Origin: Tridacna crocea
Taxonomy: Eukaryota; Mollusca; Bivalvia; Cardiida; Cardiidae
DNA: 64,000 bases
NCBI GenBank assembly: GCA_943736015.1
Contig: OX031059.1
Location: 55,067,159 to 55,131,158, forward strand
Direction of reading: 5' to 3'
Part shown: one piece after another, positions 1-64,000 of the stretch
Layout: each line of letters starts with the position of its first letter
How positions within the stretch are numbered: position 1 is the first letter of the stretch
Made by a program: the position numbers and the translations under genes
Notes under the pieces: generated by a model
The model's input: only the letters and a program-made list of their open reading frames with translations
Told to the model about the DNA's origin: nothing
The model's database searches: none

Positions 1-201
1 TTGGTTTGTCAACATGTATTTCTACAAAAATTTTAGTTTTTATTCTCTGACATCTAAATACGTGTACTTAATGACAGAATAGCCGTTTCTTGTCTCTGGA
101 CTTGTCTTAATTTTTTTTTATTTACAATATGGAAAAGAGGGACAAAAAAGCCACACTTATTTCACAGAACAATAGCTCCAAGATAAGTCAGGGCTCTCTC
201 A

Positions 202-431
202 TTAACTCTTTACCAAACAACAAAATTTTAGACTAGTCCAAATTGAAAGCATTTGCAGATGACAAAATAAGCGTGAATCAAAAATTGAAATTTGATTTGG
301 GAAGGGTAGAAAACATTGTGGGAAAAGGAGAAAATGCTGGTTACCAGCATTTTCTCCTTTTCCCACGATGTTTTCAAAAGCTTTCTTTTGTTAGGGTCAT
401 TAAAAGTTGGGATTGTGTGGTAAAGAGTTAA
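202..431 (-). repeat. TTAA hairpin MITE, subfamily A
   Basis: Bounded by TTAA at both ends. The centre (about 317-366) is a 50-bp perfect hairpin from GTGGGAAAAGGAG to CTCCTTTTCCCAC with GGTTACC at the tip. Strand '-' is used here for copies that begin GACAAAATTTTAGACT-like; '+' begins with the CACACAATCCC-like end. Confidence 0.85.
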
Positions 432-505
432 ACCAACATGCAAGTTTCATGCAGTCCTTAAGGCTAAACTTTACCCGACTTTCATTTGATATTTCTTTTA
501 ACAAG

Positions 506-679
506 GCAAGTGATGAGACAAGACAGCAAACAAGAGAATATGAAGAGACTAAGAAGCAGATAGAGGAGGATGCTGACAGAGAAATTCTGGACATCAAAAA
601 TAAATACGAGAGAAGACTTCGTGATGAGGTGGAGGCTAAGATGAGACTGAAAGGAGAGACTGGCATTATGAAGAAAAAG
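506..679 (+). CDS. CFAP57: CFAP57 exon a (58 codons)
   Basis: Begins after AACAAG and ends AAAAAG before GTAGAT. It encodes a charged coiled-coil segment ending [10 protein letters not shown]. No earlier exon was recognised in 1-505. The 5' end is the least certain boundary because the reading frame stays open upstream. Confidence 0.75.
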
Positions 680-3600
680 GTAGATTAACCCTTTCCCAAA
701 TGATAAATTTTAGACTCTTCCAAACTCAAAAAGTTTGCAGACGACAATTTCAAATTTGATAAAAATGGCAGAAAGTTCTCTAAAAGGGTAGAAGACACTG
801 TGGGAAAAGGAGAAATTGCTCGTTACGAGCAATTTCTCCTTTTCCTACAGTGGTTTCAAAGGACGTGTACTGCAGACACGTAAAAACAAGGGCTTTTTTG
901 GGAAAGGGTTAATTATCAGAGAGAGAAAAAAAATATTTATGTAATAGAGTCTACATGTACGTAACTTTTGTAAATATATTGTAGGAAAAGTAGTTGATTG
1001 TTGCCTTTTACAAAAATGTTACGGATGATGTTAGAGAGTTTTAATCATCATTTTACAGATGCTAGTAATGGCGTTGAATTACCCATTATGCTGCAAATTT
1101 ACCTTTTGTAATCCCTACACTTGACAGCTTTGAAAACAATGTCCTCTTACATTGTTGTGAAATGTAGTTTTATTTTTCTTTCAGTCAAACAGTTGTTCCT
1201 CATGTAGTTTTCAAGTTTTTAACTCTTTACAACACAAGGGTAATTTTAGACCAGTCCCAATTCAAAGCATTTGCAGACTGCAAAATATATACCTCAAATG
1301 ATAATGTTTGTCTTTTGATAGGGTAGAAAACATTGTTGCAAAAGGAGAAAATGCTGGTAACCAGCATTTTCTCCTTTTCCTGCAATGTTTTCAAAAGGCT
1401 TCTCTCTCAGGGTCATTAAAAGGAGGGATTGCGTGGTTAGGAGTTAATTGATTGGAAATCAAGCTGTGTAGTAAAATATGTTTGTCTTTTTTAACAGTTT
1501 ACCAGTCTGCAGAAGGAGATCGATGATCATAAGGAAGAAATCAAGAAATACCAAGCTGAAACAACTAAACTTCAAAATATCATTAAAAACTTGGAAAAAG
1601 ATATTCAAGGGTTGAAGAAAGAAATTCAAGAAAGAGATGATACAATCCAAGACAAAGTAGAGTATTTTTTTTTTTGTTCCAGTCTTTAGACCCTCATAGC
1701 GCCAGGCATGATATCATTGGCTATATGCATTCATCCTTTTTCTGCTAAGTTCAATGAAAATCTCATATCAATGGTAAAAATCAAAATAATGCTATCTTAT
1801 ACTTACCCTTTTGGAGAAAATCAGTCTAAAATTTGTCATTTGGTACAGAGTTAAATATTGACACACCTGCTGTCATGCTAAGTTGCTATTTTTCAATAGT
1901 TAGCGGGTAAGAGGTAAGAGGTTGTCTTGGCTGCCAGCTAAGGCATCTGAGTGTTGAAGAAAGCCAAATTGTAGTGTAAAATGGTTAACTGTAAAACCAG
2001 TAAGAGAGACCCTCGGTATACCCATCACTTATTATGAAAGATTCCATAATCAGTCTAGATATTCTTGAGTTTTAATCTATCAGCATTCATATGCTTTTTC
2101 ATAGTGTGAGTCAAGAGACTTTGTATAGTTTTACAGTCAGATAGTTTATCAGATATTGTAAAAAAGTAGCATTGAAAATTGCAACCTTTCAGTCTTTATC
2201 ACTGGTGGAATGAGTCCATTTATGATTAACAACAATCCCTGGGTTTTACAGGTCAGGAATAGAAGCCTTTTGAAAACATTGTGGGAACAGGAGAAAATGC
2301 TGGTAACCAGCATTTTCCCCTTTTCCCACAATGTTTTCTACTCTATCATATAGAAAATCATCTTTTTAGCAACTATCAATTTGTCATCTGCGAAATGCTT
2401 TCAGTTTGGTCTGGTCCAAAATTTGCCATTTTGGAAAGGGTTAAGAGATTAGAGATAGTGGGAGCGAGTCTGTGCTCCTTTGCATACTTAATTGTATAGA
2501 AGTAAGTCTTGTGTATCTATAGGCACAGCTCCATAATTTCATTTTCATAAGTCCAAAAGTAGCCAGCTAAACAGCTTTCTCTTCATCAATCTTACAGGAA
2601 AAGCGTATCTATGATTTGAAGAAAAAGAATCAGGAACTTGAGAAATTCAAATTTGTGCTGGATTACAAAATCAAAGAATTGAAGAAACAGATTGAACCAA
2701 GAGAGACAGACATCAAGAACATGAAAGAGCAAATACAAGAAGTGAGTAGTCAGCCATCTTTTGGGAGGGTACAATTAATCCTTCACAACACAATCCCGAC
2801 TTTTAACGACCCTGAGCAAGAAGTCTTTGGAAAACATTATGGGAAAAGGAGAAAATGCTGGTAACCAACATTTTCTCCTTTTTCCGCAATGTTTTATACC
2901 CTCTGGAAGACAACTTCATGTTGCGAGTTAGGTTAAATTTGTCGTCTGCAAATCCTTTCAATTTGGACAAGTCTGAAATTTTGGTTTTTTGTAAAGAGTA
3001 AATGTTTTACAGCTTTTTTGTATGAAGATGTCTTGTAACTGCAAGAATGGAATTGAAAGTGTGATTCAGCAGATATGCAACTATAGACTAATTTTTGCAA
3101 AACAGTATGTGGCTAAATTTCTTCAGTGCCCAAATTCATAAAAATGCAATGTGCTAGCCTCTTTACCACACAGGCAATTTGTAGACTAGTCCAAGTTCAA
3201 AGGCGAATTGACAACAAACTGTGGCAAAAAAAAAATGGTATTTGTATCAGAAATTGTAGAAAACACTGTTGGAAAGGGAGAAAATGCTGATGACCAGCAT
3301 TTTCTCCTTTTACTATAATGTTTTCAAAAGCCTATGTCATAAGTGTGGTTTTAAGTTAGAATGTGTTGTAATGAGCTTAGAAAAAAGAAAGGTCCATAAT
3401 TATAATATGTTCAGTAGTATGAAATTAATATTGTGTAAGTGGAAATTTTTGTGATTTGGATTTCTTTTTAATTTGCAAACTTGAAAAATTCTCTTCTTTT
3501 CTGTTTGCAAGTGTACCAACAAATAACAAGTGTCTTGTTTGAATTTGCAAGTATTTCCATACACAAAATGGCTGTAATTGGCAGTGATGATATCTTTTAA

Positions 3601-6600
3601 CATGCGTATATATCCATAGATACAGTATATGACATTGAAGAAAAGCTGATTGTCCTGTTTAGCAATTATAATTTTCTATTTTGTAGATGGAAAGTGAGTT
3701 AGACAGATTCGATAAGCTGAACACACAATTAGAGCTGAACATCACAGAGCTTAGACAGAAACTGAAAGCAACTGATAAGGAAATGCATCAAGAAAGGCAG
3801 AGGGTAAGTCAATTCTCTTTCTATTCAGTTGTTTTATTTTTTATATCAAGTTGTCAGCAATTCCACATAGGGTTTGAGAATCATCCTTTGCCTTAAAAAA
3901 AATCTAAAAGGCACCTTCTATAAATGTACATGTATTAAAATTTTTATAAAAAAACAAAGAAATGTGACTTTTATACAATTTTTCTTTTGTAACATGTTTT
4001 CACTTCTATCAGCCCTGACTCATATTGACTACCCTTATTTTACAAGAACTTTTTCCAAGTCATCTGTTGCAAGTTTGCTGGATGAGGTTATATGTTAAAA
4101 AGATATATCTTTAAATTAGTTTAAAAAAATATTTAGAGATAAGAAAATAATTATGCAAAAATTGCTTGTTTTGTAAGGTTTTGATTCAAACACTGTATGC
4201 TGATAATTTAAACTACATTCTGCTTGTGCAAAAACTGATTATTTTTCTGTATCATTTTTGATATTTTTAAGGTGCGTGACAAGGAGGCTGTAGTGAAGAG
4301 ATTCAAGACAGACTTACATAACTGTGTGGGTTATATACAAGATCCAAAGATGTTAAAGGAAAGCATTAAAGCCCTCTATCAGAAACATGTTCAGGAAGAT
4401 ATTGTAAGATTTTTCTCCTATCTAACCCCTTACCTGATAATTCTGAGTTTTAATGATTCTTAGACAGAGATCTGTTGAAAGTTTTGAAGGAGTAAACAGC
4501 ATTTTCTCCATTTCCCACAATGTTTTGTACCCTTACATAGAGCTTCCATTCAATTGCATGGTTTGGTTTGTATTGGAGTTTAATGCCATTTTAAGAGCTT
4601 CAGTCAAATCATGGCAATCGGTGATGTGTTTCCTGGCTTTCTCACAACAGTACTGACACAACTTTCTTTCCAGAGCACGGGCTACTTTTCTCACAAACAT
4701 CAAAGGTGAAAGGCAAAATGAAAGTTTGCTGCAACCAGATATTGAACCTGCAAGCTCAAGGTCACAAGTCAGATACGCTAACCACTCACTACCTGACCAG
4801 ACAGATATTTTCCTTTTTGAAAAATCTAGAACTTATTTGAGAAAGGATGAGAATATTTGACAATTTGTAATCAGAGTGCATAAAAGTGGGTTTTTTTGTA
4901 AATAAAGAACTTACATAGTCTGATTGCAGTTGAAAACCATTTAAATTTTCCCATAGAATGCCAAAAAAGAAATTATAAGTAAGTTCATCCACCTACCAGC
5001 ATTTTCTCCTTGTCCAACAATGTATTGTACTGTTACAAAATCCGATCCAAAATTTAACTCATTACCACACAATCCTGACTTTTAACGACCCTTTATAAAA
5101 CAGCCTTTTGAAAACAATTTGGGAAAAGGAGAAAATGCTGGTAACCAGCATTTTCTCCTTTTCCCAAATTGTTTTCCATCCTTCCCAAAACAAATTTCAA
5201 TTTTTCAGTGACATTTAATTTTTCGTCTGCATATGCTTTCAATTTGGACAAGTCTAAAATTTTGTCATGTTGTAAAGAGTTGAACTATTTTAATTTGTCC
5301 TTTGCAAATGCTGTGGACTCGGACAAGTCCAACAGATTGTTGTCTGGTCCAGGTTTAAAAGGTTAAGAGTCCTAAAATGTATGAGGGTTACAACATTTGA
5401 CATTTTTCTGCCACAGAGGCTACATGTAGCAACCATTCTGCATATTTTCTTATCCTAAGCTCCAAGACTTAACCATTTTGATTGGCTGAGGGAAAATGTC
5501 TGCTTATTGTTATATTTCACCCAACAGTAACCTATTGCCACAAAGTTGTATGATTTATTTCTTTATATCTGTTGATGTACAGAACTTGATAATCACATGA
5601 TGGAAAAAAATAACAGAAATAGTTTGCTAATTGCTTTTAGCCATTTTGCAGTAAATGTGACACTTTTTTTACAGACTGAATCAGCTAGTGTAGATGCAGA
5701 TATACAGAAAGAATACGCTAGACAAAGAGAACATCTAGAAAGATCTGTTGCATCTTTGAGGAAAAAGTTGGCCAAAGATTCTGAAATCCACAGGGCTGAT
5801 AATGTCAGAATCATGCAGGTTTGTATTTTTTACATATGTATACCGACCCTTATATGGCTTGCAACATGCGAAAAGGGGCATTCTGACATCTGCGTAAACT
5901 GTCATCTCGGATCAGGCTAATCCAAGATGACGCTTTCCGTTTTTATGTCATTTTCTGCTTTGAGCATGTCCACTGTAGCACAAAATCTAGTGTAGTCGTA
6001 AAGTGCCGTCTCGGATTAGCCTGCGCAGACTGCGCAGGCTGATCTGAGGCGACACTTTACGCAAATGTCCGAATGCCCCTTTTAGCATGTTGCAAGCCCT
6101 ATATTCATTCTTTACCAAAGGAAGAAATCTAAAGCTTGTCCAAAATTGAAAGCATTTGCAAATGATATTGTAAATGTTACTCAAAGATGAAATACGTCTT
6201 TGAAAGGGTAGAAAAAATTGTGAGAAAAGATGAAAATGCTGGTTACCAGCATTTTCTTCTTTTCCCACAATGTCTTCAAAAGTCTTTCATCTAAGGTTTG
6301 TTAAAACACTGGATTATTTAGTAAAAGGTTAGAGAAATTTTAACAATATACTTATGTAAAATGTTATCACAGCAGACAACTTTCTTTAATTCCCAGTGGG
6401 CAAGCTATGATAACACTGGCAATAGCAGAAATCATTAGTAATAAGCAATTTTTTATTTTGCCTCATAATTTTACTGACGTACATATAAAAAAATTAGTTC
6501 AAGTTGATGATCTTTACATTACAATGGTGCTGTATGATTTCGTCCTTTGATCTTTTTCGAAACAATCTTGAGGTTTAACTATCTTTAGAGGCCTTTTGAA

Positions 6601-7200
6601 AACATAGTTGGAAATATAGCTGGTATCCTGCATTTTCTACTTCTCCCACATTGTTTTCAACACTGTGAAGCAAGTTCATTTCACTTGTACAATTTCAGAT
6701 TTGAGGTGTGCACAAGGTTTGAATTTGACAGAGTCTAAAATTCTTTATTGTTATTGTCATTATTTGTTTAAAATTTATTAGCCACATTTGATTCATTCTC
6801 TTTAAATAGTCGTAAATCTGGGTGGTTCCCAGATTTTTTTACTCGATAAATAATTGACTAATAAGCTGAAATCTTCATTCAACAGGAGAATGTTTCACTG
6901 ATCAAAGAAATCAATGATTTGAGACGAGAATTGAAGATTGCACGTACAACAATTCATGATCTAGAGGCTGCAGTCAAGCAATATACAAAGAGGACAGGTG
7001 GTGATACAACTGATGTTTTTGCTGTCATGATGAGAGCCCCTCATGCATTGGCTGAAAATGAAATGGAAGAAAAGAATAAAGTCATCGAAATGCAGAGATT
7101 TGAAATCAGGCGTCTAAGAAATGAACTAGAAAATGGAGGCTCAAGACCGTCCTCCTCCAGTAAACTGCAACCTATACCTGCTGTAGAATCTACTGCATAA
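506..7200 (+). CDS. CFAP57: CFAP57 (WDR65), C-terminal seven exons, gene partial at left edge
   Basis: Cilia- and flagella-associated protein 57 is an axonemal protein with N-terminal WD repeats and a long C-terminal coiled coil; it is linked to inner dynein arm assembly in cilia. Coding exons are 506-679, 1498-1656, 2598-2741, 3687-3803, 4272-4403, 5675-5818 and 6886-7200. All join at phase 0 with GT-AG introns and give 394 codons plus TAA. The protein is rich in Glu, Lys, Arg and Leu in a coiled-coil pattern. Segments such as [50 protein letters not shown] and [10 protein letters not shown] match my memory of vertebrate CFAP57 closely. The WD-repeat part is missing only because it lies upstream of the window. 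Introns 1-6 contain TTAA hairpin MITEs, a SINE and another hairpin element. Identity is well supported; exon ends are read by eye. Confidence 0.9.
685..912 (-). repeat. TTAA hairpin MITE, subfamily B
   Basis: TTAA at both ends. The stem tip is AAATTGCTCG/TTACGAGCAATTT instead of AAAATGCTGG. It starts only five bases into CFAP57 intron a (donor at 680). Confidence 0.85.
1219..1447 (-). repeat. TTAA hairpin MITE, subfamily A
   Basis: TTAA ends and an intact hairpin, in the same CFAP57 intron as the copy at 685. Confidence 0.85.
1498..1656 (+). CDS. CFAP57: CFAP57 exon b (53 codons)
   Basis: Acceptor TTTTTTAACAG, donor AAA before GTAGAG. It encodes [18 protein letters not shown] through [13 protein letters not shown], an uninterrupted heptad-type coiled coil. 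Confidence 0.9.
1812..1855 (+). repeat. TTAA MITE end fragment
   Basis: Only the terminal CTAAAATTTGTC...GAGTTAA end is present. Confidence 0.4.
2226..2444 (+). repeat. TTAA hairpin MITE, subfamily A
   Basis: TTAA ends; hairpin with two mismatches (GGGAACAGG, TTTCCCC). Confidence 0.8.
2598..2741 (+). CDS. CFAP57: CFAP57 exon c (48 codons)
   Basis: Acceptor CTTACAG, donor GAA before GTGAGT. It encodes [17 protein letters not shown] through MKEQIQE, the most conserved part of the coiled coil. A TTAA MITE starts 34 bp after the donor. Confidence 0.92.
2775..3001 (+). repeat. TTAA hairpin MITE, subfamily A
   Basis: Left end TTAATCCTTCACAACACAATC; the right end has decayed to AGAGTAAA. It starts 34 bp after CFAP57 exon c. 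Confidence 0.75.
3159..3376 (-). repeat. TTAA hairpin MITE, decayed
   Basis: Hairpin GGGAGAAAATGCTGATGACC is partly mismatched; the ends have lost TTAA. Confidence 0.6.
3687..3803 (+). CDS. CFAP57: CFAP57 exon d (39 codons)
   Basis: Acceptor TTTTGTAG, donor AGG before GTAAGT. It encodes [14 protein letters not shown] through HQERQR. Confidence 0.9.
4272..4403 (+). CDS. CFAP57: CFAP57 exon e (44 codons)
   Basis: Acceptor TTTTTAAG, donor ATT before GTAAGA. It encodes [18 protein letters not shown] and a following [18 protein letters not shown] segment, strongly like CFAP57. The first codon is GTG, read as internal Val rather than a start. Confidence 0.9.
4453..4545. repeat. TTAA MITE fragment
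   Basis: One hairpin arm (CAGCATTTTCTCC...CCCACAATG) and part of a flank. Confidence 0.5.
4560..4803 (-). repeat. tRNA-derived SINE
   Basis: The reverse complement of 4735-4803 reads as a tRNA-like head (GTGGTTAGCG A-box-like, GGTTCAATA B-box-like). It is followed by the body shared with 56121 and 35975 (ACTTTCTTTCC, GCCAGGAAACACAT on the SINE strand) and ends in a CCAATACAAACC tail. Confidence 0.65.
4989..5030. repeat. TTAA MITE fragment
   Basis: Single hairpin arm CCAGCATTTTCTCC with the adjoining CAACAATGT. Confidence 0.4.
5054..5283 (+). repeat. TTAA hairpin MITE, subfamily A
   Basis: TTAA left, GTTGAA right. The stem ATTTGGGAAAAGG pairs with CCTTTTCCCAAAT, so the usual GTGGG has changed in both arms together. 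Confidence 0.8.
5675..5818 (+). CDS. CFAP57: CFAP57 exon f (48 codons)
   Basis: Acceptor TTTTTACAG, donor CAG before GTTTGT. It encodes a segment with [18 protein letters not shown] and ending DNVRIMQ. Confidence 0.9.
5850..6104. repeat. GCAACAYGCGAAAAGGGGC hairpin element, copy 1
   Basis: The ends are inverted: ATATGGCTTGCAACATGCG left and its near-complement right. The inner part has a GCCTGCGCAGACTGCGCAGGC hairpin-like core, split by mismatches. It lies 32 bp after CFAP57 exon f. Confidence 0.75.
6106..6330 (-). repeat. TTAA hairpin MITE, decayed
   Basis: Hairpin GAAAATGCTGGTTACCAGC intact; terminal TTAA lost. Confidence 0.65.
6582..6760 (+). repeat. TTAA hairpin MITE, decayed
   Basis: GCCTTTTGAAAACAT and TTCTCCCACATTGTTTTC flanks remain around a degraded stem. 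Confidence 0.45.
6886..7200 (+). CDS. CFAP57: CFAP57 last exon (104 codons and stop)
   Basis: Acceptor TTCAACAG; the exon runs to TAA at 7198-7200. It encodes [19 protein letters not shown] and a second helix [15 protein letters not shown], followed by a Ser/Pro-rich tail. This is the conserved C-terminal end of the family. Confidence 0.92.
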   Translation, partial: ENVSLIKEINDLRRELKIARTTIHDLEAAVKQYTKRTGGDTTDVFAVMMRAPHALAENEMEEKNKVIEMQRFEIRRLRNELENGGSRPSSSSKLQPIPAVESTA

Positions 7201-7442
7201 AGTGCGGAGACTTCCATATTGAGTGATTTGTTACATTCTTTAGATTCATTGTTTACATTCCTTCTGTTGTTACGCCTTACTGTTACTGCTTAATTTGACT
7301 TTTCTACAGAAAATTTTTTGATGTAACATTGTAAAAAAGATTATTTACAAGATGGGTTACAAACTGACAAGCAATGCTACAGACCTGATGCATTCCATTC
7401 TTTTTACAAAAAGATTAATTTTGTAATTATTATGTAGAGTGT

Positions 7443-7448
7443 AATAAA
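7443..7448 (+). terminator. CFAP57 poly(A) signal candidate
   Basis: AATAAA lies 243 bp after the CFAP57 stop codon, in AT-rich sequence. It is the first canonical hexamer I saw on this strand, so a 3' UTR of about 260 bp is likely. Confidence 0.55.
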
Positions 7449-7567
7449 AAGTGAAAAAGAACTTGTTCATACTCATTATATGTTGTACTTTTATAAATGG
7501 AAGTCATATCTCTAACAACAAAAGACACTAACAAATGTTTAACTCAAGAAACAGTTTTCTTTGTATG

Positions 7568-7796
7568 TTAACTCATTACCAGACGACAAAATTTTAGACT
7601 TGTCCAAATTGAAAGCATTTGCAGACGACAAAATAAAAGTGACTGAAAATTTGAAATTTGTTTTGTGAAGGGTAGAAAACATTTTGGGAAAAGGAGAAAA
7701 TGCTGGTTACCAGCATTTTCTCCTTTTCCCACAATGTTTTCTAAAGGCTTCTTTCTCAGGGGCATCAAAAGTAGAGATTGTGTGGTAATGGGTTAA
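7568..7796 (-). repeat. TTAA hairpin MITE, subfamily A, left copy of a tandem duplication
   Basis: Clean TTAA ends; strong hairpin. Together with about 90 bp of left flank it is duplicated at 7797-8113. Confidence 0.88.
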
Positions 7797-7884
7797 ATGT
7801 TGTACTTTTATAACTAGAAGTCATATTTCTAACAACAAAAGTCACTAACAAATGTATAACTCAAGAAACAGTTTTCTTTGTATG

Positions 7885-8113
7885 TTAACTCATTACCAGA
7901 CGACAAGATTTTAGACTTGTCCAAATTGAAAGCATTTGCAGATGACAAAATAAAAGTGACTGAAAAATTGAAATTTGTTTTGTGAAGGGTAGAAAACATA
8001 GTGGGAAAAGGAGAAAATGCTGGTTACCAGCATTTTCTTCTTTTCCCACAATGTTTTCTAAAGGCTTTTTTCTCAGGGGCATCAAAAGTAGGGACTGTGT
8101 GGTAATGGGTTAA
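7885..8113 (-). repeat. TTAA hairpin MITE, subfamily A, right copy of a tandem duplication
   Basis: Nearly identical to 7568-7796 in both element and left flank. Confidence 0.88.
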
Positions 8114-8432
8114 AGTTTGGTTGCAGCACTTGATGCAAACAACAGACTGGTATTTGTGATTCAATAGCAAACCTTCAATTCCACCTTATACATAAATCCA
8201 AAAGTTAACACCCTATACTGGTTGATCTTTAGTGTGTAGCCAGGCTGAAGCTTGGATTTAAACATCAACTCCTGAGCGTGCAGCATTTCACTGAAAAATC
8301 AGGAAATATAAAGCAGAACATGTGGAAGCTCTGCCTGTGCCTTAGATTTTGGCCTTATCATTTATATCTCTTGCTATGCAACATCTTACTTGCATATTGC
8401 AAGCTAGATATGAGAGTGGCAATCATGCTCCT

Positions 8433-8652
8433 TTAACTCATTACCAAACGACAAAGTTTTAGGTTTGTCCAAATCAAAAGCATTTGCAGACAACAAAATA
8501 AAAGTGACTGAAATTTGTTGTGTGAAGAGTAGAAAACATTGCAGGAAAAGGCAAAAATGCTGGTTGCCATCATTTTCTCCTTTTCCCATGATTTTTCTAG
8601 AGGCTTCTTTCTCGGGGTCGTCAAAAGTAGGGATTGTGTGATAATGGGTTTA
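8433..8652 (-). repeat. TTAA hairpin MITE, subfamily A
   Basis: Left TTAA; right end GGGTTTAC. Hairpin with several mismatches (GGTTGCC tip). Confidence 0.75.
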
Positions 8653-8689
8653 CAGGACATGATGTAAGACGCCTAATATAGCCTTTCTA

Positions 8690-9150
8690 TGGACTATAAC
8701 AAGTCCAAGCAATGTACTTTCCTTGATTGAGGCATCTTGCAACTGTTGGTCGCAGGATTGGTCTGGTCCTGGACAAGATCATAAGACGGTTTCTTCCCTT
8801 AACCCTTTCCCAAACAAGCCCTTGTTTTTACGTGTCTGCAGTACAAGTCTTTTGAAAACACTGTGGGAAAAGCAGAAATTGCTCATAACGAGCAATTTCT
8901 CCTTTTCCCACAGTGTTTTCTGCCCATTCAGATAATTTTCTGCCATTGTTATGAAAGTCAGGGTTGTTAAAAGTAGGGATTGTGTGATAATTGGTTAAAG
9001 AGAAGATGGCGTATTGTGCAGGACCAGACCCATCTTATGACAAGTAGTTTCAAGATGCATCAATCAAGAAAAATATATTGCTGTGCTCTACCTAGAGCAC
9101 TGAAGGCAAGCAACAGTCTATGACAAGTCACATCTAGTGTAGTGGTTTAT
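8690..9150. repeat. Foldback repeat with a MITE at its apex
   Basis: CTTGATTGAGGCATCTTGCAA and GGTCTGGTCCTG on the left are repeated inverted on the right (CAGGACCAGACC, AAGATGCATCAATCAAG). The TTAA MITE 8799-8998 occupies the middle. Confidence 0.65.
8799..8998. repeat. TTAA hairpin MITE, subfamily B with two like ends
   Basis: TTAA both sides; stem tip AAATTGCTC. Both outer ends are of the '+ start' type: CCCAAACAAGCCC left, and GTAGGGATTGTGTG inverted on the right. This suggests a recombinant copy. Confidence 0.7.
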
Positions 9151-9230
9151 TCTCTGGGTTTATCAATGTCCAAACTCTGTAACACTCAGTACTGGTTGAA
9201 GTCATTTTGCACATACTGGTATATTCTTCA

Positions 9231-9500
9231 CCACAAACGAAATTTTACACTCTTCCCAATCGAAAGCAGTTAGAGATGAGGAAAAATATTTGGTTCAGCA
9301 GTAATATTAATCATTGAAAGGGTGGAAAATCTTGTGGGGAAAGGAGGAAATGCTAGTTTCCAGCATTTTCTCCTTTTTGTACAATGTTGTAAAAAGTTAC
9401 ATTGTCGTCCTCATGGCTGTCAACCCACAGGCTGTGTTTTTTTCATTTTTGCACAATGTTTCTAAAAGCTGCAACTCATGGTCATTAAACCAATTGTTTA
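9231..9500 (-). repeat. TTAA hairpin MITE, decayed
   Basis: GGGGAAAGGAGGAAATGCTAG and CAGCATTTTCTCC still pair in part; flanks weakly recognisable. Confidence 0.5.
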
Positions 9501-9549
9501 AACCTATTCACATAAAGGAGGTAAAATTATGTGACTTTTTAAAACAATC

Positions 9550-10750
9550 TTGAAAACTTTTGACACTCTAATGAATACATTCACAAACCTTGTGTAAGAA
9601 GCAGCTGCTGAATTCCCTCGGACTACTGTAAGACAAAACTAGCCAAATCTCACTGCTTTGATTGAGAAGACATAGACTTCATGAGCATTACACACAAAAT
9701 GTCTGTAGTCAAAGGTAGAGAATTCTTCAATATCTCGGCACAGGTATCTTTTGCACATCTACAGGTTTTGGGTGACAATAGCTTGTGAAATGTGAAAATA
9801 GAGTCACACTACAAATTTACCAGTAAGTAAAAAGGCTAATTCGAATGTAACCCGAAAAATGCTAGTTTTGTATAGACTGAATATATAATAGACTGAATTT
9901 AGGTCCATGACATATTTTGGCTATGGTCAACCCACACCACAAATGATTCAGACAACACCGTATACTTGTTACAACTTTCTGTAGTGCAGAAAACATGTTG
10001 AAAGACTAGAGCATTGCATGACATCCTCCTTTTTTTGAATTTCATATAAGACATATAAACATATAATTACAAATACTGACAGGCTTACCTATTTAAGGAT
10101 TGTTTTTCAGCTGACATCTTCAGAAACTGAAAACCAACACATTTTCTTGTCCGAGCCATTGGTTCTAAATATGAAGTTTCCTACCAGTACGTTTTGGAAT
10201 AAAAAATCACAGGTGACTTGAAGGTTGTAACATGTAAAGCTTTCTGTCTGTTTGTATTGATTTCAATGCCATTTTCAACACAATTCAGTTACGTCACATG
10301 TACAGCAACCATTACCCCTAGCCATATTTCTCTAAAGTTTCTTTCACCAGTTCTTCACACAGTATTCTTTCAACGCCACTGGCAGTTTTCCCACATGAAA
10401 ATCATCAGAACAATATTCAGTGGCGAGAGAGAAATGAATTCTTTCACAATGCTCGGAGAGAAATTGGCCGAGCTGATAATGGAACCAGTGAACCCTTGAT
10501 TTCAAGGCCTGTATGTTTGTGGCTGAGCTACTTGGCTTGGCAACTATAACTTGATGGGTTCCCTACTTATTGATCTCCTACCAGAAATCCAAACTTATTT
10601 AAGGCAATTTCACTGCATTTGAAAGGTGTTGCTGAATGTCATACATAATTACATTGCTGAATGTCATACATAATTACATGTAACATCACCATATTTTCAT
10701 CCAAGTCCATGTGACTATTTCTATCCCACTTGCAAGAGAATGTGCTTGCA
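9550..10750. other. No gene recognised
   Basis: Ordinary AT-rich sequence. A short direct repeat TTGCTGAATGTCATACATAA occurs twice at about 10629-10675. The 93-codon open frame at 10218-10499 has no recognisable similarity. Confidence 0.5.
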
Positions 10751-10756
10751 GGTATT

Positions 10757-11003
10757 ATATGGCTTGCAACACGCGAAAAGGGGCATTAGGACATTTGCAT
10801 AAAGTGGAGTGTGCAGGCTGATCCGGGACGGCACTTTCTGTTTGTTAGTAATTTTCTGTTTTGCGCAAGTCTAATGCAGCACAAAATCTAATGTAGTCGT
10901 AAAGTGCCGTCTCGGATCAGCCTGCGCGGATTGCGCAGGCTGATCTTAGACGACACTTTACGCAAATGTCCGAATGCCCCTTTTCGCATGTTGCAAGCCA
11001 TAT
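10757..11003. repeat. GCAACAYGCGAAAAGGGGC hairpin element, copy 2
   Basis: Inverted ends TATGGCTTGCAACACGCG...GCATGTTGCAAGCCATA and a GCCTGCGCGGATTGCGCAGGC core. Confidence 0.8.
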
Positions 11004-11025
11004 CAGACATATGCTACTGGTGACA

Positions 11026-11241
11026 TTATTTGGCTTGCAACACGCAAAAAGGGGCATTGGGATATGTGTTAAGTATTGCCTTGGATCAGCCTGTGCAAGC
11101 TAATTGGAAACAATACTTTGTTTTATGTAATTTTCTGCTTTGCTCAAGTCAACTGTAGCATAAAATCTAATGTAGTCGTAAAGTGCCTTCACATCTTAAG
11201 CAAATTTCCATATGCCCCTTTTCATGTAATGCAAGTCGTAT
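11026..11241. repeat. GCAACAYGCGAAAAGGGGC hairpin element, copy 3 (decayed)
   Basis: Starts TTTGGCTTGCAACACGC and ends ATGCAAGTCG; shorter and more diverged than its neighbour 23 bp away. Confidence 0.65.
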
Positions 11242-11354
11242 TGTAGTCAGCCTTTCAGAAATCTTGCCCAAAATTTAAAAATACGATAAGTGGATAAGTA
11301 TCACTTAGTTCCTTAAGTAGTAACGCAACACAATAGTAATTGATGAAGTAAATT

Positions 11355-11360
11355 TTTATT
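11355..11360 (-). terminator. TECR poly(A) signal candidate
   Basis: TTTATT on the plus strand is AATAAA on the gene strand, about 715 bp beyond the stop. The intervening 3' UTR would include a whole TTAA hairpin MITE (11634-11862). This is a weak call because the region is very AT-rich. Confidence 0.3.
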
Positions 11361-11633
11361 TCATAAAATGCATTTCTGATTATTTCCAAAATAATAATTA
11401 GAAAAAAAAAAATCTAAAAATTGATCATAAAATAAGTGAAATAAATGATCAGGAAAAAATCTTTAGTAACATCTTTTTTTCATTGTTGAAAAGTAACATT
11501 ATTGGTAGTGCTTGTCTTTAAGTAACATAAAATCTTCATTGGTATCTGGTAGTTCAGATAGAGGTCTTAACTAACTAAAAGCCATTTGCTATCTGCAGCA
11601 AAATTAAATAAGAAATGTACAGTCCATACAAAT

Positions 11634-11862
11634 TTAACCCATTACCACACAATGAATACTTTTGACACCCCTGAGGAAAAAGCCTTTTGAAAACATTGTG
11701 GGAAAAGGAGAAAATGCTGGTAACCAGCATTTTCTACTTTTCCCACAATGTTTTCTACCCTATGAAAGCAAAATTGCGTCATTTGAGCCACTTTGAAATT
11801 GTCGTCTACAGATGCTCTCTATTTGGTTAGGTCTAAAATTTTGCCGTGTGGTAAAGGGTTAA
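11634..11862 (+). repeat. TTAA hairpin MITE, subfamily A
   Basis: Clean TTAA ends; hairpin with one mismatch (TTCTACTTT). It lies in the likely TECR 3' UTR. Confidence 0.85.
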
Positions 11863-12075
11863 GTGTAGTAAACTACAAGAGTATTAGATCTTGTCCAGTA
11901 CTTCTTCATTATTGAGAATGGTTTACTGATGAACATTTTACATGGTTAAAAACAAATAAAACACTGATTCAGAAAAAAAGTGAAAATTCTGAAAGTGCTC
12001 TTTTGATCAATAGTTAAAATCATCAATAGTGTCTAAAATCTTAATGATACAGTCATTTTGGTGTGTTTTAAATAT

Positions 12076-12203
12076 TCAAATAAGAAATGGAACAATGCTC
12101 CTTCTTCCTCTAGGATAGCTTGGAAACTCCTCCTTGTAGTTCCTGTGTTTGCCGAGTGCCCAAACAGTCATCTGACAGAATCCACACAATGTAAATAGTG
12201 CAG
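12076..12203 (-). CDS. TECR: TECR last exon
   Basis: Acceptor TTTATTACAG; the exon runs to TGA at 12076-12078. It encodes [17 protein letters not shown]-like sequence (here [15 protein letters not shown]) and the C-terminal VPFLI typical of TECR. Confidence 0.95.
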
Positions 12204-15200
12204 CTGTAATAAATAATACATAAAACTACAGATTAACCCTTTCCCAAACGACAAACTTTTGGACGAGACCAAAATGAAAGCATTTGCAGACGAAAATTCA
12301 ACTCTTGCTGAAAAGATGATTTCTGTCTCTGATAGGGTAGAAAACATTGTGGGAAAAGGAGAAAATGCTGGTTACCAGCATTTTCTCCTTTTCCCACAAT
12401 GTTTTCCAGACCCGTAAAAACCAAGGATTGTTTGGGAAAGGGTTAAGCTATTGCTTATCAAATACAACGTTTTTATGCTACAACATTTTATAGCTCTGCA
12501 AATCATTGTAGGAGGAAAGAAGTCTAAATGTTAGCAACTGCTCCTTTACCCACAATGTTTTCTTTACTTTAGAGAAAAAAAAGCATTTTTACCTTTCCTC
12601 CAAATGTTATTTCTTCATCATTTACAATACTTTTTTGCCAAGTCTACAGTCTGATCATAGGAGGATTTAGTTACCATTTATAAAAAGCGGCAACTATATC
12701 ATACTGCCCAATTGCTGTACACCAAATTGGTTTTGTAATATTCATTTCATAACATTTTTACAAATGAGACACGTCACACAATAAGGGACCCTCTGGGAAC
12801 TGCGAAAAGTGTCAAAGTTGGTCAGACTGCACAGATTGCACAGTAAGCATAGTAAGGTAGAATGACCACTTTTCATATGATAATTATTATAAAAGCGAAA
12901 AGTGTTGACCCTGGTCAGACTGCATGGATTGGTTTTTTCTGTATGAAAAGTGGTCATTCTGCCTTACTATACTTACTTTACAGTCATCTTTAACCATCAA
13001 CTTAAACTGACCTGCACTATCTTTGATCTGTTTTCATCTAATTGGTGTACAGAGAATTCCTAGTTGACCCTTTTTGAATGATAGTCAAAAATGAAGAAAT
13101 CCAAAAGTAATATGCTCAAACACTGTTAATATTTGGGATTGACAAATGACTGTCAACTTTGACAAACAGTAACTGTTCATAGATATCATTCACACCCAAT
13201 GTTCAAACCAAAGATTATTTGAATTATTTGAGCCTTGCTCTAAGACATGGAGGCTAAATGCATCTCTGCATGATACCAAGCAAGTCATCATAATTATGGA
13301 TCCATGATATCTATTTTGTTTTGCAACCAACTGAATCATGAGGTAAAAGGGTTCTTCTACTCAGCAGAAAACTGACCAATAGAAAAAAGTATTGACCCAT
13401 GTCAGCCTATGCAGGCAATACTTTTTGCAGTTCCATTATCCCATTTTTCACAGAGAAAGGCTCATTTACAACAAGTATACCTGGCAGACACTGTGTCATA
13501 ACTGTAAACCCAATCCATGAAATCGCTTCATAGGTGTAATTTGGACAAGATACAAAATTGAACATTATATTCAGTGGGTTACTGTCTGGAAATGGGATTT
13601 TTCTCACTTTGGAACCTGTAAATGAATATGGGAAAAAAAATGTTTATTGACACAAAAGTTTCATTCCTCATTTGAGATCACGCCGATATACATCAAATGT
13701 AAGGGTTGAATCCTTTACCACACAGTCTTAACCCTTTCCCAAACAATCCTGGTTTTTACGGGTCTGGAATAGTAACTTTTGAAAACATTGTGGGAAAAGG
13801 AGAAAATGCTGGTAACCAGCATTTTCTCCTTTTCCCACAATGTTTTCTACCCTCTCATAGACAGAAATCATCTTTTCAGCAAGAGTTGAATTGTCGTCTA
13901 CGAATGTTTTCAATTTGGTCTAGTCCAAAAGTTTGTGATTTGGGAAAGGGTTAAGTTTCAACGACCCTGTAAAAGAATGCTTTAGAAAATATTGTAGGAT
14001 GACGAAAAAATACTGGTGACCAACATTTGCTTCTTTTCTCATACTGTTTTTTACTTATCCATAGATAGTACGATCATTTGAAAACAAAAATTAAATTGTT
14101 GCCTATAACTGACTTCAGTAATGACAAGTAAAAAATTTTGCTATCTAGTTAAGTGCTAAACAAGAGCATTGCATGTTGGTGACAACACTTGGCAGCAGTT
14201 GCTTTCTGTGAAATTCTATGTAAAAAGAGGGGCATAATTTATGTTTTTATATTTTAAATTCAACTTTTATCATATGCTACCTGAAAGCACAGAGTACATG
14301 TATTAACCCTTTGCCACACAATGATAACTTTTGACGATCCTTTGGAAACAAGCCTTTTGAAAACATTGTGAGAAAAGGAGCAATTGCCGCTAACCAGTAT
14401 TTTCTCCTTTTCCCACAACATTTTCTAACCTATCGATAAACAGTTACACCATGTGAGCCATGTTGAAACTGTCGTCTGCAAATGCTTTCAGTTTGAAATG
14501 GGGCTAAAATTTTGTCGTCTGGTAAAAAGTTAAGTCTGACCCAGCTTTCTACTATGTCAAAGCCTTTTTCTTCAAGGTCATCAAAACCTGACAATGTTTG
14601 GCAAAGGTTTACATTTTGACCTTTAACTAGATCACATGACAGGATAAACATGTAACCAATTGTTTGAAAATTCCAGTGGTTTCCCGGTACAATTATTTTC
14701 CATGAACATGTAAATGTCGTCTACTTTCTAACCTCAATACAATGTGTGATAAAAAATTTCAGTCTTTACCTGCAGGCCTCAAGTTTTTGAACAGCAAGTG
14801 TGCTGAAAAGTTACCCAATTCACCAAACTGAAAAAAAAAAAAAAAATATAGAAAAATTACAAACATATGTTGGTATATGACACCATTCCATACAGTATTG
14901 AAAAATAATTAAGTCAAAAATTGAATTGGAAAACACTTTTGTGCATTGCATATCATTGGTTAAGTCCAATAACTTATTTAATTGGTTCTTTAACTTACCG
15001 AAAATTTCACTACTGTAATATTACAATGTCAGACGAAGTCTTCAGCTGTTGATTGAAACAGATACGTCAAAAAATTTTAATGTGGTATAACTCCTTTCTA
15101 TTTCCTATAACACATGCATTTTCTACCCTTTCACAAACTTTAATAAACCACATCAATGCAATTTTGGCTCTGCCCCATTAATATGCCCTTTGTAAACGCT

Positions 15201-18200
15201 CTTAATATTTAGAGAGGTCCAAATTGTTTTTGTCGTTGCTGAAACTAAATCATAAATTGTGAATTATAAGATACATTTTATAAGAATGTTTCTGAAGTAA
15301 TGTATACAAATCTGTCCCATTCATGGGGTAAAAAACAACAAAATTTTAGACTTGTCCAAATTGAAAGTATTTGCAGACACCAAAAGAAAAGTGACTAAAA
15401 ATTTGAAATTTGTATTGAAGAGGAGAGAAAACATTGTAGGAAAAGGAGAAAATGCTGATTACCAGCATTTTCTCCTTTTCCCACGATGTTTTATTATCAA
15501 GGCATCTTTCTCAGGGTCGTCAAAAGTCGGCACTGTGTAGTAATGACTTAACTTAGAATATAAATTGTTACTTACAATGAAAGCAGCAAGGCCTGTATAT
15601 ATTTGAGCATCTCCATAACATGGTGTAGTATAGAGAGGGTGGTTAACAAAGTAGGCTACTAGAGCTGCAAATCCCCAGTAATAGGTGGAATTCTACAAAC
15701 AGCATATATAGGAAATACCAGTGAGATAACAGATATTGTTTATTTTAGACATCATTAAATTTTAACTGCAGTATATACATATATATGTAGTGAAATCATG
15801 TTTGTTTAAGCTGGTGCTGTTTTATTACTTCAAACTTTGGCAGATATGCAGTTGGAAAATAGTGAGGCAGTAATTTTAATTTCCTATGGTATAAAACTGC
15901 TGTCAGAGGCACAATTGCGAAATAAATATAACATTTTTAAATATAAGCATCACCACTAATACATGTACTTTGAACAAAGACTATAATTTTCACTGACTCT
16001 TTGGTAAGTGATAAAATTTTCAACTCTGAAATCTTTGTGAAGATATTAAGTTTAAAACTTTTATGATGTGAAACGATCTAAAAGGCTACAAAAATTCCTT
16101 TGATAAGATCAACATTGACATCATCCTATTTTCAAGTAAATTCCTAAGGACAGACTTTCTGGTCTCTTATGTTGTCTTTGTAATAAAGCCACAGCATGTT
16201 TTCTTATTATGTATACATGTAACTTATATTTGACATAAAATTTTGTGACAAATTAAACATCAGTAAAGTCATGATACATAATTTCAAGCACAGTATGCTG
16301 GACCATTCTCCAAGAGAAATAACACAAAATGTTGACTGTCTATTCAACTGTCAAAACCGGTGATCATTGTAAGGTTCAGGGCTTTTTCTCTTTAATTCTT
16401 TACTACACAATCCCAATTTTTAATGAACCTGAGACAGAAGCCTATAGAAAACATTGTGGGAAAAGGATAAAATGCTGGTAACCAGCATTTTCTCCTTTTC
16501 CCACAATATTTTCTACCCTATCAAAGAAAACAATCATCATATTAATAAGATTTAATCTGTTGCCTGAAGATGCTTTGAATTTGGTCCAGTCCAAAAATTT
16601 GTCGTTTGGTAACACATAGGAGAAATTGCTGGTGACCAGCATTTTCTCCTTTACTCACAATGTTTCCTAACCCACAGAGTTACATGTCAGCTTCTTTAAA
16701 ACTATATTTTTCCTGAGCATACAGTCTTGACAAAGCTGTAAGTCTCATTCATAAAAATATGGTGGCATCAAGCTGTACTCATTCTAAATTACAGTCCTGA
16801 GAAACATTTGTGATAAAAAGAATCTCACATTCTTTGGGATTTGAGATAAAAATTTTATTCAATCATTCACTTAACTCTTTACCACACAATGAAGACTTTT
16901 GACGACCCTGAGGTGGAAGCCATTTGAAAACATTGTGGGAAAAGGAGACAATGCTGGTAACCAGCATTTTCTTCTTTTCCCACAACATTTTCTACCCCTC
17001 CAGAACAAACTTTATTTAATGAGTCGCATTAACTTTGTTGTGTGCCAAATACTTTCAATTTGGACTAAAATTTTGGCATTTGGTAAAGAGTTAACAGTAT
17101 TTGTCTGCCCTTGTTTCAAAAACTTTTTATTCCAAAAGCCAACCTATACTACACATAGTATTTCAATACCTAAGTTAAAATGTAAAGACAGAATTTTAGC
17201 CACATTTGCGATTGTGACTTTCTACTAAAATTTTACCTAATTAAAAAATTCTATCTAGTACGAAAGTCTATATATCTAATTCAAAAACAGTAACTATGAT
17301 CACTTAGGTGCATACATAATTACACAAGAACTTGCCTTGAAAATATTGGCAATAGGCATCGTTGAATGAGAAAACCTGTGTACAAATACTGTCTCTAGGA
17401 GTCTTTTTGCATAATGGAATGTCCAGCAGCCTGCAGCAACACTAGAATTCAGAAGGAAAGTGTTTTACTAATATACCAGCAACTTACTTGACACAATTAG
17501 GAAATATTGCATTTCTGCCAAGATCTGTGTTCTTATATGTCTGGTTTGTATATAAGAACTTGGGTCAATGCATTTCTCAAAGATGCTTCCAATAGGACCA
17601 CTTCAACAAAGATGAAACTTAACTCGTTAGTCGTTACCAAACGACAAAATTTAAGGTTTGTCCAAATCAAAAGCATTTGCAGACTACACATTAAAAGTGG
17701 CTGAAAATTTGAAATTTGTCATGTGAAAGTTACCAGCATTTTCTCCTTTTCCCACAATGTTTTCTACAGACTTCTTTCTAAGGGTCATCAAAAGTAGGGA
17801 TTGTGAGGTAATGGGTTAACTAATATATCAGCAAAATAATCACACAATTTACATGACACAATTACATTACATTGCATTTCTGCCACAATTTGTTTTCTAA
17901 TATGTCTGATTCATTTATAAGAACTTGGGTCAGTACGTTTCCCAAAGACGCTCCCAAATGCACCTCTTCAACAAAGATGACACTTAACAAATCTACCACC
18001 TTAACATGAGCCATGATTTACAGTCAAATGAGTACACCAGAAAACAAAGTGGCACATGGAGACCAGAATGGTTGTAATGATTCAGATAAGCTTCACTTAA
18101 CATTTTCTAATCCAACAAATCAAACCCATGACTGCAGTAAAAGAGATAGGCATTACCAGGCAGTAAAAACACAAGTTGTTAAAATTCCAAATGTACTTAT

Positions 18201-21200
18201 GCAAGAATGTTTTTCCATAAAATTGGACAATGCACATCTTTTACAATCTGGTTATGATCTCTATCAGTCGGCAGGGTAATTTAAACCTTTGTTCTATTGA
18301 AAAGTTTGGAACAGTTTCGTTCCCTCTTTAGAAAGTAAATAATAAGAATGGTAAAGGGAGTTTTAATCTGTTTGTGACATGCACAGTTTATAACCAGACA
18401 ACAGATTCACAGCAACTGCAGACAACAAATTAAATCTTGGCAATATGACAATTTCTGACTTTGATAGGGTAGAAAATATTGTGGGAAAAGGAGAAAATGC
18501 TGGCTACCAGCATTTTCTCCTTTTTCCACAATGTTTTCTATAGGCTTCTTTCTCAGGGTCGTTAAAGGTTGGGATTGTATGGTAAAGAGTTAATTAATAT
18601 AATTATTTTTCATAGCTACATAGAGATCAAAATGTTTCTTTTTTGTCTTGAGTTATGTTTCATTGACATCAATCACAGTATATAAACGAACTGTACCCAA
18701 ACCGGATCTTGCGAGTAAATTCCATGAATCGATTGGTGAAAACAGGTGGGTGCCTTTGAATAATTGAGATCGACAGGTTGTTGTGACTTTCACACAACTT
18801 GTAAACATTTCCATCATTGAATGAAATAATGTATCTTTCAAATAAATACACCACTTACCATCTTTGGCCGTGTAATTGCTGATAAAGTGCAATACTCGTC
18901 TTCACTTCTTTTGCTCACTTCTATACATGCTGTTTTCACAAGGCAATTTATGTATAATTCCGTCTATTTATCCGATACCCATTTGTAAAGTTTTGTTTCT
19001 AAATGTATGCTCTTCACAAAGCAGCCAATATATGCCGACAAAATTTGTTAAAATTACCTAAAAATGTATGGAAATTCTGCATGGCGAACGATTTGATACT
19101 GTACCCTTCTTGCAAATATCAAGTAAATGATCTGTACATTACTTGCGAGTTGGCTGAACGAATTCTTGCGAGTACCATACGGGGATTTCCATTGCTTTAT
19201 ACCTACACAAGAGCGAAGCATCCATTACGCACGTTACTAGAGTGCTCAATACAAACTTTGTTTCTCAATTTATTCATTACATTGTCATTTCAATGCAGTT
19301 GTACTGAAGAATCTTTGAAATTTTTGTGGCAAAAAGGTGGAACTCCTCGTTACAAGCAATTTCACCCTTTGCCACAACACTTTGTATGCTGTATAAAATC
19401 TAATATACATATCACAAGTAAAAAATATTAGCTGTGATTATATGTGAATCATTTCTAAGTATACGTTCAAAATGACACGAATTTGTCTCATTGGCAAAAA
19501 AATAACATGAGCTTCGCACAGCAGTGCATATACGCCCAAAGGGGCTTGTCAGTGAAATGGGTTAAAATCTAGAACCCTACAGAGATCCAAATTTGAAAAG
19601 TCACATGCAAAACCACACATCATAGAGATTCATTGTACTAAGTTGCATATCATTCCGATGGAAACTGTGCGTGCATACAAAAAATGCTAACGGTGACCGA
19701 CCGTGGCCATAACATAATACGACCCTTCCATCGTATAAAAAAAAAAAATCAAAGTGCTGTCAGCACTGTAATCGGTCGACACTGAATAATCTCTAACCTA
19801 CCCATTCGACCCCTCGTCTCATGTGTACAACCTTATCCTCGTACCACCACATATGAAATACGCTATTTTATATTATAAAAGTGGAGCAATGATTTTTGTT
19901 CTTTTGTCATTATCAGTGCCATTTCTGAACACCATTCGTTGTATGTTTTGTTGAAGGATTACGTGTCACAAGGACTATGTGTCACATTTTATTTGCGTCT
20001 TTAGTTCATGCAGAGTGTACTGCACAGCTCTTTTATTACAGCAGGGTATGGGTGGAGCTGTATTTTATTTCCATAAGTTAGTGTTGAAATCGGTGATCAA
20101 GGCCGACCAGAATAAAACACAATATCAAATATGAAACACGTGGAGATAATTTATGTTACAGCTGCGACAGGTCATTGAACATCTATTCTTGTGGCTGTAA
20201 ACAGTCACTGAAGATCGGGTTTTTGAGAGAAAAGCAGCCAAACATAATAGTACAAAAAGACTCAGTTTTATTCTGCTTCCTTTTCATGTGTTACAGGTGG
20301 CCCTTCAGATTTTGGGACAAAAATTTTACAAAAATACAAAAAAAAAAAAATCTTTATACTCCCAAAGCCGTATAATTTTCTTTCATTAAACCCCAGTAGT
20401 CGAAAACCATCCGACAACAAGAGAAATAAGAGATTTACCACAGCCCAGGTCGACACCGACGGGACACACTGTCTATTTTTACAATTTGCTCATTTACATA
20501 CTGGGAATACACAGACGAAGCTTCAAACATAGCGTCCGAAGAAGACGTTATGGAAAATAAATACATGTTTCTTATGGAATTTAAGCGTCATTAGTCACAT
20601 TCCAGTCACTTATTTATAATTAACATTCCCACATTGTTTTTTTTTTTTTTGGGGGGGGGGGGCGAAATCTTAAAATAGCCTAATGGGCAACGTAGTCTTT
20701 TAAGGGAATACCACCCCAATTTTCTTTTGTAATATTGTGATTCTTAATTATTGATAATTTGTATTGTTTTTTCATATAAATTTCAGTGATATATATATAT
20801 ATATTATTTAATTTTGTGTGATGTGAAAAATCTATATACCCACCTTTAAGGAACAGAACGAATCCATGCAATAAAATTTCACAATTTGTATTCATCTGCT
20901 AATAGATAAAAAGAGGGATTCATCTGCTTTTCCTGATACGGCATCTTAGACTCATCCAATTTAGGGGAAAATTTACAGATCTGCTTAATAAAAGTATAAT
21001 TTTGAAAAAGAATAGAAAATGTTACGAGAAAGGAAGAAATTGTTCGTTGAGTGTAATTTCTTCTCAAATTCTTACAATATTTTCTTAAGTGATTGACTGA
21101 TGACTCATTTCTATAAGGAATAGGAATAACCACTATAAAACAGTATTTCGCATAAAACCTTCAGATACTTCAAGGAACTTGTGAACATCCCTAAATGGTG

Positions 21201-24200
21201 TCTTTCTTTATGGGGCTTTTTTAAAATGGTGGCACATAAACAAGCCTTGAAACTCACTGTCTTAGTATCATCATTACGTAGCAGAGGCCTATTACATAGC
21301 TTCAAATCTTTTTGAATACTTTTGAAGTTTTTTTTTTTAATACGAAATTGTTTCTTTTCTTTGTGAGTCAAATTCTGAAATTTCGATCTTGAGGTTTTTC
21401 CGTTATGGATTTCCAAATTATGATTTATTATATCACCAAAGCTTGTGGCTGACAGTTTGCTGTAAAGGCATCTGAATTACTCCATTTTATACATGAAAAT
21501 GTATAGATTTATACCATCAGGCATCAGATTTTTTATCCCAAGAACCGTACAGAATATTTGAAAAAACTCCCAAGACATCGTACAGATAGATTTCGTAAAC
21601 TCGCAAGTAAGGGTACGAATCACCAGCAAGAAACGTACAGTTGACCTACTTTACATAGAGGCATTAATTCTTATCTTTTATGTTCAAAATCGAACTTTAA
21701 AATGCCCAATACCGCAAATGTCTTTTTTAATTAATTAATTGCACCGGTTCAAACTCAGAAAACGTGTTTGAGCCAGCCTTAACATGATAAAAGCTGATTT
21801 AAGATCGGGTCTACTGCAAATGACGCTGTAGCCTGCGGTGAGTATTGAAAATTTCAGTGTTTTAAAGCTAAGAATGATTATCAAGCAGTTTATGTATTAA
21901 CAATACAGGTGTTGCATAAACTATACATAAAGATTCACATAGTTTACATTCAGCAGTATGAAAGACGCAACAATTTTTATCTCGGCTGTCTCTAATGCAA
22001 AGTGGACATCATTGAAATTTACTCACAATATCCGGTTCGGGTACAGTTCGTTTATATACTGTGTCAATGCAGCAAGTGCATTTAACCCTTTAGCAAACAG
22101 TCCCTGGTTTTTATGACCCTGAGATATAAGTCTTTTGAAAATATTGTGGGAAAAGGTGAAAATGCTGGTAACCAGCATTTTCTCCTTTTTGCACAATGTT
22201 TTCTACCCTACTGGAAACAGTTTTCAGTTTTTGGCAATGTTTATTTTGTCATCTACAAGTGCTTCAATTGGGATCAGTGTAGATTTTTTTGTTTGGTAAA
22301 GGGTTAAATCAGCACTGAGCACAACACTCTTTTCAAGATACTAGTTTCTATCTCATGTAGAAAACTGTGACCTTGACCTTTGATGGATTAATCTCAAAAT
22401 CAATAGGGATCATCTACACTCCGAGACGAATGTTTGTTCCAAATTTGACAAACCTAGGTTAATTCTGTGTCTAGTTATCATCCAGACAAGGTTTGGCCTA
22501 TATATCAACATGTTGAAGGTCACTGTGACCTTGACATTTGACAGATTGACCTCAAAACCAATAGGGATCATCTACATTCCCAGACGCATATCTGTGCCAA
22601 ATTTGACGAACCTAGGTCAATTCTGTGTCTAGTTATCATCTGGTCAAGGTAAGGTCTACCGACTAACAGATGGACAATGTGCTAAGTAATATACCCCCAC
22701 TTTGTTGAAGGGGGGAATAATTAGCACTGAACATCACTACCGAGCTATCTGGGCACTGCAAAAAAAAGGAATGTTATGTGAAGCGGCTTACTTGACAACC
22801 CAAGCTCGTGGAACATCAGCATCTTTTCCATATATGATGGCTGGACGAAAGTAGAATATTAAGTATATGACAAGAGGTCCTGCATACTCAGTCATGAACA
22901 CCTGAAAATTTAATTTAGATCATTGCACTTTAATGCCAAAAAAAAAAAACACATACGAAACTAATGCAGACAGTGTAAATCAAGAATATACAGTCTGATC
23001 TCTAAACTGAACCAACTGCTAATTGCTTACTGATCAGCATAAAATCCCTTCATATGTAAAATAACTCTTTTTTCCAAAGGACAAAATTTGGACTTGTCCA
23101 AATTGAAAGCATTTGCATAATTATGACAAAGTACACATCAATAAAAAATTGAATTTTGATTTTGGAAAGGATGAAAAAATTGTGGGAAAAGGAGAAAATG
23201 CTGTATACCAGCATTTTCTCCTTTTCCCACAATGTTTTCAAAAGCTTTCCTTCTCGGGGTGGTTAAAAGCCCGGATAATGTAGAAAAGAGAAAACTGAAT
23301 CTTAAGCAGTTAAAAGAAGTCATATTGTGTTTCTAGCAATGAAAGCCATATGACATTGATATTGCTGTAGAACGGCACTGATTCATGTATGTACTAGCAA
23401 GTTATTTGAATCTTCAGCAGTCAAAAGAAGTCATATTGTGTTTCTAGCAATGAAAGCCATATGACATTGATATTGCTGTAGAATGGCACTGATTCATGTA
23501 TGTACTTAGCAAGTTATTTGAATCTTAAGCAGTCAAAAGTGTTTCTAGCAATGAAAGCCATATGACATTGATATTGCTGTAGAACGGCACCGATTCATAC
23601 TACCAAGTTATTTGTCCGCAACGCTTTGAATCCTACCAGACACGTTTAGTGTTTTAGCTACGCATTTGTTGCAAATTTTCATGTTTGTAAAAACATAACT
23701 GACAAAGCTACCACGCTAGGATATGGATTGACCTCAAATTTACCAATAAACCAATAATCATCAAGTTCACCTGTTAACCATTTTGATAAAGGCTTTCAAA
23801 ACTACAGTAGTAAAAGAGAAAAGGCTTGCAATCAGGTGTGTTTCTCTTTTTTTCCAATGATTTTGTGTACCCTTTAACGCTTTATCACACAATGCCGACT
23901 TCAAATGACCCTCAGGAAGTCTTTTGAAAACATTGTGAGAAAAGTAAAAAATGCTGGTAACCAGCATTTACTCCTTTTCCTGCAATGTTTTCTACCAAGT
24001 CAAAGGAAAATTTCATCATTTGAGCCACACTGAAATTGTTGTCTGCAAATGCTTTGAATTTGGATGGGTCTAACATTTTGTCGTGTGGTAATGAGTTAAA
24101 ATAAACTTCTGTCACCTAAGCAAAATTTGTCATCTACAAGTGCTTCCATTTGGGAATTGGTCTAAAATTTCCTAGTTGGGTAAAGATTTAAATACATAAA

Positions 24201-27200
24201 TACATACTGTTGACCATCCAACTTGTGGCCCTAAATCTTTAAAGAAGAGCTCCACCTTGTTACCAGACATGAACTGCGACAAAGCTTCTTCATCTTTTAA
24301 ATTCTTGCCCTCTGAAAAAAAAGATGTAACAATATTTGAACAGAAATGAACATTAAAAATTACTGCAGTCACAGAAACTAATTTTATACCTCCTAGATGA
24401 AGGTGAAAACTACTGTGCATTATGGACAAAACTGTGGGAGTTCAATTTCTTCATTGCATCCGTCATACATATACATGTATACAGTTTCTACAAATACACG
24501 TTCAAATTTGTAAAACAATAACTTTAATATCTTCAGTGTTTCTATTCTTTTCAACGTCATAACCCTTTATCAGACAATAAAATTTTCTCTTGTCCAAATT
24601 GATAGCATTTGCAGTGTGGCTCAAATGGTGTAATTTTTCTTTGATAGTTGGAAAGCATTGCCGGAAAAGGAGAAAATGCTGGTTACCAGCATCTCCTTCT
24701 TTTCCCATAATGACTTCTAAAGGCTTCTTTCTCAGGTTTGTCAAAAGTAGGGATTGTGTGGTAATGGGTTAAGTTTTTCCCTAACATGAAAAAATTAGAA
24801 GCATCAACTTTCAAAGCACTTATGACAACAAATCAAAGTTGGTTCAAATTCATGTTTGGCAGGATAGGAAACATTGTGGGAAAAGGAGAAAATGCTGGCT
24901 ACCAGCATTTTCTCGCTTTCCCACAATGTTTTCAAAAGCTGTTTTCTAAACAATCCACTAAAATTGGAAATTGTGCAGTACAAAGTTAAGGCCACATGAC
25001 AAAAAAAAGTCATTCACCGACTTTTTTTTGGTTTAATATATACTTTTGGAGCTTAAATGAATGTGAGGAACCTAAGAGAATTTAGGAGCAAAAACAATAA
25101 CTGTACTAGAATTTCTTGCATTTGTAAATGATATCTTGTTATGGCCTAAAACTGAGTGAGTTTTTAAAGGTGGCCCTTCAGAATTTGGGACGAAAATTCT
25201 ATAAAAATACAAAAATATCATCCTTATACTCCCAAAGCCTTATAATCGTCATTCATAAAACCCCAGTAGTTGAAAACCATCCGACAACACGAGAAATTAG
25301 AGATTTACTATGGCCAAGGTCGACATCGACGGGAAACACGTTCTATTTTTATATGAACAACTCGCTCATTTACATACTGGAAATACTTCAAACTTAGCGT
25401 CCGAAGAAGATATTATGAAAAATAATTACATGTTTGTTATGTAATGGAATTTAAGGGTCATTAATCACGTGACAGTCACTTAACATTCCCACAATGCAAT
25501 TTTTTTATTTTTGGCGCGAAATCTAACAATAGCTTATGAGGCTACGTAGCCTTTTAAGGGAATACCATTAAAAAAATGATTTTTGGGTAATTTTATGATT
25601 CTTAATTATTTATGATTTGTATTGTTTTTTCATATAAATTTCAGTGATGAATATATTTTTTGATTTGGTGTGATGTGAAAATTCTACGTACCCACCTTCA
25701 ACTCTTTACTGAGCAAACTGAGAGCATGTGCAGGAAACAAAACAAAACAAAAAATTGCTGCTCACTTGATGTTTTCTACTTCTGATTGGGTAGAAAACAT
25801 TGTAGGAAAAGGGGAAAATGCTGGTAACCAGCAATTTCACCTTTTCCCAAAATATTGTCAAAAGAATTCGGTCTTCAGGGTTGTTGAAATCAGGATTGTG
25901 TCATAAAAATTAAAGAGGAGTAGCAGTAGTAGCAGTTAAAACAGTATCAGCATTTTGCAAAAAAAAAGTATGTAAAATGGTAGCAAAAGCTAACATTATG
26001 ATCCCATTCCTCGCATGCAAAATAATTACACATACTTGGATCAGCCCTGTATGACTGCCTGTCTGGATAGTAATTTTGATCTGAAAAAAAAAAACAAACA
26101 AACAAAATATAGCAAGTAAGCCAAAATACAAAATAGGTTATTTTCGATATCTTTTCTTGTTTGAATCAGTTTATTGCTGTTTTAACCTTAAACCAAACAA
26201 TCCCTGGATTTTACAACCCAGGGGAAAAAGTCTTCTGAAAACATTGTGGGAAAAGGAGATAATACTGGTAACCAGCATTTTCTCCTATTCCTACATTGTT
26301 TTCTACTCTTCCAAAGTCAAGTTTCAATTTTTTGACCTTCACCTTTATTTTGTTGTATGCAAATGCTTTCAATTTGGACAAGTCTAAAAATTTTGTGTTT
26401 GGTAAAGAGTTAAATAGTACCTTTCTTCTTGGTTTTTAACAGCTCTGGGATAGAGATTTGCAAAGTCTTGCCCATGGCACTTACAAAATTCTGACATCTT
26501 TACCAGGGAGCAACTATGCATAAGTCTGCAGAAAGTCAAAAAAGGCTCTTTCATCCAACAGAGAAAATTCTACCAGTCTAAGGCTTAAACCTTAACAATT
26601 CAGCATATGACAAAATTTTAGATCTGTTGAAATTAAAAGTATTTGTAGATAACAGTTTTGATGTGGCTCATATGAAATGATTTTTCTTTGATAGGGTAGA
26701 AAACACTGTGAGAAAAGGAGAAAATGCTGGTAACCAGCATTTTCTCCTTTTCCCACCATGTTTTCAAAAGCCTTCTCTTTCAGAGGGCGTTAAAAGTAGT
26801 CATTGTGTGGTACAGGGTTAGCGTGCAGAAAAAAAAAAAACATTTTCGTTCTACAACTAGAGCCATCACTAAACATGGTTATACCCCCCCCCACCAGTTG
26901 AAAAAAGTGCAAGGGGAGATAATTCTGTTCCAAATCGCAGCAGGGTCGTGAAAATTGCACACCACAATTTCATATATAATTATATAGTAACCTTGTGTTT
27001 AAATTTGAGATAAGTACGTAAAAAACTGTAGGAGTATTGCTCAAGACAAATTTGTGTCTAAACACAGATGAACCGACAGACAGAGAGATGGACAGATGAA
27101 AGAAACCCCGCCATGACATAAGCTCTGCTGGCTTTCAGCCAGTAGAGCTTAAAACCAATTACAAATGTCCTTACTGTCCTTGTGATAGAGTCTTTTCAAA

Positions 27201-28489
27201 TCAGCAATAGTCGCTCCTTGTGAAATAGGAAATGACACCAATTTTTTTCCACTCCTTGCGTGTAAAATAGACACCTGCAATAATTAAAAGAATACCTGGC
27301 TCAAAGTCTGACATACAGGAAACAATACAAGAAATTATCATATCACAATACACAACATTCATAATCTTTAACTTTGTTTTGCTTTGGTCTTTGAAGAATG
27401 TACAGGGTTTGACATTAAAATTCTTCCCAAGTAGACCAGTGGACCAGTAATTCAAAATCTTTACTAGTCCACTTCAGATTTCTACTTGACCATTTTTGCA
27501 AAATAAAGTAAAGTATTCAACAGATCGAAGTCAAACACTGAGAACTATGAGCCTTCTAAAATAAACTGTTATTCTATGCATTAAAAAACTTTGAATATTT
27601 CAATTCATCAGTGCTTTTTTATGCCTACCTGTATTTTGAGGTATCATTCTCCGAAACACACGACCTTTTTTTTTTGCTTTTTTATTGGCAAAAAAAGCAT
27701 TTACCATGGTGTTCTATGTTAATTTTTTTTTTTTATAAAGGAACCCACACCAACCAAGTTTGTTGGTTTTTTTAATTGTTGTAAGATTATTAGTAACCTC
27801 TTAGAGTATAGTAATCATGCTTTTCACCAAAGATCATGTCACTTTTCAATTTGTAACTTAACCCATTACCAAAAAATCCCTGATTTTTACGACCTTGAGA
27901 TAGAAGCCTTTTGAAAACATTGTGGGAAAAGTAGATAATGCTAGTAACCAGCATTTACATTTTCTTCATTTTTTCCACAATGTTTTCTAGCCTGCTGGAA
28001 ACAAATTTCAAATCTTGAGTTACGTTTATTTTGTCGTATGCAAAAGCTCTGAATATGAAGGAGTCTAAAATTTTGTCGTTTAGTAAAGTCTAAAGAGTTA
28101 AATTTTAATTCAGGTCGGCAACTAGTACACACCGGAAATAGGGGAAGTTACTAAATATTTTGACGATTTTTTCGTGAGATGAATTTCAAGACTACATCGG
28201 TCGAAGCAAAGGAAAACCTGAGCAATTTGGAAAATCAATAAAAGTCATTGTGAAGATGATATTGGGACTCAAATGGTTGCAAAGAGAGCAAAGTCTGCAC
28301 TCTGATCCCTGGGACTGAATGCCGAACTTTCAAGACATTTCTTATTCAAGTTATTGGCAATCAAAAATAGCATCATGAATTTTTCTAGCCAGTAGGCTAA
28401 GATTACTCAACACCTGACACAATAAACTTTCGAGATTAATACAGTGAAAGCAAACAATAATTTTGTAACACATTTGTCATTACCTCCAT
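12076..28489 (-). CDS. TECR: TECR, very-long-chain (trans-2,3-)enoyl-CoA reductase, complete
   Basis: TECR reduces trans-2-enoyl-CoA with NADPH, the last step of the ER fatty-acid elongation cycle. Ten minus-strand coding exons give 302 aa (human about 308): 28484-28489, 27175-27274, 26036-26080, 24208-24311, 22792-22901, 17336-17441, 15576-15692, 14770-14827, 13481-13615 and 12076-12203. Phases are consistent at every junction. Residues 1-80 form a ubiquitin-like N-terminal domain. From about residue 85 come the membrane segments of the steroid 5-alpha-reductase-like domain, with [36 protein letters not shown], the VSCPNYTYE motif (residues 237-245) and C-terminal IVPFLI. The introns are long and filled with repeats. 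One intron uses a GC donor. Identification is secure; the two-codon first exon is the least certain. Confidence 0.93.
12233..12446 (-). repeat. TTAA hairpin MITE, subfamily A with CCCTTTCCCAAAC ends
   Basis: TTAA both sides; ends CCCTTTCCCAAACGA and TTGTTTGGGAAAGGG form a better terminal inverted repeat than the CATTACC type. It lies 30 bp upstream (on the gene strand) of TECR exon 10. Confidence 0.85.
12795..12985. repeat. Foldback repeat
   Basis: TAAGGTAGAATGACCACTTT is repeated inverted as AAAGTGGTCATTCTGCCTTA, and GCGAAAAGTGT...GGTCAGACTGCA occurs twice in direct orientation. Confidence 0.6.
13245..13436 (+). repeat. GGCTAAATGCATC interspersed repeat, copy 1
   Basis: Shares GAGGCTAAATGCATC, ATCATGAGGTAAAA and the GTCAGCCT...ACTTTTTGCA end with 36302-36476. 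Confidence 0.6.
13481..13615 (-). CDS. TECR: TECR exon 9
   Basis: Acceptor TACAG, donor CCAG before GTATAC. It encodes [20 protein letters not shown] then [20 protein letters not shown], the most conserved catalytic-domain block, with the NYTYE tyrosines. Confidence 0.95.
13697..14152 (+). repeat. Old TTAA hairpin MITE split by a younger copy
   Basis: AATCCTTTACCACACAGTC lies left of the inserted copy (13728-13954), and GTTTCAACGACCCTG with a decayed hairpin lies right of it. It ends TTAA at 14149. Confidence 0.7.
13728..13954 (+). repeat. TTAA hairpin MITE inserted in an older copy
   Basis: Intact hairpin, TTAA both sides, CCCTTTCCCAAACAATCC end type. Confidence 0.88.
14303..14533 (+). repeat. 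TTAA hairpin MITE, decayed stem
   Basis: TTAA both ends; the stem has become GGAGCAATTGCCGCTAACC against CAGTATTTTCTCC. Confidence 0.75.
14770..14827 (-). CDS. TECR: TECR exon 8 (58 bp)
   Basis: The acceptor follows a poly-pyrimidine run; donor GCAG before GTAAAG. It encodes [19 protein letters not shown], matching human QLGNFSIHMALRDLRPAG. Confidence 0.92.
15110..15230. repeat. TTAA MITE fragment, strongly decayed
   Basis: GCATTTTCTACCCTTTCAC and GAGGTCCAAATTG recall the family; no stem left. Confidence 0.3.
15326..15552 (-). repeat. TTAA hairpin MITE, subfamily A
   Basis: Strong hairpin with GATTACC tip; right end GTAATGACTTAA. It lies 24 bp from TECR exon 7. Confidence 0.8.
15576..15692 (-). 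CDS. TECR: TECR exon 7
   Basis: Acceptor CTGTTTGTAG, donor ATT before GTAAGT. It encodes [20 protein letters not shown] and [19 protein letters not shown]; two membrane segments. Confidence 0.92.
16392..16618 (+). repeat. TTAA hairpin MITE, subfamily A
   Basis: TTAA left; the right end runs into a second hairpin (16619-16675, GAGAAATTGCTGGTGACCAGC). Confidence 0.75.
16871..17094 (+). repeat. TTAA hairpin MITE, subfamily A
   Basis: TTAA both ends; stem with a GGAGACAATG mismatch. Confidence 0.85.
17336..17441 (-). CDS. TECR: TECR exon 6, followed by a GC donor
   Basis: Acceptor GAATTCTAG. It encodes [18 protein letters not shown] and [10 protein letters not shown], the signature of the family. 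The exon ends TTCAAG followed by GCAAGT, a GC-AG intron: the phase-0 join to exon 7 (NSTYYWG) only works with this donor. Confidence 0.9.
17468..17998. repeat. Tandem duplication including a MITE
   Basis: 17468-17622 and 17822-17998 share ATTGCATTTCTGCCA, TATAAGAACTTGGGTCA and TTCAACAAAGATGA, with the MITE between them. The copies are clearly diverged. Confidence 0.7.
17619..17819 (-). repeat. TTAA hairpin MITE that lost its left stem arm
   Basis: TTAA both ends, but only TTACCAGCATTTTCTCC... remains of the stem. Confidence 0.75.
18388..18592 (-). repeat. TTAA hairpin MITE, subfamily A
   Basis: Strong hairpin (GGCTACC tip); right TTAA at 18589. Confidence 0.75.
18600..20290. other. TECR intron 5 interior, no gene recognised
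   Basis: AT-rich. A decayed subfamily C hairpin lies at about 19300-19400 (GGCAAAAAGGTGG...CACCCTTTGCC). The 142-codon open frame at 19003-19431 runs through that hairpin and has no recognisable similarity. Confidence 0.45.
20294..20850 (+). repeat. Interspersed repeat with AGGTGGCCC / CCCACCTT ends, copy 1
   Basis: Shares most of its length with 25168-25698: CCCCAGTAGT, AACCATCCGACAACA, AGCGTCCGAAGAAGA, CTTTTAAGGGAATACCA. It contains a T11-G12 run at 20638-20662. Confidence 0.8.
20850..22080. other. TECR intron 5, no gene recognised
   Basis: A decayed subfamily B hairpin is at about 21000-21090 (GGAAGAAATTG...AATTTCTTC). The rest is unremarkable AT-rich sequence. Confidence 0.45.
22082..22306 (+). 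repeat. TTAA hairpin MITE, subfamily A
   Basis: TTAA both ends; stem nearly perfect. Confidence 0.85.
22333..22727. repeat. Tandem-unit interspersed repeat ending ACCCCCACTTTGTTGAAGGG
   Basis: Two units of about 155 bp share CTGTGACCTTGAC, AATAGGGATCATCTACA and CAATTCTGTGTCTAGTTATC. Confidence 0.7.
22792..22901 (-). CDS. TECR: TECR exon 5
   Basis: Acceptor AATTTTCAG, donor GTCAA before GTAAGC. It encodes [20 protein letters not shown] then AIIYG, a membrane helix. Confidence 0.92.
23061..23290 (-). repeat. TTAA hairpin MITE, subfamily A, ends decayed
   Basis: Perfect stem around GCTGTATACCAGC; the terminal TTAA motifs are lost. Confidence 0.75.
23297..23610 (+). repeat. Minisatellite, about three units of 105-115 bp
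   Basis: TTTCTAGCAATGAAAGCCAT and GACATTGATATTGCTGTAGA occur three times. The third unit lacks GAAGTCATATTGT. Confidence 0.88.
23874..24098 (+). repeat. TTAA hairpin MITE, subfamily A
   Basis: TTAA both ends. A decayed end fragment of another copy follows at 24120-24195. Confidence 0.82.
24208..24311 (-). CDS. TECR: TECR exon 4
   Basis: Acceptor TTTTTTCAG, donor ACA before GTATGT. It encodes [13 protein letters not shown] and [15 protein letters not shown], the end of the ubiquitin-like domain and the run into the first membrane segment. Confidence 0.92.
24560..24772 (-). repeat. TTAA hairpin MITE, subfamily A
   Basis: Right TTAA at 24769; left end CATAACCC. The right arm of the stem has a small deletion. 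Confidence 0.8.
24773..24989 (-). repeat. TTAA hairpin MITE, subfamily A, adjacent copy
   Basis: Follows directly on the previous copy; stem intact; right TTAA at 24986. Confidence 0.75.
25168..25698 (+). repeat. Interspersed repeat with AGGTGGCCC / CCCACCTT ends, copy 2
   Basis: Counterpart of 20294-20850, in the same orientation within the same gene. Confidence 0.8.
25700..25912 (-). repeat. TTAA hairpin MITE, subfamily A
   Basis: Stem with a few mismatches; right end AAATTAAAG. Confidence 0.7.
26036..26080 (-). CDS. TECR: TECR exon 3 (45 bp)
   Basis: Acceptor TTTTTTCAG, donor CCAA before GTATGT. It encodes [14 protein letters not shown], matching the human WYPARQSLRLDP region. Confidence 0.85.
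26182..26413 (+). repeat. TTAA hairpin MITE, subfamily A
   Basis: TTAA both ends; stem with a few mismatches (GAGATAATACTGG). Confidence 0.82.
26592..26820 (-). repeat. TTAA hairpin MITE, subfamily A
   Basis: Left TTAACAATTCAG, right CAGGGTTAGC; stem intact. Confidence 0.78.
26860..27150. repeat. Interspersed repeat ending GCTCTGCTGGCTTTCAGCCA
   Basis: GACAGACAGAGAGATGGACAG and the final CTGGCTTTCAGCCAG hairpin look like the end of a mollusc interspersed repeat. No second copy is in the window. Confidence 0.4.
27175..27274 (-). CDS. TECR: TECR exon 2
   Basis: Acceptor ATTATTGCAG, donor GACA before GTAAGG. It encodes [19 protein letters not shown] then [14 protein letters not shown], the ubiquitin-like domain. 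Confidence 0.85.
27858..28101 (+). repeat. TTAA hairpin MITE, subfamily A
   Basis: TTAA both ends; the right stem arm carries a 10-bp insertion (CATTTACATTTTCTTC). Confidence 0.8.
28484..28489 (-). CDS. TECR: TECR exon 1 coding part (Met-Glu)
   Basis: ATG GAG is followed directly by GTAATG. It joins in phase 0 to exon 2, giving [13 protein letters not shown], which lines up with the human N-terminus (…YEVEIL). Such a tiny coding part rests on the splice fit alone. Confidence 0.65.
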
Positions 28490-30834
28490 GTCGACCTTTG
28501 GATTGCTAGTGGATACTCAAGCAAGCAAGGACAAGCCTAGTGTTACGACTATGCGAGTGACGTCATAAATTTAAAAGGGGGGAAATACTTGAAATTTACG
28601 GAGTTCCAAGTGGGCCACTAATTTCACTTTAATCAGTCCACAAATTTGCTTACTGTGATCGCGCTGACAAAAAGAAAATTAGCTGACAGATCATTTTTTA
28701 CCCGAAAGTTCTTGTCTAGAGTTGTTCCAGACTTGACATTGCAATATTTACGATAATTTTCTTCACGCAAAATGGTGTGTTTTTTCGGCACATTTGAGGT
28801 TAACTGTTCAAAAGGTAATGGTCAGCCAGTTTAAAAAAAAAGTCTTATGTATAGAACAATATGGGTGAGAAACCTCTCAGACCGAGAAACCTCATTTAAG
28901 GTTAAGTATTGCCCCTTTTTCACATTGACAAGCCAATTTAATTGTGTCTGATCTGATCAGATTGTGAACAGCCAATTCTGTCTACAGCAAATATTCGATC
29001 GTTACCGTGTTAATCTAATGTTTTTTTTATATATATATATTTTTTTTTTCCCTTGCTGTTATTAGAATAAAGTGTATTTTTGTGGTATTTGTCGAAGACA
29101 ATACCACTATGAGTTCAAGATTGAATTTTGATAACCATGTATCTTATATTGTGAAAAACCAAAGGAAATAAACCCAGTTAAAGTCATTTTTTCTCAGGCA
29201 AATGAGTTTTACGGTGGCACTCACATATTTAATTTGAAATGGCATATTAAAATACATTGGGCGAGGCCATCGATCGTTGAGATACTTATTTTTTATTGAA
29301 AATAGCTTCTCTCGCTCATAGCCTTTTATTGGAGCAGTGATAGAAATTTGCCAACTGACCCTGGGCTTTTTCGTTCCAAAACTAATTCGTTCCATGGCTT
29401 GTTCGTCCTATGATTGTGCGCTACTCCATTTGATTGCTCATGAATATTTATAGATCGAGGTAATTGATTGTAATGTGGGAAATTAAATGTAAAAGGCTAG
29501 AGATATTTCAAAAATATAGTTTTCATGAACAAACTTAAGTTCATTCGATATATCAACAGGATTTTTCTCTCTATTCGTCATGCAAACTACTGTCAAGGGA
29601 CGTTACTCCTGCTTCCTCCTAATGATCAAAGGGAGACCACTTATACAAAAATAAACCAAACTTTGTCATGAGTACTCTCCCTTCAACCGAAAAGGTATTC
29701 ATTTGCTTAGTGGATTGACTTTTAAGCCATTATTTGTACAATATGTCTCTGTTTCTTTCAAACTATTAATTCCACACAATGGGTTTCCTTGACAAATACC
29801 ACTTCAGCGTTCTCAACGCTTTGATTTATTTTGCATTGACTGGGCACTACTAAATCACACGTTACAACTCGGCCTGTTCAGTACCTACATTGTACATGTA
29901 CATCTAACTTGATATGGCTCCCATCACCCGATATAGTTACTAAATGCCATGAAACAAAACTATTTTTTTATCTGAGAGTATGCAGTTTTGATTTTCACAA
30001 TGTTATAGATAAATAACGATATTCATCGTCTTTTGTTTAAAAAAAAAATAAAAACGGCAATTTGTAATAATGCATTTTAAATAATTCCTTGTAACTATTT
30101 ACAAAACGACGAGACCGCAAAACGACAAAATGTCAGACTGGTCTTTACTTAAAGCATTTGTACAGACGACAAAGTGAATGTTGCAAAAATCAGAGGGTTT
30201 TTTTTTTTTTTTTAAATTGAAGAAAGCATTCTGGAAAAGGGGAAAACGCAGGCCACCAGCATTTTCTCCCTTTTCTACAATATAATATAAAGAAAAAAAG
30301 ATTTAGGGTCTTCAAAATTTGGGATTGTCTGGTAAATCAGGCGATACTTGTAATAAGTTGGATAAAAGGAAGACAACTCTAGCCGGCAACAAGACAGACA
30401 TGATTACCCTACAATCTCTCAGCGGAGCCTTTTGACTAAATATGATAGGTTTTCCTTAGATATAACAGTTCGGCCTAGTTTTTGGCTCGACGTGACCTTT
30501 TTTTGAACTCATGCGAGAAAATATCAAGGCAAACATCCCAAGTTTAATGAGTGTCAGACTGAAATTGTGACCTCTAGAGCGTAAAAAGGGTAAAAGTTGA
30601 CGATGCCGGACACAAATATGAAGTAAACTCTTTGATGCAATACATATCCGATTATTTTCATTTTCGGGACTGAATCTCTTCGAAAATCGCTGGTAAGGGT
30701 TGTTGCGAATCTTCTTGGGACCGAATAAGTGGCTATTCCTTCCGATTTATCCCGGAATTTAGAGGTTTATATGGTACTCGTCCTTCCAATGCACATTAGA
30801 TGAGTTATGAAAAAAAACTGGAGCCAGAGTAAAT
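28490..30834. promoter_or_regulatory. Divergent intergenic region of TECR and XKR
   Basis: The start codons face away from each other with about 2.3 kb between them. Both promoters and 5' UTRs should lie here; no TATA box or other defined site can be assigned. Most of it is free of MITEs, except a decayed copy at 30090-30340. Confidence 0.5.
30090..30340 (-). repeat. TTAA hairpin MITE, decayed
   Basis: CGACAAAATGTCAGAC start and TTGGGATTGTCTGGTAAAT end; stem partly mismatched. Confidence 0.6.
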
Positions 30835-31460
30835 ATGGCTACCAAAAAGAAGTTTCCTCAATCTCGGAGAAGTAAAAAGTCCCTTGAACACGGTCTATAT
30901 ACAACGTGTTTTATTCATGGTGAAGTTGGAGCGGTACAGTATAGCAAACTCAACCTTGAAAAGAATCAAGACTATCCAGATAGGGTTAAAAACACAGAAA
31001 GTGCGACTTGTAAGGTATTCGACAAGCAAGATATTGCAGACAATTTTCAAAGATTTGACAGCTTGAATGAGGAAGAGGACGATGTGAGATATGATAGAGG
31101 CCAGCAAACAGACCATGAAGGAAATATACGAAGATATTCAGGACCCGATTTCGAATGTCTTGATGTGTTGGTTGCCCTGGCTTCCATTGCATTTTTTTAC
31201 TTTGATATTGTTACAGACATTCTCCTGGCTAGAGATTACTACAAACAAAACAATATGTTAGCCTTTGGTCTCACAACAAGCTTCATTATTGGTCCATCAT
31301 TAATCACATGTATTTTAAACTTCAGATGGTACTTGTTAGATTATGAAACTCAACAGATTTTAATTAAGAAACGAGGGAAAACAAACGTTAAAGTGACATC
31401 ACTTCCCCTTTGGTGTATTCGATTCATGATGACAGTTTCATTTATGGGCCCTGTTATAAG
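30835..31460 (+). CDS. XKR-like exon 1
   Basis: ATG in AAATATGG context; donor ATAAG before GTAAAT, phase 2. It encodes 208 residues plus two bases of Arg209: the N-terminal tail and the first three hydrophobic segments, including FDIVTDILLARDYY, typical of XKR proteins. Confidence 0.9.
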
Positions 31461-34400
31461 GTAAATTATCCTGAAGTAGGACTTTTTCTCTGTCTAACAT
31501 CTGTGACATGTACTGTAGTTGTTGTGTATCCTCCAGATTTGCATATCATAGGACAAAACATGTTGACTGATAATTCTCTATGTAGAAAACATATTTGTAG
31601 CTAAGTGGTTATGTGTTCGCCTTGGGACCTGGAGATTAAGGGTTCTCTGGCCTTGCTTATTTGTCAGAACCTGTTACATATGAAGAAGTCATCTCTTTGG
31701 TAGCTCACCTGAGCAGGAAGTGCTCAAGGTGAGCTTTTGTGTTCTTGCTGTATCTGTCGTGTGTCCTGTGTTGTGCATTGTGCGTTACAACTTTTACCTT
31801 GTGTATGCTCTAGCAGCCACCATGTCAGTCCAATACTCATGAAACTTGATCAGAGTGTCTGTCGTGAAGATATCTCTGACAAGTATGGGCCGAAAGCTAG
31901 GTCATCAGGTTTTAGAAAAACCTTGTGTTAGCTCTAGAGGCCACAAGTTTTGTCAAATACTCTTGAAAGTTTGTCAGGATATTTGTTTTGATAATATCTC
32001 CAGGCATGTTTGAAAATGGATCATGGTGGATCAAAAACCTGGTCACTAGGTCATATCCTAGTAAAACCTTGTGTACCCTGTAGTAGCCACATTTTCAGTC
32101 CAAAACTCCTGAATGTTGGTTAGAACTTGATAATAGCTCGGGATACTTTGAAAATCAGTCAGGTTTGGTCAAAAACTAGGTGACATAGTCAAATGTAAGA
32201 AAAACTTTTTATAGTCTCTATTGGCCACATTTTCAGTCCAAAACTATTGAAAGTTGGTCAAAATATTTGCCTTAATAATGTTTTGGATGAATTTGAAAAT
32301 GGGTGTTGTTGGGTCAAAAACTAGGTCACAAGGTCAAATCTAAAAAAAAAAAAAACCTTTTGTACCCTTTAGAGACTACATTACAGTTGAAGACTCTTGA
32401 AAGTTGCGCTTAATTTTTATCTTGATCATACATTGGACAAGTTTGAAAATGGTTCATGTCAAATCAAAAACTAGATCACCAGGTCAAATCTTGGAAAAAC
32501 CTTGTGTTCACCCTAGAGGTCATATTATCTGCCAAATACTTATAGAAGGTGGTCAGAATCTTTATTTTGATTTTATCTACAATGGAAAAACAGGCTATGC
32601 TTGGCGAAAAAATTGGTCATTGAGGGAAATTTTAGAAAAAGCTTATGTACATTCTGATGGCCATTATTTGGAAAGCTTGGTAGAATGTCTGTGATAATAT
32701 CTTGAAAGAGATTGAAAATGGGTCATTTGTGGTCAAAAGACTCATGTGAGCGACTTGAGGGCCTTAATGGCCCGCTTGTTGATACTACACATATTTTGCA
32801 CTCTTATGTTACATGTACGTATTAATAGTTTGCAAAAGCAGCTCAAGGTAAAAATTTGCTTTTCAAAATAATTTTATTAAATTTCAGGCAAATGGAGTAT
32901 ATTTACAACGGAATAAAAAGTAACAGTAGAGACTTAACAAAAGAAGAAAGAAAGCGACACTATGTCGTCATGAGAATGGAAGATGTTGATGCCAGCTGTA
33001 TACGAATGTTTGAATGTTTTCTGGAGGCGGCACCACAACTTGTGTTACAAATATACATCTTGATGACACACAGACAAGATGAACCCTGGCTTACAGGTAC
33101 ATAAGTAATCTTTTAACTATTTCTGTGCTAAGTTAACTCTTTACCGCACAATCCTGACTTTTAACAACCTTGAGAAAGAAAGCCTCTGAAAACATTGTGG
33201 GAATAGGAGAAGATGCTTGTAACTAGCATTTTCTCCTTTACTCACAATGTTTTCTACCCTGCTTGAAACAAATTTCAAATTTTGGTTTACTTTTGTTGTC
33301 TGCAGATATTTTTAGCTCACCTGAGCACAAAGTGCTCATGGTGAGCTATTGTGATCGTGCTGTGTCCGGCGCGCGTCGTCCGTCGTCAACTTTTTACCTT
33401 GTGTACGCTCTAGAGGCCACAGTTTTGGTCGTATACTCATGAAAGTTGGTCAGGATGTTTGTCGATGAAATCTCGGACGAGTTCGAAAATGGGTCATGTG
33501 GGGTCAAAAACTAGGTCACTAGGTCAAATCTTAGAAAAACCTTGTGTACGCTCTAGAGGCCGCATTTTGAGTCGGATACTCATGAAAGTTGGTCAGGATG
33601 TTTGTCTCGATGATAGCTCGGACGAGTTCCAAAATGGGTCACGTGGGGTCAAAAACTAGGTCACCAGGTCAAATCTTAGAAAAACCTTGTGTACGCTCTA
33701 GAGGCCACATTTTCAGTCGGATACTCATGAAAGTTGGTCAGGATGTTTGTCTGGATGATATCTCGGACGAGTTCGAAAATGGGTCACGTGGGGTCAAAAA
33801 CTAGGTCACCAGGTCAAATCTTAGAAAAACCTTTTGTACGCTCTAGAGGCCACATTTTCAGTCGGATACTCATGAAAGTTGGTCAGGATGTTTGTCTGGA
33901 TGATATCTCGGACGAGTTCGAAAATGGGTCACGTGGGGTCAAAAACTAGGTCACCAGGTCAAATCTTAGAAAAACCTTTTGTATGCTCTAGAGGCCACAT
34001 TTTCAGTCGGATACTCATGAAAGTTGGTCAGGATGTTTGTCTGGATGATATCTCGGACGAGTTCGAAAATGGGTCACGTGGGGTCAAAAACTAGGTCACC
34101 AGGTCAAATCTTAGAAAAACCTTTTGTACGCTCTAGAGGCCACATTTTCAGTCGGATACTCATGAAAGTTGGTCAGGATGTTTTGCCTGGATGATATCTC
34201 GGACGAGTTCGAAAATGGGTCACGTGGGGTCAAAAACTAGGTCACCAGGTCAAATCTTAGAAAAACCTTTTGTACGCTCTAGAGGCCATATTTTCAGTCG
34301 GATACTCATGAAAGTTGGTCAGGATGTTTTGCCTGGATGATATCTCGGACGAGTTCGAAAACGGGTCACGTGGGGTCAAAAACTAGGTCACCAGGTCAAA

Positions 34401-37400
34401 TCTTAGAAAAACCTTTTGTACGCTCTAGAGGCCATATTTTCAGTCGGATACTCATGAAAGTTGGTCAGGATGTTTTGCCTGGATGATATCTCGGACGAGT
34501 TCGAAAATGGGTCACGTGGGGTCAAAAACTAGGTCACCAGGTCAAATCTTAGAAAAACCTTTTGTACGCTCTAGAGGCCACATTTTCAGTCGGATACTCA
34601 TGAAAGTTGGTCAGGATGTTTTGCCTGGATGATATCTCGGACGAGTTCGAAAATGGGTCACGTGGGGTCAAAAACTAGGTCACCAGGTCAAATCTTAGAA
34701 AAACTTTTTGTACGCTCTAGAGGCCACATTTTCAGTCGGATACTCATGAAAGTTGGTCAGGATGTTTTGCCTGGATGATATCTCGGACGAGTTTGAAAAT
34801 GGGTCATGTGGGGTCAAAAACTAGGTCACTAGGTCAAATGTTAGAAAAACCTTTTGTAGGCTCTAGAGGCCACATTTTCAGTCCGAAACTCTTGTAAGTT
34901 GGTCAGAATGTTTGTCTTGATGATATCTCAGACAGGTTTGAAAATGGGTCATTGGGGGTTAAAAACTAGGTCACCATGTCAAATCTTAGAAAAACCGTGT
35001 ATATGCTCTGGATGCCACATTTTCAGTCCAACACACTTGAAAATTAGTCAGAATGTTTGCCTTTATAATATCTTGGATGAGTTTGAAAATGGGTCATGTT
35101 GGGTCAAAAACTGGGTCAATAGGTCAAATGTTATAAACACCTTTTGTATGCTCTGGAGGACACATTTTCAGTCTGATACTCCTAAAACTTGTTCATAATA
35201 TTTGTCCTGGTGATACCTTGAATGAGTTTGAAAATGGGTCATGTGGAGTCAAAAACTAGGTCAATGGGTCAAATATTAGAAAAACCTTGTGTATTCTCCA
35301 GAGGCTACATTTTCTGCCTGATACACTTCAGACTTGGTCAGAATATATGTTTTGGTGATGTCTCAAAAGAGTTTGATAATGGGTATTTGTCGGGTCCAAA
35401 ACTAGGTCACTTGATGAAATCTTAGAAAAACCTTTTGTACACTGTAGAGGCCACATTTTCAGTCCAATACTCATGAAACTTGGCCAGAGTGTTTGTCTTA
35501 TTGATATCTCAAAAGTGTTTGATGATGGGTAATGTCTGATAAAAAACTAGCTCACTGGGAAACTAGATGGTGCATGTTTGGTCAATAAACTCAGGTGAGC
35601 GATTTCAGGGCCATCATGGCCCTCTTGTTCGATTTGGACCAGTCTAGAATTCTGTCGTCTGGTAAAGGGTTAACTATTTCTGTGCTAGCTTAACTCTTTA
35701 CCACACAATCCCGACTTTTAACGACCTTGAGAAAGAAAGCCTTTGAAAACATTGTGGGAAAAGGAGAAAATGCTGGTAACCAGCATTTTCTCCTATAGCC
35801 ACAATGTTTTCTACCCTGCTGGAAACAAATTTCAATTTTTGATTTACGTTTAATTTGTCGTCTGCACATACTTCCAATTTGGACCAGTCTAGAATTCTGT
35901 CACTTGGTAAAGAGCTAATTATATCTGTGCTAAGTAAATGAAATAGACATGCAAGTCTTAGGGATAGCTTTCCTGCGTATTTTCGCCTCACACCTCTGCT
36001 GAAGAATGTGAGAAAAGTAGTCGGTGGCTTTGGAAAGAAAGTTGTGTTAGCACTGGTATGAGAAAGCCAGGAAACACATGTGGGTTACTGACTGCGATGA
36101 TGTGGCCTAAACTATTAAAGTGGAGTGGAACTCCAATACAACCAACTTAGGGATAGATCCAAATAATAGACTCATCTTGGTCAGGTTTTACTGTGTTTGC
36201 AAAGGCACTATTGCTGATGTCCATTGCAAGCAGAAAGTCAGCCCTTATCATGATTACAAAAGAAATTTAATTTGATCTAAGTTGTGATCTAAGTTGTGAA
36301 AAAAGGAGGCTAAATGCATCATCATGTCATCACATGATCTTTGACCCCGACTGAACCATGAGGTAAAATGGTCCATTGACATGCAGAAAATTGACCAAAA
36401 ACAAAAAGTTCAGGCCCAGGTCAGCCTGCCCGGATTGCACAGGCTTACCAGAGTCACTACTTTTTGCAGATGCATTAACCCATTACCACACGAGAAAGAT
36501 TTAGACTGGTCCAAATTGAAAGAATTTGCGGACGACAAAATAAAGGTGACTGAAAAATTGAAATTTGTTCTGGGAAGGGTAGAAAACACTGTGGGAAAAG
36601 GAGAAAATGCTGGTTACCAGCATTTTCTCCTTTTCCCACAGTGTTTTCAAAAGGCTTCTTTCTCAGGGGCATCAAAAGTAGGGATTGTGTGGTAATGGGT
36701 TAAGCCCCCTTTGAACACAGCAAAGCTAATTTGTAATAGACTTGTAGAATTTTCAAGCCTGTTTTTTGTCAGATTATCTCACAAAACGGAGGAAAGTGAA
36801 GATGAAAGATTAGAGTTAATATTTCATATGATCTGATCTTGATATGATATAATATTATCTGTTGAGTCAGCTACCACTTGCTCTGTGATTGTGAGGGTTA
36901 AACCATTGTGGCATTATTTTTTTTGTGGCTCAAGATGAAAGGGCATGTTATCGCTACATATAGTACATATCATTGTGAAGTATTAATGAAATTAGATACA
37001 ATAGAAGAGTTATGACTCATTTGATTAATTACCCAAATGCATATTTAACTCTTTGCCAATTGACAAAATTTTGGACTTGTCCATATTGAAAGTATTTGCA
37101 GATGACAAAATAAATGTGAATCAAAAATTAAAATTTGATATTGAAAAGGTAGAAAACACTGTGGGAAAAGAAGAATGTGCTGGTTACCAGCATTTTCTTC
37201 TTTTCCCACAGTGTTTTCAAAGACTTTCTTTCTCAGGGTTGTCAAAAGTCGGGATTGTGTGGTAAAGAGTTAAGCTTTTGTGTGCCAAACAAACTCAGCA
37301 TAAATATTGAGTCCAGAAATAAGATCTGAATAATTGCAATTTGATGGTTGCTTTTGTCTGTAGTGTTTGTACTGAGTGGGCAAAGTAAGTCAAATATCAG

Positions 37401-40400
37401 ACTGCATGTTTGCTGAAGCCTGGTCTTGATCTACACTGGACACAAAAGCAAATATTGTCGCAAAGATCCTTTTAGTCCTTTATTTTAATTCTCTGCGCAT
37501 TGGGTGTTATTTTAAACAAGTCCGTAGTTTCAGTTTACTTCCTTTATTTTCATTCTTTATTTTATTCATCTATTTATAAGCCAAAATATAACAGCAACGA
37601 AAACAATCTTCTTCATTATTTTTAATTAGCTGACCAACAACAGCTATCCAAAGAACCTTTTTTATTTTCATCTCTTTGTTTTTCTTCTTATTTTAATTAG
37701 CCGATTTACAGCTATCGAAAGAACACTTTTACGTTCTTTTTATTCTGGTTTGCTTTCCAAACTCCTTTTCAAAAAATTCCCTATTCGTCATTCAAACCCT
37801 GTTATTTATATGGCTTTAGTGCTCCGTTGGCTCCGCTGCATGAAAATCATATGAAACATAAGAATCAGTTGACACCCAATTAGCACACCAAAGGAGCAAT
37901 AAACGGAGTAAAACTTTAACTTGGCATAAAACCGGAGTCTTACCGGAGTAGAAAAAATGTACTCTTACAACATGAGTAACTGAAATTAGCCAAACAGGCG
38001 ATTTGACAAGTAATATTTGAAAACATTGTAACAAAACGATAAACAACTCGCAGAATTCGCGACACTCCCACCTGAGGGAAAATCAAATAATGAGTTAATG
38101 AGAAATCAAAATTTAACACATTTTGGAAAGCAATTACTTCAAGTTATGAAATTAAGAATTATCTCAGTAAGACGGCTGTTCCTTATTTTCGTATGCTCTT
38201 GCTTCCACCGCTGGCCGTCTTTAATATCTTACTTCTAAATTTGAAATATTTTTTGCAGGTTGTTGACGAACATCGTTAACACCCTATTCCAGAGTACACT
38301 CAGCAGATTTTAGTGGTCTAAACAGTACTTCTTGGCTCTTCAATGGACCCTTTTTACATTTAGCCTTTGTCAGACATTTAATGAACCGTAAAGTATAGAT
38401 AGGTACTCTGAATAACCTACTAATCAAAGAAAATTTATTTGTGTTCAAGGAAAACTGAGATGTCGGACCAACCACAGACTGTTTATTTACGTTATGATTT
38501 GCGCTAAGCATTTTGACTTCCTCTTTAATTTGATGCTGCTCATTGTTCATGTGTACAGAAGTCCCCATTTTTTCTTCCATAGTCGAGTCCGTTATTCCAA
38601 TACTATCGATAGTCGGAAAGTCTTCGAATTTAGGTTTCATTTGGATCACATTTACAGAACTAATCAATGTTTCATTCTTCGTCAAATTTGATTCGTGGGA
38701 AAGACTGCGGAAGTTTGTTTCATTCACAGCTTTGTTTACCTCACTTGTACGCCCAGTCAGTATCCAGCCGAATTTAGAACTAAGTAGATATAATCCGGGC
38801 TGCAGCTCAAGCCTATGTGGCAATACTAAATCAAGGTAGTAATCATTTCCGATTAGAATTTCAACACTTGAACTTTCAGTTTCTGTCGGAATTGTATCTG
38901 CCATATCTACACTCTTTAACAAATGTTCAAGATGTCCTAGCGACGACATATCGATATGATTTCTGATGATGCCTCCACATATGACAGGAACTATATTAGC
39001 TGTCACATTCATGTATTGGCCATTATTCAATTTTAGAGACAACGTTGTTAAAGCTGTCTTAATTACCTTTGGATTGTCACTACCAAAAGTAGATAATTGT
39101 ATTTCTTGCTCACTTTCCTGTTTTAGTCCTAGCCGATTTGCCAGTGACTCCGTTATATACGTTCGTTGCGAACCACAATCGAGTAGTAGTCGAGTCTTAA
39201 GACAAAAAGCATTTCTCGGATTGTTAATTTCTCCAAATGCAGTCTGCATTAGAACCATATCATTGGATGATACAAAGGAATTTTCTTTAGGAGTCTTTTC
39301 AGATCTCTGATCATTCTTTTCAATGAAACTCATATTTGAAAATTCATGAAGTGTCTTAGTTCCAAACATTTTCGGACAAAGGCTTCGGTGATGTTTGTTT
39401 TCTTTTCCGCAATGAACACACGTTTTGTTTCTCTTGCATTCCTTGGACAAATGTCCTTCACGTAAACATCTGAAACAGCTTCCTTTTAATTGTTTCTTTC
39501 TTTCGATATCAGTCTTATATTTCCAACATTCATCACTGTAGTGTTTCTCTGTGCAGTATCTGCAGTGCTCAGCTGAGAATTTTGTAGAAACAGGTTTATC
39601 CACTTTATTCCGATTTGAGGCCACGAACAAAGCCTCCGTTGAACTTTTCACTTCAGTTAACGGAGCATTCTCTTTCCTTCCGGAGCTACTTTCCACTAGT
39701 GATTTATCGGGAGATGAAGTTTGTGCATTTCCTTTATATTGGAAAGATGTCTGTTCTGGAACAGCAGATTCAATGGCAGTTACGTAATGTTTTAGCTCAT
39801 CCAGTAACCAAGCAACTGTCCATGAAGAACTGATATCTTTTTTTATTTCAAGTTGAACCAATACTTTAGTCGGCAATTTGGATTTTATCATAGATACAAA
39901 TACTGCTTGGTTCACATCTTGTTTTAAAACCTCCAGGCTCCTCAGATGTCTTTGAATTTCACTTAAAAATGAGCGCAAACTCTCGGCTGTTTCTTCCGGT
40001 CTTTGGATATTCATCAGATGCGAATAGTGTAAGTCAATAATATCTTGTTTTCTTCCAAATCTCTCTTCCAAGAGTTTTACCGCCACTCGGTAGTTATCAT
40101 TCGATAGTGCTAGACCAGATATTGTTTTCTTAGCTTCTCCGGTCAATTTACTCATCAGGTATGTCAATTTTTCTACATCAGACAGTTTTTTGTTTCTGTG
40201 GACAGCGCAGTCAAAAGTATCCCAAAATTCTGTCCATTTGATTTTGTCACCATCGAATTGTATCATTTCTAATTTAGGTAGTTTTACAGTGGATTGATCA
40301 TGACGTCCTTTCTCTTGCCTTTCAAAGTACTCTTGTTGTAGCTTCATTTGATCCATGACCGTTTTCTGCATCTCACTTTGCAACTGAACTAGATGATCTA

Positions 40401-43400
40401 CTTTTTCCACAGTACTTTGGTCAAACTTTTCCTCGTGTTTTATTTGTTGGTCAAGGATCGAGTCCTTGAATTCTTCGAGTTCAATACGGCTACTGATAAC
40501 CTGCTCACAAAGAATTCCGTCTTCATTAAGAATTTCGGCAACTAAATCCTCGTCCGAGTCGTCAATAGCACAACACAATTCTTTAGATTTGTCTTCAAGT
40601 TTCTCACGATATACATCCAGTGTCTTTATGCACTTGTTAACTTTCATTTGAATTTCTTCTTTAGCATCGAGTTCAATGTCACTGTCTATTAGTGAAGCAC
40701 ATCGTTGTAGTTCATTCTCTAAAACGTTCCGGTATCTTGTTCTTACACCTCTAATGTATTTCAAGTCCGCCATGATTTGATGAGTATAAAATTCACAAAT
40801 TCACAAGTGATTCTGTTCCCGGGTTCCGGCGCCAAACAATGTCGCAAAGATCCTTTTAGTCCTTTATTTTAATTCTCTGCGCATTGGGTGTTATTTTAAA
40901 CAAGTCCGTAGTTTCAGTTTACTTCCTTTATTTTCATTCTTTATTTTATTCATCTATTTATAAGCCAAAATATAACAGCAACGAAAACAATCTTCTTCAT
41001 TATTTTTAATTAGCTGACCAACAACAGCTATCCAAAGAACCTTTTTTATTTTCATTTCTTTGTTTTTCTTCTTATTTTAATTAGCCGATTTACAGCTATC
41101 GAAAGAACACTTTTACGTTCTTTTTATTCTGGTTTGCTTTCCAAACTCCTTTTCAAAAAATTCCCTATTCGTCATTCAAACCCTGTTATTTATATGGCTT
41201 TAGTGCTCCGTTGGCTCCGCTGCATGAAAATCATATGAAACATAAGAATCAGTTGACACCCAATTAGCACACCAAAGGAGCAATAAACGGAGTAAAACTT
41301 TAACTTGGCATAAAACCGGAGTCTTACCGGAGTAGAAAAAATGTACTCTTACAACATGAGTAACTGAAATTAGCCAAACAGGCGATTTAACAAGTAATAT
41401 TTGAAAACATTGTAACAAAACGATAAACAACTCGCAGAATTCGCGACAAATATAGTCATGAAAAACACTTTACAGGTTTACGTTTACTGCCAAAAAAGCA
41501 TATAAAAACATCATGAAACAACATGATCTACACTATCCAAAACACCAAATGACTAAAACTGACTGAGATTTCACAATTTTAAGACAGTATTGGTCTGTGC
41601 ATACATGTATATAAAGTCTTGGACAATGCAGATCTAGATCTAAGACTGCAAGTTCTGGGCAGTCTGATCATGAACTATTTTGTCTACAAAAGCTCAACTT
41701 TTATTATACTTGACACTGTAGATAATGGACTGAGATCAAATATTTTCCTATTGAAAAGAATTTGCTGCATATGAAGGTATGGCTTCAAACCAGAAAACCT
41801 TTGTATTTTGTTCACCTTCACCTGTGATTTTTGTACAGAATTACCAAATATTTTTATGGACATAGACTAGTCCCCTATTAATCATACTAGTTATAGATGC
41901 CTACTTTATTATACCCCCCACTACAAAGTGGAGTGGGGAATACTGGAATCGCCATGGCTGTCTGTCAGTCCATCCATCTGGCCATCCTTAGACACAGATT
42001 TGTCCGGGGCAATACTCCAAGACTTTTTAAGGTACCAAACGCAAATTTACACACAGTGTTCCTATATACATGTATATATACATGTATATATATATATAAG
42101 TTGTGTATGTGCAATTTCATGACCCTGCTGCAATTTGTTGCAGAATTATCTCCTCTTGAACTTTTTCAACTCTTACTTTTGTACTAAATTATTCTGCATT
42201 CTGTGACAAAGACCTGTTTTTATGACAAGGAGCTGGTGGGGTGGGGTATGGGTCATGTTTAGAGATAGCTCTAGCGTTAATAAAGCTGTTGTTGCAGAGT
42301 ACACACACTTATAGTACTACTCCCTTGTTCTCACCTGAACTGTCCATTGTCTGTTGTAGGTACAGTGGTAGTCTTTAACCCTTTCCCAAACAACAAATTT
42401 TGGACTCTTCCAAATTGAAAGAGTTTGCCGACGACAATTTTAGATTTGGAGAAAATTGCAGAAAGTTCTCAAAAAGGGTAGAAAACACTGTGGGAAAAGG
42501 AGAAATTGCTCGTTACGAGCAATTTCTCCTTTTCCCACAGTGTTTTCAAAGACTGTTACTGCAGACACGTAAAAACCAGGGTTTGTTTGGGAAAGGGTTA
42601 ACTCTTTACCAAACATGAAAATTTCATTTTAACTCTTTACCATACAACAAAATTTTAGACTGGTCCCAATTGAAAGCATCTGCAGGCATTAAAATATAAG
42701 AGATTGAAAATTAGAAATTTGTATTGGGGAAGGTAGAAAACATTGAAGGAAAAGGAGAAAATGCTGGTTACCAGCATTTTCTCCTTTTCCCACAATGTTT
42801 TCAAAAGGCTTCTTTTTTAGGGTCATTAAAAGTCTGGCTTGTGTGGTAAAGGGTTTAGTGTGGCTCAAAAGATGGAATTTGTCACAGATAGGAAAGAGAG
42901 CATTTCGGAAAAAGGAGAAAATGCTGGTAACCAACGTTTTCTCATTTTCCCACAATGTTTTGTAAGGCCTCTTTCTCAAGAGTTGTTTAAACTCAGAACT
43001 GCATGGTAAAGGGTTAAAGTAGGTAAGTCCATGTGAATTGTGTCAACCTTTGTAGTAACTGTTGGTTTTCATAATTACATGTGTTTCAAAAGCAATGAAT
43101 TTCAAAAAAATGTAATCAAAGTGTAGCATTTGTATTTTTATGCTCCCCAAAGGGCGAGCATATAGTCGCCGCTTCGTCTCTGTCCGTCCATCCGTCTGTC
43201 CGTCCATCTGAAGCCATTTCTCCACAACCCCTGGGCCAAATTGCATAAAACTTCATATATGAACTCCTTAGGGTAAGGCGCCGACGTATCTTTCCTGCTT
43301 TTTTCAATTTGACCCTGTGTCATGGAAAAAAGGGGCTTAATGCAAAATTGCAATTTTTACTAATGTCTCATTCACTTTTTGTCAGAATATCATGAAACTT

Positions 43401-45694
43401 CATGATTATATTGTTTATGGAAAATTTCAGCATGTGCCCTTGCTATTTTTAATCTAAGCGGTTTTTAAGCTGACGTTCTGCCATGGAAAAAGGGTTTTTT
43501 TTGCAAAATTCCAATTTTTACTAATGTCTCATTCAGTTTTGGTCAAAATTTCATTACACTTCATGGTTTTTCCAAAGTTTCGACAAGTGGTCTTGTTTCT
43601 TTATCTATGTGTTTTTCAATTTGACCCTCTGTCATAGAGAAAGGGGGTTTCTTGTAAAATGCCAAGGAAAAAGGGGCCTTAATGCAAAGTTGCACTTTTT
43701 ACTAATATCTCTTTAAGTTTTTGTCAAAAATTCATGAAACTTCATGGTTTTATCTTGTTTTACAAGTTTCAAAATGTGCCCTTGTTATTTTCAATCTACA
43801 AATTATTAATGCGCAAATAGCTCTTTCCTGGTTCCTCAGTTTGAGGCTGCATCACGGAAAAAGGGGACTTTATGGAAAAAATTGTTTTTCTCTAGTATCT
43901 CCTACATCGGTGATCAAAACTTTGTGAAATTTCAAATCTGAACTTGTTGGAACGTTGCCCAGGTACCTCTCTTCCGGTTTCTCAATTTTAGGCTGCATCA
44001 CAGAAAAAGGGGGCTTCATGTAAAAAATAGTTTTATGTAATATTTACTACATAACTGCTCAAAATTTTATGAAATATCCAATTTTGAATTATTATTAAAA
44101 AATGCCACAAACCACACACCCATTGTATTTATTTTGCAATATTATCTTATGGGAAAAGGGGGCTTAAAGGGGGCATAGTGGGCTTATTGTCATCTACAAG
44201 TTTGTGTTGGCTATCTCTAAGATAGTAATTGCCTTTTCACTTCAGTTTTTGGGGAGGCATGAACAGGTCCTTTAAGGATAAAAGAAGTGAATTTTTATCA
44301 ATTTCATATATTTTATGACAAGCACTTGTTTGGGGAGCATAACCCGTCTCTGACGGCTCTTGTTAGCTTGGCTGGCAGATATTGAGCTGGTTTTTGTTGT
44401 GTAAGTCATCCACAATGAGTTACAGAATAAGTTTGAGTTTTATTCAGGTCCAGAAATCTTTGACGAAAAATATGGGCCTGGACTTAGAAAATTTTACTGA
44501 AAAAACTCCTTTAACCCTTTGCCCCATAAGGCATTTCTATGGTATCTCTAATTGACCCTAAATAATAGGAAGGATGAAGCCATTTCTTATGTGTATATGA
44601 CACCTTTTGATAGCATTGAAAACATTGTGACAAAAGGTGAAATTGCTCGTCACGAGCAATTTCACCTTTTGCCACAATGTTTTCCAAAGGCTCCTACAAG
44701 TGATGCGTAGAAATGAGTATCTATGGAGTAAAGAGTTAATGAACCAACATTAACAAGAAAAAATGTTTATATATATGGCTTTTATTAAAGCATTGCAAAC
44801 AAAGACAGACAGGATGCTTATAATTCTGAAAGGGGTTTAAATATGGTCTATCGCCCCCACAGAATTTCACAAACTATACATGCCAGCAATGTATACAGAC
44901 AGTAGGGGACTGGATATTGCTATACAATACTATCAGAATGTTTGTTTACCTTGATTCAAACCCCTGCTTGCTTGGCAGGTTAACATTTCACTGTGTTATC
45001 TTGTATCATTTCAGCTGTTATAAGAGGGGCTGCTATCATTTCATCCTGGCTGAGTTTGTCCTGGTCTCTTGTGGCGTACCAGAATGCATTGAGATATTCA
45101 CATGAAGACAAGGAAAATATGAAGATCCCCGGAATGATATTCTACTTCCTCTGGAGAGCCTCTGAAATTGGACCTCGCGTTATTGCTCTAGGGCTGTTTT
45201 GGTCTCAGTTCAAATATCTCGCCTTCATTGTAGTCGGCGCACACTGGATATTTATGTCATCGTGGCTCTTCTGTCAGAAGACTAGGTTCCATCAAAATAG
45301 ATGTGAAGAAAAATTTTTTAACATTATATGTGGGTATGTCCTGATTTTCTGCTTTTTGAATGTAAGAGATGGTAGGACTAGGTATCGTATGCTCATGTTC
45401 TATTCTATTTTATACCTCGAGAACTGGAATATGATGGGATTCTGGTTTTATTTCACAGATGATAAGAGTGAATGGTTTTATCTTCCTGCCTTCTTCGTGG
45501 TGTCTCTCAGCGTTTTTGTACACTTGTTTTTTCAGCTGTTATACTACGGGTGTTTTCATCCTTTAGGTGCAGGAAAAATCCCTTGCTGCCCACCAAGGGG
45601 AGAATACACCTGCTATCAATCATTGTGCCATGATCTGAACGAATCAGATAATGAGTATTACATAGAAAGTGGACCTGTACCAGCACCTGTTTAA
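30835..45694 (+). CDS. XK-related protein (XKR4/6/7-like), complete three-exon gene
   Basis: Members of the XKR family are multi-pass plasma-membrane proteins; XKR4, XKR8 and XKR9 scramble phospholipids in apoptosis after caspase cleavage. Exons 30835-31460, 32888-33096 and 45015-45694 join in frame to give 504 aa. An in-frame TGA at 30808 precedes the ATG. Residues 1-105 are a hydrophilic cytosolic tail. Hydrophobic segments follow at about 108-130, 141-163 and 189-208, and several more lie in exon 3. Family hallmarks are FECFLEAAPQLVLQIYILM (250-268) and NVRDGRTRYRMLMFYSILYL. As I recall, vertebrate XKR4/6/7 also have three exons. No caspase site is obvious in the short C-terminal tail. The stop codon lies in the TTAA of a hairpin MITE. 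Family is secure; which paralogue is not. Confidence 0.9.
31697..32780 (+). mobile_element. AGCTCACCTGAG tandem-unit element, copy 1
   Basis: Starts AGCTCACCTGAGCAGGAAGTG and ends CATGTGAGCGACTTGAGGGC...CGCTTGTT. Inside are about seven diverged units of roughly 145 bp with GTCAAAAACTAGGTCA and CTTGTGTACCCT-like motifs. It lies in XKR intron 1. Confidence 0.8.
32888..33096 (+). CDS. XKR-like exon 2
   Basis: Acceptor AAATTTCAG, donor TTACAG before GTACAT. It encodes QMEYIYNGIKSNSRDL, then MRMEDVDASCIRMFE and the family motif FLEAAPQLVLQIYILM. Confidence 0.92.
33133..33308 (+). repeat. TTAA hairpin MITE, left part, interrupted by a tandem element
   Basis: Starts at TTAACTCTTTACCGCACAATC and breaks at TCTGCAGATA; it continues at 35630-35673. 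Confidence 0.85.
33309..35629 (+). mobile_element. AGCTCACCTGAG tandem-unit element, copy 2 (about 15 units of 145-146 bp)
   Basis: Starts TTTTTAGCTCACCTGAGCAC and ends AACTCAGGTGAGCG...GGCCCTCTTGTT, giving short inverted ends. Units recur every 145 bp, and every 146 bp from about 34180 on. The middle units are almost identical and the outer ones diverge. Each has TCATGAAAGTTGGTCAGGAT, CTCGGACGAGTTCGAAAATG and CAAAAACTAGGTCACCAGGT. Confidence 0.9.
35630..35673 (+). repeat. TTAA hairpin MITE, right part of the interrupted copy
   Basis: CGATTTGGACCAGTCTAGAA to GGTAAAGGGTTAA completes the copy begun at 33133. Confidence 0.85.
35690..35919 (+). repeat. TTAA hairpin MITE, subfamily A
   Basis: With its flank CTATTTCTGTGCTA it duplicates the 33112 copy. 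The stem's right arm reads CTCCTATAGCCAC. Confidence 0.82.
35975..36150 (+). repeat. SINE body, head missing
   Basis: Shares GAGAAAAGTAGTCGGTGGCT, AGAAAGCCAGGAAACACATG and the CAACCAACTTA tail with the SINE at 56121. Confidence 0.75.
36302..36474 (+). repeat. GGCTAAATGCATC interspersed repeat, copy 2
   Basis: Counterpart of 13245-13436; it ends TACTTTTTGCAGATGCA next to a MITE. Confidence 0.6.
36475..36703 (-). repeat. TTAA hairpin MITE, subfamily A
   Basis: TTAA both ends; perfect stem extended by AAACACTG/CAGTGTTT. Confidence 0.9.
37045..37273 (-). repeat. TTAA hairpin MITE, subfamily A
   Basis: TTAA both ends. GGGAAAAGAAG on one arm is matched by CTTCTTTTCCC on the other. Confidence 0.88.
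37451..37455. repeat. Target-site duplication, left copy (AATAT)
   Basis: AATAT directly abuts the left LTR and recurs right after the other LTR at 41449-41453, giving a 5-bp duplication. Confidence 0.85.
37456..38064 (-). repeat. 3' LTR of the BEL/Pao element
   Basis: 609 bp, the same length as the 5' LTR with two substitutions seen by eye. Confidence 0.9.
38065..38073 (-). promoter_or_regulatory. Polypurine tract candidate
   Basis: On the element strand AGGTGGGAG directly precedes the 3' LTR, the place expected for the plus-strand primer. Confidence 0.5.
38284..40773 (-). CDS. BEL/Pao Gag-protease polyprotein with deleted Pol
   Basis: 829 aa, open throughout. Residues about 164-312 are a DUF1759-type Gag domain (LPKLEMIQFDGDKIKWTEFW, LSDVEKLTYLMSKLTGEA). 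Zinc knuckles lie at 404-417, 433-446 (CFRCLREGHLSKEC) and 452-466. A DUF1758-type aspartic protease has its LLDCGSQRTYI active-site motif at 530-540, a LIGNDYY turn at about 640 and FGWILTG after it. Residues about 715-735 resemble the start of the reverse-transcriptase region. The text then jumps to SRLFRVPIYTLRFIKC...KKGPLKSQE, like the linker that normally precedes integrase. This points to an internal deletion that fused two distant parts of Pol. The domain calls rest on remembered family features. Confidence 0.85.
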   Translation of the reverse strand: MADLKYIRGVRTRYRNVLENELQRCASLIDSDIELDAKEEIQMKVNKCIKTLDVYREKLEDKSKELCCAIDDSDEDLVAEILNEDGILCEQVISSRIELEEFKDSILDQQIKHEEKFDQSTVEKVDHLVQLQSEMQKTVMDQMKLQQEYFERQEKGRHDQSTVKLPKLEMIQFDGDKIKWTEFWDTFDCAVHRNKKLSDVEKLTYLMSKLTGEAKKTISGLALSNDNYRVAVKLLEERFGRKQDIIDLHYSHLMNIQRPEETAESLRSFLSEIQRHLRSLEVLKQDVNQAVFVSMIKSKLPTKVLVQLEIKKDISSSWTVAWLLDELKHYVTAIESAVPEQTSFQYKGNAQTSSPDKSLVESSSGRKENAPLTEVKSSTEALFVASNRNKVDKPVSTKFSAEHCRYCTEKHYSDECWKYKTDIERKKQLKGSCFRCLREGHLSKECKRNKTCVHCGKENKHHRSLCPKMFGTKTLHEFSNMSFIEKNDQRSEKTPKENSFVSSNDMVLMQTAFGEINNPRNAFCLKTRLLLDCGSQRTYITESLANRLGLKQESEQEIQLSTFGSDNPKVIKTALTTLSLKLNNGQYMNVTANIVPVICGGIIRNHIDMSSLGHLEHLLKSVDMADTIPTETESSSVEILIGNDYYLDLVLPHRLELQPGLYLLSSKFGWILTGRTSEVNKAVNETNFRSLSHESNLTKNETLISSVNVIQMKPKFEDFPTIDSIGITDSTMEEKMGTSVHMNNEQHQIKEEVKMLSANHNVNKQSVVGPTSQFSLNTNKFSLISRLFRVPIYTLRFIKCLTKAKCKKGPLKSQEVLFRPLKSAECTLE
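40817..40834 (-). promoter_or_regulatory. Primer-binding site candidate
   Basis: Five bases inside the 5' LTR, the element strand reads TGGCGCCGGAACCCGGGA. It starts with TGG, complementary to a tRNA CCA end; TGGCGCC also starts lysine-tRNA primer sites. The exact tRNA was not identified. Confidence 0.55.
40840..41448 (-). repeat. 5' LTR of the BEL/Pao element
   Basis: 609 bp, TGTCGC...GCGACA on the plus strand. It is upstream of the ORF in element orientation and so would hold the promoter. Confidence 0.9.
41449..41453. repeat. Target-site duplication, right copy (AATAT)
   Basis: Matches 37451-37455. Confidence 0.85.
41908..42300 (+). repeat. ATTATACCCCCCACTACAAAGTGG element start
   Basis: The CCCCCCACTACAAAGTGGAGTGGGG foldback start and CTGTCTGTCAGTCCATCCATC are typical of a mollusc interspersed repeat. 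It contains an ATGTATATA-rich stretch at 42065-42100. The right end is uncertain. Confidence 0.5.
42375..42601 (-). repeat. TTAA hairpin MITE, subfamily B
   Basis: TTAA both ends. Perfect stem with tip GCTCGTTACGAGC, extended by AAAACACTG/CAGTGTTTT. Confidence 0.9.
42598..42632. repeat. TTAA MITE remnant between two copies
   Basis: TTAACTCTTTACCAAACATG then TTTTAA: the two extreme ends joined by a deletion of the whole interior, sharing TTAA with both neighbours. Confidence 0.6.
42629..42857 (-). repeat. TTAA hairpin MITE, subfamily A
   Basis: Left TTAA, right GGGTTTAG; stem intact. Confidence 0.82.
42857..43017 (-). repeat. TTAA hairpin MITE, left-truncated
   Basis: Begins at GTGTGGCTCAAAAG; stem with mismatches; right TTAA at 43014. 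Confidence 0.7.
43137..44366 (+). mobile_element. TATGCTCCCCAAA tandem-unit element
   Basis: Inverted ends TATGCTCCCCAAAGGGCGAG and TTTGGGGAGCATAACCCG, then GACGGCTCTTGTT. The interior repeats CATGGAAAAAGGG, TGCAAAATTGCAATTTTTAC and TTCATGAAACTTCATG in diverged units. No coding capacity. Confidence 0.75.
44511..44739. repeat. TTAA hairpin MITE, subfamily C
   Basis: TTAA both ends. Stem GACAAAAGGTGAAATTGCTC pairs with its complement apart from its outermost bases; the flanks (CCCATAAGGCATTTCTATGG) differ from subfamilies A and B. Confidence 0.88.
45015..45694 (+). CDS. XKR-like exon 3 and C-terminus
   Basis: Acceptor TCATTTCAG, 11.9 kb after exon 2. It encodes 225 residues after the split Ala279: RGAAIISSWLSLSWSLVAYQ, MIFYFLWRASEIGPRVIALG, GRTRYRMLMFYSILYLENWN and a last hydrophobic segment near VVSLSVFVHLFFQLLYYGC. 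It ends PVPAPV-stop. The TAA belongs to the boundary TTAA of the MITE at 45691. Confidence 0.92.
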
Positions 45695-45919
45695 CTCATT
45701 ACCAAACAACAAAATTTTTGGCTTTTCCAAATCGAAAGCATTTGCGGACTACAAAATAAAAGTGACGGAAAATTTGAAATGTGTTTTATGAAGGGTAGAA
45801 AACATTGTGGGAAAAGGAGAAAATGCTGGTTACCAGCATTTTCTTCTTTTCCCACAATGTTTTCTAAAGGTTTCTTTTTCTGGGTCATCAAAAGTAGGGA
45901 TTGTGTGGTAATGGGTTAA
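45691..45919 (-). repeat. TTAA hairpin MITE, subfamily A, at the XKR stop codon
   Basis: Left TTAA 45691-45694 contains the XKR TAA stop; right TTAA at 45916. Intact stem (one arm CTTCTTTTCCC). Confidence 0.9.
45755..45760 (+). terminator. XKR poly(A) signal candidate inside a MITE
   Basis: AATAAA lies 61 bp after the XKR stop, within the left half of the hairpin MITE. Other hexamers may be used; no transcript evidence is available. Confidence 0.35.
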
Positions 45920-46070
45920 CCCATAACCACTCATTCCCGAGTTGTAAAGATTCTAAGGAAAAAACCTTTTGAAAACACTGCGGAAAAAAAAAGAAGAAAA
46001 ATGCTGGTTACCAGTATTTTCTTCTTTCCCTTTAATAGTTAACTCGCTTCCAATATGAAATTCTTACTTT
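45916..46070 (+). repeat. TTAA hairpin MITE, truncated, sharing a TTAA
   Basis: Begins in the right TTAA of the previous copy; stem expanded by an A-run; the right half is missing. Confidence 0.65.
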
Positions 46071-46079
46071 TGGTCACAT

Positions 46080-46420
46080 TAATATTGGAATCAGCCTGTT
46101 TGTCTGTGTATCCGTCTGTGTATCCATCTGTGTGTCCATCTGTGTGTCTGTCTGTTTACAAAAGACTAGTAATTTTGTTTCGCAAACTCCTCCTACAGTT
46201 TAACCACTATTGTATTTAAAGTCTGTGGATACATTAAATGTGTACTGAACTTGTGTAAGACATAGTTTTCAATCATCTACTCCCTATGATTCCAGGGTAA
46301 TCTCCCCTTGAACTTAGAAATTTTTTTGTTAAATTGCCTGTTTCTATCAAAGCATTGGCGGGGGTATTAAGTCACATTGAGTGAAAGTTCTAGTTGATGT
46401 AGGTTTTTCCAAGTCACCTG
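46080..46420 (+). repeat. Interspersed repeat with CTGTCTGTGTATCCGTCTGTG
   Basis: CATTAATATTGGAATCAG start, a (GTGTGTCCATCT) low-complexity stretch and a GGCGGGGGTATTAAGTCACATT end are typical of mollusc repeats. It is the only copy here. Confidence 0.45.
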
Positions 46421-46677
46421 CTGCAACTCTTGTGCAAGAGATAATGAATTGCATGTCGTGATATTTAAACAGTCGTGAACCTTTGTTTGGCAAGTTTTAC
46501 AATTTTTACCAAACGATAGAAATAACTTGACACATTCAACATGTCCTTCTAACCTGCCTTTGCTCCTTTTTTTTCTCTCCAGTTAATCCCAGAAATGCTT
46601 CTTCTAGATAAGATTTTACAGCAAATATGAGCACCAAGTGCTCAAGTGGAAGTTTTGTTATGTATTTATCATGTAAA

Positions 46678-46907
46678 CTAACACTTTATCTAAGGACGAA
46701 GTTTTAGACTTGTCCCAATTCAAAGCGTTTACAGACGATAAATATAACAAAAATGAAATGACTGGATTTGTATCAGAAAAGGTACAAAACATTGTGGGAA
46801 AAGGAGAAAATACTGATTATCAGTATTTTCTCTTTTTCCTACAGTGTTTTCAAATACCTTTACATCAGGGTTGTTAAAAGTTGGGATTTTTGTGTGCTAC
46901 TGAGTAA
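46678..46907 (-). repeat. TTAA hairpin MITE, ends decayed
   Basis: Stem GAGAAAATACTGATTATCAG with its partner CAGTATTTTCTC: TGCTGG became TACTGA in both arms. Confidence 0.75.
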
Positions 46908-46950
46908 AACTCACTTTTAATCTTGTCTCCATGAAAAGTTGCCTGACACT

Positions 46951-47176
46951 TAATTCAACTCCGAGTGACAAAGTTTTAGACATTTCCAAATTGAAAGCAT
47001 TGGCAGATGACAAAATAAGTGTGTAGTTAAAAATCGTTTTTGAAGGGATTAAAAAAAAAACATTGCAAGGAAAAGGAGAAAAAGCTGCTAACCAGCATTT
47101 TGCTGTTTTTCTCAGTGTTTTCAAGATCTGTCTTTCTAAGGATCGATAAAAGTTGGTATTGTGAGGTAAAGGGATA
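46951..47176 (-). repeat. TTAA hairpin MITE, decayed
   Basis: Left TTAATTCAACTCC, right AAAGGGATAAGG; stem partly mismatched. Confidence 0.65.
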
Positions 47177-47229
47177 AGGATGACAAATTTGGGACTAGGT
47201 CATGCATGGTCAAGAAAAGCCAGTGTAGA

Positions 47230-47454
47230 TTAACCCTTTCTCAAACGACTTTTGGACTAGACCGAATTGAAAGCATTTGCAGACGACAATTCAACTCTTG
47301 CTGAAAAGATGATTTCTGTCTATGATAGGGTAGAAAACATTGTAGGAAAAGGAGAAAATGCTGGTAACCAGCATTTTCTCCTTTTCCCACAATGTATTCA
47401 AAAGGCTACTGTACCAGACCTGTAAAAACCAGGGATTGTTTGGGAAAGGATTAA
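47230..47454 (-). repeat. TTAA hairpin MITE, subfamily A with CCCTTTCTCAAAC ends
   Basis: TTAA both ends; perfect stem; internal flank like 12233-12446. Confidence 0.88.
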
Positions 47455-47793
47455 ATTGGTGATAACTTGATAAGCCTTACTAGGATTTTTGAGGGCTTTT
47501 TTAGTAAACAGTCCAATTTAACTTCATCAGAATTTATGTCTCTATTTTTATAGACTAAGTTTAATACTGAAGTATGTTGGTATATTATTTGGTCAAAATA
47601 TTGATGTTAGGACAACATTGTTTCTATCCAATATAATTATATTTATGAAACTTTATCATCATGTTTGTCTCAGTCTCATAAAGGACAATGTCACATTTTG
47701 ATTAAACAGACCAAGAGTCTTTTTTCTTAAAGCAAGCCAGTATGAATTAAATCCTTAGATTGAATTTGATGTACACATATTCAGGTTTTTGTA

Positions 47794-49552
47794 TTTTTAG
47801 CTCACCTGACCACAAAGTGCTCAAGGTGAGCTTTTGTGATCATGCTGTGTGTGTCATGCATCCAGGCATCAACAAGTATCTTGTGTGCACAGTAGAGGCC
47901 AGATTTTTTTGTCAGAATGTTTTTCTTGATGATATCTTGGACAAATTCGAGATTGAGTCACCTCAGGTTAAAAAGTAGGTCAGAAATCTTAGAAAAAGCT
48001 TTGTGCACTCCAGAGGCCACATTTTCAGCCAGTCACTCATGAAACTTGGTCAGAATGTTTGTCTTTATGATATATTGGACAAGTGGGAAATTAGGTCATG
48101 TCATGTCAAAGAGAAGCTGACGGAGCTAAATCTTAGAAAAAAGCTGGTGTGCACTCTACAGGCCACAATGCTAGCCTTATACCCTTGAAACTTGGTCAGA
48201 ATGGGGTTTGTTGTTGTTGTTGTTGTTGTTGTTTTGTTTTTCTTTTTTTATGATATATTGAACAAGTTCAAGTGGGTCTTGTAGGTTCTAAAAGTCGGTC
48301 ACTTGCTTAAATCTTGGAAAACCATGTATGCTCTTTAAAGACCAAATTTTCTAGCCTGGAACTCATGAAACTTGGTCAGAATGTTTGTCTGGATAACATA
48401 TTTGGCAAGTTTAAATTTGAGTCATATCTCATTGAAAAGTAGGTTAGTACTAAGTCTTAGGAAAAGCTTTTGTGCACTCTAGAGGTCACATTCTCAGTGG
48501 ATACTCGTGAAACTTGGTCAGAATGTTTTTCTATTACAGTACTTTGGATAAGTTTGAAATGGGTTACATGGGGTCTAAAAATATGTCACTGGGCTAAGTT
48601 TTGAAAAACTTTTTGTACACTCTAGAGGCCACATTTTTAGCCTAAAACCCATGAAAGCTGGTCATGTTTGCTTTGATGACATTTCAGACAAGTTGAAATA
48701 GGGTCACTTTAGGTCAAGAAGCAGGTCACAGGGCTAAATCTTTAAAAAAAAAAAAAAGCTTGACTGCAGTGACTGCAGCCACATATTCATATTCATAATA
48801 TCTAAAGCTAGAGGCCACATATTCAGCCTGATACTTTTGAAATATGGCCAGAATGTTTGTCTTGATGATATGTCAGACAAGTTAGAAAGTTGGTTATGTC
48901 CTCTCAAAAAGTAGGTCACTGTGTCAAATCTTAGAAAAACCTTGTATCTTTTTGATTGGCCTCAATTTCAGACAGAAACAAGAGTACTTGTCTGAATTAC
49001 TTCTTAAACACATTTGAAATTTGGTCATCATGGGTCAAACAGTAGGTGACTGGGCCAAATCTTAGAAAAAAAACTTTGTCTGCACTCCAGAAGCCACATT
49101 TTCAGCCTGATACTCCTGAAACTTAATACTAATATATGTTTTGGCAATATGTTGTACAGCTGTAAAATTCGGTTATTTTAGGTCAAAAAGTTGGTGACTG
49201 AGCCAAATCTGAGAAAATATGTGTGTGCAATCTAGACAGCATATTTTCGGCCAGAGACTCATGATAGTAGGTCATGGGATTTTTTTTTTTTTCATTATAT
49301 CTCAGTTTGGTAACCTCGGGTCTGACAGTAGGTCACTAGGACAAAATTTTAGAAAAACTTTGTGTGCACACTACAGGCCACATTTCCAGCCTGATACTCA
49401 TGAAACAAGATCAGAATATTTGCCTGGATGATATGTCTGATAAGCTCAAATTCAAGATGTTCAAAACGTATGTCATTTACATGCATGCATAAAAAAACAT
49501 TCTTTTCAGCTTTACTCAGGTGAGTGTTAAAGGACCAATAAACCTCTTGTTT
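47794..49552 (+). mobile_element. AGCTCACCTGA tandem-unit element, copy 3
   Basis: Starts TTTTTAGCTCACCTGACCAC and ends TTTACTCAGGTGAGTG...CCTCTTGTTT. Twelve or so strongly diverged 145-bp-type units; a (TTG)n run at 48208-48233 and A-runs interrupt them. Confidence 0.8.
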
Positions 49553-49806
49553 AATAATTGTTGGATTTCTGTGAATCAAATAATCAGTGATAGTCTAGGA
49601 GATGACTTGTTGCATCTTACAGCAGATAACAGCTTAACAAAAAATATGGGGAAATACCTGTAGGTCATATTACTGTTTACCAAGGCAACTAGTGCAGGGA
49701 AACTCAAGTTTCTGCCTTCATTTGAAGATCCAAACAAACGGTTTCAACTGGTGAATGTAATCCACTTATGAAAGTATTACGATTATGTTCCCTCTGTGAA
49801 ATAAAT

Positions 49807-50036
49807 TTAACCCTTTACCCCATGAGGCATTTCTATGGTATCTCTAATTGACCCTAAATAACAGCAAGGATGAAGCAGTTTCTTTATGTGTATATGACAC
49901 CTTTTCATAGCACAGAAAACATTGTGACTAAAGGTGAAATTGCTCGTCACGAGCAATTTTACCTTTTGCCACAATGTTTTCCAAAGGCTCCTACAAGCAA
50001 TGCGTAGAAATGAGTATCTATGGAGTAAAGGGTTAA
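49807..50036. repeat. TTAA hairpin MITE, subfamily C
   Basis: Same design as 44511-44739, with TTAA both ends; two mismatches in the stem. Confidence 0.85.
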
Positions 50037-50128
50037 ATTTTTCACTGGAAAGAACAGATATCCTCTCTTTTATCCGCCAAATACGAGGGGTAATCTAGAA
50101 TTAGCGGTACTAGTTATAGCTTACCTGT

Positions 50129-50356
50129 TAACCCATTACCACACACTCCCTACTTTTGACACCCCTGAGAAAGAAGCCTTTAGAAAACATTGTGGGAAAA
50201 GGAGAAAATGCTGGTAACCAGCATTTTCTCCTTTTTCCACAATGTTTTATATCCCTCACAAAACAAATTTCAAATTTTCTGACACTTTTATTTTGTCGTC
50301 TGCAAATGCTTTGAATTTGGACAAACCTAAAATTTTGTTGTTTGGTAACGAGTTAA
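50129..50356 (+). repeat. TTAA hairpin MITE, subfamily A
   Basis: TTAA both ends; strong stem. Confidence 0.88.
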
Positions 50357-50568
50357 TCCATGAATATCAACTAAATTGTGCAAGCATGACAAAATGAATT
50401 ATGATCAACCAACCAAGAAAAGTTCATCAAATTCAGACATGAAACTAGCCATATACAATAAAACAAAGTTTACATGTTACACTTTGCTGGGTAGGTATCA
50501 ACACCACAGTGTCAAATAATGATGTTACTTCAGGGATGCCCAAACTTTTTGTTTCTTATTATCCAGGG

Positions 50569-50954
50569 TCAATAAACAAGGACCCACCGACTGCTGATCT
50601 TCCTCATATTTAAATTATCTGTAAGTGTCCGCTGAACAATACCATAACTTAAGCCAGTTTCGCAAAAAGTGTCTTTAATAGTGATATAGCGATCTCCAGT
50701 AACAAGGTCCCTGACAGCATCAGTTGATGTCGCGCCAAGAATGCTCCTGCGGCTGTTCCATTCATCATCTTCCAATGATGTTCCACGTTCTTTGAAGATG
50801 CAACACCAAACAAACATACAGTTTCTGATGTAAAATGTTTTGTGGGTGTCTCTTGAGGGACCTTGTAAGTTTCTGTTGGTGAATATTCACGCTGCACAAA
50901 AAACTTAATAACTGCACAAGTTTCAATACTTTTAATTGACATCATGGCTGACAT
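50569..50954 (-). pseudogene. Mariner-type transposase N-terminal (HTH) fragment, frameshifted
   Basis: In one minus frame MSIKSIETCAVIKFFVQREY followed by SPTETYKV resembles the first helix-turn-helix of Mos1/mariner transposases. In another frame FKERGTSLEDDEWNSRRS and VRDLVTGDRYITIKD...SYGIVQRTLTDNLNMRK match the linker and second helix-turn-helix. The two parts overlap near 50820, so at least one frameshift separates them. The DDE/D catalytic domain was not found downstream. No terminal repeats were recognised. Confidence 0.8.
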
Positions 50955-51590
50955 TCACTTGGGAAGTAAACTGGCTGGTTGTGTTTACAGAAAACCAAAA
51001 AAGACATTGAAATTTCAATTGTTGGTTGATTATGGTGTCAAGATTGACATCCACAACATTGCAGCAAAAAAGGGGTAACTGGAAAGGTTAGAAAACTCAT
51101 ACTGGATATAAAAAAAGAGAAATAGATTTATACCTGCCCTGCATAACCGTACACCTGTTGTTATGGTCACCCATTAGGTACTGACGTGATTGAAAGACGG
51201 CATTGATTTTTCTACATCACATCGAATACATTTGAAACTTGAACTGAGCCAAGTTTTAGAACGAAATTCCAAGAAGTATTTTATGTAAAGCATCAATACT
51301 GCTAATTCTGGATTGCCCCTCGTATACAATATGAGAGTCTAGTGTTTTAGTGTTTGTAAATAATTTCATATGTACGTTTTTTATATTATATTGAATCATC
51401 TTAAATCTTGCAAAACAGTGGATAAAACTGAAAAATATATACCTGTACATTTATTTTCTATAATCTTTTACAGTTGAAATACATATTTCATGATTGAAAC
51501 ATATTGAATTTTCATCGTTACAGTGATACTTATACTTGCTATTAGTTATTTAATTTTATATATTTTAAGTTGCAAAAGACAATGCACCTT
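50955..51590. other. No gene recognised
   Basis: AT-rich sequence between the transposase fragment and the next tandem element. No clear repeats or coding signal. Confidence 0.4.
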
Positions 51591-51594
51591 TTTC

Positions 51595-52480
51595 TTTTTA
51601 GCTCACCTGAGCACAAAGTGCTAAAGGTGAGCTTAAGTAATCTTGCTGTGTCCGGCCTGCAACATCCATCACTGGTCGTCAAATTTTACCTTGTGGACAC
51701 TTTAAGAGGCCATATTTTCAGTCTAATACTTGTAAAACTTGGTCGGAATTTTAGGCTTGATGATATCTCAGACAAGATCAATACTGGTTCATGTCAGATC
51801 AGTAACTAGGTCACTAGGTCTTATCCTAAAAAAACTTTGTGTATACTCTAGAGGTTATTTAATGCCCAAAAGCCTTGAAAGTCAGAATGTTTGTCTTATT
51901 GATCTAGAACAAGTTTGATAATGGGATATGTCGGGTCAAAAAGTATGTCACCAGGTCGAATCTTAGAAAAACCTTGTGTGCGCTTTAGAAGTGACATTTT
52001 ATGCCAAAAATTCTTGAAAGATGGTCGGAATATATTTCTTGATGATACCTCATAAGAAATTGAAAATGGGTCATGTCTGGTCAAATCTAGGTCACTAGAT
52101 CAACTCTAAAACTAAAAACCTTGAGTATGCTGGAGAGCCATCATTTTCTGTCCAAAATTCATGAAAGTAAGTTGGAATGTTTGTCTTGATAATATCTCAG
52201 ACTCTTTAAAAATGAGTCATGTTGGGTCAAAACTAGGTCACTAGGTCATATCTTTAAAAAAACTTGTGTACACTCTAGAGGCCACATTTAATGTCCAGAC
52301 CTCTGGAAAGTTGGTCAACATGTTTGTCTTGGTAATATTTAGGACTAGTTTTAAAACAGATGATGTCATCGTAAAAACTAGGTCAATAGCTTAAATTTTT
52401 GGAAAAACCTTGTTTCTTCTAGAGGCCCTATATTTACTGCAATACTCATGAAACTTGGTCAGTATGTTTCTCTTGATGAT
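51595..52480 (+). mobile_element. AGCTCACCTGAG tandem-unit element, copy 4, right end missing
   Basis: Starts TTTTTAGCTCACCTGAGCAC. It holds six or so diverged units (CTAGAGGCC, AAAACTAGGTCA). The CAGGTGAGC right end was not found. Confidence 0.75.
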
Positions 52481-52570
52481 TTCTTCCACCAGACTTTATG
52501 TTTTTTGCAGAGGAATCTTGATCTACAGTGTTTGCAAAAGCATTCTGAATCAAGCTTAGCAGCCTAAGTA

Positions 52571-52800
52571 TTAACCCATTACCAAATGACAAAATTTTAG
52601 GTTTGTCCAAATCAAAAGCATTAGCAGACGACAAAATAAAAGTGACTGAAAATTTCAAATTTGTTTTGTGAAAGGTAGAAAACATTGTAAGTAAAGGAGG
52701 AAATTCTGGTCACCAGCATTTTCTCCTTTTCCCACAGTGTTTTCAAAAGGCTTCTCTTCTCAGGAGCGTCAAAAGTAGGGATTGTGTGGTAATGGATTAA
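52571..52800 (-). repeat. TTAA hairpin MITE, subfamily A
   Basis: TTAA both ends; left stem arm mutated (AAGTAAAGGAGGAAATTCTGG). Confidence 0.82.
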
Positions 52801-52948
52801 ACTGGTTGTTGGGTTCTTTTAAGTTTTTGTACCGAGTATTATATTATGATTTATGACTGAGATTACATTGTTCTGTGCTCAACCTTCTGCCACCATTACT
52901 TATCCAATACCCTGCTAAATTACTACAATTAAATTTTCAATTTAATAT

Positions 52949-53177
52949 TTAACCCATTACCCGACAATCCCTATTTTTGATTACCCTGAGAAAGAAGCCT
53001 TTAGAAAACATTGTGGGAAAAGGAGAAAATGCTGGTAACCAGCATTTTCTCCTTTTCCCACAATGTTTTCTACCCTTCACAAAACAAATTTCAAATTTTC
53101 AGTCACTTTTATTTTGTCATCTGCAAATGCTTTCGATTTGGACCAGACTAAAATATTGTTGCCTGGTAATGGGTTAA
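52949..53177 (+). repeat. TTAA hairpin MITE, subfamily A
   Basis: TTAA both ends; perfect long stem that continues into GTAGAAAACAT-type flanks on one side. Confidence 0.9.
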
Positions 53178-53202
53178 GACCCTATATTGTAGAGTTACGT
53201 TT

Positions 53203-53313
53203 TGGAGAATTAAATCTCCGCATTGGACAGTGTAGATCAAAGATCAGACAGCACAGAATGATCTTTGATCTACACTGTCCACAAAAGGTCAGTGAGTTGT
53301 GCTTTGCAGCCTA
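53203..53313 (+). repeat. GACAGTGTAGATCA foldback repeat, copy 1
   Basis: GGACAGTGTAGATCAAAGATC pairs with GATCTTTGATCTACACTGTCC around a short loop, followed by the family's CAGTGAGTTG...GCAGCCTAG tail. Confidence 0.75.
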
Positions 53314-53481
53314 GAGATCGATTTAAGAAAACGACATAAATGGCATCTTGACCTGGTCTTGATATTACTATATGAAAATATTATAGGTTGTCTAAAATTA
53401 TAATGCGACTATGATCCTTTTGAAGTCTTAACACTAGAACACTGGGTCGTTTTTCAGGCTACATTTTCCTTACTAATGATT

Positions 53482-53708
53482 TATCCCATTACCACACAAT
53501 CCCTACTTTTGATGCCCCCGAGAAAGAAGCCTTTTGAAAACACTGTGGGAAAAGGAGAAAATGCTGGTAACCAGCATTTTCTCCTTTTCCCACAGTGTTT
53601 TCTACCCTTCCAAGAACAAATTTCAATTTTCAGTCACCTTTATTTTGTCGTCTGCAAATGCTTTCAGTTTGGACCAGTCTAAAATTTTCTTGTGTGGTAA
53701 TGATTTAT
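53482..53708 (+). repeat. TTAA hairpin MITE, subfamily A, TTAT-type flanks
   Basis: Perfect stem with CACTGTGGG ends. It is flanked by GATTTAT on both sides instead of TTAA. Confidence 0.82.
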
Positions 53709-53718
53709 GCTTTGTAAC

Positions 53719-53812
53719 AGGGGGCTTAATGCATCAGCAAATGTACCCACCCATGTCAGCTTGCACAATCCACACAGGCTGACATGGGTTAACACTTTTT
53801 GCCTTCAGTAAA
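53719..53812. repeat. GTCAGCYTG short foldback repeat
   Basis: CCCATGTCAGCTTG and CAGGCTGACATGGG are inverted. Related to the ends of 13245 and 36302. Confidence 0.55.
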
Positions 53813-53848
53813 TTTGCTGCATATCCATGGGCATTATCCAGTTGGTTG

Positions 53849-54078
53849 TTAACTCTTAACCAAACAACAAAATTTTGGACTAGTCCAAATTTAAAGCAGT
53901 TGCTGATGACAATATAAATTCAAATCAAAAATTGAATTTTTTGTCCAGCAGGGTAGAAATCATAGTGGGAAAAGGAGAAAATGGTAGATACCAGAATTTT
54001 CTTTTCTTCCCATAATGTTTTCAAAAGGCTTCTATCTCAGGATCATAAAAACCAGGGATTGCTTGGGTTAAGGGTTAA
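53849..54078 (-). repeat. TTAA hairpin MITE, decayed stem
   Basis: TTAA both ends; the stem has mismatches (AAATGGTAGATACC). Confidence 0.75.
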
Positions 54079-54275
54079 CCCACTACCACACAATTCCTAC
54101 TTTTGATGACCCTGAGAAAGAAACCTTTAGAAAAAATTGTGGGAAAAGGAAAAAATGCTGGTAACCAGCATTTTCTCCTTTTCCCACAATGTTTTTCATC
54201 CTTCACAAAACAAATTTCCAATTCTCATTCACTTTTATGTGGTCCTCTGCAAATGCTTTCAATTCGGACAAACAT
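54075..54275 (+). repeat. TTAA hairpin MITE, right-truncated
   Basis: Shares its left TTAA with the preceding copy; strong stem; broken off after TTCGGACAAAC, where the end of an AGCTCACC-like element follows. Confidence 0.8.
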
Positions 54276-54289
54276 ATAGAATCAGTGAC

Positions 54290-54370
54290 ATGCCCTAAGC
54301 CCACTTTTCAAGTGATTTCACTAATTAGCCAGTGGATCGATACATGGCCATCATGGCCTTCTTGTTATGA
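54290..54370. repeat. Repeat end GGCCATCATGGCCTTCTTGTT, copy 1
   Basis: GCCAGTGGATCGATACATGG then GGCCATCATGGCC foldback and CTTCTTGTT. Related to 55075-55130 and to the ends of the AGCTCACC elements. Confidence 0.5.
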
Positions 54371-54504
54371 TGTTTGATGTTATGTGTTATGGTCAGATTA
54401 GATGAGTATTCTATGAAGTGAGGTTTGTATCGATTCAGATGTTTGTTCCAGAAGTTTACCCTTAATGCCACTGACAATATTTTTCTGCTACTGTTTTTTT
54501 GAAA

Positions 54505-54704
54505 TGTTCTATACCAAATGACAAAATTTTAAACTCTTCCGAAGTCTAAGCATTTGCAGACGACAAATTGAATGTGGCCAAAGTGATAATCATTTGAAAG
54601 GTCACAAAACATTTTTGGAAAAGGAGTAAATACTGATTACCGATGTTTTCCGAATGCTTCTTTTTCAGGGTTGTTAAAATTGGGACTGTGTGGTAAAGGG
54701 TTAA
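54505..54704 (-). repeat. TTAA hairpin MITE, partly deleted stem
   Basis: Right TTAA shared with the next copy; right stem arm shortened to CCGATGTTTTCC. Confidence 0.72.
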
Positions 54705-54930
54705 CTAGTTACCACACAATCCCATCTTTTAACAACCCTGAATTAACCAAAGTTTTGGAAACATTGTAGGAAAAGGAAAAAATGCTGGTAACCGGCATTT
54801 TCTCCTTTTCCCACTATGATTTCTAGCCTTCTCAATCAAATTTTAATTTTTGAGTCACCTTTAATTTGTCATCTGCAAATGCATTCAGTTTGGACTAGTC
54901 TAAAATTTTGTCATTTGGTAAATAGTTTAA
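54701..54930 (+). repeat. TTAA hairpin MITE, subfamily A
   Basis: TTAA both ends; stem tip GGTAACCGGC has one mismatch. Confidence 0.85.
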
Positions 54931-55074
54931 TCACTTCTTTGTTAGAGTTCATTGATATTTGGTATGAACATTACATGGTTAGACCTGCTTTTATTCATGG
55001 ACATCTCTATGAAAGCTCACTGCTATAAAGATTTCTCATGACTTAGTCTCTGTTGATGTCAATGAAGCGCATTT

Positions 55075-55130
55075 TATATTTCTCCAACAGCTAGTGGATT
55101 GATACAAGGCCATCATGGCCTTCTTGTCTT
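55075..55130. repeat. Repeat end GGCCATCATGGCCTTCTTGTC, copy 2
   Basis: CAGCTAGTGGATTGATACAAG followed by the GGCCATCATGGCC foldback, as at 54290. Confidence 0.5.
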
Positions 55131-55387
55131 ACTTTACCCTCTGATTTTAAAAATTTTCTGGTACAAGAATTTTTAAACATTGGATTGTTGGTAAATGATT
55201 ACAGGATAATATTGTAAACATGATACAGTTTGTCTCAAATTTTGTGCCAGGAGAGCTTTAGATGAATGAAGTGGATAGTTTTAGTCAAAAAAGGCTTCAC
55301 CTTCAAGGCTATGTTTGCCTGCTGACTACTTTCAGCATGGTGTCATATTTTGATTGGTAAAAAACATTACCTTACGATATTCATCAT

Positions 55388-55757
55388 TTTAGCGAGCCAA
55401 GGTTACGATCACTATGTGGATCTTACCTTGGCTGATTGAGCCCAATTTCGAGATTCCTGCAATGCACCCTCTATTGGATGCTGCTTATTACCTCCCCTGT
55501 ACATCAATTTTCTAAAAGCAAATGAAATATCATTTTACAAACTGCTTACAAATATACATGAAGCGATAAGCAGACATCCACGTCCATGTTTTACCTTTTA
55601 TTCGAAAGGTAGAGACCTTGTTCTATTTTTATCAAAGATGAAATGCTAGAGCTGGCTGCATCCAGTGAAAAAGCTTATCGGGTGAACATAAAAACCAAGC
55701 TCGATTCGCCAAGGGTAGAGTAGCGTAGTGAATTGTCGGCCTTGGCTTGCGAAGATG
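55388..55757. mobile_element. Short element with the same ends as the 3.9-kb palindromic element
   Basis: The left end has GCGAGCCAAGG, a spacer and ACCTTGGCTGATTGAGC. The right end, inverted, has CATCTTCGCAAGCCAAGG, a spacer and CCCTTGGCGAATCGAGC. About 370 bp in all, with no coding capacity; probably a non-autonomous relative. Confidence 0.6.
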
Positions 55758-56120
55758 CAGTTGAAATGTCTAAAGCTGCACAGTTTGTGGAGATAAAAAA
55801 TAAGCTGATGCAATGGCCAAATTGTATAAATTTGTAATGTGAACCTAAAGGGGTTATTAAGTTTAGACATGTGTTTTTTTACGAGATGTATTTTTTTTAA
55901 ACGGTGCAATTACACTGTTGTTTATATTTTATAGTATATAATGTTTTACTTTGTATTTTTGTAGTAATTAAACAATTAGATATACAGTTACTTTTCCTAT
56001 TCGGTGGTGTTTGACTTGAATCACTTCTTTTTCTATGCCTTGTTTACCTAAGGCAAGGAGCACTTAGGCCATAGAGAGTTTCCCTCCTTCATCCATACCC
56101 TGTCCTTCTTAGTCAGGCCT

Positions 56121-56378
56121 GCCTGGGTGGCTCAGTGATTAGCGTGTCGGACTCATGACCTGGTGGTTGTGAGTTCAATACCCATTTGAGGTGAACTTTC
56201 TTTTGGGCATATTTTCGCCTGACGCATGTGAGAAAAGTAGTCGGTGGCTTTGGAAAGGAAGTTGGATTAGTACTGATGTGAGAAAGCCAGGAAACACATG
56301 TGCATCACCAATGGCCATGATATGACATTAGCTGTTAAAGTGGTGTAAAACCCCAATTCAACCAATTCAACCAACTTA
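56121..56378 (+). repeat. tRNA-derived SINE, full-looking copy
   Basis: 56121-56193 is a tRNA-like head: GGTGGCTCAGTGATTAGCG (A box), CAT at the anticodon position, GAGTTCAATACCC (B box). The body carries GAGAAAAGTAGTCGGTGGCT and GAAAGCCAGGAAACACATG, and the tail repeats CAATTCAACC. It is unlikely to be a working tRNA because the arms do not close well. Confidence 0.75.
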
Positions 56379-56382
56379 ATAG

Positions 56383-56596
56383 TCAGCTCCTTACTAAGAA
56401 CCAAAATTTTAGTCAGGTCCAAATTGAAAGCACTTGCAGATGGCAAATTCAATGTGGCTAAAATGATTGGACTTGTCTGTGAAAAAGGGAAAGAAACATT
56501 TGGGGAAAAGGAGAGGAGATTTTGCATACAATGTTTTCAAAAGATAAATCCTCTATTGGGTTGGAAATACATGAGATTGTATGCTAGGATGTTTAA
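56383..56596 (-). repeat. TTAA hairpin MITE, decayed
   Basis: ACCAAAATTTTAGTCAGGTCC start; most of the stem is lost; right TTAA shared with the next copy. Confidence 0.6.
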
Positions 56597-56826
56597 CCCA
56601 TTACCACACAATCCCTACTTTTGACAACCTTGAGAAAGAAGCCTTTAGAAAACATTGTTGGAAAAGGAGAAAATGCTGATAAACCAGCATTTTCTCCTTT
56701 TCTCACAATGTTTTCTACCCTTTACAAAACTAGTTTCAAATTTACAGTCACTTTTATTTTGTCGTGTGCAAATGCTTTGGATTTATACAAGCCTAAAATA
56801 TGATCGTATGGTTGGTTATAAGTTAA
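56593..56826 (+). repeat. TTAA hairpin MITE, subfamily A
   Basis: TTAA both ends; good stem, with one extra A at the tip. Confidence 0.85.
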
Positions 56827-56935
56827 TTCTTTACCAAATTTAGGTTTGTCCAAATCGAAAGCATTTGCAGACGACATAATAAAAGTCACTGAAAATTTAA
56901 AATTTGTTTTGTGAAGGATAGAAAATTTTGTGGGG
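56823..56935 (-). repeat. TTAA hairpin MITE, left half only
   Basis: Shares TTAA with the preceding copy and is cut at GTGGGG by the next element. Confidence 0.75.
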
Positions 56936-57158
56936 AAATTTCTTCGATGAATTCAAGATGGCGGACACGTGTTATGAGACATGTGTTTTCTCATAAGTTA
57001 CTATCGCTTGATTTTTCAATCAAAGCTCTTTAGATTGGTACCTTATTCGTTATAGGGGATGCAATTTGAAACAAGTTTGGACCAAAATTAAACGACACTT
57101 ACTTTGTCAATAACACGTGTCCGCCATCTTGAATTCACCGAAGAAATTTCCCGTACAG
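56936..57158. mobile_element. Short element with about 40-bp terminal inverted repeats
   Basis: GAAATTTCTTCGATGAATTC and AAGATGGCGGACACGTGTTA on the left are inverted on the right (TAACACGTGTCCGCCATCTT, GAATTCACCGAAGAAATTTC). Non-coding; it sits where a TTAA MITE breaks off. Confidence 0.8.
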
Positions 57159-57403
57159 AGTTTCCATACAGTGGTAGAGACAGGTGCAATATTTAAGTTA
57201 CTTCACATGAATAACATTAACTATTACTTTATTTTAGCAAAGATCCTATGGCAAAGTTTTCTTCTCCAGGTGTAGGCCTATTTCCTTTTTGCTTGAAAAA
57301 AGGGATAAAGAAATTAAAGTAAGCATTTATCCTGCTTGAATTTTCAATTTGATATTAATGACCCAAATATTGCAGTTTTAAAGTTATGTAATGGGAATTT
57401 ATA

Positions 57404-57520
57404 TCTCCTTATCGGACAGTGTAGATCAAGGATCAGACTGCACGGTCTGTGCAGTCTGATCTCAATCTACACTGTACGACAAAAGTCAGCGAGTCGCGTT
57501 TAACAGCCAAGGGGTTAAAC
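57404..57520 (+). repeat. GACAGTGTAGATCA foldback repeat, copy 2
   Basis: GGACAGTGTAGATCAAGGATC...CTCAATCTACACTGT with a nested CTGCACGGTCTGTGCAG core; tail AGTCGCGTTTAACAGCC, ending GGGGTTAA. Confidence 0.75.
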
Positions 57521-58084
57521 AGGTATAGGCAAGATTTTCAGAAAAAAACAAGCAAGAATGCGTTTACTTCACTGAAGCTTTGATTGATACGATATTTACG
57601 GAAAATGCTCCCTATGCATATTTCAAGGCAAGATGCGAAATATGCTAATTAGCTGTAAGGTAATGTGCATGCTGCAGAGATAAAAGAAAAGAAATATTTG
57701 AATAAAATTAAATCCATTTCTCAGTTCGATTCCGCTTGACAAGACAATATTTGATCCTATGTGTACCCATCTTCGCAAGCCAAGGATACTAACTCCACTT
57801 TGTTCGTTACGTACCTTGGCCGCTCGCCTCTTTAAAAATCGAAACTCCCGCTGCGCCACCTATCGAATAACACAAGTTGCGTAACCTTTGCTGATGTTAT
57901 TTCTGACCAATCAAGATGCTCGTAATAAAATTTGTTGGGCAATGCATCAAATATGGCTGCGCTTTCGGAATCATCAGATCAGAAACAAGACGAACAGACA
58001 TACGATAATCCGCAATCATTTGGCTGTGGAACCCGTCCTAATACTTCACATAATTGATCGTAAACTATATAAAACTTATTATAT

Positions 58085-59636
58085 CACTGTGTTGTAAGCT
58101 GTACGGTACGAAAAGTGTAGTCACTTCCAAGATGGCGGACTGTTTACATGGAGAAAGGTGGATGTCACATTTTATCATCAATAACTTTTTTTCTTGAAAA
58201 CTTCGAGTCATGATACTTATAATATATTGTGGGGGAATGATGTGGTAAGCCTCGGTACTTTATAGCAAAGAGCTAGTGTCATTATTCGATACGTTATATC
58301 GGCGTAAACATTGCCATTCGGTAAAATTTAAATTTGAAGTGAGGAACTTGCATCGTTTTTAGTTATAGAATGGAAAATAAGCCAATGCAGTGGATGAAGG
58401 TTGTTATTTATGTAGGTATTCATCATGCGCTTTCCAATGATTACGGTAATTTTTGTGAAAAATGTCTAGAAAGACCCGAAAACATGTGTTTTGTATATCG
58501 CTAATGCAGCGGTGTAGTCCACATCAACAATTTCACACACACCGGTGTAGACACAATATTTTTTGAACGGTTTAGACACAATTTAAAGCACAATGTATGT
58601 ACGGTTTAGACACAATAGACCATTTGCCAAATACCGTTAGTGACGCGTCACCACGAGTTACTTCCCTTTCTACCGGACAATCTTTCCCAATCTTGTATAT
58701 ACCCGAATAGTGAAAGAGTCATATTTTTTAAATGGATTACACCCTAAATGCGATAAACAAGACAAAACACATAAAACGGCCGTGTCGGTAGTTTTATCAG
58801 TTATCTTTTTCGAAGACACGCACAAAAAAAACTTGTTTTATCAATTTTACGGTAGACTTCAGAGAGTAAAGCGGTATTATAAGCGCTGTCTCCTGCCGGG
58901 CGTGTTGATAGAGCTTTTTGTATGCAGACTGCATTAACCCTTAGGCTGCCTAGCGCGACTCAATGACCTTTTGCAGACAATATAGATTCAGATCACACCA
59001 GGAAGAACGTGGAGTCTGATCCAAGATCTACATTATCCTATAAGGAGATATTTTTTTCTCGAGATATTCCTTTGAAAAAAGTTTTGAGGTTTTACTATCC
59101 GCTTTAGAAGTGGCATATAATTCATTTAGTAAGACAATGTTTAACTAAAAAAAAAAACCTCCATTCCTAAAGAAATTAGTGCAAATATACCGTTAAATGG
59201 GACCTGTTAACCCAGGTTACATAATAATGCATTTGAAAAAGAAGTTCGGGCAGAAAAATGCATCTTTTAGCGACAGTAATTAGAACAGACTTACCCTCCG
59301 TCACAGATTTTAACAATTCCAAACTTTTACAAGTGATCAACGTAAGACTAAATGGGATAAACACTTAATTATGACACTTACGAGTTAGTCGGTGCCTAAA
59401 AAGAACACAACAGCTTTTCATATATGTAGATCATCCACTTTGACGGTGAAATACCGAGGTTAAACGAACACCCAGCTAACTACTAAGCCTTTACTAGCTT
59501 TTCAATGAAAACAAGTATAGCATGTATTCACTTCCTAAAAATGAATCTCTAACATCTTTTCTTCTAGAAGGAATGGAAGGTTTGAAATTTGAATTAAACT
59601 TTGTTATTACGCTAGCTAACTCATATGGTAGTTGAC
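58085..59636 (+). repeat. Giant palindrome, left arm
   Basis: 1552 bp, matching the reverse complement of 59936-61391 nearly base for base over long stretches. It contains about 100 bp near 59365-59460 that the other arm lacks. Confidence 0.85.
58934..59052 (-). repeat. GACAGTGTAGATCA-type foldback repeat, copy 3, inside the left palindrome arm
   Basis: TTAACCCTTAGGCTGCC start and TAGATTCAGATCACACC...GTCTGATCCAAGATCTACA core. Its mirror image is at about 60423-60541. Confidence 0.7.
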
Positions 59637-59738
59637 GACGAGTCTGTACGTTACAAACTCCGCAGAAGACCGTTCCTATTTTTATGTCTGATTATTCAAC
59701 CAATGTCTGCGAAGTTTGTAACGTACAGACTCGTCGTC
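59634..59738. repeat. Inner palindrome in the spacer of the giant palindrome
   Basis: 33-bp arms at 59634-59666 and 59706-59738 (GACGACGAGTCTGTACGTTA... and its complement) pair with one mismatch around a 39-bp loop. It overlaps the inner end of the left arm by 3 bp. Confidence 0.85.
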
Positions 59739-59935
59739 CAGGAATCTGTGGTTTGATTTATTTAAACTATTGATGTGATAATTTTTCCAAAAAATCCTTC
59801 CAGTATCTGCTAAAAGACAGACACAGTCTACTAACAAAAAACTGGGACATCAAACATTTTGAATTTATAGCAAAAACCTTAACTTTGAAATAACATTTTT
59901 AAAAATCTGTATATTTGCATGTTTGCCATGTTCAT

Positions 59936-61391
59936 GTCAACTACCATATAAGTTAGCTAGCGTAATAACAAAGTTTAATTCAAATTTCAAACCTTCCATT
60001 CCTTCTAGAAGAAAAGATGTTAGAGATTCATTTTTAGGAAGTGAATACGTGCTATACTTGTTTTCATTGAAAAGCTAGTAAAGGGTTAGCTGGGTGTTCG
60101 TTTGATCTCGGTATTTATCCCATTTAATCTTACGTTGATCACTTGTAAAAGTTTGGAATTGTTAAAATCTGTGACGGAGGGTAAGTCTGTTCTAATTACT
60201 GTCGCTAAAAGATGCATTTTTCTGCCCGAACTTTTTTTTCAAATGCATTATTATGTAACCTGGGTTAACAGGTCCCACTTTAACGGTATATTTGCACTAA
60301 TTTCTTTAGGAATGGAGGTTTTTTTTTCAGTTAAACATTGTCATACTAAATGAATTATATGCCACTTCTAAAGCGGATAGTAAAACCTCAAAACTTTTTT
60401 TCAAAGGAATATCTCGAGAAAAAAATACCTCCTTATAGGATAATGTAGATCTTGGATCAGACTCCACGTTCTTCCTGGTGTGATCTGAATCTATATTGTC
60501 AGCAAAAGGTCATTGAGTCGCGCTTGGCAGCCTAAGGGTTAATGCAGTCTGCATACAAAAAGCTCTATCAACACGCCCGGCAGGAGACAGCGCTTATAAT
60601 ACCGCTTTACTCTCTGAAGTCTACCGTAAAATTGATAAAACAAGTTTTTTTGTGCGTGTCTTCGAAAAAGATAACTGATAGAACTACCGACACGGCCGTT
60701 TTATGTGTTTTGTCTTATTTATCGCATTTAGGGTGTAATCCATTTAAAAAAATATGGCCCTTCCACTATTCGGGTATATACAAGATTGGGAAAGATTGTC
60801 CGGTAGAAAGGGAAGTAACTCGTGGTGACGCGTCACTAACGGTATTTGGCAAATGGTCTATTGTGTCTAAACCGTACATACATTGTGCTTTAAATTGTGT
60901 CTAAACCGTTCAAAAAATATTGTGTCTACACCGGTGTGTGTGAAATTGTTGATGTGGACTACACCGCTGCATTAGCGATATACAACACACATGTTTTCGG
61001 GTCTTTCTAGACATTTTTCACAAAAATTACCGTAATCATTGGAAAGCGCATGATGAATACCTACATAAACAACAACCTTCATCCACTGCATTGGCTTATT
61101 TTCCATTCTATAACTAAAAACGATGCAAGTTCCTCACTTCAAATTTAAATTTTACCGAATGGCAATGTTTACGCCGATATAACGTATCGAATAATGGCAC
61201 TAGCTCTTTGCTATAAAGTACCGAGGCTTACCACATCATTCCCCCACAATATATTATAAGTATCACGACTCGAAGTTTTCAAGGAAAAAAGTTATTGATG
61301 ATAAAATGTGACATCCACCTTTCTCCATGTAAACAGTCCGCCATCTTGGAAGTGACTACACTTTTCGTACCGTACAGCTTACAACACAGTG
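59936..61391 (-). repeat. Giant palindrome, right arm
   Basis: 1456 bp, inverted copy of the left arm with scattered substitutions and a deletion of about 100 bp (around 60110). Confidence 0.85.
60423..60541 (+). repeat. GACAGTGTAGATCA-type foldback repeat, copy 4, inside the right palindrome arm
   Basis: Mirror image of 58934-59052, ending GCAGCCTAAGGGTTAA. Confidence 0.7.
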
Positions 61392-61633
61392 TATATATAT
61401 CAATCGACTACTATTTTTTGGCAAATTTTCGTCACAGACACGACAACTTTCGTTTTTGATGGGCACCGCCATTATTGTTTTTCTGTTTTGCGAAAGGTTT
61501 CTTGTTATGAATGGTTTGATTGGACGCGATGGGTTTTGATCGCATCCAATGAAATGGCGCAGCGGGAGCTTCGATTTTTAAAGAGGCGAGCGGCCAAGGG
61601 TACTACCTTAGTAACCTTGGCTTGCGAAGATGA

Positions 61634-62262
61634 TGTGTACCTCCTGTAGGTACTGATAAATGCTATATTTGAGTCATTATCTCCCGCTAGATGGCATTCT
61701 ATAAATACTCATCTATCTAATATGGGCATCCTGGGTACAGAACCGAACCACTTTCCCTACGCGACAACAGTTACTTTGAATTTCAAACTAAATAAACGTT
61801 TACTCAATAAAACGCTACCTCGTGCAATTCACTCAGCTATGATCAACAGTTTAGAGAAATCTGGAGCTACAGCAGGTCTAATTTCCTCCTCAAACGTATT
61901 GATAAAAGCTATTTTCTACATTACTACTTTATAGAGCGTAATATTACAGTCTGCCCGCTTTTGGGGTTAGTGATGTGTCATATATAGTCGAGTCTTCGAA
62001 GAATATGAAATGCGCAGACAACGATATTTAAGTTACTTTAACCATAAAACTTCCTTCCTTCCTTCCTTCCTTCCTTCCTTCATTCATTCATTCATTCATT
62101 CAGTTACTTTACAGAGAGGCAACAAGATTCCAAAATCTTCACAAATCTAGCCAAAATCTTTCCTCAAATCTATTCCAAAATTAATGTTCCACTAAATTAA
62201 ATGAGTTTTTAACTCCTGTCTGATTAAAAGTTGTAAAGCAATTTATTTCCCTTTTTTTAGGG
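61634..62262. other. No gene recognised; microsatellite
   Basis: A (CTTC)n(ATTC)n microsatellite at about 62050-62101 is the only structure seen. Confidence 0.55.
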
Positions 62263-62264
62263 TC

Positions 62265-63065
62265 TTCTCTTTTTAGCTCTTTTTAGGGGAGCTTTTAGGA
62301 TCACCCGGTGTCTGTCATGCGTCGTCTGTCTCGCGTTTTCCGTCTTCAACGACTCTTTAAACATCAACTCCTTCTAAACCGCTGGGCTAATTAGGATCAA
62401 ATTTGGCTGGAATATTCCTTGGGAGGTCTCTTTGAGAAGTGTTCACAGATTTTGATCCGTCAAAAACTCTGGTTGCCATGGCAACCAAATGGAATTTTCT
62501 AAGAAATTATTTTAAAATGTTCATCTCTGAAACCGCTGGCCAGATTTTGAAATAATTTCACAGAGATTTTCCTTGGATAATCCTTTTCAAAAAGTGTTCG
62601 CGAAATTGTGATCGGTCAAGAAACATAGCTCTGGAGAATGGGTACTACTTGCACTATACGGACATGAAATAATTCTTGAAAATTCTTCTTCTCTTAAAAG
62701 GCTGGTCAGATTTTGAAATAATTTCACAGAGACGTTTTTGGGTGACCCTTTTCAAAACTTGGTCGTGAGATTTGGATCGGTCAAGAAACATGGCTCTGGT
62801 GAATGGGGGCTACTTCCACTATACGGATGTGAAGAAATTCTTGAGTATTCTTCTTCTCTGAAATTGATGGTCAGATTTTGAAATAATTTCACAGATATAT
62901 TCCTTTGGTTACGCCTTTCAAAAAGAGTTCGCGAAATTTTGATCCGTCGAGAAACATGGCTCTGGTGAATAGGGTATACTTACACTTTACGGACATAAAG
63001 AAATTCTTGAAAATTCTTTTTCTCTGAAACTGCTGGTCAGATTTTGAAATAATTTCACAGAGATG
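62265..63065 (+). repeat. Tandem-unit interspersed repeat (unit about 165 bp)
   Basis: A TTTTTAGCTC...GGGGAGCTTTTAGGATCACC start is followed by four units spaced 164-166 bp, each with CAGATTTTGAAATAATTTCA and CACTATACGGACAT-like motifs. The right end was not defined. Confidence 0.75.
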
Positions 63066-63632
63066 AGTAGTAAGGGAACAGCGCTTTAGACCGGAAGTGG
63101 TATTTAAATTCCTTCTTTACTCTATATAAATGACGTAATCAAGTCGGTGGAGGGACTTTTTGGGCTAGTGGGGGTACTTTCAGAATCTATTTTTAGCCTC
63201 GAGGTCAACAATGCGTGACATATTGATCGTGTCTCTCGAGCAGACGAAAACTCGCCTCGTTGTGTAAACAAAAGCAGACGAATTCTAGGGATCCACAGTG
63301 GTAAAACATTGTGGAAAAATTGGTTTGCAGACGATAATTTCCAACAAGGGCCGATAGTACAAAGACCACTTCCAAAACAGGATGGGAAAAGTCTTATGCT
63401 CTATCGGAAGCAACCAAATCTCTTTCCAGCAACTGAGAACAGCACGGAAGAAAGTCAGTCTATTTTTAACCAATGAGTTCAACAACGCAAGGTCTTTCTC
63501 GAGCAGACGAATTCTAGAGATCGGCTGTGGTGTGGAAAAGGTTTTCAGAAGCAATTTAATCCGTTCCCTACAACGATGCGCTGGACAGGGGGAAATTACT
63601 CTCTCTCTCATTTTCATCATGTTGTGCAATGC

Positions 63633-63671
<39 letters not shown>

Positions 63672-64000
63672 AATATAAAAAATGACTGTGGGGTTTAACA
63701 AGTCTAAACATGCTATCCGATGAAATGGCGTAATTAGCCAGTTAAAACGAGTTTAAGCCGGATAATTTTTACATGTCGAGACACGTTCATAAGGATCCTA
63801 TAAAAGAGTGATTTTTTCCGATATTACGTTTATTCCACTGCAAGATACTGTTGAGTGAACATCACTCTACATCCAGTAGCATCATCCAACGCCTAGCGAA
63901 AATACTACCAAGTGACGATTTTATCACGGTAAGAAATTAGTACTGGATTTTATGTAAAAGCGCTTTTAGCTCTCGTCAACCAATCAGAAGACAGTTTCGG
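63065..64000. other. No gene recognised; (CT)n microsatellite
   Basis: A (TC)n run lies at about 63628-63669. GAGCAGACGAA...GAATTCTAGGGATC (63238-63292) and GAGCAGACGAATTCTAGAGATC (63500-63521) repeat each other. Open frames here are low-complexity or unrecognised. Confidence 0.45.

What the first reader, a model, noticed from the sequence alone, without database searches (positions are those of the whole stretch)
57767..61633. A 3.9-kb mobile-looking element that is almost entirely one giant palindrome
Seen: inverted arms of 1552 and 1456 bp around a 299-bp spacer, and within that spacer a second palindrome with 33-bp arms. The whole sits inside shared terminal repeats (CTTCGCAAGCCAAGG...). 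The arms differ by scattered substitutions and a gap of about 100 bp, so they have aged as separate sequences. There is no transposase-like frame. Inference: a foldback-type DNA element, possibly made by hairpin-mediated duplication of a smaller element like the one at 55388-55757.
Basis: partly seen in the sequence, partly recalled or inferred. Interest (0 to 1): 0.8.

Follow-up and report, generated by a model that had tools for sequence, protein, structure and literature searches.

The report
Palindromic transposon nested inside another
The giant palindrome is real, but it is best read as one non-coding, hairpin-shaped jumping element that landed inside an older, smaller jumping element; this is an ordinary kind of genome passenger rather than a new kind.

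Summary
Arms of 1552 and 1456 bp (58085-59636, 59936-61391) surround a 299-bp spacer. They are 98.55% identical, with 21 substitutions in 1453 aligned columns and a 90-bp gap. The single-element reading fits poorly: two elements appear nested. The OUTER one (57768-61632) has terminal inverted repeats of 91/78 bp and a perfect 9-bp target-site duplication, ATGTGTACC; without the insert it is 555 bp and MITE-like. The INNER one is the whole palindrome (58085-61391, 3307 bp). Its arms run exactly to CACTGTG...CACAGTG ends, with TATAT on both sides (a 3- or 5-bp duplication, weak evidence in AT-rich sequence). The arms show no detectable similarity to the outer element or to its smaller relative at 55385-55757, so it was probably not made from such an element. 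The ends suggest a non-autonomous EnSpm/Chapaev/Transib-type (CMCT) cut-and-paste transposon whose terminal repeats spread over nearly its whole length, as in Galileo and Tetris. No transposase remnant was found. The class rests on end sequence and duplication alone, because no host genome is held and no second copy was found. Verdict: real, a new member of a known kind, modest interest.

The parts
57759..57767 (+). Outer target-site duplication, left copy ATGTGTACC
   Evidence: 9 of 9 identical to 61633-61641; a 9-mer matches by chance in about 5e-5 of random position pairs of the window
57768..57858 (+). Outer element, left terminal inverted repeat (CATCTTCGCAAGCCAAGG...), with a 7-bp stem GCCAAGG/CCTTGGC around a 28-nt loop
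   Evidence: 81% to 61555-61632 over 91 columns; stem
57859..58084 (+). Outer element, left interior, not palindromic; ends in TATAT, the left copy of the inner target duplication (58080-58084)
58085..59636 (+). Inner element, left arm, beginning CACTGTG; holds three copies of a TAGACACAAT-containing motif at 58544-58616 and an older repeat at 58934-59051
59359..59448 (+). 90-bp stretch of the left arm absent from the right arm; AAA at both edges fits a microhomology deletion in the right arm, so the placement is ambiguous by up to 3 bp
   Evidence: alignment and indel context
59637..59935 (.). Spacer between the arms, 299 bp
59634..59738 (.). Small inverted repeat, 33-bp arms, 39-bp loop, at the left edge of the spacer
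59936..61391 (-). Inner element, right arm, ending CACAGTG
61392..61554 (+). Outer element, right interior, not palindromic; begins with TATAT, the right copy of the inner target duplication (61392-61396)
61555..61632 (-). Outer element, right terminal inverted repeat; same 7-bp stem, 15-nt loop
61633..61641 (+). Outer target-site duplication, right copy ATGTGTACC
55385..55757 (+). Diverged relative of the outer element only (same ends, same stem); no recognisable target duplication when its left end is taken as 55382
   Evidence: 62-63% over 101-103 columns at each end; last 18 bp identical to the outer end

Best explanation
Two non-autonomous DNA transposons, one inside the other. An older 555-bp MITE-like element with terminal inverted repeats of 91/78 bp inserted first and made a 9-bp target duplication. 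A second element, 3307 bp and palindromic nearly from end to end, then inserted into an AT-rich spot near its middle. The inner element ends in CAC...GTG and is flanked by TATAT, so it most likely moves by cut-and-paste using a transposase supplied elsewhere, of the EnSpm/Chapaev/Transib (CMCT) kind. Its arms probably arose when a shorter terminal repeat grew inward by copying one end onto the other, for example by faulty repair of a donor gap with template switching, probably before this insertion, and after an older repeat had entered the ancestral end, because both arms carry that repeat. SHOWN: palindrome, its ends, flanking repeats, two distinct sets of ends, no coding remnant found. INFERRED: nesting as an event, transposase class, gap-repair origin, order of events.
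For: Arms end abruptly at CACTGTG/CACAGTG, with TATAT on both flanks. The outer ends differ and carry a perfect 9-bp duplication (chance about 5e-5). The two outer interiors match each other only over 16-17 bp at E 0.30-0.79 beyond the terminal repeats, and left arm plus spacer match them at best over 16 bp at E=0.71, in the spacer. Both arms carry the repeat seen at 57401-57518 and 53214-53313. No Pfam transposase. CMCT elements mostly have CA..TG ends and 2-5-bp duplications, EnSpm CAC..GTG with 3 bp (PMC12730594, passages); two CACTA-type MITEs have CAC/GTG ends with 2 bp (PMC6004678, passages). Extended-repeat copies are described for Galileo, including one with 1575/1608-bp repeats at 97.5% (PMC4168063, section 6), with recruitment of internal sequence into the repeats (PMC3573991, passages).
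Against: The TATAT duplication lies in AT-rich sequence: an exact 5-mer matches in 0.15% and any 3-9-bp repeat in 2.8% of random pairs from the outer interior, and surely more often in an AT run. CAC starts are not exclusive to CMCT: a piggyBac element begins CACTAGA, and one CACTA element begins CCC (PMC4298943, passages). No second copy of the inner element was found: apart from its own two ends, only three sites in the window resemble its first 17 bp, each with 4 mismatches, and its first 22 bp are absent from viral contigs and genome contigs. No empty copy of the outer element was available; its relative at 55385-55757 is similar only near its ends.
Confidence: 0.8

Rival explanations
1. 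One foldback element bounded by the CATCTTCGCAAGCC repeats. The arms are its extended inner repeats and the two unlike stretches are later replacements.
For: All lies within one pair of terminal repeats and one 9-bp duplication.
Against: The palindrome is separated from the terminal repeats by 226 and 163 bp of unlike sequence and stops at its own CAC/GTG ends beside a TATAT repeat. The smaller relative has no detectable arm sequence.
Confidence: 0.12
2. Nested as above, but the palindrome formed in place: an ordinary CAC...GTG element inserted, and later conversion or template switching copied one half onto the other. (A variant within the nested reading; its odds overlap with the 0.8 given for nesting.)
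For: Would give the same arms, also reaching the element ends. Substitutions are fewer in the outer 628 columns (5) than in the inner 825 (16), a boundary chosen after seeing the data.
Against: That gradient is not significant (Fisher P=0.079; uniformity P=0.36; longest identical run P=0.56), so there is no sign of recent conversion tracts.
Confidence: 0.2
3. Assembly or library artefact (false fold-back read).
For: Long palindromes are a known artefact type (recalled); no reads could be examined.
Against: 21 substitutions plus 90- and 7-bp gaps between the arms, and arms that stop exactly at transposon-like ends with flanking repeats. A false fold-back would be expected to be near-identical and not to respect those ends.
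Confidence: 0.03
4. Two copies of a 1.5-kb element inserted head to head.
For: Head-to-head copies would give a palindrome.
Against: The inner arm ends (...GGTAGTTGAC) carry no CACAGTG-like end (sequence; the 17-bp end with up to 4 mismatches was not found there), so each arm does not look like a complete element.
Confidence: 0.03

Closest known systems
Galileo (P superfamily, Drosophila), long-repeat copies
   Same: Copies with kb-scale inverted repeats and fragments of other elements inside them (copy 147: 1575/1608 bp, 97.5%; copy 112: 4246/4680 bp without transposase segment; PMC4168063 section 6); internal sequence recruited into the repeats (PMC3573991 passages).
   Different: Copy 147 carries transposase segments in its repeats and an 872-bp gap of N; none found here. 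7-bp flanking sequences are mentioned for Galileo; here TATAT with CAC...GTG ends.
Tetris (foldback-like, Drosophila virilis)
   Same: Repeats up to 1735 bp, no conserved coding frame, a small relative (DAIBAM) sharing its ends (PMC4079207 passages).
   Different: Internal ~220-bp tandem repeats and 8-10-bp duplications. TRF found no tandem array in the inner element at score 50 or more.
CMCT transposons (EnSpm/CACTA, Mirage, Chapaev, Transib)
   Same: CA..TG, in EnSpm CAC..GTG, ends and 2-5-bp duplications (PMC12730594 passages).
   Different: Defined by the transposase, of which no remnant was found here.
Tc4 (C. elegans fold-back element)
   Same: Fold-back structure (title of the 1991 paper seen in reference lists; its detailed anatomy is recalled).
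   Different: Tc4 duplicates TNA at CTNAG (PMC11071193 passages); here TAT or TATAT.

Membership tests
CMCT (EnSpm/Chapaev/Transib-type) non-autonomous element | CA..TG, often CAC..GTG, termini | tested here: met
   CACTGTG...CACAGTG at 58085 and 61391; not exclusive to CMCT
CMCT (EnSpm/Chapaev/Transib-type) non-autonomous element | 2-5-bp target-site duplication | tested here: inconclusive
   TAT (3) or TATAT (5) on both sides, in AT-rich sequence
CMCT (EnSpm/Chapaev/Transib-type) non-autonomous element | DDE transposase with C(2)C and H(3-4)H motifs, or mobilisation by one | tested here: inconclusive
   No remnant found in the element; a non-autonomous copy need not have one, and the genome is not held
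Protostome RAG-like transposon | End consensus CACTWMCAAACKTYKBB (PMC7204232) | tested here: not met
   11 of 17 positions mismatch, positions 5 to 15
Tc4 | TNA duplication at CTNAG | tested here: not met
   Flanks are TATAT
Foldback-like (structural class) | Long inverted repeats making up most of a non-coding element with target duplication | tested here: met
   3008 of 3307 bp are arms; no coding remnant found; the duplication is short and weak by itself
Foldback-like (structural class) | Tandem sub-repeats within the repeats (Tetris; classical FB, recalled) | tested here: not met
   No TRF array in 57.7-61.7 kb; only three 15-19-bp motif copies
Mutator-like (MULE) MITE, for the outer element | About 9-bp target duplication with long terminal repeats (recalled) | tested here: met
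   Perfect 9 bp, 91/78-bp repeats; not exclusive to MULEs, so not enough for membership
Mutator-like (MULE) MITE, for the outer element | Ends shared with a MULE transposase-coding element | not testable with these tools
   No host genome or repeat library held

The most novel reading that the evidence does not exclude
The inner element is a Transib-lineage element (5-bp duplication, heptamer-like CACTGTG end) that has become a full-length palindrome, a foldback form outside the P-superfamily and Tetris examples seen in the papers opened here. If transcribed inward from the promoter-like motif near each end, it would make a ~1.4-kb double-stranded RNA able to silence its own family.
Probability: 0.12. 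Interest if true: 0.5.

Novelty: new member of a known kind. Interest (0 to 1): 0.3.

Why it matters
It splits one annotation into two nested elements and gives a nearly full-length palindrome with about 1.5% arm divergence and CAC...GTG ends. In the papers seen here, growth of terminal repeats is described for Galileo, a P-superfamily element, whose authors suggest that long repeats are a convergent trait of different superfamilies (PMC3573991 passages). A case with CMCT-type ends would support that. For repeat libraries it warns that the ends of nested elements can be mistaken for one foldback.

Tried and rejected
Relatives: the first 22 bp of the inner element found nothing in viral contigs or genome contigs. 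A 25-bp arm pattern and a 24-bp spacer-hairpin pattern found nothing in viral contigs. These were exact-match scans of viral and prokaryotic collections, so the absence says little. The outer 18-bp end hit one viral contig (L001); among its three GCCAAGG/CCTTGGC sites only that one lies in an outer-type end, and I took it as chance. The full inner element had no match in phage records.

Hairpin-primed origin from the spacer's 33-bp repeat: rejected, since its centre is 59686 and the palindrome's is 59786 (arithmetic). Origin from the 55385-55757 element: rejected. Recent gene conversion: no significant clustering of differences. Strand-biased mutation: 12 of 17 transitions have A/T in the left arm, P=0.14; 2 of 21 differences touch CpG. 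RNA family in 55000-62500: 7 matches up to E 0.5, none at its gathering score, all within 56121-56879 and so outside the elements. tRNA: none by ARAGORN in the window. RAG-like membership: end consensus not met.

Papers: 10 searches counted. CACTGTG with Transib gave 0 papers; with terminal inverted, transposon and TSD it gave one rice mPing paper, not opened. Foldback with terminal inverted repeat and bivalve gave 5, one opened. Searches gave 0. Nine papers were opened, all by passages, plus one whole section of PMC4168063. No claim that such an element is absent from print is made.

Full report
SOURCE. No whole genome is held for the window. Frames with XK-related domains (30811-31464, 44984-45694) and a DUF1759/DUF1758 retroelement-like frame (38284-40800) are present. 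Intergenic repeats look like those of bivalve molluscs, which is an impression from memory, not a test.

OBSERVATION. The palindrome is real: arms 58085-59636 and 59936-61391, spacer 299 bp. The arms match at 1432 of 1453 ungapped columns (98.55%), with 17 transitions, 4 transversions, five 1-bp indels, one 90-bp and one 7-bp indel. K2P distance is 0.0146. In 100 dinucleotide shuffles the best inverted self-match was 44.6 bits, against 2195 bits for the longest real piece. In a scan of the whole window for inverted repeats up to 6 kb apart, 25 of 287 pairs were shown; four are pieces of this palindrome (98-99%) and the other 21 are 74-94% alike. The spacer hairpin (33-bp arms) is real.

TWO SETS OF ENDS. 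The outer pair, CATCTTCGCAAGCCAAGG... at 57768 and its complement ending at 61632, is flanked by a perfect 9-bp repeat, ATGTGTACC. A 9-mer matches by chance in about 5e-5 of random position pairs. Inward of the outer repeats come 226 bp (left) and 163 bp (right) that match each other only over 16-17 bp at E 0.30-0.79 and do not match the left arm at E up to 1; one 16-bp match at E=0.71 lies in the spacer. Then the palindrome begins exactly at CACTGTG (58085) and ends exactly at CACAGTG (61391), with TATAT immediately outside on both sides. TATAT allows a duplication of 3 or 5 bp. Because the site is AT-rich this is weak by itself: an exact 5-bp match occurs in 0.15% and any 3-9-bp match in 2.8% of random pairs from the outer interior. 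Taking the inner element and one TAT away leaves a 555-bp MITE-like element. The straightforward reading is nesting.

THE OUTER FAMILY. The element at 55385-55757 is a diverged relative of the outer element only: 62-63% over 101-103 columns at each end, with its last 18 bp identical to the outer end. It shows no clear target duplication with its left end taken as 55382. All four ends of the two elements carry an exact GCCAAGG...CCTTGGC stem, but the loops differ in length (28, 15, 23, 25 nt) and sequence. Single-strand DNA folding shows the stem in 4 of 4, with z-scores -2.5, -3.3, -4.2 and -1.2; for the last, 23 of 200 shuffles fold at least as well. A 9-bp duplication is typical of Mutator-like elements (recalled) but not exclusive to them. 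I leave the outer element unassigned.

WHAT THE ARMS ARE. The left arm has no match to the outer element or its relative at E up to 1; the only matches of the arm-plus-spacer query, 14 and 16 bp at E=0.71, lie in the spacer. Each arm carries a repeat (58934-59051 in the left arm) also found at 57401-57518 (75%) and 53214-53313 (69%), with a weaker match at 52515-52574. The duplication that made the arms therefore came after that repeat had entered the ancestral sequence, or conversion has since spread it. Coding remnants: 0 of 15 stop-to-stop pieces of 45 aa or more from left arm plus spacer, and not the 122-aa frame at 60536-60904, reach a Pfam cut-off. One piece has a sub-threshold match (SF3a60_bindingd, E=0.034) that I take as chance. 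Differences between arms are not significantly clustered. The 90-bp gap has AAA at both edges and fits a microhomology deletion in the right arm.

MECHANISM. Ends of the CA..TG type with a 2-5-bp duplication are described for most of the EnSpm-Mirage-Chapaev-Transib group, CAC..GTG with 3 bp for EnSpm (PMC12730594, passages), and CAC/GTG with 2 bp for two CACTA-type MITEs (PMC6004678, passages). Against exclusivity, a piggyBac element begins CACTAGA and one CACTA element begins CCC (PMC4298943, passages). Protostome RAG-like elements, which make 5-bp duplications, have a different end consensus (PMC7204232, passages), with 11 of 17 positions mismatching, so that branch is not supported. Growth of terminal repeats by recruiting internal sequence is described for Galileo (PMC3573991 passages; PMC4168063 section 6, with a 1575/1608-bp, 97.5% copy similar in scale and divergence, though that copy carries transposase segments and a gap of N). 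For P elements the authors name abortion, slippage and template switching during repair as sources of defective copies (PMC4168063 passages). I infer the same route here. The spacer hairpin probably did not prime it: its centre lies 100 bp from the palindrome's centre.

CONFIDENCE. The 0.8 is for nesting of two elements. The transposase class, the route by which the arms arose and whether they arose before this insertion are less certain; formation in place (rival 2) is a variant within the nested reading.

LIMITS. No relative of the inner element was found, but no mollusc genome or eukaryotic repeat library could be searched. Family copy number, the autonomous partner and the read support remain untested.

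Noticed in passing
57768-57820, 61593-61632, 55385-55432, 55708-55757: All four ends of the outer element and its relative keep an exact 7-bp stem GCCAAGG/CCTTGGC, while loop length and sequence vary (28, 15, 23, 25 nt). It may be a paired transposase-binding site or a hairpin used in movement.
   Followed up: partly
56954-56966, 57119-57131, 58128-58140, 61336-61348: The 13-mer CAAGATGGCGGAC occurs exactly four times in the window, as inverted pairs in two separate inverted-repeat structures (with up to 2 mismatches 5 found, 0.56 expected). It resembles the YY1 promoter motif (recalled) and points inward from each end of the inner element.
   Followed up: partly
58544-58616 and the matching right-arm stretch 60859-60933: Three copies of a TAGACACAAT-containing motif, 25 and 34 bp apart, about 460-530 bp from the inner element's ends.
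   Followed up: no
53214-53313, 57401-57518, 58934-59051: A dispersed, partly palindromic repeat family (GTAGATCNNGGATCAGACT core), also present in both arms.
   Followed up: partly
52965-53182, 53470-53700, 56580-56940: A dispersed hairpin-like repeat containing GCATTTTCTCCTTTTCYCACARTGTTTTCTA, seen at three places by eye (sequence).
   Followed up: no
33396-35510: Tandem array of about 14.6 copies of a 145-bp unit.
   Followed up: no
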